DNA of 35,158 nucleotides from Accumulibacter sp. (lineage in GTDB: Bacteria; Pseudomonadota; Gammaproteobacteria; Burkholderiales; Rhodocyclaceae), in NCBI RefSeq assembly GCF_023806625.1, contig NZ_JAMTDX010000018.1:1-35158 (forward strand). Direction: 5' to 3'. The position numbers and the translations under genes were made by a program. Under the pieces are notes generated by a model. It was not told the DNA's origin. It ran no database searches and was given only the letters and a program-made list of their open reading frames with translations. Within the stretch, counting starts at the first letter, position 1; each line of letters opens with the position of its first letter. Positions 1-35,158 of the stretch are shown piece after piece.

Positions 1-57
1 GCTGAAAACCGTCCACCCGTCGCCGGTTTCGCCGGGTTCTCGCGCGGGGAGCGCTGA
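1..57 (+). CDS. C-terminal end of the gene upstream of the portal (partial)
   Basis: Frame 1 is open from the window edge and ends at a TGA at 55-57 that shares its A with the portal ATG (TGATG overlap). Only 18 residues are visible, ending GFSRGER. By position it should be a gpW-like head-tail joining protein or the terminase large subunit, as in lambda (A-W-B order). The fragment is too short to choose between them. Confidence 0.5.
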   Translation, partial: AENRPPVAGFAGFSRGER

Positions 58-1544
58 TGCGGCGCGTCACCTGGCTTGACCGGGCGATCGGATCGGTCGC
101 CCCTCGGGCGGCACTGCGCCGTGTGCAGGCGCGGGAGAGCTTCATTGCCCTGGCGCGCGGCTATGACGGCGCTGCCAAGGGGCGGCGAACCGATGGATGG
201 CGCGCGGCCGGGACATCGGCCGACAGCGAGATCGCCGTCGCTGGCGGGTTGCTCCGCGACCGCATGCGCGATCTCGTGCGCAACAATCCGCATGCCGCCA
301 AGGCGGTATCGGTTCTGGTCAACAACATCATCGGCTCCGGCATCATCGCCCGTGCCGCAAGTGGGAACGACAAACTCGACGCGCAGGTCAATGCGCTCTG
401 GGAGACATGGTCGGCGCGCTGCGATGCCGACGGCCAGCTCGACTTTCTCGGTCTGCAGACCTTGGCCTGTCGTCAGATGATCGAGGCCGGGGAGGTTCTG
501 CTGCGTCGCCGCCCGCGTCGTGCGAATGACGGACTGGACGTGCCGCTGCAGCTGCAGTTGCTCGAAGCCGACATGCTCGATGCCGGGCGCAATGGCGATC
601 TCGCGGACGGTGGTCGTGTCGTCCAGGGGATCGAGTTCTCAAGCCTCGGACAGCGGCGGGCTTTCTGGCTCTTCGCGCAGCACCCGGGCGACAGCGTGGT
701 CACGACGCGCCGGCGTCTCGACAGTCTCGCGATCCCGGCTGCCGACATCGTGCATCTTTACGAGAAGCAGCGCATGCAGGTACGCGGGGTGCCGTGGGGC
801 ACGCCGGTCATGCGGGCACTGCGCGATCTCGACGACTGGACGCAAGCCGAGCTGGTTCGCAAGAAGACCGAAGCCTGTGTCGTCGGCATCGTGCTTGGCG
901 CCGATGAGGCCGAGCAGGGAATAGCCCCGTCCGTGGTTGACGCCGACGGCAACCGCGTGGAGCAATTCGAGCCTGGCCTCATCGCCTATGCGCGCGGCGG
1001 CAAGGATATCCGCTTCAATCAGCCGGCAACGACAGCCGGCGTGGCGGAATGGCTGCGCGCCCAGCTGCACATCGTGGCGGCGGGTTTCCGGATGCCCTAC
1101 GAACTGCTGACCGGCGATCTCAGTCAGGTCAACTACTCGTCGATCCGGGCGGGTCTCGTCGAATTCCGCCGCCTGATCGATGCGGTCCAGTGGCAGATCG
1201 TCATTCCGATGCTCTGCCAGCCCACTTGGGACTGGTTCACCGAGCAGGCCTGGGCGGCCGGCAAGCTCCCGCAGCCGCGCATCCAAGTCGAATGGTCGCC
1301 ACCGCGCTTCGAGGCAGTCGATCCGTTGAAGGATGCCATGGCCGACCTTCTGGCGATGCGGTCCGGCACCATGACGTTGGCACAAGCCATCGCGCGTCAG
1401 GGTCACAACCCCGATGCGGTGCTGGCCGAGATCGCCGCGATGAACGCGAAGATCGATGCGCTAGGACTCATTTTCGACAGCGACCCGCGCCGGGTCACCA
1501 AGACCGGCGTGATGCAGCCCGATCCAGGGCTCACCTCACCGTAA
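57..1544 (+). CDS. Phage portal protein, lambda gpB family
   Basis: This 495-residue protein is the portal, the dodecameric ring at one capsid vertex through which DNA is packaged and ejected. Family features include the N-terminal block around DRMRDLVRNNPHAAKAV (about residues 65-85) followed by NNIIGSGI, a central segment with IVHLYEKQRMQVRGVPWGTP, and a C-terminal stretch with QVNYSSIRAGLVEFRR (about residues 365-380), all typical of lambda-family portals. The length is close to lambda gpB (533). Its ATG overlaps the preceding stop, and the capsid fusion gene begins 10 bases after its stop, as expected for a packaging/head operon. Confidence 0.93.
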   Translation: MRRVTWLDRAIGSVAPRAALRRVQARESFIALARGYDGAAKGRRTDGWRAAGTSADSEIAVAGGLLRDRMRDLVRNNPHAAKAVSVLVNNIIGSGIIARAASGNDKLDAQVNALWETWSARCDADGQLDFLGLQTLACRQMIEAGEVLLRRRPRRANDGLDVPLQLQLLEADMLDAGRNGDLADGGRVVQGIEFSSLGQRRAFWLFAQHPGDSVVTTRRRLDSLAIPAADIVHLYEKQRMQVRGVPWGTPVMRALRDLDDWTQAELVRKKTEACVVGIVLGADEAEQGIAPSVVDADGNRVEQFEPGLIAYARGGKDIRFNQPATTAGVAEWLRAQLHIVAAGFRMPYELLTGDLSQVNYSSIRAGLVEFRRLIDAVQWQIVIPMLCQPTWDWFTEQAWAAGKLPQPRIQVEWSPPRFEAVDPLKDAMADLLAMRSGTMTLAQAIARQGHNPDAVLAEIAAMNAKIDALGLIFDSDPRRVTKTGVMQPDPGLTSP

Positions 1545-1554
1545 GGACGACAAC

Positions 1555-3504
1555 ATGCATGGCACGATCGAACTGCCGGCGATGCGCCGCGCAGCCGACC
1601 TGTTGCCGGCCACGCTCGACGAGCAGGATCGCTCGATCGAGGTGGTCTGGTCGACGGGCGCAAGGGTCCGGCGGCAGCCGCTATTCGGCGAACCGTTCGA
1701 CGAAGAACTCAGCATGGACCCGAGCAGCGTGAGGCTCGAACGGCTCAATGCCGGGGGGCCGCTGCTCAAGGTTCATGATCTCCGCACGCTCGACAGCGTC
1801 ATCGGCTCCGTCGTGCCAGGGACTGCCAGGATCGATAGCGGCCGGGGCATTGCTCGGGTCCGCTTTAGCGAGCGCGACGATGTCGAGCCGATCTGGGCCG
1901 ATGTGCGGGCGGGCCATCTGCGCGCCGTCTCCATCGGCTATCAGGTCCATCGCTTCGAGGTCAGCCGACCCGCCAATGCGCCGGAGGTCTGGCGCGCGGT
2001 CGACTGGACACCTTTCGAGATTTCCGCGGTCCCGGTCGGGGCCGATCCGGCGGCCGGCTTCCGTTCGGTTGACCCGCTGATCCCCTGCGTCGTGGACCGG
2101 GACGACGCTTCCCAACAGATGAGGACTTCCATGGAAGAGACCAATGTGACCCCCACGCCGGCGCAGGCGGCACCCGAGCCGATCACCCGTGCGGCCGATC
2201 CCCAGCCCGATACGCAGGTGCTTATCGCCCATGCCCAGACGGCTGAGCGCGAGCGGGTCGGGACCATCTACGATCTCGCAAGCCGCCTCGGTCTGGAGCG
2301 CAGCCTTGCCGAAGATCTGGTTGGTCGCGGGGTCGCCATCGACGAAGCCCGCCGGGTCATTCTCGACAAGGTGGCCGACACCGCCGAGAAGACGCGGACC
2401 TTCCCGCATGTCTCGGTTCCGCTCGGCGGGCGTGACGAGCGACTGACCCGTCGCGAGGCGGTCGCCAATGCGCTGCTGCATCGCTACAGCCCGACGCTTT
2501 TCGGCTTGAGCGATCCCGCGCGTGAATATCGCGGCATGACGCTCCTGGAGTTGTCGCGAGAGTTTCTTGCCTCGGCTGGCGTCAATGTACGCGGCATGTC
2601 GCGCGACGAAATCGCCACGCGAGCTTTGCACTCGACCTCCGACTTCCCGGAAGTGCTGTCCGCCGTCACCAACAAGACGCTGCGCCAGGCCTATGACGTC
2701 TATCCGCGCACCTTCGTGCCGTTCTGCCGTCAGGTGCTCGCGACCGACTTCAAGGCGATGAACCGGGTCCAGCTGGGTGAGGCACCTCAGCTGCTGAAGG
2801 TGAGCGAGGGCGGCGAGTTCAAGCGCGGCACCATCTCGGAGTCGAAGGAGAGCTATCGCATCGAGACCTATGGCCGCGTGGTCGCCATCACGCGTCAGGT
2901 CCTGATCAACGATGATCTCGACGCCTTCACGCGCATTCCCGCGATGTACGGCACGGCGATCGCCACGCTCGAAAGCGACGTGGTCTGGGGCATCGTCACG
3001 GCCAACGCCGCCATGGCCGATGGCGTGGCGCTGTTCCATGCGACTCACAAGAACCTCGCCGGTACCGGCGCCGCACTCAGCGTCGCTTCAGTCGGCGAAG
3101 GACGCGCCTCGATGGCAAAGCAGACCGGACTCGACAAGAAAACCGTTCTGAACATCCGTCCGAGCTATCTGGTGGTTCCGGCTGCACTCGAACTCGCGGC
3201 CGAGCAGCTCATCGCTCAGAACCTCGTCCCTGCGAAGACCGGGGATGTGGTGCCGCAATCGATCCGCACGCTGACGCCGATCTCCGAGCCGCGTCTCGAT
3301 GCCGTCAGCACTGGGGCTTGGTTCCTGGCAGCGAACCCCGCGCAGATCGACACCATCGAGTTTGCTTATCTCGAAGGTCAGCAGGGTGCCTATATCGAGA
3401 CCCGCAACGGCTTCGATGTCGACGGTGTCGAGATCAAGTGCCGCCTCGACTTTGGCGCGAAGGCGATCGACTGGCGCGGCCTCTACAAGAACCCCGGCGC
3501 GTAA
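1555..3504 (+). CDS. Prohead protease / major capsid protein fusion
   Basis: One 649-residue polypeptide joins two head functions. Residues about 1-175 look like an HK97-type prohead protease: an LLKVHD segment with His74 and an HLRAVSIGY segment with Ser126 fit the His/Ser catalytic pair of that family. Residues about 290-649 resemble a Mu-gpT/HK97-fold major capsid protein, with conserved-looking stretches around NKTLRQAYDVYPRTFVPFCR and GEFKRGTISESKESYRIETY. Residues 190-290 are a Pro/Ala-rich linker and charged helix, suited to a scaffold or delta domain. Such protease-capsid fusions are a known family. An internal ATG at 2131 with its own ribosome-binding site could also yield a separate 457-residue scaffold/capsid product. 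A Shine-Dalgarno AAGGA precedes the start at 1555. Confidence 0.88.
   Translation: MHGTIELPAMRRAADLLPATLDEQDRSIEVVWSTGARVRRQPLFGEPFDEELSMDPSSVRLERLNAGGPLLKVHDLRTLDSVIGSVVPGTARIDSGRGIARVRFSERDDVEPIWADVRAGHLRAVSIGYQVHRFEVSRPANAPEVWRAVDWTPFEISAVPVGADPAAGFRSVDPLIPCVVDRDDASQQMRTSMEETNVTPTPAQAAPEPITRAADPQPDTQVLIAHAQTAERERVGTIYDLASRLGLERSLAEDLVGRGVAIDEARRVILDKVADTAEKTRTFPHVSVPLGGRDERLTRREAVANALLHRYSPTLFGLSDPAREYRGMTLLELSREFLASAGVNVRGMSRDEIATRALHSTSDFPEVLSAVTNKTLRQAYDVYPRTFVPFCRQVLATDFKAMNRVQLGEAPQLLKVSEGGEFKRGTISESKESYRIETYGRVVAITRQVLINDDLDAFTRIPAMYGTAIATLESDVVWGIVTANAAMADGVALFHATHKNLAGTGAALSVASVGEGRASMAKQTGLDKKTVLNIRPSYLVVPAALELAAEQLIAQNLVPAKTGDVVPQSIRTLTPISEPRLDAVSTGAWFLAANPAQIDTIEFAYLEGQQGAYIETRNGFDVDGVEIKCRLDFGAKAIDWRGLYKNPGA
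2121..2133 (+). promoter_or_regulatory. Internal ribosome-binding site and start inside the protease-capsid fusion
   Basis: GAGGAC at 2121-2126 lies 4 bases before an in-frame ATG at 2131 (protein MEETNVTP...). This would start translation at the beginning of the linker/scaffold region, just after the protease domain. It resembles the nested lambda C/Nu3 arrangement. The motif is visible; its use is inferred. Confidence 0.5.
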
Positions 3505-3535
3505 GGCGCCCCACTCCACACAATCATCCTGACAA

Positions 3536-3588
3536 GAAGGGGCGGCCCTGCGGCGGCAGCCGCAAATCCTTACGACTTGCCGCCCTTC
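3536..3588 (+). terminator. Hairpin between capsid and decoration genes
   Basis: The arm GAAGGGGCGGC (3536-3546) pairs with GCCGCCCTTC (3579-3588) with one bulged G, and is followed by GTCTTTT. An inner perfect hairpin, TGCGGC-GGCA-GCCGCA, sits in the loop. It could be an attenuator or a processing/stability element that sets the capsid to decoration ratio. The T tract is short, so full termination is doubtful. Confidence 0.4.
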
Positions 3589-3610
3589 GTCTTTTGGAGA
3601 GGAGTTTTCG

Positions 3611-3946
3611 ATGAAGAACTATGTCCAGCCCGGAAAGACCATCACGCTTGCCGCACCCTATGCCGTGGCGGCCGGCGACGGCTTGCTGGTGGGCGCCATC
3701 TTCGGGGTGGCAACCGCCGCCGCCGCAAACGGAGAAGCCGTCGAGGCTGTGCTCGTCGGTGTGTTCGATCTCAAGAAGACCGCGTCGCAAGCCTGGGCTG
3801 TGGGCGACAAGGTCTATTGGGACAACACGGCCAAGGAAACGACCAAGACCGCCACCAGCAACACTCTAATCGGTGTCGCGGTCGATGCTGTCGGAAACGG
3901 TGCTGGTGAGACCATCGGTCGGGTTCGCCTGAGCGCCAGCCTCTGA
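3611..3946 (+). CDS. DUF2190-type capsid decoration/stabilisation protein
   Basis: This small 111-residue protein is beta-rich and Gly/Ala-rich. It begins MKNYVQPGKTITLAAPYAV and contains the segment AWAVGDKVYWDN, both characteristic of DUF2190 proteins. These sit directly downstream of major capsid genes and are thought to decorate or stabilise the capsid surface. A strong GGAGAGGAG ribosome site (about 3596-3604) precedes the ATG, consistent with high expression. The family assignment is from recognised sequence patterns; the decoration role is inferred from position. Confidence 0.8.
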   Translation: MKNYVQPGKTITLAAPYAVAAGDGLLVGAIFGVATAAAANGEAVEAVLVGVFDLKKTASQAWAVGDKVYWDNTAKETTKTATSNTLIGVAVDAVGNGAGETIGRVRLSASL

Positions 3947-3972
3947 CGAACGGACCTGAAGGAAGCCGAGAC

Positions 3973-4278
3973 ATGCCGCTCCCGGAAAAGCCCAGCGATC
4001 CGCCGGAGCTGCATTGGACGATCGACCGGCGTATTCCGCTCGCGCTCATCACCACGCTGCTGATCCAGTTTGGCGGCTTTATCTGGTGGTTCTCGTCGGT
4101 CGAGTCCCGGCTTACCGTCAAGGAGCAACGGTTGGCGCGTGTCGAACAGCGGCTCGACGACGACCAACGGACGATTTCGACCATTGTCGAACGTCTGGCG
4201 CGCATCGAGGAGCGATCCAACACCCAACTGGAATTGCTGCGCCGGATCGATACTCGGATGCAGGAGCGGCGGCAATGA
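3973..4278 (+). CDS. Small membrane protein with coiled coil, function unknown
   Basis: The 101 residues have a proline-rich N-terminus, one hydrophobic segment (about residues 22-41, ALITTLLIQFGGFIWWFSS) and a charged heptad-like C-terminal helix full of Arg, Glu and Leu (about 45-100). The topology resembles holin-adjacent or spanin-like accessory proteins, but it sits among head genes, where similar small proteins occur without a defined role. Its stop overlaps the next start (ATGA at 4275-4278), so the two are translationally coupled. I do not assign a function. Confidence 0.75.
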   Translation: MPLPEKPSDPPELHWTIDRRIPLALITTLLIQFGGFIWWFSSVESRLTVKEQRLARVEQRLDDDQRTISTIVERLARIEERSNTQLELLRRIDTRMQERRQ

Positions 4279-4589
4279 CGGTGTTCGACGCCGCACTGCT
4301 GACGCTCTTTGCCGATCCCAACCTGGCCGAGGACGCGCTCTGGCGTCCGGGCGGAATGGGAGCGGGGCAGGCGATCAGGGTCATTCGGGTACAGCCTCAG
4401 CCGGTGGTCGATATCGGCGGCGCCAAATTGGTGCAGGACGGCACGGTCTTCGACGTCCCGGCTGCTGTCGCACCGGCCATTGCTGAAAGGGACACGATCG
4501 AGGCAAACGGGCAGCTTTACCGCGTCCAGGCACCACCGATGCCGACGATGGACGGTCGGGTCTATCGGCTCGACGTGGTGGCGATATGA
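4275..4589 (+). CDS. Head-tail joining protein (lambda gpFII-like)
   Basis: A 104-residue protein with a predicted small beta barrel. The C-terminal part, with RDTIEANGQLYRVQAP and a final VYRLDVV strand, resembles the gpFII/head-closure group that links the filled head to the tail. The start is the ATG at 4275, which overlaps the previous TGA; the reading frame is open further upstream, but those starts lie inside the coding region of the upstream gene. It overlaps the next gene by ATGA as well. Its position after the decoration protein and before the DUF6441 and tail-terminator genes supports a connector role. Confidence 0.7.
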   Translation: MTVFDAALLTLFADPNLAEDALWRPGGMGAGQAIRVIRVQPQPVVDIGGAKLVQDGTVFDVPAAVAPAIAERDTIEANGQLYRVQAPPMPTMDGRVYRLDVVAI

Positions 4590-5290
4590 AATTCGACGTT
4601 CGCATCGATGGCGATCTTGCCAAGATTCTGGCCGGTGAGGTGCGCACCGCCGAGGCGGCCGTCACGGCTGCCGTGCGCAAGACGGGCGATGGGCTGAAGG
4701 CTGACCTGCGCTCGCAAGTCATGGGTGCGGGCCTTGGCCGTCGCCTCGCCAATGCCGTCCGGCTCAACATCTATCCGGATCGTGGGGAGAGCCTGAGCAC
4801 GGCGGCGTGGGTCTTTGCCCGTCCGGGGAAGGGTGGGCGCGGCGGTGCGGCCGACATCGTCGCGGCGTTCGAGGAAGGCACGCTGATCCGCCGCAGCGGC
4901 GGCCGGTACCTCGCCATCCCGACCGAGAATGTGCCCATGAAGGCCGGTGGCCGCCGCCGCATGACGCCCGACGACATGCAGAGCGCCACCAAATTCGGCG
5001 GCTTTGGCCGCGATCTGGAACTCGTGCCGACCAATCGTCCGGGCGTTCTGCTGCTGGTCTTGCCGGTGGTGCGGGCGACAAGCGGCAAGCGGCTGCGACC
5101 GGCAACGGTGCGGCGCGTCAAGGCGGGACGAATCGTCGAATGGGTGACGATGTTCATTCTCGTGCGCCAGGTCCAGATGCCACGGCTTCTGGATTGGCGG
5201 GGGCCTGCGGAAGCCTGGGCTGGCCGGTTGCCCGATCAGGTGGTCAAGGAATGGGAGGCGCGGGACACCGCGACCCGTAATGCCCAGTAA
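4586..5290 (+). CDS. DUF6441-type phage neck/tail completion protein
   Basis: This 234-residue protein starts MKFDVRIDGDLAKILAGEV, followed by an amphipathic helix with AVTAAVRKTGDGLKADLRSQV and a basic block that includes AGLGRRLANAVRLNIYP. These are features of DUF6441 proteins encoded between connector and tail-terminator genes of alphaproteobacterial siphophages. The role is probably in the neck or tail completion, by analogy with lambda gpZ, but this is inferred from gene order. It overlaps its upstream neighbour by 4 bases and its downstream neighbour by 11. Confidence 0.72.
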   Translation: MKFDVRIDGDLAKILAGEVRTAEAAVTAAVRKTGDGLKADLRSQVMGAGLGRRLANAVRLNIYPDRGESLSTAAWVFARPGKGGRGGAADIVAAFEEGTLIRRSGGRYLAIPTENVPMKAGGRRRMTPDDMQSATKFGGFGRDLELVPTNRPGVLLLVLPVVRATSGKRLRPATVRRVKAGRIVEWVTMFILVRQVQMPRLLDWRGPAEAWAGRLPDQVVKEWEARDTATRNAQ

Positions 5291-5702
5291 GCGCGAAGAA
5301 GTGCTTCAGGCGCTGCATGCCCGGCTGCAAGCCGTGCCGCTGGTGAAAGTCGAACGGAACCGCCTGCGCCCCGAGCGGCTTCCGCCCGAGGGTCTGATCA
5401 TCCTGCGCGATGGCGATGTCGGCGAGCCCGAAATCCTGCTCTCGCCCTTGAGCTATGTCTGGACCCACGCGACGCGTATCGAAGTGTTCTCGGGGGCGAC
5501 CGATCCCGATGGCCATCTCGACGATCTGCTCATGGCGATCGCCACGGCCCTCATTGCCGATCCGACGTTGGGTGGGTTCGTCGATCTCATTGATGTCGGT
5601 GCGCCGGATTTCGACGCGGCGGCACCCGAGGGCGGTCCCGACGTCAAAGCGGCGATCGTGCCTGTGCGGCTCATCTACGAGACCGCGCATCCACTGAATT
5701 GA
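5280..5702 (+). CDS. Tail terminator-like protein (gpU position)
   Basis: The 140-residue protein begins with a helix, SKREEVLQALHARLQAVP, followed by beta strands including THATRIEVFSGATD and a C-terminal VPVRLIYETA strand. The pattern matches small tail-terminator/minor tail proteins, sometimes mislabelled acyl-CoA transferase in databases. Such a protein would cap the tail tube and join it to the head. It is the last gene of the head-connector block before the inserted toxin-antitoxin pair, and the tail tube gene resumes at 7078, matching the usual terminator-then-tube order. Confidence 0.7.
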   Translation: MPSKREEVLQALHARLQAVPLVKVERNRLRPERLPPEGLIILRDGDVGEPEILLSPLSYVWTHATRIEVFSGATDPDGHLDDLLMAIATALIADPTLGGFVDLIDVGAPDFDAAAPEGGPDVKAAIVPVRLIYETAHPLN

Positions 5703-5723
5703 GATCGGCTTGGAAAGCCGATC
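5703..5723. terminator. Perfect hairpin between the tail terminator and the convergent RES gene
   Basis: GATCGGCTT (5703-5711) and AAGCCGATC (5715-5723) form a perfect 9-bp stem with a GGA loop, starting one base after the upstream stop. It lies between converging genes, so it could act on either strand. Neither side has a clear T run, so termination efficiency is uncertain. Confidence 0.5.
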
Positions 5724-5736
5724 GCTGAAAGAGGGG

Positions 5737-6423
5737 TTAGGCGGGATCGACCTTTGGTTCTGCGTTGACTTCAAACGTAAAGCGCAGGGTTCGATCTTTC
5801 CGAACATTGCCAACAACTGCGGGGCGGAAGCACGCAATGCAGGTGCCACCGTCATGGCGAACACTCGGGTATACGAGCCCCAAGGAGTTTTCGCCGAGCA
5901 GCTGTTGCGATAGCCGTTGAGACTCGATGTAGCTTTCCGGATCGAGGCAGGTGGCGAACGCGGCGGTTCCTCGAAGATCGTGAAAACTGCCGGTGAAATC
6001 GGCGAGATAATCGTCGTAGGTCACTGACACGGGCTTCGTCCAAGAGACCTCGGCAAGCTCGACCCGCTTGTGAAAGCCGACTTCCGCGATCGATGTTTCG
6101 ATCGCAAAGCCGCCATACCAAGCGCCTCGATCGGGGCCGTTGAAGCGGCTGCCATGGGGATGGGCATGACAGAAGGCCGCATTGATGATGCGGTAATAGG
6201 GAACACCGAAAACAAGCTCGCCGAGCCCGATGCCCGGCAAGCGGTCATTCTCGGCCAAGAGGCGATCGTTGGTCGCGTGATCGAGATCGAAGATGTCTTT
6301 CAGATGCGCGTCGTCATCAGCGATGCGCGTGAGCACGCTGTCATTGTTGTCGCTGTATTTCGACGGTATCAGTCGATGCGTGTCGAATTGACGGACGAGC
6401 GAAACCGGCGGGGAGACCGTCAA
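5737..6423 (-). CDS. RES-domain toxin (NAD-consuming toxin family)
   Basis: The 228-residue product has the RES signature around residues 91-118, GSRFNGPDRGAWYGG followed by ETSIAEVGFHK. The conserved Arg93, Tyr103 and Glu114 type positions and a His118 are visible. RES toxins of Xre/RES (MbcTA-type) systems degrade NAD+ by phosphorolysis or hydrolysis and are ADP-ribosyltransferase-like in fold. No ATG lies upstream in frame after the antitoxin gene, so I chose the TTG at 6423-6421, which overlaps the antitoxin stop as TTGA and gives translational coupling. A longer open frame running to 6729 is only an overlap with the antitoxin. It is longer than compact RES toxins (about 150-190 residues), with an extra N-terminal about 60 residues. 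Confidence 0.85.
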   Translation of the reverse strand: MTVSPPVSLVRQFDTHRLIPSKYSDNNDSVLTRIADDDAHLKDIFDLDHATNDRLLAENDRLPGIGLGELVFGVPYYRIINAAFCHAHPHGSRFNGPDRGAWYGGFAIETSIAEVGFHKRVELAEVSWTKPVSVTYDDYLADFTGSFHDLRGTAAFATCLDPESYIESQRLSQQLLGENSLGLVYPSVRHDGGTCIACFRPAVVGNVRKDRTLRFTFEVNAEPKVDPA

Positions 6424-6857
6424 TGTCCACCCCGCCGTGAGTCGACCAGCCGCCGAACAGTCCACATCGCGGCCAGTCCGCCCTGGACCATGTAGGACAA
6501 AGGCGTTCCGCCACTGAAGAGACGGTTCTTGTTCGGCAGCGTCACCCAGGCATCGGCTAGATCTTCTGGGTAGAGGATATTGAGGCTCTTGAAGATGCCG
6601 ATGAGCAGCGAGATCCGTGCGAGCCGATCCGTGTCGAGAACCCGGTTCGGGTTTTTCTTCATCTCGTAGAACACGCCATTCGAAACGCCGCCCAATAGGT
6701 CGCGAGCGTCCGCGTCCTTGATTGCCCACTTCTCCGTGATGTTGAAGAAGGCTTTGATGGAGGACGGGCTCAAACGCTCCCGCTCCGTCTGATCGTTCAA
6801 GTTGATCAGCGGCGAGGGCTCGTAACCGGACTTTGGATAAGAGAGCTGGGCTTGCAT
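6420..6857 (-). CDS. Xre/MbcA/ParS-type antitoxin of the RES toxin
   Basis: This 145-residue protein carries an N-terminal helical HTH-like region (about 28-80) and the C-terminal toxin-binding domain of the MbcA/ParS/Xre family (about 85-145). The landmarks are ADAWVTLPNKNRLFSGGTPL and a final RRLVDSRRGG. The C-terminal tail normally blocks the RES active site. The ATG at 6857 has a strong GGAGGA site 4 bases upstream. It precedes and is coupled to the toxin gene, the usual order in this class. The pair runs against the surrounding tail operon, marking it as a moron expressed in the lysogen. Confidence 0.87.
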   Translation of the reverse strand: MQAQLSYPKSGYEPSPLINLNDQTERERLSPSSIKAFFNITEKWAIKDADARDLLGGVSNGVFYEMKKNPNRVLDTDRLARISLLIGIFKSLNILYPEDLADAWVTLPNKNRLFSGGTPLSYMVQGGLAAMWTVRRLVDSRRGGH

Positions 6858-6863
6858 GGCGTC

Positions 6864-6899
6864 CTCCGAATTAGGAGTGAATATACTCCAAAACCGGAG
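6864..6899. promoter_or_regulatory. Tandem operator boxes CTCC-N6-GGAG
   Basis: Two inverted repeats of identical form, CTCC-N6-GGAG, lie at 6864-6877 and 6886-6899. Their centres are 22 bases apart, about two helical turns. One fills the spacer between -35 and -10; the other lies between -10 and the start codon and overlaps the antitoxin ribosome site. This is the geometry expected for autorepression by the Xre antitoxin or the toxin-antitoxin complex. Confidence 0.65.
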
Positions 6900-6907
6900 A
6901 ATTGCAA
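6880..6907 (-). promoter_or_regulatory. Promoter of the RES/Xre operon
   Basis: On the minus strand TTGCAA (6907-6902) and TATATT (6885-6880) are separated by 16 bases, close to sigma-70 consensus. The start would lie about 15-20 bases before the antitoxin ATG. Confidence 0.6.
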
Positions 6908-6989
6908 GGGCCCTCCGAGCTTAGATCGCCCCACGTCAGGGATGTCTCAGCGGTAACAGAAAAACTAACTGAATCAGTGGTTTGTTTCG

Positions 6990-7005
6990 GATTTGCCGGC
7001 AAATC
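6990..7005. repeat. Perfect 16-bp palindrome upstream of the tail tube gene
   Basis: GATTTGCCGGCAAATC is a perfect palindrome in the 177-base non-coding stretch between the antitoxin promoter and the tail tube start. A smaller hairpin, CCCGC-TCTG-GCGGG, follows at 7022-7035. They may be an operator or a terminator for transcription entering from the right of the moron. No clear plus-strand promoter was recognised here. Confidence 0.5.
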
Positions 7006-7077
7006 GCGACCTCCTCTGCCTCCCGCTCTGGCGGGTTGCCTGATCCACACCCTTCACACTGAGAAAGGAGACCCGGC

Positions 7078-8028
7078 ATGGCGCTCGGTTTCGGCGCAAA
7101 CGCGCGTCTGCTTGCGGCCTTTGAAGCCACCTACGGAAGCCCGCCGACGGACAACTATCATCGTCTGGGCTTCTCCCGGTATGGCCTCTCGGCACGCCAG
7201 CAGCTGATCGACAACGACTTGCTCGGGGAAGGCCGAGACCCGGCGCCGGCCGTGCTGGGTGCGCTCACCTGCGACGGCGAAGTCTCCGTCCCCTGTGATG
7301 CGCGCCAGATCGGCTTCTGGCTGAAGGCCCTGCTCGGCGAACCGGCAACGACCGGCACGACCAATTTCACGCACACGTTCCAATCGGCCGCGTCCGTGAT
7401 CCCGAGCCTTGCCTGCCAGGCAATCAATCCGGACGTGCCCTTGCGCCGGACCCATTTCGGAGCGCGCGTCGATAGCTTCACGCTGCCGCTGCGCCGGGAT
7501 GGTCTCACCACAGCGACGATGTCGTTGATCGCGCAGGGCGAGAGTGCAGACAATGCCGATCGGGATTTGTCGCCGACCACCTATGCGCCGCTGCGCTTCG
7601 GCTCCTTCCAGGGCACCGTTCGTCGCGACGGTTCGGCACTGGGCCGCGTCGTCTCGGCCGAGATCGTCTACCGCAACGGGCTCGACCGCATCGAGACGAT
7701 CCGCTCAGACGGTCTTATCGACAGCGTCGAGCCGACCGTGGCGGCCTGCACCGGCAATGTCGTCGTGCGGGTCGATGGCACGACGCTGATCGATGCGGCG
7801 ATCGCCGGCACGCCGATGGAACTCGAGTTCGGCTATGTGCGTGACGCTAATACGAGCCTGATCTTCACGGTGCATGAGGCGGTGCTGTCGCGGCCCTCAG
7901 TACCGATCGAAGGCCCCGCCGGCATTCAGGTCACCTTCGAGTTTCGCGGCGCCAAGGATCCCACGCTCGGCCGGATGCTTACCGCCATCCTCAAAAACGA
8001 CATCGCCGCTTACGGAGCCACGCCATGA
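7078..8028 (+). CDS. Major tail tube protein
   Basis: This 316-residue, beta-rich protein begins MALGFGANARLLAAFEATYG, a typical opening of the tail tube family in alphaproteobacterial siphophages. It contains strands such as RRTHFGARVDSFTLPLR and a C-terminal block with GIQVTFEFRGAKDP. It would form the stacked hexameric rings of a long non-contractile tail (lambda gpV role). An AGAAAGGAGA ribosome site precedes the ATG. It overlaps the next gene by 4 bases. Its place directly before the frameshifting chaperone pair and the tape measure is diagnostic of the tail module. Confidence 0.87.
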   Translation: MALGFGANARLLAAFEATYGSPPTDNYHRLGFSRYGLSARQQLIDNDLLGEGRDPAPAVLGALTCDGEVSVPCDARQIGFWLKALLGEPATTGTTNFTHTFQSAASVIPSLACQAINPDVPLRRTHFGARVDSFTLPLRRDGLTTATMSLIAQGESADNADRDLSPTTYAPLRFGSFQGTVRRDGSALGRVVSAEIVYRNGLDRIETIRSDGLIDSVEPTVAACTGNVVVRVDGTTLIDAAIAGTPMELEFGYVRDANTSLIFTVHEAVLSRPSVPIEGPAGIQVTFEFRGAKDPTLGRMLTAILKNDIAAYGATP

Positions 8029-8387
8029 TCCGCCTTGGTCTCAAATCCGAGCCCTATTGGCTCGACCTCCTGCCCGGCGTGCGGATCAAGGTCCGCCCGT
8101 TCGGCACTGCACTTTTCTTCGCCGCACAATCGGCCATGGTGCGAGTGGACACCGAGGGCGAGACGGCGAGCGAAGTCATCGACGCCCTGCGCGGTGTCGC
8201 TTTCATAAAGGCGCTGGCGCGGCTCTCCATCCTCGAATGGGAGGGGGTGGCCGACGCGAAAGGCGAGCCCGCTCCGGTGTCGCCGGACGCGGTCGATGCG
8301 CTGATGGAAATCTGGCAGGCGGCGGCCGCGTTCGAGCGCATCTACGCCCGGCCGATCTCGGAGATCGAAACCGAAAAAAACGGCTGA
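8025..8387 (+). CDS. Tail assembly chaperone, G-like
   Basis: The 120-residue protein sits between the tail tube and tape measure genes, where lambda gpG lies. It is mostly helical, with VIDALRGVAFIKALARLSI and an acidic C-terminus ending EIETEKNG. Its last codons form the slippery heptamer AAAAAAC, and a second open frame continues in the -1 register. The assignment as a G-type chaperone that holds the tape measure in solution rests on this genetic architecture more than on sequence similarity. Confidence 0.78.
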   Translation: MIRLGLKSEPYWLDLLPGVRIKVRPFGTALFFAAQSAMVRVDTEGETASEVIDALRGVAFIKALARLSILEWEGVADAKGEPAPVSPDAVDALMEIWQAAAAFERIYARPISEIETEKNG

Positions 8388-8419
8388 GCGCCCGCGCCGA
8401 ATGGCATTTCGGCGGCGGG
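8375..8419 (+). promoter_or_regulatory. Programmed -1 ribosomal frameshift site with stimulatory hairpin
   Basis: A AAA AAC occupies 8375-8381 in exactly the required phase relative to the G frame (XXY = 8376-8378, YYZ = 8379-8381). The zero-frame TGA follows at 8385. Nine bases after the heptamer, CCCGCGCCGA (8391-8400) pairs with TCGGC-G-GCGGG (8409-8419) to form a 10-bp stem with one bulge. The downstream frame stays open to 8710. Confidence 0.85.
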
Positions 8420-8710
8420 TCGGACTATTGCGCCGCCTGCCCGGAGCGCTGCCCGGAATGCCCCTATGACCGCGAAGTCCCGGCGACCGCCGAGGGCTGG
8501 GAGGTCTGGGATCTTCTGGAGCGCTGTGCGGGTCAGTTGCGCATGGGGCCGATGGGCCCGGTCGGGCTCGATTTTGGCGCCGTGTTTCTCATGGCTGATG
8601 CGCTTGGCGTGAGCCGACCGGCGCTCGCCGAATTCCTGCCAGCCGCCGAAATCGGCCTGATGCGTGGCATCACCAAGCGAAGCGACAAGAAGGACGATGG
8701 CCAACCGTAA
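8381..8710 (+). CDS. T extension of the GT tail chaperone (made by -1 frameshift)
   Basis: Read from the slippery site, the -1 frame gives RLSARAEWHFGGGS and continues for 109 residues, making a GT fusion of 228 residues from the start at 8025. No good independent start exists for this frame. It contains a cysteine cluster C-x2-C-x3-C-x2-C (8429-8461) that could bind zinc, followed by an aromatic/acidic helix with EGWEVWDLLERCAG. In lambda the T part contacts the tail tube protein while G coats the tape measure. The stop overlaps the tape measure start by 14 bases. Confidence 0.8.
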   Translation, partial: RLSARAEWHFGGGSDYCAACPERCPECPYDREVPATAEGWEVWDLLERCAGQLRMGPMGPVGLDFGAVFLMADALGVSRPALAEFLPAAEIGLMRGITKRSDKKDDGQP

Positions 8711-11700
8711 CATCTCGGTCCGACTGCAGGTCGATGGCGGACGCTTCAAGGCCGAACTGGTCGAAGCGGGACGCACCGGCCAGCAGGCGCTGAAGTCTAT
8801 CGAGACGGCGGCGCAGGAAGCGGGTGCGGCCCTCGAAAAGACCGGCGCCTCTGCGCAGAAGGCCGACCGGGAGCAGGAGAAGCTTGCCCGTTCCGCCGAA
8901 CGGTTGAAGCGGCAATATGCTCAAGGCTATCAGGCGACTCAGGAACAGGGCCGTGCCGCCGATCTTTTGGGCAAAGGTCTGCTGACGCAGGCCGAGCATG
9001 CCAGCGTGCTCGAAGGTATTGGCCGGAAGTATCTGGTCGCCAACGCCAATGCCCGGACGTTTGGGCAGACCGTCGAGCAGCAGGGCCAGCGCACACGCAT
9101 CACGGCCCAGCAGATGGCGCAGCTGCAGCCGCAGCTGAACGACATCTTTACGACCCTGACGACGGGCATGAGCCCGTTGACGATCGCCCTGCAGCAGGGT
9201 CCGCAGATTACGCAGATTTTCGGCGGGATCGGCGCCACATTCCGCGCTATTCCGCCGGTCGCACTCGGCGCTGCGGCGGCTTTGGCGGCGGTTGGCATCC
9301 CGCTCGGCATCATTCTGTCGCGCGCCTTCGATCTCTCGGCACAATCGCGCACGTTCAACGTGGCCCTGGCCGCGATGGGCCGCCAGGGGCAGACGACCGC
9401 CGAGCAACTCGGCGAGTTGGTCGAAAAACTGCGCGATGTCGGAGTGGCGCGCGATGAAGCCCGCACGGCCATCGCCACGCTGGTCCGCACACCCAATCTA
9501 TCGGCCGGTGAAATCCCCCGGCTGGCCAGCATGGCGCCGGATCTCGCAGCGGCGACGGGGACGACCGCGAGCGACGCGGCGCGCCAGCTCGCTGAATTCG
9601 CGACCGGTGGCTACGACGCCATCATCAAGCTCGACCGGGCGCTCAACGGCTTCCTGAACCCGTCGCAGCGCGAGAATATCCGCCTGCTCACGCAGCAGGG
9701 CGAGCGCACGCAAGCCTACCGGATCGCGATCGACGCGCTGCAGGAGCGCATTCGCGGCCTCAACGACCAGGCGCTATCGCCGACCCAGAAATCGCTCAAC
9801 GAGATCGGGCGTGCCTGGGACCGGCTGGTCGACAATCTCGCGCGGGGTGCGGTCGGGCGCGTCACGCTTCAGGTCGTCGAAGGCGCCATCAGCGGCGCTG
9901 CCAATCTGGTGGCTCCCTCGCAGCCGCGCGTCCGCGATCCTCTGGCGGACGCGGCGAATGCGCTCGAACAGGCCGTCGAAGGCCTCGACCGGCTCAACCG
10001 CGAAACCCGCCTCTATCGGGATCCGAATGCGGAAGTCTTCATCCCCGGCTTCAGCTTCGGCTCGCCCAATGCGGTCCGGGCTCAGCTGCAGAGCCAAGTC
10101 GATGCTGCGCGCGCCGAATTGGATCGGCTGCAGCAGGCGACCGAACGGGCGCAAGTACAGGCCCAGGCTGCCGCAACGGCACGCACACCCGCCGCGCCCG
10201 AGCCGATGCGGATCGGCGAGGAGACCGCGCGGCAGATCGCGGACCTCGAGCGTCGGCAACGGGTCTATGACGCGACACCTGCGCGTCGGCCGATCATCGA
10301 AGCCGAAATCCAGGCCGAGACGATCGCGCGCGAGCGCAATCTCAATGCGCTGGAAGCCGAAGCCCTCAAACGGCGCATGGTCGCCGATGCTGCCGCCCAA
10401 CAGCGCCAGCAATATCAGGACCAGACCCGCGAGCTGGACATCCAGTCCCGGGCGACGCTGGCCGTCGCCGACGCCTATGGGCAGGGGCAGGCCGCCGTCA
10501 TCCGGGCGGAAGCAGCACGCCAGGCGGCACTGGAAGGTTATCGCAGTGGCGTCGATCAAGCTTCCCGCGCCGAGGAAATCCTGCGCGGCCGGGTGGTCGA
10601 AAGTGCCGAAGCGCAGGCCCGTGCCGCGTTTCAGGCAGAACTCGCGACCCAGAGCGCGCGGCGTCTCGCCGAGGCGGAGGCACAGGGCACCGCTACCGTT
10701 CAACAGGCCGAAGTCGCCGAGCGGTCGCTCGCTGCGACCCGCGACGCCCGTGCCGCCTTGTCTCTCGCAACAGGGGCAGCCGAAGAGCGGCTCCGGGCAT
10801 CGATCGAGGCGACGACGCGTGCCATCGAAGCGCAGGCTGCCGCCGAGCGCGCGCGGCAGTTGGCGCGCGAGCGGCGCACGGCATCGAACGATCTCGATAT
10901 CGCCGAGCGCGAGGCGCAGGCTGCGCGTCTCAGCGATCCCTCACAGCGTCGGGCAGCGGAACTGGCCATCGAGCGCGAGAAGCGCATGCAGTCTATGCGC
11001 GAGCGGTTGGGCGGGGTCGATAGCCAGATCCTCGAAGCCCAGGATTCAGCGGCGGCATTCAGGGAGCAGGCGCGCTACTTCAGCGAGATCCGCGATCAGG
11101 CCAAAAGCATGGCCAGCGACATCTCGGGTTTTCTGGTCGACGGGTTCGCCAATGCGGGTAAGGCGGGCAAAAGCGTCTTCGCCAATCTGGCCGAGGGCGC
11201 GGAGGGCTTATTCCGCCGCATGGCCGCGCGCATTGCGGCCACGCTCATCGAGCAGAAGTTCATCCTGCCGATCACCACCCAGATCGTCGGCGCGATGCCC
11301 AACCTGTTCGGTGTCGTCGCTCCCCAGGCTGCCGCCTCGGCCGGAGCGTCTGCGGCAGCCAGTACGGGTCCCGGCTTCTTCGAGAGCATCGGCAACTGGT
11401 TTTCTGGTCTGTTCGGTGCGGGCCATGATGGTGCGCTCGTCGGTATCGCGCCCTCGCACACGCGCATGGTGGCGCTCGGCGCCTTCGCCGGCGCTGGACG
11501 TTTCCATGCCGGCGGCATGTTGGGCTTGCGGCCTGACGAGGTGCCCTTCCTGGGGCTTCGCGGCGAGGAGGTTCTGACCCGCAACGATCCGCGTCACCGG
11601 TGGAACCTCGATCGTCGCGATCGGGTGCTGCCGTCGGCGCCCTCCAATGACGTGGCGGTGAATGTCTACGACATGCGCATCGGCCGCGACCAGCCGCCCG

Positions 11701-11849
11701 CTCGCACCGAGCAGCGGCGGGGTGCTGACGGTCGACGCGAGATCGCAGTCTTCATCGAGGACAAGATCGAGGAAGCCATCCGTAGCGGCAGGCTCGATCG
11801 CGCGCAGGGCGAGACCTATGGCTCGCGGCGCATGACCAAGCGGGTCTGA
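8697..11849 (+). CDS. Tail tape measure protein
   Basis: At 1050 residues this is the longest head/tail-shaft gene and sets tail length. The N-terminal region is coiled-coil with many Gln, Ala and Arg. Residues about 148-182 hold a block with SPLTIALQQGPQITQIFGGI, typical of lambda gpH-type tape measures, followed by a hydrophobic segment (about 184-208). A long Ala/Arg/Glu helix (about 450-800) precedes the lambda-type C-terminal domain with FLVDGFANAGKAGKSVFANL and Gly-rich ends. The frame is open from 8664, but the ATG at 8697 with AAGGA just upstream fits best. Extrapolating from lambda's roughly 0.15 nm per residue would give a tail near 150 nm, as an estimate only. Confidence 0.92.
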   Translation: MANRNISVRLQVDGGRFKAELVEAGRTGQQALKSIETAAQEAGAALEKTGASAQKADREQEKLARSAERLKRQYAQGYQATQEQGRAADLLGKGLLTQAEHASVLEGIGRKYLVANANARTFGQTVEQQGQRTRITAQQMAQLQPQLNDIFTTLTTGMSPLTIALQQGPQITQIFGGIGATFRAIPPVALGAAAALAAVGIPLGIILSRAFDLSAQSRTFNVALAAMGRQGQTTAEQLGELVEKLRDVGVARDEARTAIATLVRTPNLSAGEIPRLASMAPDLAAATGTTASDAARQLAEFATGGYDAIIKLDRALNGFLNPSQRENIRLLTQQGERTQAYRIAIDALQERIRGLNDQALSPTQKSLNEIGRAWDRLVDNLARGAVGRVTLQVVEGAISGAANLVAPSQPRVRDPLADAANALEQAVEGLDRLNRETRLYRDPNAEVFIPGFSFGSPNAVRAQLQSQVDAARAELDRLQQATERAQVQAQAAATARTPAAPEPMRIGEETARQIADLERRQRVYDATPARRPIIEAEIQAETIARERNLNALEAEALKRRMVADAAAQQRQQYQDQTRELDIQSRATLAVADAYGQGQAAVIRAEAARQAALEGYRSGVDQASRAEEILRGRVVESAEAQARAAFQAELATQSARRLAEAEAQGTATVQQAEVAERSLAATRDARAALSLATGAAEERLRASIEATTRAIEAQAAAERARQLARERRTASNDLDIAEREAQAARLSDPSQRRAAELAIEREKRMQSMRERLGGVDSQILEAQDSAAAFREQARYFSEIRDQAKSMASDISGFLVDGFANAGKAGKSVFANLAEGAEGLFRRMAARIAATLIEQKFILPITTQIVGAMPNLFGVVAPQAAASAGASAAASTGPGFFESIGNWFSGLFGAGHDGALVGIAPSHTRMVALGAFAGAGRFHAGGMLGLRPDEVPFLGLRGEEVLTRNDPRHRWNLDRRDRVLPSAPSNDVAVNVYDMRIGRDQPPARTEQRRGADGRREIAVFIEDKIEEAIRSGRLDRAQGETYGSRRMTKRV

Positions 11850-11852
11850 TCC

Positions 11853-12209
11853 ATGTCGAACCTCGTCTGGCCGAGCAGCCTGCCGCAGCGCCCCACCGTG
11901 GGCGGCTATCAGGAGCGGTTTGCCGAAACCGTGCTGCGCACGGCGATGGATGCCGGTGCGGCCAAGCTGCGCCGGCGGTTCACGGCGGCTCCGCGTCAGA
12001 TCGAACTGACGTTTCGGATGACCGCAGCCCACGTGGCGGTGCTGCGGAGCTTCTATGAAGAAACCACCGGCGGCGGCGCGCTGCCGTTCGACTGGGTGCA
12101 TCCGCGCGAAGGCGGTGTTGCGGAGTACCGATTCATGGAGGCGCCCCGCGTCTCGGCTGCAACCGCCGTTCTTTTCTCGGTCTCGTTGAAACTGGAGCAA
12201 CTGCCGTGA
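11853..12209 (+). CDS. Minor tail tip protein, gpM-like
   Basis: This 118-residue protein starts MSNLVWPSSLPQRP and contains an ELTFRMTAAHVAVLRSFYEE helix/strand pair and a FDWVHPREGG motif. The final EYRFMEAPRVSAA and a C-terminal strand pair complete a pattern seen in the Phage_min_tail (gpM) group, which joins the tape measure and tube to the distal tip. It lies three bases after the tape measure stop and overlaps the next gene by GTGA, consistent with one tip-assembly operon. Confidence 0.72.
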   Translation: MSNLVWPSSLPQRPTVGGYQERFAETVLRTAMDAGAAKLRRRFTAAPRQIELTFRMTAAHVAVLRSFYEETTGGGALPFDWVHPREGGVAEYRFMEAPRVSAATAVLFSVSLKLEQLP

Positions 12210-12673
12210 GAACGATTTCGCCTGCGGCGACGCGAGCCGGGCATTCAGACGCGACCGACAAGGTCTGGCTGGTGCTTCTGGAGATCACCGCGACCGGGCT
12301 CAGTTCACCGATCCGCGTCGTCAACGACAATGTCGATGTCGTGCATCAGGGCTGGACCTTCATCGGCTATCCGTTCGAGGTCGAGCTCCCGCCTGAAAGC
12401 CAGGACCGGCCGATGATCGCCCGGATCCGGATCGACAATACCGAGCGGCTGATCGTCGACGAGGTGCGCACCATCGCCGAGCCGCCGAGCGTCACGCTGC
12501 GGGTCGTGCTCGCCGACCAGCCCGATGTGATCGAGGTCGAATATGCCGGGATGCGTCTGCGCAACGTCACCTGGGACGCGGGCGAGATCTCCGGCGACCT
12601 CGTCTACGAAGACATCCTCTCCGAGCCGGTCTGCGAGCAGATGACGCCTGCGCGTTTTCCAGGAGCGTTTTGA
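12206..12673 (+). CDS. DUF1833 tail tip protein (gpL position)
   Basis: The 155-residue protein uses a GTG start at 12206 that overlaps the previous TGA. It opens with a segment containing TDKVWLVLLEITATGL and continues with beta strands including the segment GYPFEVELPPESQD, recognisable as DUF1833. These proteins lie between gpM-like and NlpC/P60 genes in many alphaproteobacterial siphophages and occupy the position of lambda gpL. No catalytic motif is seen. The stop overlaps the next ATG as TGATG. Confidence 0.75.
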   Translation: MRTISPAATRAGHSDATDKVWLVLLEITATGLSSPIRVVNDNVDVVHQGWTFIGYPFEVELPPESQDRPMIARIRIDNTERLIVDEVRTIAEPPSVTLRVVLADQPDVIEVEYAGMRLRNVTWDAGEISGDLVYEDILSEPVCEQMTPARFPGAF

Positions 12674-13089
12674 TGTCGGAGCTTCCCGATTGGGCCGGCA
12701 TGTATGTCGGTCTGCCTTTCAAGGAGGGCGGGCGTGATCGACAGGGCCTCGATTGCTACGGGCTCCTGCGTCTCGTGATCAATGAACACTTCGGCGGTGG
12801 TATCCCCGAATACGAGGGGATCGCTTACCGGCCAGGCCACGACCGCGATCTGCTTGCTACCTTGATGGACGAGCGCATCCGGCTTTGGACGCCTGTCCCC
12901 ATGGGCAGCGAGAAACAAGGGGACGGCGTGCTGCTGCGCGTGATGGGCCGCCCCATCCATGTCGGTGTCGTCGTGGCGTCCGGCTGGATGCTCCACATCG
13001 AAAAGGACTGCGACAGCGTCCTCGAACGCTTCGATGCGGGCTCCCGCTGGGAGCGCCGCTTGCTCGGGTTTTACCGCCATGCCGCTTGA
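12673..13089 (+). CDS. NlpC/P60 peptidase-like tail tip protein (gpK-like)
   Basis: The 138-residue protein has the NlpC/P60 catalytic Cys28 in RQGLDCYGLLRLV and His96 in RPIHVGVVV, with His108 as a possible third residue. Such proteins are cysteine peptidases that cut peptidoglycan stem peptides and are carried at the tail tip to help DNA entry. I chose the ATG at 12673 (TGATG with the previous stop) over an in-frame TTG three bases upstream. The gene overlaps the J-like gene by 11 bases. Confidence 0.88.
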   Translation: MSELPDWAGMYVGLPFKEGGRDRQGLDCYGLLRLVINEHFGGGIPEYEGIAYRPGHDRDLLATLMDERIRLWTPVPMGSEKQGDGVLLRVMGRPIHVGVVVASGWMLHIEKDCDSVLERFDAGSRWERRLLGFYRHAA

Positions 13090-16000
13090 TGGATTGCAGG
13101 TCGAGACACCGATCCGCTGGACGCTTGTCGCGCGCCCGTTCTCGACGGATCGGGAGGAGCGGTCCGCACCTGCGGGCTTGAGCCTCGCGCAGATGCTCGA
13201 AGCCTCCGACCTGCCGCAGCGCTACTGGCCTTATCTCCAGGTCTTCGTCGACGACGAGGAAGTGCCGCGCCACTGGTGGGCACGGGTGCGCCCTAAACCC
13301 AATGCGCGGCTCTTCGTGCGGGTCAACGCCATGGGCGGCGGCGGAGGCGGGGGTGGCAAGAACCCGCTCGCCATCATCGGCGCCATCGCGGTCATCGCCT
13401 TCGCGGCATGGGCAGCACCGGCGCTGACAGCCGCCCTGTTCGGGGTCGAGGTCGCAGCGGTCAATGCGGCCGGGGTCTTCACAGCCATGGGGCTCACCAA
13501 GCTGGTGATTGCGGGCGCCATCACCATGGTCGGCTCGCTCCTCGTGAATGCGATCGCACCCACGCCGAGTCCTGCCATGCGCGGGACCGATGCCCCCGGC
13601 CTTTCGGCCCCCGCCTATGCGATCACGGGGACGTCCAACCGGCTCAATCCCTATGGCGCGATCCCGCGCGTCTACGGAACACGGCGTCTGTTCCCGGTCC
13701 TGGCGGCCAAGCCCTATACCGAAACGGTCGGCAACGAGCGCTACATGCGGCTCCTGCTGCTGGTCGGCTATGGCCCCCTCAAGATCGAGGACATCCGCGT
13801 CGGCGCCACGCCGATCTCGGCCTTCGACGGCGCCGAGGTCGAAATCCGCGAGGGCTGGGAGAACGACGCATCGATCACGCTTTATACCCAGCGTATCGAG
13901 GAAGACCCGCTTTCCATTGCTCTCACGGCGGCAGGCGGCTGGCGCACGATCACCTCGCGTCCCGGTGCGCGCGAGATCAGCCTCGATATCTCCTTCGATC
14001 GCGGGCTCGCCTTCTACAACGATCAGGGCGGGCGCTCGAACGCGACGGTCGAGTTTGACGCCGAGTATCGCGCGGTCGGGAACGATGCCTGGAGCGCCAT
14101 CCCTTGGAAGTCGGGCGGCGATGCGGGCTTCGAGACGGCGGGCAAGATCACGATCACGGAAGCATCGTCCTCGCCGGTGCGTCGCGGCGGGCGGTTCGAT
14201 GCGCCAGACGCCGGTCAGTATGAAGTGCGGCTGCGTCGAACGACGGCTGACGCGACCGGTCCACGTTTGATCGACAGTGCGACGCTCTCGGCATTGCGCT
14301 CGATCACCAACGATCCACCGGTCACGATGAGCGGGCTCGCCATGGTGGCGTTGCGGCTCAAGGCTTATGAGCAAATCAACAACCAGCTGCAGCAGATCAG
14401 CTGCCTGACGTCGTCTTATCTCGAGGTCTGGGATGGCGCTGCCTGGTCCTGGCAGCTCTCGCGCAATCCCGCCTGGGCCTATTGCGACATCCTGCGCCGG
14501 CGCGGCCGTGCGCGGTTGATGAGCGACGAGCGCATCGACTTGGCCTCGATCCGCGCCTGGGCGCAAGCCTGCGATGCCGTTGCGCAGGATGGCCAACCAA
14601 AATGGACCTTCGATGGTGTGGTCGAAGGCGGCTCCGTCGTCGAGGCGCTGCGCGATATCGCGGGCCATGCGCGGGCGCGCTATGGGATCCGCGACGGCAA
14701 GCATTCGGTCGTGCGCGATGTACCGCAGAGCGTGCCGGTGTTGCACATCACACCGCGCAACTCCTTCAACTACACCGGCCGCAAACAGTTCATTGATCTG
14801 CCGCACGCGCTGAAGGTCCGCTTCGTCAATCCCGACAAGGATTGGCAGGAGGACGAGCGCATCGTCTATGCCGATGGCTACAGCGCTGCGAATGCCGAGC
14901 GCTTCGAGACCGTCGACATGATGGCTTGTATCCGCTCCGAGCAGGCGTGGCGCGAGGGGCGCTATCATCTCGCCGTCGGCCGGCTTCGTCCCGAGACCCA
15001 CGAAATCTATCAGGATGTCGAGGCGCTGCGGGCGACCGATGGCGACCTCGTCATGTTCGCCCACGACGTCATCCTGGTCGGCCTGGCATGGGGACGGGTC
15101 AAAGGCCTGATCGTCACGGACGACATGGTGACCGGCCTGCGGCTCGACGAGCTGGCCGCCATGGCGGCCGGCAAGACTTACGCGCTGCGGGTCCGGCGTG
15201 CCGACGGCGCCAGTCAGGTCCTGCCCTTGGTTACGGCACCGGGGGATAGCCGCGATGTGACTCTTGCGACGGCGCTGCCGGAAAGCCTGGCGCCGGAGCC
15301 GGGCGACCTGTTCCAGTTCGGGGAGTCGGGCCGCGAGGCCGCCCCCATGCTGGTGAAGGGCATCGAGCCCGGCCCGAACCTTTCGGCCAAGCTGATCCTG
15401 ATCCCGGCAGCACCCGGCGTGCATGAGGCTGACACCGGACCGATCCCACCATTCGACAGCTACATCACGCGTCCGGCGCAGATCGAATTGATCCGCCCGC
15501 CGGCACCGGTCGTCTGGTCGGTGGTGTCGGACGAGACAGTGCTGGTGCGAGGCCCGGACGGCCGATCGAGCCCGCGCATCGTCGTGCGTCTCTATCCGCC
15601 GGCATCCGACGCTCTCAATCCGCCCGACGGGATCGAAATCCGTTACCGCCAATCGGGCAGCAGCGGCCCTTGGTCTGCCGTGCCCACACAGCCAGCCGAT
15701 ACGCTGGTGGTCGGCGTGCAGCCGGTCGAGGACGGCGTCACCTACGATCTGCGCCTGCGCTTCGTCAGCCGCATCGGGATCGCATCGGATTGGACGGAAA
15801 TCGCCGGGCATCTGGTGGTGGGCCGGACGACACCCCCGCCGGCAGTCGCCGACTTTGCCGCCGAGCGCCGCGCGGACGGGGTGCAGCTCAGTTGGGAGCC
15901 GGTTTCGGCGCTCGACCTCGTCGGCTACGAAATCCGCGACGGCGCTTCTTGGGATGCCGGGACGGTTGTCACCACCCGGCATCGTGGAACGACGCTGTTC

Positions 16001-17206
16001 GTGGCACTCGCCGATGCCGCCGAGCGCATCTTCTACATCAAGGCAATCGATGAAGTGGGGCTGCTGAGCCCGACGGCGTCGAGTGTCTCGGCTGCCGTCT
16101 CGCCACCGGATGGCGTGACGGCGTTCGATGTCGTGCCGCAGGGCGATCACGTCCGGGCCTCCTGGGAACCCGTCGATGGCAGCGGTGTCGAATATGAGAT
16201 GCGGGCCGGGCTCACCTGGGGCACCGGGCGCTTCGTTGGCCGGGCGGCCGGCAACCATCTCGTCGCACTTTGGCCGATCCGCGACGCCACGGACGAGACG
16301 TTCTGGATCAAGGCGGTGTCGTCCGCGGGCCTCTACAGCGACACGGCCGCTTACGCCACCACGCAGCTCGCACCACTCACCGGGCGCAACGCCATCCTGA
16401 CCAGCGACCGCCAGGCGCTGAACTGGGCGGGCGTGTCCCAGGGCATGGAAGTGATCGGCGGCAATCTTCTGGCGCTTGCGCGCACCGGCGGTGCCAACCT
16501 GCCGCGCGGCGAGTATGTCTTCCCGGTCGATCTCGGTCGGACATGGCGGGCGCGCAACTGGCTGGAAGCGCGCATCGCCACGGTGCCGGCCGACGACCTG
16601 ACCTGGGATGGGGCCGCCTTCCGCTGGGACGACACCGAAGCCACGTCCGCCTGGCTGCCGCTGGGCGATGTCGATGGGGCAACGGTGCGCACGCAGATCG
16701 CGGTCGAGGCTTCGCTCGCTAATGACCTGATCGAAGGTTTCCGTTTGGCCGGCAACGTAACGGGCGTCAAAGGCATGGCGGCAACCCAAGCAGCGAATCT
16801 TGGCTATGCGCCAGCGCGCTTCGATCAGGGATTGAAGGTCGGCGGTGGCACCAAGGCGGCGTGGCCGGTGAGCATCCCCTCGGAGTTCTCAACCACCTTC
16901 GATGTTCGGCTCGACACGCTGCTCGACGAGCCGATCGTCTATCTCGCACTCACCGGTACGGCCGGGACCCTGCGCCTGATCTGGTCGCCCGACATTGGCG
17001 CGTTCGCCCTGGAAGATGACCAGGGACGCAGGGTGGTCGCCTCGCTCGTTCGCCGCGCCGGCGATCTCGTGACCTTCGGGATCTGCCAGACGCCAACTAC
17101 GCGCCGTTTGTTCGCCGCCTCGATCCAGACGGGCGTCATCGCGTCGGGAGCCGAGCCCTTTGCTCCCCTTGGCGCTTTCACCGGCGCGCAGCTTCACCCC
17201 GCATAG
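13079..17206 (+). CDS. Tail tip attachment protein J-like (host specificity), with I-like N-terminus
   Basis: This 1375-residue protein is the central tail fibre/tip protein. Residues 1-85 form a small domain, followed by eight glycines (86-93) and two hydrophobic segments (about 96-122 and 137-160); lambda gpI has a similar layout, so this looks like an I-J fusion. Residues about 180-600 carry the J core with NPYGAIPRVYGTRRLFPVL and GYGPLKIEDIRVGATPI. Residues about 810-1100 contain FN3-like repeats (VQLSWEPVSALDLVGYEIRD and VRASWEPVDGSGVEYEMRAG). The C-terminus is divergent, as expected for receptor binding. The ATG at 13079 is the first good start after the NlpC gene; the frame is open further upstream only as an overlap. 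Confidence 0.9.
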   Translation: MPLDGLQVETPIRWTLVARPFSTDREERSAPAGLSLAQMLEASDLPQRYWPYLQVFVDDEEVPRHWWARVRPKPNARLFVRVNAMGGGGGGGGKNPLAIIGAIAVIAFAAWAAPALTAALFGVEVAAVNAAGVFTAMGLTKLVIAGAITMVGSLLVNAIAPTPSPAMRGTDAPGLSAPAYAITGTSNRLNPYGAIPRVYGTRRLFPVLAAKPYTETVGNERYMRLLLLVGYGPLKIEDIRVGATPISAFDGAEVEIREGWENDASITLYTQRIEEDPLSIALTAAGGWRTITSRPGAREISLDISFDRGLAFYNDQGGRSNATVEFDAEYRAVGNDAWSAIPWKSGGDAGFETAGKITITEASSSPVRRGGRFDAPDAGQYEVRLRRTTADATGPRLIDSATLSALRSITNDPPVTMSGLAMVALRLKAYEQINNQLQQISCLTSSYLEVWDGAAWSWQLSRNPAWAYCDILRRRGRARLMSDERIDLASIRAWAQACDAVAQDGQPKWTFDGVVEGGSVVEALRDIAGHARARYGIRDGKHSVVRDVPQSVPVLHITPRNSFNYTGRKQFIDLPHALKVRFVNPDKDWQEDERIVYADGYSAANAERFETVDMMACIRSEQAWREGRYHLAVGRLRPETHEIYQDVEALRATDGDLVMFAHDVILVGLAWGRVKGLIVTDDMVTGLRLDELAAMAAGKTYALRVRRADGASQVLPLVTAPGDSRDVTLATALPESLAPEPGDLFQFGESGREAAPMLVKGIEPGPNLSAKLILIPAAPGVHEADTGPIPPFDSYITRPAQIELIRPPAPVVWSVVSDETVLVRGPDGRSSPRIVVRLYPPASDALNPPDGIEIRYRQSGSSGPWSAVPTQPADTLVVGVQPVEDGVTYDLRLRFVSRIGIASDWTEIAGHLVVGRTTPPPAVADFAAERRADGVQLSWEPVSALDLVGYEIRDGASWDAGTVVTTRHRGTTLFVALADAAERIFYIKAIDEVGLLSPTASSVSAAVSPPDGVTAFDVVPQGDHVRASWEPVDGSGVEYEMRAGLTWGTGRFVGRAAGNHLVALWPIRDATDETFWIKAVSSAGLYSDTAAYATTQLAPLTGRNAILTSDRQALNWAGVSQGMEVIGGNLLALARTGGANLPRGEYVFPVDLGRTWRARNWLEARIATVPADDLTWDGAAFRWDDTEATSAWLPLGDVDGATVRTQIAVEASLANDLIEGFRLAGNVTGVKGMAATQAANLGYAPARFDQGLKVGGGTKAAWPVSIPSEFSTTFDVRLDTLLDEPIVYLALTGTAGTLRLIWSPDIGAFALEDDQGRRVVASLVRRAGDLVTFGICQTPTTRRLFAASIQTGVIASGAEPFAPLGAFTGAQLHPA

Positions 17207-17215
17207 GAGAACATC

Positions 17216-17707
17216 ATGAAGATCGGCATTGCCGACCTTCTGGCCCTGCTGGGCCGGAAGGCGGAAGGAGATCGCTTTTGCCTGCACGGACGCATGGAAG
17301 CCCGGCTGATCAAGCCGGACGGCACAGCGATCCTGCGGGTGAAAGACAACCTGATCGTCGACGCAGGCTTTAGCTTCGTGGCGCAGGCAATCGGCGCATC
17401 CTCGGGACGCCCCGGCGTCATGAGCCATATCGCCGTGGGGACCGGCATCACCGCTGCGGCGGCTGGCAATACGGCGCTGCAGACCGAAATCGCTCGCAAG
17501 GCCGCGACCTTCTCGCACACGGTGGGCACCAAGGTCTTTCAGTTCGAGGCGACCTTCAATCCCGGCGAGGCGACGGGTGCCATTACCGAGGCCGGCGTCC
17601 TCAACGCTTCTTCCGACGGCACCCTGCTGGATCGGGTGGTCTTCGCCGTGATCAACAAGGGCGCCGACGACACGCTGACCCAGCGCTTCACCTTCACGAT
17701 GAGCTGA
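17216..17707 (+). CDS. Tail fibre-associated structural protein, unknown role
   Basis: The 163 residues include an LKIPDG-like region (ARLIKPDGTAILRVKDNLIVDAG) and Gly/Ala-rich segments such as HIAVGTGITAAAAGNTALQ, then beta strands around FQFEATFNPGEATGAITEAG. Proteins with this "N-x-I-V-x2-G ... I-x-V-G-T-G" layout occur among baseplate/fibre genes of large and siphophage genomes. It starts ten bases after the J-like gene with a GGAGAA site. It is probably a virion or fibre-adaptor protein; this is inferred from pattern and context. Confidence 0.65.
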   Translation: MKIGIADLLALLGRKAEGDRFCLHGRMEARLIKPDGTAILRVKDNLIVDAGFSFVAQAIGASSGRPGVMSHIAVGTGITAAAAGNTALQTEIARKAATFSHTVGTKVFQFEATFNPGEATGAITEAGVLNASSDGTLLDRVVFAVINKGADDTLTQRFTFTMS

Positions 17708-17711
17708 TGCC

Positions 17712-18893
17712 GTGGCGGTTGAAGTCGTCACGACACCCGGAGCCGACTATCTCTGGAACGGATCGCCTTTTGCGTGGGACAGCGCTGAAGGCGGCAAGAC
17801 CTGGGCCGACGCCTCGGCGACCAGCTTTGTCGCTACCGAAAGCGGCGGGCTGATCCTGTCGGCGCTCGAAGCCCGGCTGCCCTTGGCGGTTCGTGCCGAT
17901 GCATTCGTAGTCGGCGACGCCCGCCAACAGACGGCGATCGCTGCCCGCGCCGAGGTGCTGGCGCTGGCCGAGACCTATATCGATCTAATCGCTTTCGTTC
18001 TGAAGGTCGCGGAGTCCTTCGCCATCGCCGAAGCCGCGCCGAAGCAGATATTGCCGACGGCCGCCCTTGAGACGTTTGCGGTCGGCGGTGCCGCAGATCG
18101 GCAGTTGATTCGCGCCGTCGCCGGGTTGTTCGGCGTCATCGATGCGCGGGTCGGAGTGGCACAGCGGAATTCCCAGGAGTCCGTGTCGTTCGCCGACCAG
18201 TCAGAGCGGTTCGTGGTCAAGCCGAGCCTGTCGAGTCTTGGGCTGACGGAAGAACGCCGCGCCATCGCCCAGCCGGACGCACACCAGTCACTCGCGCTGT
18301 CCGAGACCTACAGCGATCTCATCGGCTTCATCGTTCAGATCGCCGAAGCGCTCTCGGTGGTCGATCGCGTATCCGCCGCAGTGGTTCACCTGGACCCGGA
18401 ACAGCTCGCCGTGCTGGATCGCGTCTTGCGGGCCAGTGAGGCGGTAATCGCCGATCTCGCCTTTCGGACGACGCCGCTCGACGCGGAAAGCTTCGCGGCA
18501 CTCGTTGCCGAGAGCCGTCCGCTCGGCTACGGCCCGTTCCGCGACCTGACGCCGGGCGACTATGAATATGCCCGAGCACTCCTGCGTCTTGCTCTCGAAG
18601 CGCCAAGCACGACCGGCAGCCGCGTGGCGCTGGCCGAAGCCCGGCTCAATATCGATGTGCCCGATGTCCGCGACCGGGGAACGGTGGCTGTGCCGATCGG
18701 CGGCGCCGTTGTTCCCTTCGCCCGGACCTTCAATGCGCCGCCGGAAGTGCAGGCGACATTCAAGGGTGGCGCCGTGCTGGCCGTGCCGCAGATCGGCACG
18801 ATCACGACCACCGGCTTCCAGCTCTCGCTCATCAATCCCGACACGCAGGCTTCCGTCGCCGGCAATGCGAGCTGGTCGGCCGAAGGTTACTGA
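17712..18893 (+). CDS. Repeat-containing tail fibre protein
   Basis: The 393-residue protein uses GTG at 17712, five bases after the previous stop. Its middle consists of degenerate repeats. ALAETYIDLIAFVLKVAESF is echoed about 110 residues later by ALSETYSDLIGFIVQIAEAL, with shorter L-A-V-x-D-R units between. The C-terminal 60 residues (PPEVQATFKGGAVLAVPQIG ... VAGNASWSAEGY) match the closing beta domain seen at the end of many phage fibres, often H-type-lectin-like. It is likely a fibre shaft plus a surface-binding head. The function is inferred. Confidence 0.7.
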   Translation: MAVEVVTTPGADYLWNGSPFAWDSAEGGKTWADASATSFVATESGGLILSALEARLPLAVRADAFVVGDARQQTAIAARAEVLALAETYIDLIAFVLKVAESFAIAEAAPKQILPTAALETFAVGGAADRQLIRAVAGLFGVIDARVGVAQRNSQESVSFADQSERFVVKPSLSSLGLTEERRAIAQPDAHQSLALSETYSDLIGFIVQIAEALSVVDRVSAAVVHLDPEQLAVLDRVLRASEAVIADLAFRTTPLDAESFAALVAESRPLGYGPFRDLTPGDYEYARALLRLALEAPSTTGSRVALAEARLNIDVPDVRDRGTVAVPIGGAVVPFARTFNAPPEVQATFKGGAVLAVPQIGTITTTGFQLSLINPDTQASVAGNASWSAEGY

Positions 18894-18905
18894 ACGAGGT
18901 TCTCA

Positions 18906-19850
18906 ATGGCTCAGACCTATCCCGATATCCCGGCAACCAAGGCGGTCCGGGATAGCCGTCAGGACATTCTCGATCGGGACGAAGCCGTCCGGTCGGCCTT
19001 CTCCGGCACGACCTTCCCGAGCGCCAATCTCGCCGTCGGCATGTTCTGCTTCAGGACCGATCTCGGGCAGATCTACGAGCTGACGGCTACATCCCCGGTG
19101 ACCTGGACCCGAATCCCGCTCGGGGTGCCGGTGCCGCTGGCGCAGGGTGGCACGGGGGCGTCGGATGCCGCGACCGCCCGCGCCAACCTTGGCCTCGCGG
19201 CACTCGCGGTGAAGAACACGGTCGCGGCAGCCGATATTGACAACGCCGCCGTCCAAACCGCGAAGCTGCAGGATTCGTCGGTCACCGCCGCGAAGATCGC
19301 GGACGGTCACGTGACGTCCGCCAAGATCGCCGATGGGAACGTGACGACGGCCAAGATCGGCGATCAGCAGGTCGTCACGGCGAAGCTCGCGGATGCCGCT
19401 GTAACGAATGCGAAGATCGCCGATGGCGCGGTCACGAGCGGAAAGGTCGCCGACTCCAGCATCACCAGCGCGAAGATTGCGGATGGGACGATCGCGACCG
19501 CCGATCTGGCAGCGCAGACGATCGCCGACATTCGCAACGGTGTCGATCTCGGCAGCCGCGTGGCGAAGACCGGCGACAGCATGAGCGGCGAACTCGCCGG
19601 AACGACGTTCCGGTCGAATGGCACAGGCGGATCGAACACGGGATTTCGGCTCGCGAATGCCACGGATATCGGGACCCTGTTCGCCGCCGCCAGCGATGCT
19701 TTCACCGGGGCAAGCGGGTCCGGGGGCGGCTACGGCTCCAATCCCAAAATCACGTCCGTGTCGCTGTCACGCTCAGGCACGACCGCGGTGCTGTCCGTCG
19801 GGACCGCGTGCGACTGCGCCTGTGCATGTGACTGCGCCTGCAACTGCTGA
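18906..19850 (+). CDS. Tail fibre with decapeptide repeats and a C-terminal poly-(Cys-X) tail
   Basis: The 314-residue protein has a fibre-like N-terminus with LAQGGTGASDAATARANLGL (about 78-97), a phage fibre signature. Eight ten-residue repeats of the form V-T-x-A-K-I-A-D-G follow, with Lys exactly every 10 residues (Lys120 to Lys190), probably a triple-helical shaft. Residues 215-300 form a Gly/Ser-rich region. The last 14 residues (301-314) are ACDCACACDCACNC: seven cysteines strictly alternating with Ala, Asp or Asn, directly before the stop. The rest of the protein has only one Cys (48). The next two genes end in a radical SAM/SPASM enzyme, so this tail is the obvious candidate substrate. 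Metal binding or disulfide stapling are alternatives. Confidence 0.85.
   Translation: MAQTYPDIPATKAVRDSRQDILDRDEAVRSAFSGTTFPSANLAVGMFCFRTDLGQIYELTATSPVTWTRIPLGVPVPLAQGGTGASDAATARANLGLAALAVKNTVAAADIDNAAVQTAKLQDSSVTAAKIADGHVTSAKIADGNVTTAKIGDQQVVTAKLADAAVTNAKIADGAVTSGKVADSSITSAKIADGTIATADLAAQTIADIRNGVDLGSRVAKTGDSMSGELAGTTFRSNGTGGSNTGFRLANATDIGTLFAAASDAFTGASGSGGGYGSNPKITSVSLSRSGTTAVLSVGTACDCACACDCACNC
19245..19505 (+). repeat. 30-bp coding repeats in the tail fibre shaft
   Basis: About eight or nine degenerate 30-base units encode the ten-residue motif with AAGATCGCCGATGG-like cores. Such arrays can recombine and change shaft length. Confidence 0.75.
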
Positions 19851-19858
19851 GGTCCACG

Positions 19859-20599
19859 ATGTCGATCTATGTCTGTACCCACTACACGAGCCTTCGGAAT
19901 GGCTTCGACATTCAGGTCGAGCCGACACGAATCGCGATCACCGGCCTCAATGCCTGCAATGGTGCTCCCGATGATCCTCCGGTCCCGCTACCGGCGGTGA
20001 ACATCGAACTTGAGGAACTGAGGGCGCGACGCGACTGGAGCGATTTCGCGCTCTGGGTCGTGGGAGTCGACTTCTATGAGAACCGAACCTTTCCGCCCTT
20101 CAATCTCTATGCCCTGACCGCGACGACCAAGAGCGACCCGCACCAGCAGGCGCTACGCGATCGACGAAATTACCCGATCCACATCTTCGTGCCGACGGCC
20201 GACAGCGACTTCCTCGACTGCAGCATCGTCGCCTACGCCCACCCCGATCTCGGTGTCACCAGCAACCTGCCGACAGAAGAGCGGGTCTGGACCGGTCAGC
20301 CGCTGGTCGATCGCCCGGCCCTTCAGATCACGGCGCCCGCCACCATCCCCGCCAACGGTACTGTGAAGGCCCGCATCGGACTGCGAGATCATCGCAACAA
20401 GGCGCTCGCCCGTGCCTGCGAGGTCCATCTCGAAACCACCGGCGGCCAACTCGCGCGCTCGCGGCTGCCGCTCGACGCCGGCAAGGGCAGTTTCGCGGTG
20501 TCGGCCTCGGGTTTGGAGCCTGGCGAGCGCTTCAAGATCAAAGCTGGGTTCCGGCACTATAGCGGCGTCGCCGAGCATTGGTTCGAGGTGACGGCATGA
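19859..20599 (+). CDS. Unknown protein between Cys-tailed fibre and radical SAM enzyme
   Basis: I do not recognise this 246-residue protein. It begins MSIYVCTHYTSLRNGFDI, has a middle part rich in aromatic residues (SDFALWVVGVDFYENRTFPP), and ends with an Ig-like beta sandwich (about residues 150-246) containing ITAPATIPANGTVKARIGLR and a FKIKAGFRHYSG strand, reminiscent of invasin/Big-type domains. It sits 8 bases after the fibre stop and overlaps the radical SAM start as ATGA, so all three are one transcriptional unit. It could be a fibre partner, a substrate-presenting factor or a capping protein; none of these is shown. Confidence 0.7.
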   Translation: MSIYVCTHYTSLRNGFDIQVEPTRIAITGLNACNGAPDDPPVPLPAVNIELEELRARRDWSDFALWVVGVDFYENRTFPPFNLYALTATTKSDPHQQALRDRRNYPIHIFVPTADSDFLDCSIVAYAHPDLGVTSNLPTEERVWTGQPLVDRPALQITAPATIPANGTVKARIGLRDHRNKALARACEVHLETTGGQLARSRLPLDAGKGSFAVSASGLEPGERFKIKAGFRHYSGVAEHWFEVTA

Positions 20600-21936
20600 A
20601 CCGGAACACCATCACGCTGCAGGACCGCGCCGGCGCATCGCACCGGGTTGTCTACGACCCTCACGCATCGACGCTCTGCTGGTCGAGTGGGGATCCAGTC
20701 GACCTTGCCAAGATCGGCATGGCGCCGCAGGTACGGGATCGCGACTGGCAGCACGCCGTCGCGATCAATGGCGTCCATGCGCCCGGGCGGAAGTCGCGGG
20801 CCATCCGTCGTCTCAAAATCCAGCTCGGCCTCAAATGCAACTATGGCTGCAGCTACTGCCTGCAGCGCTTCCAGCCGGAGGCGGGCAGCGGCGCGCCAGA
20901 TCAAGTCGAGGCGTTCCTGCGCAACCTGCCGCTCTGGTTCGATGGCGGCGAGGACGGCAAGGGCGCAGGCGTGCGCTTCGAGTTCTGGGGTGGCGAGCCC
21001 TTCGCTTACTGGAAGACCCTGAAGCCCCTCGGCAGCGCGATCAAGGCTACCTACCCGAACGCAAGCTTCGCGATCGTGACCAACGGCTCGCTCATCACGC
21101 CGGAGATCGTCGAATGGCTCGACGCGCTCGGGGCGACGGTGGGCATCTCGCATGACGGGCCGGGGCAGTCGGCGCGCGGTCCCGATCCGCTCGACAATCG
21201 GCTGCAACGCCGGCATCTGCTCGCCCTCTACGACCGCCTGCTGCCACAGGGCCGGGTCAGCTTCAACGTCGTCCTCACCGATACGAACCACGATCTGCGC
21301 GCCATCGCGGATTGGTTCGCGGCGAAGCTTGACCGGCGGGCGTTGTCGCTGACCGTCGAGGGCGTGGTGATCCCCTATCATGCCGAGGGTCACGAATGCT
21401 CCCTGGGCGGCGACGAGCGCCAGGCGGCCTTCATGCGTTCCATCCTGCACGCGGTCGCAGCCGGCGAGGGGCTCGCCTTCCAGGCCGTGCGCCGGAAGCT
21501 CGATGACTTCTTTCAATCCCTGGCAACCGCGCGGCCCGCGCATGCCCTTGGCCAGAAATGCGGCATGGACCGCGACGACACCATCGCCGTGACCCTCGAT
21601 GGCAAGGTGATCACCTGCCAGAACGTCAGTGCTGCGGGCACGGCGCCCAACGGCGCGTCGCACGAGATCGGCAATGTCGAGGCCCTCGATGCCGTGCGGC
21701 TTGCGAGTGCTCGGCATTGGTCCCATCGCGAGGAATGCCGCAACTGCCCGGTGCTGCAGCTGTGCAAGGGCTCCTGCATGTACCTCGAAGGCCGCGACCG
21801 GCAGCAGGCTTGCGACAACGAGTTCGCCTGGAACCTCGGACTCTTTGCAGCCGCCCTGTTCCTGCTGACCGACATGGTTCCCGTCCAGATCGACGGACCG
21901 ATGCGACATCCGCCTGCGGAGTCTGCCGCCGCCTGA
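20596..21936 (+). CDS. Radical SAM/SPASM maturase encoded in the phage fibre operon
   Basis: This 446-residue enzyme has the radical SAM cluster motif C-x3-C-x2-C at Cys81, Cys85 and Cys88 (LKCNYGCSYC). It also has the GGEP motif (132-135, SAM binding) and a TIM-barrel-like core. The SPASM/twitch cysteines for auxiliary Fe-S clusters are Cys322, 341, 381, 384, 390, 394 and 406 (ECRNCPVLQLCKGSC). SPASM enzymes of this group (AlbA, anSME, PqqE relatives) install thioether, C-C or similar crosslinks in peptides or oxidise Cys/Ser in proteins. The N-terminal 70 residues have no recognised motif and might bind the substrate. The ATG at 20596 overlaps the previous stop. A phage structural context is unusual for this family; the Cys-rich fibre tail upstream is the likely target. 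Confidence 0.9.
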   Translation: MNRNTITLQDRAGASHRVVYDPHASTLCWSSGDPVDLAKIGMAPQVRDRDWQHAVAINGVHAPGRKSRAIRRLKIQLGLKCNYGCSYCLQRFQPEAGSGAPDQVEAFLRNLPLWFDGGEDGKGAGVRFEFWGGEPFAYWKTLKPLGSAIKATYPNASFAIVTNGSLITPEIVEWLDALGATVGISHDGPGQSARGPDPLDNRLQRRHLLALYDRLLPQGRVSFNVVLTDTNHDLRAIADWFAAKLDRRALSLTVEGVVIPYHAEGHECSLGGDERQAAFMRSILHAVAAGEGLAFQAVRRKLDDFFQSLATARPAHALGQKCGMDRDDTIAVTLDGKVITCQNVSAAGTAPNGASHEIGNVEALDAVRLASARHWSHREECRNCPVLQLCKGSCMYLEGRDRQQACDNEFAWNLGLFAAALFLLTDMVPVQIDGPMRHPPAESAAA

Positions 21937-21965
21937 TGTAGGCGCGCCACTGCCGTCCGTATCGC

Positions 21966-21986
21966 CCGCCTTCTGGCGGATTTTTT
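21966..21986 (+). terminator. Intrinsic terminator after the radical SAM gene
   Basis: CCGCC-TTCT-GGCGG (21966-21979) is followed by A and six Ts (21981-21986). It ends the fibre-maturase block just before the lysis genes, so lysis transcription must pass or restart here. Confidence 0.85.
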
Positions 21987-22006
21987 GTGTCCAGAGGAGA
22001 ACGACC

Positions 22007-22672
22007 ATGACTGCCTCGATCGCTCGAGGCCGCGCGCTGCCGCGCGGCATTCGCAACCATAATCCCGGCAATCTGCGCCGGTCCGCCGATCCCTGGCAGG
22101 GCCTCGCGCCGGGCCAGACCGACCAGGAGTTCTTCCAGTTCGCCTCGGCCAAATGGGGCATCCGGGCGCTCGCGCGGACCCTGATCGCCTACCAGGACAG
22201 GGTCGGCCTCAAAACCATCAAGCAGATGATCGGTCGCTGGGCGCCGCCGAACGAGAACGATACCGGCGCCTATGTGCGGGTGGTGGCTGTGAGTGTGGGC
22301 GTTGGGGCGGACGATGAGATTGACGTTCATGACTACGCGATTCTGCGCCTGCTCACATTGGCGATCATCCGCCACGAGAACGGTCAGCAGCCCTACACCG
22401 ATGCCGAAATCGACGCAGGTTTGATTCTGGCCGGGGTGGAGCCCGCGCAGCGACCACTGGCGCAAACGCGCACCGTGCAAGGCGGCCAGGTGGCGGCCGG
22501 CGCCACGGTCCTCGGATTGACGGCCGAGGCCGTTCGCCAGGTCGAGCCCGCGATCCCGCTGCTGCAGTCGCTGCTTCAGGTGGCGCCCTGGGTGGTCGGC
22601 GCCGCCGCGCTCGCCGGCATCGCCTACATGATCTGGGCCCGCATCGATGACCGGCGCAGGGGGCTCCGGTGA
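22007..22672 (+). CDS. Endolysin/virion muramidase-like protein with C-terminal membrane segment
   Basis: The 221-residue protein has an N-terminal LPRGIRNHNPGNLRRS motif followed by PWQGL. This is the opening of the phage 'structural protein P5-like' or lytic transglycosylase-like family that acts on peptidoglycan. KWGIRALARTLIAY and RHENGQQPYTD (with a Glu) are also conserved-looking. A Pro/Ala-rich linker leads to a hydrophobic segment near residues 193-212 (WVVGAAALAGIAYMIWARI), suggesting membrane anchoring. A GAGGAG site precedes the ATG. It overlaps the spanin gene by GTGA, supporting a role in lysis; a virion-borne role is the alternative. Confidence 0.78.
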   Translation: MTASIARGRALPRGIRNHNPGNLRRSADPWQGLAPGQTDQEFFQFASAKWGIRALARTLIAYQDRVGLKTIKQMIGRWAPPNENDTGAYVRVVAVSVGVGADDEIDVHDYAILRLLTLAIIRHENGQQPYTDAEIDAGLILAGVEPAQRPLAQTRTVQGGQVAAGATVLGLTAEAVRQVEPAIPLLQSLLQVAPWVVGAAALAGIAYMIWARIDDRRRGLR

Positions 22673-22908
22673 TAGCGATCATCGGCCGGCTGCTGGCCCC
22701 CTATGCCCTCAAGCTCGCAGGGCTCTTCGCAATCATCGGCGCTGTCGCTGCGATCCTGCTCGGCGCTCGTCAGGCCGGGCGCAATGCCGAACGTGTCGAA
22801 CGCATGCGCAGAACCATCGAGGTGCAACATGACCAACTGGATGCCGCGTCTCGCCGCCCTCGCGATCGCGACGAGCTTGCTCGCCGGATGCGCGACGGCT
22901 CGTTCTGA
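22669..22908 (+). CDS. Rz-like inner-membrane spanin
   Basis: The 79-residue protein uses GTG at 22669 overlapping the endolysin stop. It has one N-terminal transmembrane segment (LAGLFAIIGAVAAILLGARQ, about residues 16-35), then a charged helix rich in Arg, Glu and Gln suited to a periplasmic coiled coil. An outer-membrane lipoprotein gene is nested in another frame over its 3' end, the hallmark of Rz/Rz1. It is shorter than lambda Rz (153), so the call depends mainly on the arrangement. Confidence 0.75.
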   Translation: MIAIIGRLLAPYALKLAGLFAIIGAVAAILLGARQAGRNAERVERMRRTIEVQHDQLDAASRRPRDRDELARRMRDGSF

Positions 22909-23071
22909 CGGGGGAGGCTGCCCGCCAGTCCCGACGTACAGCCGCGAGTTCTTGGCGCGGGCGACGGCGGAGTTGCAGCAGCTGCCGCCAGAGGCCGCAA
23001 TCGAGCAGATGCTTGCCGACTATCAGGTGATGCGGGATCAGGCGCGACTTTGTCGGGGTCGAAGTCCGTAA
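22829..23071 (+). CDS. Rz1-like outer-membrane lipoprotein spanin
   Basis: The 80-residue product starts at the ATG at 22829, inside the Rz-like gene and in a different frame. MTNWMPRLAALAIATSLLAG followed by Cys is a signal peptide with a clean lipobox (LLAGC), so the mature protein would be a lipoprotein. It then carries a Pro-containing segment (CPPVPTYSREFL) and a helix, as expected for an o-spanin that pairs with Rz to fuse the inner and outer membranes. The frame is open upstream to 22703, but that part has no signal features. Confidence 0.82.
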   Translation: MTNWMPRLAALAIATSLLAGCATARSDGGGCPPVPTYSREFLARATAELQQLPPEAAIEQMLADYQVMRDQARLCRGRSP

Positions 23072-23174
23072 GAATTGGCACCGCAAGAGCATGTGCCGAT
23101 CAGACTTATCTCGTTGATAATAATATAAAAAAGAGCGTGTTGGTGTCGTGGTTACCGCGCCTAAGGAAACAAAA

Positions 23175-23375
23175 ATGGCTCCCAAGTATCCCAACATCAC
23201 GGTTCGCCTGTCCGGCCGTGACAGCAATGCCTTCATGATCCTTGGCTTGTGCCAACGGGCTGCAAAAGATGCGGGACTCCCGAAGGAAGAGATTGACGCC
23301 TTCTACAAAGAGGCCACAAGCGGCGATCATGATCATCTGATCCAAACCGCCATGCGCTGGTTCAGCTGCGCGTAG
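23175..23375 (+). CDS. Small conserved-looking protein of unknown function
   Basis: This 66-residue protein begins MAPKYPNITVRLSGRDSNAF and contains FMILGLCQRAAKDAGLPKEE and DHDHLIQTAMRWF. I have a general recollection of similar small proteins in mobile elements but no function. AAGGAA lies 8 bases before the ATG. An AT-rich stretch at 23110-23130 upstream, unlike the GC-rich surroundings, may hold its promoter. It converges with hsdR and their 3' ends overlap by 14 bases. It lies exactly at the junction between phage lysis genes and the defence operon. Confidence 0.65.
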   Translation: MAPKYPNITVRLSGRDSNAFMILGLCQRAAKDAGLPKEEIDAFYKEATSGDHDHLIQTAMRWFSCA

Positions 23376-26337
23376 CCGCCGCCCCGCCCTGCGCCGCCTT
23401 GTTGGCATAGGTGGCCGCGAAAATCGTCTCCGAGAGCCACTTCTTGAACGATGGATTATCGCTGAATTGTTTGAAGAGTTCGGTGTGGTCTGACAGCAGC
23501 TCGATGACTGCCCGCTCCAGCGCCTTGTCGTGCTCGATACGAGCGTTTTGTTTATCCGAGTTCTTCATCGCGTTCTGGTAGGCCTTGTCGGCCGCTACCT
23601 TAGTCGGCAATTCCTCCGCGATCACTTTTCCAATCTTATCAGCGTCCTTCCAGTCGATGTTGCCGAACATCTCGTTGAACGTCTTCAGGATGTTGCTCAG
23701 CAGGTCGAGCTCCGGCTCCGGCTTTCGGCCGCCGCCGCTGGTGGGGACGGGGCCGATTTCTGCATTGGCATCGGGCAACGCGATCGACATAGTCGCCTGC
23801 GCCTCGACCCGGTAGCTGTCCATGTCGATGGATTCGAGAATACCCTTCGAGAGGTCCTGCTCTTCTGGTGCCGGCAATTTCGGCGTGAGGAAGTTCAGGA
23901 AAATCGAGAGCTTCTCCCACGCCGCGTTGGTATAGGGCAGGATCGCGGCGAGGAACCCGTAGGTCCGCGTAAACGCCTTTGCCTTGCCCTTGAAGTCTAC
24001 CTGTCCGTCTTCATCGAGGTCGGTCTTGTAAACCGCAACACACGCATCGAGAATCGGGTCGAGTTTGTCCCTGTCGGCACCGCCGAGATACAGCGCCACA
24101 AGGTTTTCAACCTGCTCCCAGGAATAGACCTGATAACCATCGAGCCGCGCTTTCAGGTCGTGCAATTTGTTCGGGTCAGTCTCCTCGCTCAGGATCGTCG
24201 TGCGGTAATAATCCTCGAACGACGCCTTGATCCCATCCACGTCGTTCATGAAGTCCAGAACGAAGGTGTCGTGCTTCTGCGGATGTGCCCGGTTCAGGCG
24301 CGACAGCGTCTGCACGGCCTTGATGCCGGAAAGCGTCTTGTCCACGTACATCGTGTGCAGCAGCGGTTCGTCGTAGCCGGTCTGGAACTTGTCGGCGACG
24401 ATGAGGAATCGGTACGGGTCCTTCTGGATCAACTCTTCGATCTTGTTGCTCGGAAAGCCGTTGAGCGACGCCTCGGTAACCTTCTGTCCGCCAAATTCAT
24501 GCTCGCCCGAGAAGGCGACGATGGCCTGATAGGGGCTCTTGCGCTCCTTCAGATACTCCCCAAAGGCGTGAAAGTACTGTATGGCGCGGTGAATCCCGCT
24601 GGTCACCACCATGGCGCGCGCCGCACCACCGATCTTGCGGTGGGCCATCACCTGGTCATGGAAATGATCGACCATGATCTCCGCCTTCTTACGGATGGCA
24701 TGATCGTGGGATTCGACATAGCGGCGGAGCTTCTTCTGCGCCCGCTTGGTGTCGAACTGCGGATCGTCCTCCACCGTCTTCATGAGGCGGTAATAGCTCT
24801 CGACTGGCGTGTAGTGCTTCAGAACATCGAGGATGAAACCCTCCTCGATGGCCTGCTTCATCGAGTAATTATGGAACGGGACGTGCCTGACCTTGCCGCC
24901 CTCCGGTACTGCCGTGCCGAAAATCTCCAGCGTCTTGTTCTTCGGCGTGGCCGTAAAAGCGAAGTAGCTCGCGTTCGGCAGAACCTTCCGCGCCTCCATC
25001 AGCCGGTTGATGGTGTCCTCGACCGTCTCCTCTTCCTCCTCGGCGCCGTTCGCGGCGAGTGCGATGTTCATCTTTGCGGATGTCCGCCCGCCCTGGCTGG
25101 AATGCGCCTCGTCGATGATGATGGCGAAGGTTCGCCCACGATGCTCGTCCCCGATCTCGTCCAGGATGAACGGGAACTTTTGTACCGTGGTGATGATGAT
25201 CTTCTTGCCCTGCTGCAGGAAAGTCCGCAGCTGCTGCGACCCTTCGGTCACCGCTCCGACAATGGAGGATACCTGCGCGAACTGCTTGATGGTGTCGCGG
25301 ATCTGTTTGTCGAGATTGCGCCTGTCTGTGACCACGATGACGGTGTCGAAGGTCGGCTTGCCACCGCTCTCCAGCCCAATCAGCTGGTGGCCGAGCCAGG
25401 CAATCGAGTTGCTCTTGCCCGACCCCGCCGAGTGCTGGATCAGGTACCGCCGCCCTGCGCCGGAGGACTTGGCATCCGCCAGCAACTTTCGGACCACATC
25501 GAGCTGGTGAAAGCGCGGGAAGACCTGCTTCGGCGGCTTCTTCTTGCCCCGTTCGTCCGTTTCCTCGACCACCTGCGCATAGTTTTCCAGGATATCAGTT
25601 AGGTTCCGCTTGGTCAGAACCTGCTTCCAAAGATAGTCGGTCTTCAGGCCATGGGGGTTGGGCGGGTTCCCCGCGCCGTCGTTCCAGCCCTTGTTGAACG
25701 GCAGGAACCAGGACGCCTTGCCCTTCAGATGCGTGCACATCCGCACCTCGTGGTCGTCCACGGCGAAGTGGACGACGCAGCGGCCGAACTGGAACAGCAG
25801 CTCCTTGGGATCGCGGTCGCGCTTGTACTGCTCGATGGCGTCCTCGACCGTCTGCTTGGTCAGGCTGTTCTTCAGCTCGAACGTGGCGACAGGCAGACCG
25901 TTGATGAACAGCGCCACATCGAGCGACAGTTTGGCCGCATCCTTGGAATAATGCAGCTGGCGGGTGACGCTGAAGATGTTGGCGGCGAACAGCTCCTCGG
26001 CCTTGGCGTTGCCAGGCGTTGGCGTGCCGAAGAACAGCTCCACCGAGCCAGGGCCGTGCTTCACCCCGTTGCGCAGCACGTCGATGACGCCGCGCTTGGC
26101 GATCTCGCCCTGCAACCGGTGCAGGAACTGAAGCCGCTTCGGTCCGTCCTCGCGGATGCCGAGCGCTTCGACGGCCTCCGGCTGCGTGGCGCCCAAGAAG
26201 TCGAACAGCTTCCCCTGGTCGACGGCGTGGTCCCGGTCGAAATCCTTCGAGTCCCCGGCGACGTACCCCGCCTCGTCGATCAGCGAGCGGACGATCAGGG
26301 CTTCGAGGCCCTTTTCGCTGGTGTCAGTCGTCGGCAT
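23362..26337 (-). CDS. hsdR: Type I restriction endonuclease subunit R
   Basis: The 991-residue protein is the motor/nuclease of a type I restriction enzyme. An N-terminal PD-(D/E)XK nuclease is visible as Asp140 ... Glu154-Leu-Lys156 (ATFELKNSL). The SF2 translocase motifs follow: Walker A SAGSGKS at 303-309 and DEAH at 409-412 (IIIDEAHSSQGGR). Motif VI-like SRLNRAHPQKHDTFVLDF is near residue 680. The C-terminal helical region binds the HsdM/HsdS core. The protein translocates DNA and cuts at a distance after recognition of an unmethylated site. Its start overlaps the hsdS stop by 14 bases, and it is the last gene of the leftward operon. Length and motifs look intact. Confidence 0.95.
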   Translation of the reverse strand: MPTTDTSEKGLEALIVRSLIDEAGYVAGDSKDFDRDHAVDQGKLFDFLGATQPEAVEALGIREDGPKRLQFLHRLQGEIAKRGVIDVLRNGVKHGPGSVELFFGTPTPGNAKAEELFAANIFSVTRQLHYSKDAAKLSLDVALFINGLPVATFELKNSLTKQTVEDAIEQYKRDRDPKELLFQFGRCVVHFAVDDHEVRMCTHLKGKASWFLPFNKGWNDGAGNPPNPHGLKTDYLWKQVLTKRNLTDILENYAQVVEETDERGKKKPPKQVFPRFHQLDVVRKLLADAKSSGAGRRYLIQHSAGSGKSNSIAWLGHQLIGLESGGKPTFDTVIVVTDRRNLDKQIRDTIKQFAQVSSIVGAVTEGSQQLRTFLQQGKKIIITTVQKFPFILDEIGDEHRGRTFAIIIDEAHSSQGGRTSAKMNIALAANGAEEEEETVEDTINRLMEARKVLPNASYFAFTATPKNKTLEIFGTAVPEGGKVRHVPFHNYSMKQAIEEGFILDVLKHYTPVESYYRLMKTVEDDPQFDTKRAQKKLRRYVESHDHAIRKKAEIMVDHFHDQVMAHRKIGGAARAMVVTSGIHRAIQYFHAFGEYLKERKSPYQAIVAFSGEHEFGGQKVTEASLNGFPSNKIEELIQKDPYRFLIVADKFQTGYDEPLLHTMYVDKTLSGIKAVQTLSRLNRAHPQKHDTFVLDFMNDVDGIKASFEDYYRTTILSEETDPNKLHDLKARLDGYQVYSWEQVENLVALYLGGADRDKLDPILDACVAVYKTDLDEDGQVDFKGKAKAFTRTYGFLAAILPYTNAAWEKLSIFLNFLTPKLPAPEEQDLSKGILESIDMDSYRVEAQATMSIALPDANAEIGPVPTSGGGRKPEPELDLLSNILKTFNEMFGNIDWKDADKIGKVIAEELPTKVAADKAYQNAMKNSDKQNARIEHDKALERAVIELLSDHTELFKQFSDNPSFKKWLSETIFAATYANKAAQGGAAATRS

Positions 26338-28438
26338 CGGCCCCCTCCATCACCTCGGCGTCGTCGCCTTCCAGGTTCGGGTCCAACGCATCGTCCCCGT
26401 CGGAAATCAGTTCATCCGCAGGAGCGGTGATCTCGATATGCCGAACATCCAGCTTGCCGGTAACGACATCGGCGATCAGGCGTTCGCGGTACTCGCGGAC
26501 CAGCTGTATCTCACGTTGAACCCGATCAATGGTTTGTTCGAGCGTTGCCGTTTCTGTTGCAAGCCAAGCCGATATCTCTCGCTGCTCTTCAATAGGCGGG
26601 ACCGGAAAACGAAGCCTCTTTATATCAGACGACGAAAGATGCTTCACGGTGGTCGAGAATGTCTGGTCGTTGATCCACTTCAGAGGGAAGGCGATGAGCG
26701 AGGCGAGGTACGCTTCGTGCAGTTGCTCATTGGGACGGATACAGCAAACACGCTGATTTAATAGGGCCGTAGGCCCCTTCCACCGCGCAACATTGAAGTC
26801 TCCATCCATTCCAACGAGTATGTCGCCAGTTTGAACGGCCGCATCTTCGACGAATTCTCCCGTGTACGTGACTATCGTATCTTCGCGAAAAATGTCTCTG
26901 ATCCGGATGAGCGGATGCCCAGTTCCGTCATTGGAAAAAAGCCTGGAATCAAATGGGTAACCGTTGATCAGTTTTATCTTCGAGCCAAGGTGAATTGTTT
27001 GCCAATGCGCCGGAACCTCGGGCATCCAGTCGATACCGGTGGGCTTCATCGGGGCGTCGGGGTTTAGGCCGCGGGTGACGGCGCGGTTGATGATCGCCTG
27101 CTTCTGCTCGTTCAACAGCCCGATCAGCCGCCGCTTGTTGCGGATCAGCCGGCGGACCTGCGCTTCCTTGGCGCGAAGGAAGGCGACCATGCGCTCCTGC
27201 TCCTCGCGCGGCGGGCACGGGAACGCGATGTCGAGGAATTTATCGGGATAGAGCCGCAACCGCGATGCCCGAATGCCAGTCGAACGGCAGATGTACTCCC
27301 ACCTCAGCATCGGCGTGCGCAGGAGGTAGTCGACGTACTCGGGCAGGAAGTCCTCCGAGTTCAGGGGGCGATAGACGCCATAGGCCGGGCTTACGATCCC
27401 CACGTTCTTCGAGACGCCAAGCGCCGACATCCACGCCCACATCGTGTTAATGACCACGTCGTTCGGCCGCGCCACCTTGTGGCCGACGTAGGACTCGGCC
27501 TTGAACATTGTCACGTTCTTCTGGCTGCGTGGTGTCACGCCTGTGGTGTGCGAGACTGAAAGCAGCTCCTCCTCGCCGGTCTGCGAACGCTCGTCGATTT
27601 CGCGGAAGAAGTACTTTCCGCGCTTCTCCTGCCATTGCGCCGGGATCTCACCGAGCCAATGAACTCGCGCGGGTCTGTATGCCGGATAGGCTGCGGGCGA
27701 CTGCTTCGGTTTCGCCTCGACGGCAAGATTGGGCTGAATATCCATTTGGCCCTTGGCGATCATCGGCTGATCGAACAGAGAAGGTTGCGGCAGGTCGCGC
27801 AGCGGTGGCGCGACAACCGGACGTGACTCGATCCCGACCGGCCTGGAGGCCCCGTCGGCGGCGCGAATCGCCTCGATCGGCTGGCGGAACAGAAGGAACT
27901 CCGGAATGGCCAGCGGCTCGATGAACCGCAGGCCCTCCGCCTCATCGCCCTTTAGCTGCTCGCGAAGCTCCATCAGCAGGCGGCCCAGCACGTTCATGCC
28001 GACGAGTGAGCCGTCGTCGGCGACCTTCGCGCCCCAGAAATCATCCTTGCGGGATTGCTCGACGATGGGGCGGCCCCCCGTCGCCAGCAGCAGCCTGCCG
28101 AACTCACGCCAGTTCTGCGCCAGCTTCACCCGAAGGCACCAGCGCATGATCTTGACGCGCACCGCGTCCCAGTCCGGCCGCGAGTCCTTGCGAAACGGCT
28201 TGCTGCGCATCTTCGCCGTCATCGGGCTATGCTCGTCGATGATCTTGCGCTGCACGTCCGGCAGATGCGGAAATCGGCACGCCTGATAGAGGGCTTCCGA
28301 CGTACGGATGCGAACGCCGTTCACCCGCAGCGGAAAGCCCGGCGCCATGTTCGACAGACCGCCGAACCGCTCATTCGTCTTCAGGAAGACGACGCTGGCG
28401 GAGGGGTCATATGTGCGAACCTGGCTGGCCTGGGACAT
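26324..28438 (-). CDS. hsdS: Specificity subunit HsdS with N-terminal NADAR domain
   Basis: The 704-residue protein combines two functions. Residues about 15-162 form a NADAR (YbiA/DUF1768) domain: FGGLSNMAP, SEALYQACRFP, DDFWGAK (132-138) and GMNVLGRLLMELRE (147-160). NADAR enzymes process ADP-ribose derivatives and include ADP-ribosyl-guanine hydrolases that act as antitoxins to DarT. A linker (about 165-255) leads to two HsdS half-repeats. Each opens with a W-x-x-E-[IV]-P-x-x-W motif (WLGEIPAQW at 261, WMPEVPAHW at 471) and ends in a helix (REEQERMVAFLRAKEAQVRR and EEQREISAWLATE). The frame extends to 28537, but the ATG at 28438 shares its A with the upstream TGA, so I take that start. Fusion to HsdS would place NADAR at the DNA-bound complex. 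Confidence 0.9.
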   Translation of the reverse strand: MSQASQVRTYDPSASVVFLKTNERFGGLSNMAPGFPLRVNGVRIRTSEALYQACRFPHLPDVQRKIIDEHSPMTAKMRSKPFRKDSRPDWDAVRVKIMRWCLRVKLAQNWREFGRLLLATGGRPIVEQSRKDDFWGAKVADDGSLVGMNVLGRLLMELREQLKGDEAEGLRFIEPLAIPEFLLFRQPIEAIRAADGASRPVGIESRPVVAPPLRDLPQPSLFDQPMIAKGQMDIQPNLAVEAKPKQSPAAYPAYRPARVHWLGEIPAQWQEKRGKYFFREIDERSQTGEEELLSVSHTTGVTPRSQKNVTMFKAESYVGHKVARPNDVVINTMWAWMSALGVSKNVGIVSPAYGVYRPLNSEDFLPEYVDYLLRTPMLRWEYICRSTGIRASRLRLYPDKFLDIAFPCPPREEQERMVAFLRAKEAQVRRLIRNKRRLIGLLNEQKQAIINRAVTRGLNPDAPMKPTGIDWMPEVPAHWQTIHLGSKIKLINGYPFDSRLFSNDGTGHPLIRIRDIFREDTIVTYTGEFVEDAAVQTGDILVGMDGDFNVARWKGPTALLNQRVCCIRPNEQLHEAYLASLIAFPLKWINDQTFSTTVKHLSSSDIKRLRFPVPPIEEQREISAWLATETATLEQTIDRVQREIQLVREYRERLIADVVTGKLDVRHIEITAPADELISDGDDALDPNLEGDDAEVMEGADADD

Positions 28439-29484
28439 CAGAACACGTCCTTCGCCAGCATGGCCATGAAGCGCTTCATCGACGTGTCGCTGTTGGTCGT
28501 CCGGGGGAACAGGGGATGCCAAGGATCGCCCGCCCAAAGCGCCAGCGGCGCATTGTTCGGACAGTTCCTGAAAGTGACGATCAGCGAACCGAAGCCGAGG
28601 GTCTCAAGGAGCATGTTTCCCAACGGACGTTGGTACTTATTGAGGTTCGGGCACATCTGCCGAATGCGTACGCCAGCCTTCAGAAACTCTTCTTCCAGAA
28701 GCTGGCGCGCTTCGTCGCTTGAAAAAATCCCCTTTCCACCGACCTGTCCTGCTGTCCGCAAGTGCGGCTTATGGGTCATAGCCGCTACGTATTCGTTCAC
28801 CGCAGCGTCATCAGGAATACGGACAGGTCGCAATACGTCTGATGTATCGGTCTGGGCATTCTGATTTTCGAGACCTAGCTCACACCACCAATGGAACTCT
28901 ATTTTCTTTCCGGCATCTTTAGCGGTTTTCCGAATATTTCCCTTGTTATAGTGTTCTGCGTAATACCTTGCGCCGGTGTGCATCGCGATCATGATTATAT
29001 GCACCGTGGCTTTCGCAGGCGCGTTCTTGGCGATCCATTTCTCGATGTCTTGCTTTACTCTGTTTCCAGTGAAGGTCGCGTCATCAATGTAGACGAATAC
29101 TTCTGCGTCCTTGCCGCACTCGGAAACCTCGAAACCACAATTTGCCTTCAGCAACTTGCTGAACAGAGCGAGCATCTGCGTCTGGCTGGCACCGCCGCCC
29201 TGAATATCGAGGAACTGGACCTCTTTCCAAAATGCACACGGGTTATCACCGACCAATTTCTCGGTTTGAAACAGTCCGTGCAGAAATTTCGTGGTCCTCG
29301 CGCGGGAAAAGTAGGTCTTCTTAAGGACGTGATCCATCTCGCGCAGGATTGGAAGCTGCACCGCAGCGTCAAACTGGTTGATCCAGCGCTCGACATGCTT
29401 CGGGGTCGGCGCGGGCAGGTCGCCTTCACGATAATCGGCGGTCGTCGCGGCTATTGACGCGAGAAGGTCGTCCCGTTCAGCCAT
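28438..29484 (-). CDS. Phosphoribosyltransferase-like protein of the defence operon
   Basis: In this 348-residue protein EVFVYIDDATFTGNRV (about 128-143) has the form of a type I phosphoribosyltransferase PRPP loop (hydrophobic strand, DD, then TG). The C-terminal GSLIVTFRNCPNNAPLALW and HPLFPR resemble the PRTase-CE group described in prokaryotic conflict systems. PRTases move a phosphoribosyl group from or to PRPP; in a conflict setting the substrate could be a nucleotide signal or NAD-related metabolite, which is inference. Also visible is an N-terminal helical segment, WINQFDAAVQLPILREMDHV (34-53). It follows the DUF262 gene by 41 bases and is coupled to the NADAR-HsdS gene by TGATG. I am fairly sure of the fold, not the reaction. 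Confidence 0.75.
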   Translation of the reverse strand: MAERDDLLASIAATTADYREGDLPAPTPKHVERWINQFDAAVQLPILREMDHVLKKTYFSRARTTKFLHGLFQTEKLVGDNPCAFWKEVQFLDIQGGGASQTQMLALFSKLLKANCGFEVSECGKDAEVFVYIDDATFTGNRVKQDIEKWIAKNAPAKATVHIIMIAMHTGARYYAEHYNKGNIRKTAKDAGKKIEFHWWCELGLENQNAQTDTSDVLRPVRIPDDAAVNEYVAAMTHKPHLRTAGQVGGKGIFSSDEARQLLEEEFLKAGVRIRQMCPNLNKYQRPLGNMLLETLGFGSLIVTFRNCPNNAPLALWAGDPWHPLFPRTTNSDTSMKRFMAMLAKDVF

Positions 29485-29525
29485 GTCTCGCCCCTCCGCT
29501 TGCGTTGCGTGTCCCCGACGGCATT

Positions 29526-31322
29526 TCAGAGCCCTTCGAAATAGGTTTTGATCTTCTGGGACATCAGCTTTCGCCGCTGTTCCAGGAAGTCATCGAAGGA
29601 CGGGATGTCGCCGTCGAGCAGGCTTTCCGGCAGGCAGCTCATCGCAAGGTTGGCGCGCATCTCATCGGCCGTCGTGATGCCGCCATACTTCCGGGTGCCG
29701 CCGTTGCATTGGTCCGCCAGCTCGGCGAAGTAGACCTTTGGATCGCGATCGCCGATGCCGATGTTGATCTCGCTTTGCGCGAGGACGAAGTTGGCAATCT
29801 GGTTGTAGCGACCGCGCGTCAGGCCCTGGCCCTTGAGGTGATTGCGAGGGTAGACGTGATGGACGTCGCTGCGGTTCAGCAGCAGATCGCGCACCGTGAT
29901 GTCCCGCGACAGGAAGCCTAGATCGCCGAGCTTCACCTGCGCCGCTTGATAAACGAGGAAATAGGGGCTCGACGCGGACGAGGTGTCCATCTCCTGCGGC
30001 AGCAGCGTGGTCCAGAAGCTTTCCGGCAGTTCGGCGTCGATCACCGAATCCGTATAGGTAGCAAGGCCGCGGGTCTCGATCTGGCGGATATCGAAATCGA
30101 AAGCCGTTTCGGGGCTACCCGAATAGCGCCCGCGCAGGAGCGACATGACGTACCAGCGCCGGACGAGACGCTCGATGTCGGCGGCCGGCATCCCTTCGGC
30201 GCGGCCGCGTAGGTAGAGGATGTAGGCGAAGTTGATGGCATTCTGGCTGCGGATCAGGCCGGCAGTGACGAAACCTGCCGAGCGCAGGATCATCGTCAGG
30301 CGGTCGAAATGCGTCTTGTTGATGAAGTTCAGGACACCGGTCTTCAGGCGGGCGAATGCCTCCTCGGCGACCGTCTCCTCATACTGCTTCGTCTCGAAGT
30401 TCCGGCCCGACAGAAGGGCGACCAAATCCTGCAGTTTGCCCCTTCGGAACTCCGACGTGAACGCCACGCGCAGCATGTCGGTGTAGGACGGGTCATAGAG
30501 GTCGTCATTGACGTCCTTCAGCCAGCGCATCTTCGGAAGAAACTCGGATGCGGCGAAGGCCTTGTCGCCCTTCTCGATGCGGGGCAGAAATTCGGGCGCG
30601 ATTGAGAGGTGGCAGAAATAGTCGATCGCCTTGCGCAGCATGTTGCCGCCATAGGTGTCGTTCGCCGCGATTTTCGACATCGCGAAATCCGCTTGGCTGA
30701 GCGATGCGCCGGCGGAATTCACGCGGATGAAGATTTCGGTTACCGTCTCGATGTCGAGGTCTTCGGCCAGCTCGATGATGCCGACCTGGTTATTGATAAT
30801 CTTGCGGACCTTCTCCAGCACCAATGAAATTTGGTCCTGATCCGCATCCGGATTGCGCGCTGCATATTCACGCGTGAGCTTGGTTAGGCTGGCGTCAGGC
30901 GCGAAGACTGTGGCCAAGTCAGGAATCCACGAGGCGTCCTTCTGAATGGCCGGGTTCGAGACTTCGAAGCGCTCCTCCACGGGATGGAACGCGATCCGAA
31001 TGCGTACGGTCTCGTAGTCCTTGGTCAGCACCTCCTGGCCGAGCAACGCGGCCATGAGCGCGGTAACGCGCTGCTGCCCATCGATAAGGATGCGCTTGCC
31101 CGAGGACGTGGAGCCATCCTTCAGCCGGACCGACGGGTTCCGCCAGGCGATCAGATAGCCCACCGGGTAGCCCTGATAGAGCGAGTCCAGCAGGTTTCGG
31201 ACCTTGGTCGCATCCCACACGAAAGGACGCTGGATTTCCGGAATGGCGATCTCGCCGGACTTCACCCAGGTAAGCAAGGTCTCAATCGGATGGGGGGTGA
31301 CGGAGTAGCGCTGGGTGGCCAT
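29526..31322 (-). CDS. DUF262/HNH (GmrSD-like) restriction-associated protein
   Basis: The 598-residue protein begins with a ParB/Srx-like DUF262 domain: [11 protein letters not shown] (27-37), [15 protein letters not shown] and [13 protein letters not shown], in which DGQQR (81-85) is the family NTP-handling/nickase signature. Its C-terminal region contains [11 protein letters not shown] (from about 486) followed by YNQIANF and GDRDP, a His-Me finger/HNH arrangement like the DUF1524 nuclease of GmrSD. GmrSD enzymes cut DNA with modified cytosines (glucosylated hmC). Here it is embedded between hsdM and hsdS, two bases after the hsdM stop (GGGAGGT ribosome site inside hsdM), so it is produced with the type I complex. 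The target is unknown. Confidence 0.85.
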
Positions 31323-31324
31323 GT

Positions 31325-33457
31325 TCAGTGACCTCCCGTCAGCACGTCTTCAAGAAGGCCCTCGGTTTCCTCCTCAAGCGCCCGAATGTCGGCTTCGATA
31401 TCCTGGAGCGTCCGCAGCGGCTGCGGCTTGTAGAAGTGCCGCGTGAAAGAGATTTCATAACCGATGACAGTCTTCGACGGGTCGATCCAGGCGTCCGATG
31501 CATGAGGCAGAACCTCACGGCGGAAGAAAGCCTCGATACCGCCGTCCTCCAAGAACGGCACCTGCTCGGTGTCCCTCAACTCCGTGTCCGGCTCGTATTC
31601 GACGATCGCCGTTTTGCCTCCGACGGTCCGATGGTAGTTGCCGTGCAGCGCGTCGGTTTCGGCATCAGCGCCCGGCTTGATCTTGGACACCTTCTTGATG
31701 ACCGGTTCCGCTCCAGCATCCTTTGTGCCAAGGCCATCCACGAGCAGCTTTTGGCGTTTGGCCGTCATGCGGACGCCGAGCTTGCCCGCGACAGCTTCGG
31801 CTTCTTCAATGAAGCGGTTGAAATCGAGATGAGGGCCTTCGCCAAGCCTCTCGGTCACCGCTTCCACAACGCCAATGAGGGACTCTTCAGCAGCCTCCAC
31901 GCACGTCTTGGCGAAGCGGCGCTGCGCGCTTGCCGACAGTTCGACCTTCAAGCGCAAGGGCCGCTCGACCGTCACCTTCCAGTAACCGAACGCCGCGTTA
32001 GGGAAGATCTTCGACTGCTCGCTGTCCTCGCTGTTGAGGAAGCTGTCGCAGATGTGCTTGATGTCGTCCGGTCCGAGAGCGCAGTTCTTCTTGCCGAGGT
32101 TCTTTCGCAGCGGTTTGAACCATGCCGTTGCGTCGATCAGCTGGACTTTGCCCTTGCGGGACCCTGCCTTGCGATTGCTAAGCACCCAGATGTAGGTCGC
32201 GATGCCGGTGTTGTAGAAGATGTTCAGCGGCAGCGCGATGATGGCCTCAAGCCAATCATTCTCGATGACCCAGCGCCGCACATTGCTCTCACCTGATCCC
32301 GCATCACCTGTGAAAAGCGATGAGCCATTGTGGACCTCAGCGATGCGGCTGCCGACTTTGGTGTCCTTCTTCATCTTGCTCAGCATGTTTGCCAGGAACA
32401 CCATCTGGCCGTCGCTTGAGCGCGTGATCAGGCTGTACTCGGGATCGCCACCGTGCTCGATCACAAAACGGGGGTCGACGATGTCCTTCTTGCCGCCGAG
32501 CCGATCGAGGTCCGATTTCCAACTCTTGCCGTAGGGCGGGTTCGAAAGCATGAAATCGAATTCGCGCGATGGGAAAGCATCGCTGGACAGTGTCGAGCCG
32601 TATTTCATGTTCTCGGCTTCGGCGCCTTCACCCTTGAGGATGAGATCCGCCTTGCTGATGGCGAAGGTCTCTGGGTTGACCTCCTGTCCGTAGAGGTGGA
32701 CGGACACTTCCTTGCCATGGTCGGCCGCCAGCTTGACCAGCGTCTCTTCCGCCACCGTCAGCATGCCGCCTGTGCCGCAGGCCCCGTCGTAGACGAGATA
32801 AGTGCCGGACTGAATTTCATCCGCGATCGGCATGAAGATCAGGTAGGCCATGAGCTCTACCACGTCGCGCGGGGTGAAGTGCTCTCCGGCCTCCTCGTTG
32901 TTCTCTTCGTTGAACCGCCTGATCAACTCCTCGAAAATTGTTCCCATGGAGTGGTTGTCGAGACCCGGCAGGCGCACACTGCCATCCTGGTGCAGCACGG
33001 GCTTGGGGCTGAGATTGACCGACGGATCGAGGAACTTCTCGATCAGGAACCCGAGTGCGTCTGCTTCGACAAGCGTCGGGATCTGATTGCGGAATTTGAA
33101 CTTGTCCAGCACCTCCTGGACGTTCGGGGAAAAGCCATCGAGGTAGGCCTCGAAATCCGACTTCAGCTGCTGGCGGCGCGCACGCGAGGCAAGGTCGCGA
33201 AGTCGGAACTGCGATGTGTTGTAGAAGGCCTCGCCCGACGCCTGACAAAGAGCGGCGTGCTGGTTGGCGACCCCTGCTTTGTCCAACTGCCCTTTCATGG
33301 CCAGGACGGCATCTTTAGTCGGTTCAAGTACGGCATCGAGCCGGCGAATGACCGTCATTGGCAGGATGACGTCCCGATATTTGCCGCGAACATAGACATC
33401 GCGCAGAACATCGTCGGCGATGTTCCAGATGAAATTGCTGATGTTCAGATCGCTCAC
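31325..33457 (-). CDS. hsdM: Type I DNA methyltransferase subunit M
   Basis: The 710-residue protein has an N-terminal HsdM helical domain (about 1-160) and the N6-adenine methyltransferase core. Motif I DGACGTGG is at 224-231 (SAM binding), and the catalytic motif NPPY is at 306-309 ([12 protein letters not shown]). The additional C-terminal region (about 500-710) is helical with a final [20 protein letters not shown], likely contacting HsdS. It uses a GTG start (33457), preceded by GAGGGG, ten bases after the HTH gene. It is longer than classical EcoKI HsdM (529), mainly through the C-terminal extension. It modifies the host sites specified by the NADAR-HsdS subunit. Confidence 0.95.
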
Positions 33458-33467
33458 TCGGGCCCCC

Positions 33468-33665
33468 TCACGCCTTGGTCTGCGTGGCTTTTTTCTGAAA
33501 ATCTATCCAGTTGTTGAGGTCCGATCTCTTGAACCGCCACGCACCAGCTACCTTGAAGCCCGGAAGGTCACCGCGCTTGGCCAGCCGGTAAACGGTCTTC
33601 TCATCTACGTTCAGGTAGTCAGCCACATCCCGGACGGTCATGGCTTGGTCGAGCGTTTCTGCCAT
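33468..33665 (-). CDS. Small HTH DNA-binding protein (excisionase/AlpA-like)
   Basis: The 65-residue protein consists almost entirely of a winged-helix domain: MTVRDVADYLNVDEKTVYRL followed by GDLPGFKVAGAWRFKRSDL and NNWI. This is the excisionase/MerR-type helix-turn-helix family. I start it at the ATG at 33665 with AGGA 8 bases upstream; the frame is open to 33722 but lacks a comparable site. It is either the recombination directionality factor for the adjacent integrase or a regulator of the restriction operon that it heads. Three 10-bp direct repeats lie just upstream as candidate binding sites. Confidence 0.83.
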   Translation of the reverse strand: MAETLDQAMTVRDVADYLNVDEKTVYRLAKRGDLPGFKVAGAWRFKRSDLNNWIDFQKKATQTKA

Positions 33666-33710
33666 ATGGAATCCTCGCTGTTCAGGAACCTTAGCAGAGG
33701 AATCAGGGGC

Positions 33711-33740
33711 AAGCCAGTCCAAGCCGGTCCAAGCGGCGTC
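33711..33740. repeat. Three tandem 10-bp iterons between integrase and HTH genes
   Basis: AAGCCAGTCC, AAGCCGGTCC and AAGCGGCGTC begin exactly at 33711, 33721 and 33731, one helical turn apart. They fill the gap right up to the integrase stop codon and precede the HTH gene. Spaced direct repeats like these suit an excisionase or AlpA-like protein that binds cooperatively, or integrase arm sites. Confidence 0.6.
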
Positions 33741-34895
33741 TTATCCGAGTGCCTGTTGGAGGGATGACGACACGGTCTCGGCGGCGGATTTCACCGGATC
33801 TGCCGCGAGATGGGCGTACCGGGCGGTCGTCTGGACCTGGGTGTGGCCAAGCAGCTTGCCGATCATGGGTAACCCCTGGCCAGCGGCGACTGCCGTCGAG
33901 GCAAACGTGTGCCGAAGATCGTGGATCCGGACGTCCTTCAAGCCGGCGCGGGCGCGGACGCGCTGCCAAAAAGGCTGAAGATCGGTCAGGCGTGCGCCGG
34001 GGAGGGTGCCAACGATCACCCATGGGTTCTTGTCGACCTTCTTGATGCTCGTCAGGACGTCGATCGCGGGCTGACCGAGATGGACGACTTTGGCGCCGGT
34101 CTTGGAGTCCGGCAGGCGCAAGGCCCTGCCAGGCAGATCGACGTGTTCCCACTGGAGCATCATGATCTCGCCGAGCCGGCAACCGGTCAGGATCAGCAGT
34201 CGCGCCGCCGCGATGGCCGATGAAAGCTCGATCCCTTCGTCCTCCATCTCGCGCAGGACATCCCCGACCCGCTTGAGTTCGGCGGGGCTCAGGAATCGCT
34301 CCCGCTTCTCCTCGGCATACTTCTTTATATGCTTGCGTGGGTTCGACCCGTCCGGACGCAGCCCCCACATCTCGGCGAGGCTGAACATCTTCGAGATCAC
34401 TTCGAGGCAGCGATTGGCCTCGTAGGGAATATGCCGCAGGTCGTGGTGGAGCTTTGCGATGTCGGCCCGAGTGACCTCGGTGACACGATGCCGTCCGAGC
34501 GCGGGCAGGATCGTCCGCTCGATGAGGCGGCGATAGCCCTTTGCCGTGGTTTCCTTGACCCTGACCGAGACGTGCTCCTTGTCGAACCGCTCGGCCAGTT
34601 CCTTGACCGTGATCGTTTTCCTTTCGGCATCGCGTTCGGCGGCAGGGTCATCGCCGTTCCTCGCGGCCGCAATGATGCCGATGGCGCGGGTGCGCGCCTG
34701 TTCGCAGGTCAGGACAGTGCTGGGTCCGAGGCTCATTCGGCGGGAGCGTCGCCCGGCCCGGTACTGGACGATGTATCCCTTGCGACCGCTGGGCAGGACG
34801 CGGAGGGCGAAACCGGGGAGCTCGTCGTCCCAGATGAAATACTCGGCCGCCTGAATCTCGGCGGCGTCGATCACGCGTTTGGTCAGTTTCGGCAT
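33741..34895 (-). CDS. int: Tyrosine integrase (phage/island type)
   Basis: This 384-residue tyrosine recombinase has an N-terminal DUF4102-type arm-binding domain (about 1-85, with FIWDDELPGFALRVLPSGRK), a core-binding SAM-like domain (about 95-195) and the catalytic domain. The catalytic residues are visible: Arg240 (LTGCRLGE), Lys265 region, His325 and Arg328 (IHDLRHTF), His351 and Tyr360 (GHTQVQTTARYAHL). The open frame extends to 34973, but the ATG at 34895 begins the recognisable domain MPKLTKRVIDAAEIQ. It reads inward from the tRNA-derived attachment site, as usual for this integrase group. A TTGACT at 35037-35032 (minus strand) could be a -35 element, without a convincing -10. Confidence 0.93.
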   Translation of the reverse strand: MPKLTKRVIDAAEIQAAEYFIWDDELPGFALRVLPSGRKGYIVQYRAGRRSRRMSLGPSTVLTCEQARTRAIGIIAAARNGDDPAAERDAERKTITVKELAERFDKEHVSVRVKETTAKGYRRLIERTILPALGRHRVTEVTRADIAKLHHDLRHIPYEANRCLEVISKMFSLAEMWGLRPDGSNPRKHIKKYAEEKRERFLSPAELKRVGDVLREMEDEGIELSSAIAAARLLILTGCRLGEIMMLQWEHVDLPGRALRLPDSKTGAKVVHLGQPAIDVLTSIKKVDKNPWVIVGTLPGARLTDLQPFWQRVRARAGLKDVRIHDLRHTFASTAVAAGQGLPMIGKLLGHTQVQTTARYAHLAADPVKSAAETVSSSLQQALG

Positions 34896-35052
34896 GGCCT
34901 GCGATCCGCTCTTGATGCTCACTCTGCTTCCAGGCACCCGCTGCGCCCGCCCGTGGAAGCACTGTGGAAGCAAGAGGGCGAAAGTCGCGGCGTGAGCCTG
35001 CGAAAATCAGAGTGTGGGGCGTCGCGCTTTAAGTCAACTAAGGCATTGAAAA

Positions 35053-35088
35053 TGCGAAGAAAAAAGCAAATCTGCGTGTTCCTTCGCA
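35053..35088. repeat. Inverted repeat beside the attachment site
   Basis: TGCGAAG (35053-35059) and CTTCGCA (35082-35088) are inverted, 22 bases apart, 16 bases from the att core. They may be integrase arm-type sites. The A-rich segment between them may bend DNA. Confidence 0.35.
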
Positions 35089-35103
35089 ATCGCTTCCCGG
35101 CCA

Positions 35104-35148
35104 CTCATAACCTGAAGGTCGTAGGTTCAAATCCTACCCCCGCAACCA
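35104..35148 (+). other. Attachment site: 3' part of initiator tRNA-fMet (att core)
   Basis: CTCATAACCTGAAGGTCGTA and the following T-arm GGTTCAAATCC, acceptor strand and CCA end match the 3' half of an alphaproteobacterial initiator tRNA with CAT anticodon. The sequence begins at the anticodon loop. The bases before it (GGCCA) cannot pair with CCTG to make the anticodon stem, and no D-arm is present, so this is not a functional gene but the copy left by integration. The complete tRNA should lie at the other junction, outside the window. The core ends at 35148. Confidence 0.85.
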
Positions 35149-35158
35149 AATTCTCTTT

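Follow-up and report, generated by a model that had tools for sequence, protein, structure and literature searches.

Alternating-cysteine tails on phage fibres beside a radical SAM/SPASM enzyme: probable enzymatic maturation of virion fibre tips

A lambda-like prophage carries, within its fibre module, a tail-fibre protein (P0001) that ends in seven alternating cysteines and a radical SAM enzyme with a SPASM domain (P0003), and the same pairing recurs across genomes. We read this as phage-encoded radical maturation of virion fibre tips, most likely by thioether cross-linking, and put the probability of this reading at about 0.6. The cysteine tail of P0001 is very likely the substrate of P0003, and, if the tail is modified, a thioether is probably the bond that is made. 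Many phages combine a tail protein ending in alternating cysteines with a nearby enzyme of the type that cross-links cysteines of small peptide antibiotics, and so probably build chemically hardened fibre tips. An enzyme-matured fibre tip had been proposed earlier from this stretch of DNA (hereafter the original prediction), and that proposal is supported by the sequence comparisons described here. Beyond it, they bring out an Ig-like middle gene, oxygenases and Hint variants among relatives, and the wide spread of the pair.

The window, that is, the whole stretch of 35,158 nucleotides analysed, is one contig of a 4.09 Mb genome, and its gene content reads as that of a lambda-like prophage: Pfam matches reveal a portal protein (PF05136, 1.2e-111), a tape measure protein (PF06791) and a tail tip protein J (PF24801), and a tyrosine integrase (PF00589) lies at the far end, with the fibre genes between. 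All features given with coordinates are on the + strand. The J frame (12959..17206; PF24801 FNIII-A_GpJ 3.3e-23, PF13550 4.2e-8), whose coordinates are those of the open reading frame as listed and whose real start may be further in, is separated from the fibre gene by that of another protein of the module, P0004 (17712..18893). P0001 (18906..19850, 314 aa) matches PHROG tail-fibre families, best phrog_28766 (6e-22), and contains AKIADG-type repeats recognisable by eye. As originally noted, 8 bases separate the end of the fibre gene from the ATG of the middle gene, which encodes the companion P0002 (19859..20599, 246 aa) and is coupled by an ATGA overlap to the gene for P0003 (20596..21936, 446 aa). 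The further claim that a strong terminator isolates these three genes stands only in part. A terminator-like hairpin with a T run is present 3' of the enzyme gene in a terminator scan (21962..21989; stem 21962-21979, then ATTTTTTG), but the 4 kb scanned hold two such sites against a shuffled expectation of 2.1, so the hairpin alone is no proof that the block is isolated.

P0001 ends in ACDCACACDCACNC. Seven of its eight cysteines (48, 302, 304, 306, 308, 310, 312 and 314) lie in the C-terminal alternating run, which extends to the last residue exactly as originally noted and makes up the final 13 residues, CDCACACDCACNC (19809..19847); similar tails are found in relatives. The intervening residues are, in order, D, A, A, D, A and N, and the codons (TGC GAC TGC GCC TGT GCA TGT GAC TGC GCC TGC AAC TGC) are mixed, so the tail is not a simple DNA repeat.

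The expectation that fibre/enzyme pairs elsewhere would share poly-(Cys-X) C-termini is borne out by tails in 61 non-redundant enzyme loci. The final run in these 61 tails consists of 3 to 11 cysteines and is in most cases preceded by Asn; the intervening residues (n=261) are 56% Asn, 20% Ala and 14% Asp. The tail-bearing proteins at enzyme loci reach 616 aa, and by eye many of the contexts before the tail read as a beta strand running into it. Comparison of the 110 residues preceding each tail, with the low-complexity filter on, gives 11 clusters with no sequence link between them at E<1e-3, or 14 at the stricter E<1e-6, one of the protein types being a collagen-like repeat (L209); by this sequence measure the tails terminate at least 11 unlinked proteins. 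Without the filter, clustering of the protein bodies places 49 of 57 in one cluster (five clusters in total), and some of the tail-bearing clusters may be remote kin. Few of these proteins besides P0001 were scanned with profiles, so that most of those at other loci are presumed to be fibres. One locus (L183), whose 186-aa tail protein keeps it among the tail loci counted below and whose 60-aa ORF is a chance frame, was omitted from the tallies of tail composition, clustering and partners.

The enzyme belongs to the family phrog_1802 (5.5e-59, residues 63-411). It exceeds the cut-offs of the radical SAM model PF04055 (32.7 bits against 29.5) and of the SPASM model TIGR04085 (35.3 against 27), and is below that of the Pfam SPASM model PF13186 (14.1 against 21.5). 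The original prediction had named the three cysteines of the SAM-cluster motif CxxxCxxC (C81, C85 and C88; 20836..20859) and seven auxiliary-cluster cysteines; the latter are 322, 341, 381, 384, 390, 394 and 406 (21559..21813), placed by alignment of relatives and comparison with the anaerobic sulfatase maturase anSME, and none of the ten varies among the 32 relatives aligned. Among NCBIfam models P0003 itself matches that of the geopeptide maturase best (4.9e-15), and the viperin and QhpD models likewise rank above PapB; across the 32 aligned enzymes, in turn, the lowest E-value is that of the PapB profile. P0003 lies far below the family cut-offs for PapB (NF047865, 45.4 bits against 340), the SCIFF maturase (TIGR03974, 31.3 against 425), the anaerobic sulfatase maturase (TIGR03942, 36.9 against 349.45) and QhpD (residues 69-395, 45.4 against 453). 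A search of PDB sequences with the enzyme profile returned 22 distinct sequences, the top ones including 8vpo (TigE), anSME and CteB, and in a comparison of the predicted fold the closest solved structure is the thioether synthase CteB, aligned over residues 1-428. Strands are found at residues 4-9, 15-21 and 26-29 near the N-terminus; neither a leader peptide nor, within the whole-enzyme alignment with CteB, a clear RRE could be recognised. In that with anSME, Gln342 occupies the position of Asp277, the proposed base of anSME, and Cys261 has no counterpart; PMC6231123 lists the auxiliary-cluster ligands of anSME, with Cys261 as a ligand of Aux I. Seven SPASM cysteines together with missing sulfatase-maturase residues fit a CteB-like enzyme, and profile, fold and cluster ligands support grouping P0003 with the thioether/RiPP maturases. 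Twelve phage records matched P0003, only those of Achromobacter phages JWF (two records) and 2-1 at more than 40% identity, and five plasmids gave weak matches (25-28% identity, none spanning 80% of the query).

If the tail is the target of the enzyme, the two should be found together elsewhere, as the original prediction held, and they are, in both directions: a tail accompanies 53 of 69 enzymes, and a same-strand enzyme 44 of 60 C-terminal frames among the matches listed, with none at 120 control stretches. For the first direction, relatives of the enzyme were collected irrespective of tails, giving 123 loci (the window's own copy, two phage records, 40 viral contigs and the best 80 of 134 bacterial-genome loci), and a tail was scored where an ORF on the enzyme's strand, 60 aa or longer and carrying a Cys-X tail, lay within 5.5 kb upstream of the enzyme. 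Sequence extends at least that far upstream in 91 of the 123, and 73 of these 91 have a tail protein there. After the enzymes were collapsed at 90% identity, 69 loci remained, excluding the window's own, 53 with a tail neighbour and 16 without; the 53 comprise 41 with CxCxCxC and five with CxCxC in the last 45 residues, and seven in which the tail precedes a Hint-like motif.

Absence of a tail, mapped as a label on a quick enzyme tree (78 sequences), takes six changes against a shuffled mean of 14.7. In five of the 16 tail-less loci (L231, L233, L235, L238 and L241) the enzyme gene adjoins that of a large protein, identified as YcaO in L231 and alike by eye in the others, and L236 belongs to the same clade with different neighbours. 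Four are of Bacteriovoracaceae type (L237, L239, L240, L243), two are from Sulfuritalea/Sulfuricella (L181 and L211, the latter adjoining a type I secretion-like ABC transporter) and two are viral contigs (L037, L039). L242 retains a companion-like ORF, and L203 has a fibre that by eye resembles that of L201 up to a divergent end. Small Cys-rich precursors (+ strand ORFs, 20-200 aa long, containing five Cys or more) were sought in 12 of these 16 loci; six gave matches, all of which by eye look like chance frames. Some of the tail-less clades thus look like cellular RiPP-type operons. The phage clades may then reflect recruitment of such an enzyme, the tree being rooted at its midpoint only.

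For the reverse direction, viral contigs were scanned for DNA encoding CNCNCNC, which yielded at least 120 stretches. A match was classed as a C-terminal frame if at least 45 residues preceded the pattern and no more than 70 separated its start from the stop, and the enzyme was called with a profile of P0003 and its relatives at E<1e-10. Among the matches listed, 44 of 60 loci with C-terminal frames have a same-strand enzyme (35 after collapse at 90%), as do none of the 59 with short frames (fewer than 45 residues before the pattern); two further loci fall in neither class, one of them with an enzyme, and one (L075) falls in two classes through a pattern match on each strand. In the control with SNSNSNS, 11 of 120 stretches were C-terminal by the same criterion, and a same-strand enzyme was found at none. 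Three of the 16 C-terminal frames without an enzyme (L048, L146, L160) look by eye like chance; in the remaining 13 the sequence available downstream is 94 to 2547 bases long, and one of those 13 (L084) is from the same contig as an enzyme-bearing locus (L008). A pattern close to the window's own tail was found at ten loci, four with a same-strand enzyme, which in three begins 39-82 bases beyond the pattern's first base. The other six divide as follows: two are short frames (L400, L401), three have 665-1258 bases of sequence downstream (L395, L396, L402) and one (L403) has a tail with 7353 bases downstream, 560 bases of upstream sequence and no enzyme; in its relative L404 the enzyme lies upstream of the tail.

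Among 369 genomes of the same class the enzyme is found at E 1e-40 in one, the window's own, so the whole-class sample cannot serve as a contingency test, while the Cys pattern occurs in 68 of 369. Thirty pattern loci of these genomes were examined, the window included, and the enzyme is absent from the other 29. Eight of these 29 satisfy the C-terminal-frame criterion and by eye look like chance frames in GC-rich DNA. The 16 of 69 enzyme loci lacking a tail and these 8 of 29 genome loci lacking an enzyme count against a fibre/enzyme cassette, as do the enzyme-less tail of L403, the tails with a non-Hint stretch after them, the loci without the companion and the low profile scores of P0003.

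Genes that often accompany tail and enzyme encode the Ig-like protein of the middle position and 2OG-Fe(II) oxygenases. P0002 consists of a beta-rich N-terminal part and a C-terminal intimin/invasin-like Ig domain (residues 151-246; 20309..20596); within the longer protein, its N-terminal 150 residues have no solved relative among the matches listed. The P0002 family is present in 41 of 52 tail loci and absent from 11, among them JWF, 2-1 and six of the seven Hint loci of the set. The companion alignment (A3) omits six rows of its predecessor (A2): L003, which there looked unrelated, L242, whose ORF aligned only at its C-terminal end, and four others.

Might the enzyme act on the tail in another way? 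Conversion of Cys to formylglycine, as by a sulfatase maturase, epimerisation or a C-C cross-link are together an unlikely alternative. The replacement of Asp277 of anSME by Gln342 and the lack of an equivalent of the Aux I ligand Cys261 disfavour sulfatase-maturase chemistry, which we nevertheless retain as a rival, and the fixed spacing of the alternating cysteines suggests sulfur chemistry on Cys. Less probable still is that the strip stays unmodified, binding metal or an iron-sulfur cluster in the trimer or forming interchain disulfides, and that the enzyme has another target, whether P0002, a different phage protein or some component of the host. In a beta strand every second side chain points the same way, so a trimeric tip could in principle bind metal; P0002 relatives are also frequent neighbours (41/52), and a few tail-like frames are observed without the enzyme. 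Against this, the enzyme is paired with tails that lack the companion (11/52, including 6/7 Hint loci), tail and enzyme co-occur across sequence-unlinked proteins, and of the 16 enzyme-less viral frames three resemble chance, while the other 13 have no more than 2547 bases of downstream sequence.

That the tail is an artefact, a short codon expansion at the end of a fibre gene beside an unrelated radical SAM gene, is scarcely credible. Chance Cys-X codon runs do exist (59 short-frame viral loci and 29 of 30 genome loci), but those loci are without a same-strand enzyme. The mixed codons of the window's tail, the tails in 61 non-redundant enzyme loci, the two-way co-occurrence and the SNSNSNS control all contradict it, and mixed codons with non-random neighbours led us to reject a DNA-repeat origin.

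Under the preferred reading of radical maturation, the prophage would carry a fibre-maturation cassette in which the (X-Cys)n strip at the C-terminus of P0001 is the substrate of P0003 in the host cytoplasm, while the fibre is being produced. The enzyme would most likely remove hydrogen from a residue adjacent or close to each Cys (Asn, Asp or Ala in the main) and link the Cys sulfur to the carbon so activated. Successive thioether bridges within the tail would then form, at the fibre tip, a ranthipeptide- or sactipeptide-like polycyclic cap. PMC9413430 reports that PapB accepts Cys-Xn-Asp with n from 0 to 6, a tolerance that makes the tight Cys-X spacing feasible. With 20% Ala among the intervening residues, beside 56% Asn and 14% Asp, an acceptor restricted to Asn or Asp would fail at some sites. 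Once the tip is finished, the Ig-like P0002 probably packs against it or covers it, and the 2OG-Fe(II) oxygenases of other phages may add hydroxylation. The tip might serve in receptor contact or as a stable cap without disulfides: a compact covalent cap would need no disulfide, resist proteases and present a non-protein surface to a receptor.

Related enzymes cross-link cysteines of small peptide antibiotics. The ranthipeptide/SCIFF maturases PapB and CteB share with P0003 the radical SAM domain, the seven-Cys SPASM domain and a Cys-rich target, but here the target would be the C-terminal end of a leaderless virion protein of 314 aa, and not the short, leader-bearing precursor of sactipeptide and ranthipeptide RiPPs. 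QhpD, a SPASM enzyme which matures a subunit of quinohemoprotein amine dehydrogenase, cross-links Cys to Asp/Glu within a functional protein and not a released peptide; here the target would be a phage virion protein, and the profile match is far below cut-off. anSME, also a SPASM enzyme, acts on Cys of a whole protein and has a similar fold, but its Asp277 and Cys261 have no equivalents in P0003. A ring-modified peptide on the C-terminus of a virion protein is known from laboratory display of lanthipeptides on a phage coat protein (a reference cited in PMC11002830), which is engineered and uses lanthipeptide chemistry; the present case looks natural and radical-based. The original prediction knew of no described system of this kind, and in open-licence PMC text we likewise found no report in which a virion protein is matured by a radical SAM enzyme; the chemistry is of a known kind, and its use on virion fibre ends was not found in that literature.

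More tentatively, such tips might form a natural class of virion-displayed modified peptides, in which a dedicated radical SAM/SPASM enzyme, in many cases together with 2OG-Fe(II) oxygenases, turns (Asn/Asp/Ala-Cys)n tails on many different fibre ends into polycyclic tips, some possibly hydroxylated. The phages concerned would be those infecting alpha- and betaproteobacteria, perhaps also hosts from other phyla. The tip itself, in place of a protein fold, would engage a receptor or the envelope, for example as a metal-loaded siderophore mimic or as a small-molecule-like ligand of an outer-membrane protein, and a RiPP maturase would have been co-opted for the construction of a virion part. Were this so, the chemical tips of virus particles would be ribosomally encoded and radically cross-linked, which would offer a fresh angle on phage host recognition, a large sequence-recognisable set of enzyme/substrate pairs with short and simple substrates, a source of peptide-stapling enzymes working at a protein C-terminus, and a concrete function for PHROG 1802, now classed only as 'other'.

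A variant arrangement concerns nine loci (L003, L004, L033, L170, L207, L216, L220, L225, L228) in which the tail is followed by a Hint-like region whose motif starts on the tail-closing Cys. In the four that were scanned with Pfam, the Hint match likewise starts exactly on that residue, scoring above the PF05203 cut-off of 32.1 in L003 (47.5) and below it in L207 (29.5), L170 (28.5) and L216 (18.6). Hint (Hedgehog/intein) domains cleave at their first Cys, and if these do so the tail becomes C-terminal; they would probably excise themselves, apparently serving here to expose the Cys tail and so the tip. At three further loci (L065, L403, L404) the stretch that follows the tail is not Hint-like.

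Relatives of the radical SAM/SPASM maturase also occur in loci that lack an alternating-cysteine tail. Five of these, from Variovorax, Ramlibacter and one gammaproteobacterial MAG (L231, L233, L235, L238 and L241), have the enzyme adjoining a large protein with HPCT or HPFT at its C-terminal end. The large neighbour in L231 is a YcaO protein (PF02624, 1.5e-40), and those in the other four look similar by eye. It is possible that enzyme and large protein constitute a separate peptide-modifying system.

Bacteriovoracaceae-type relatives, likewise tail-less, adjoin a second radical SAM protein (L237:8329-9981, L240:5242-6963); the top NCBIfam match for L237 is the ranthipeptide maturase PapB (3.9e-25). 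In two enzyme-carrying viral contigs, L037 and L039, no tail protein was found in the flanking sequence examined. Judged by eye, neighbours there resemble 2OG oxygenases and flavin halogenases; an NCBIfam search with three of these proteins yielded no match at 1e-5.

The tails themselves vary. Whereas a period of two is usual, those of L006:3206-4060, L007 and L165 have a period-3 segment (e.g. CSYCSYCSYCTYC) followed by CNCNCDC. In phage loci L057 and L134, a short tail-bearing frame, ending in CNCNCNCNCTRGIL or CNCNCNCNCSRGIL, precedes several radical SAM matches per locus, and in L209:2345-2788 a collagen-like (Gly-Pro-Gln/Thr) protein terminates in NCNCACDCGNN.

The prophage also carries a defence island on the reverse strand (23362-33457), comprising HsdR (23362-26337), HsdS with an N-terminally fused NADAR domain (26324-28537; PF08719, 5e-25), PRTase-CE (28438-29484; PF24390, 6.3e-59), a GmrSD_N protein (29526-31322) and HsdM (31325-33457). 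Elsewhere, a RES-domain gene (PF08808, 2e-29) and a small gene upstream of it (5737-6857, reverse strand) are flanked by tail genes running on the other strand; by eye, the small gene probably encodes the Xre-like antitoxin of the RES-domain protein.
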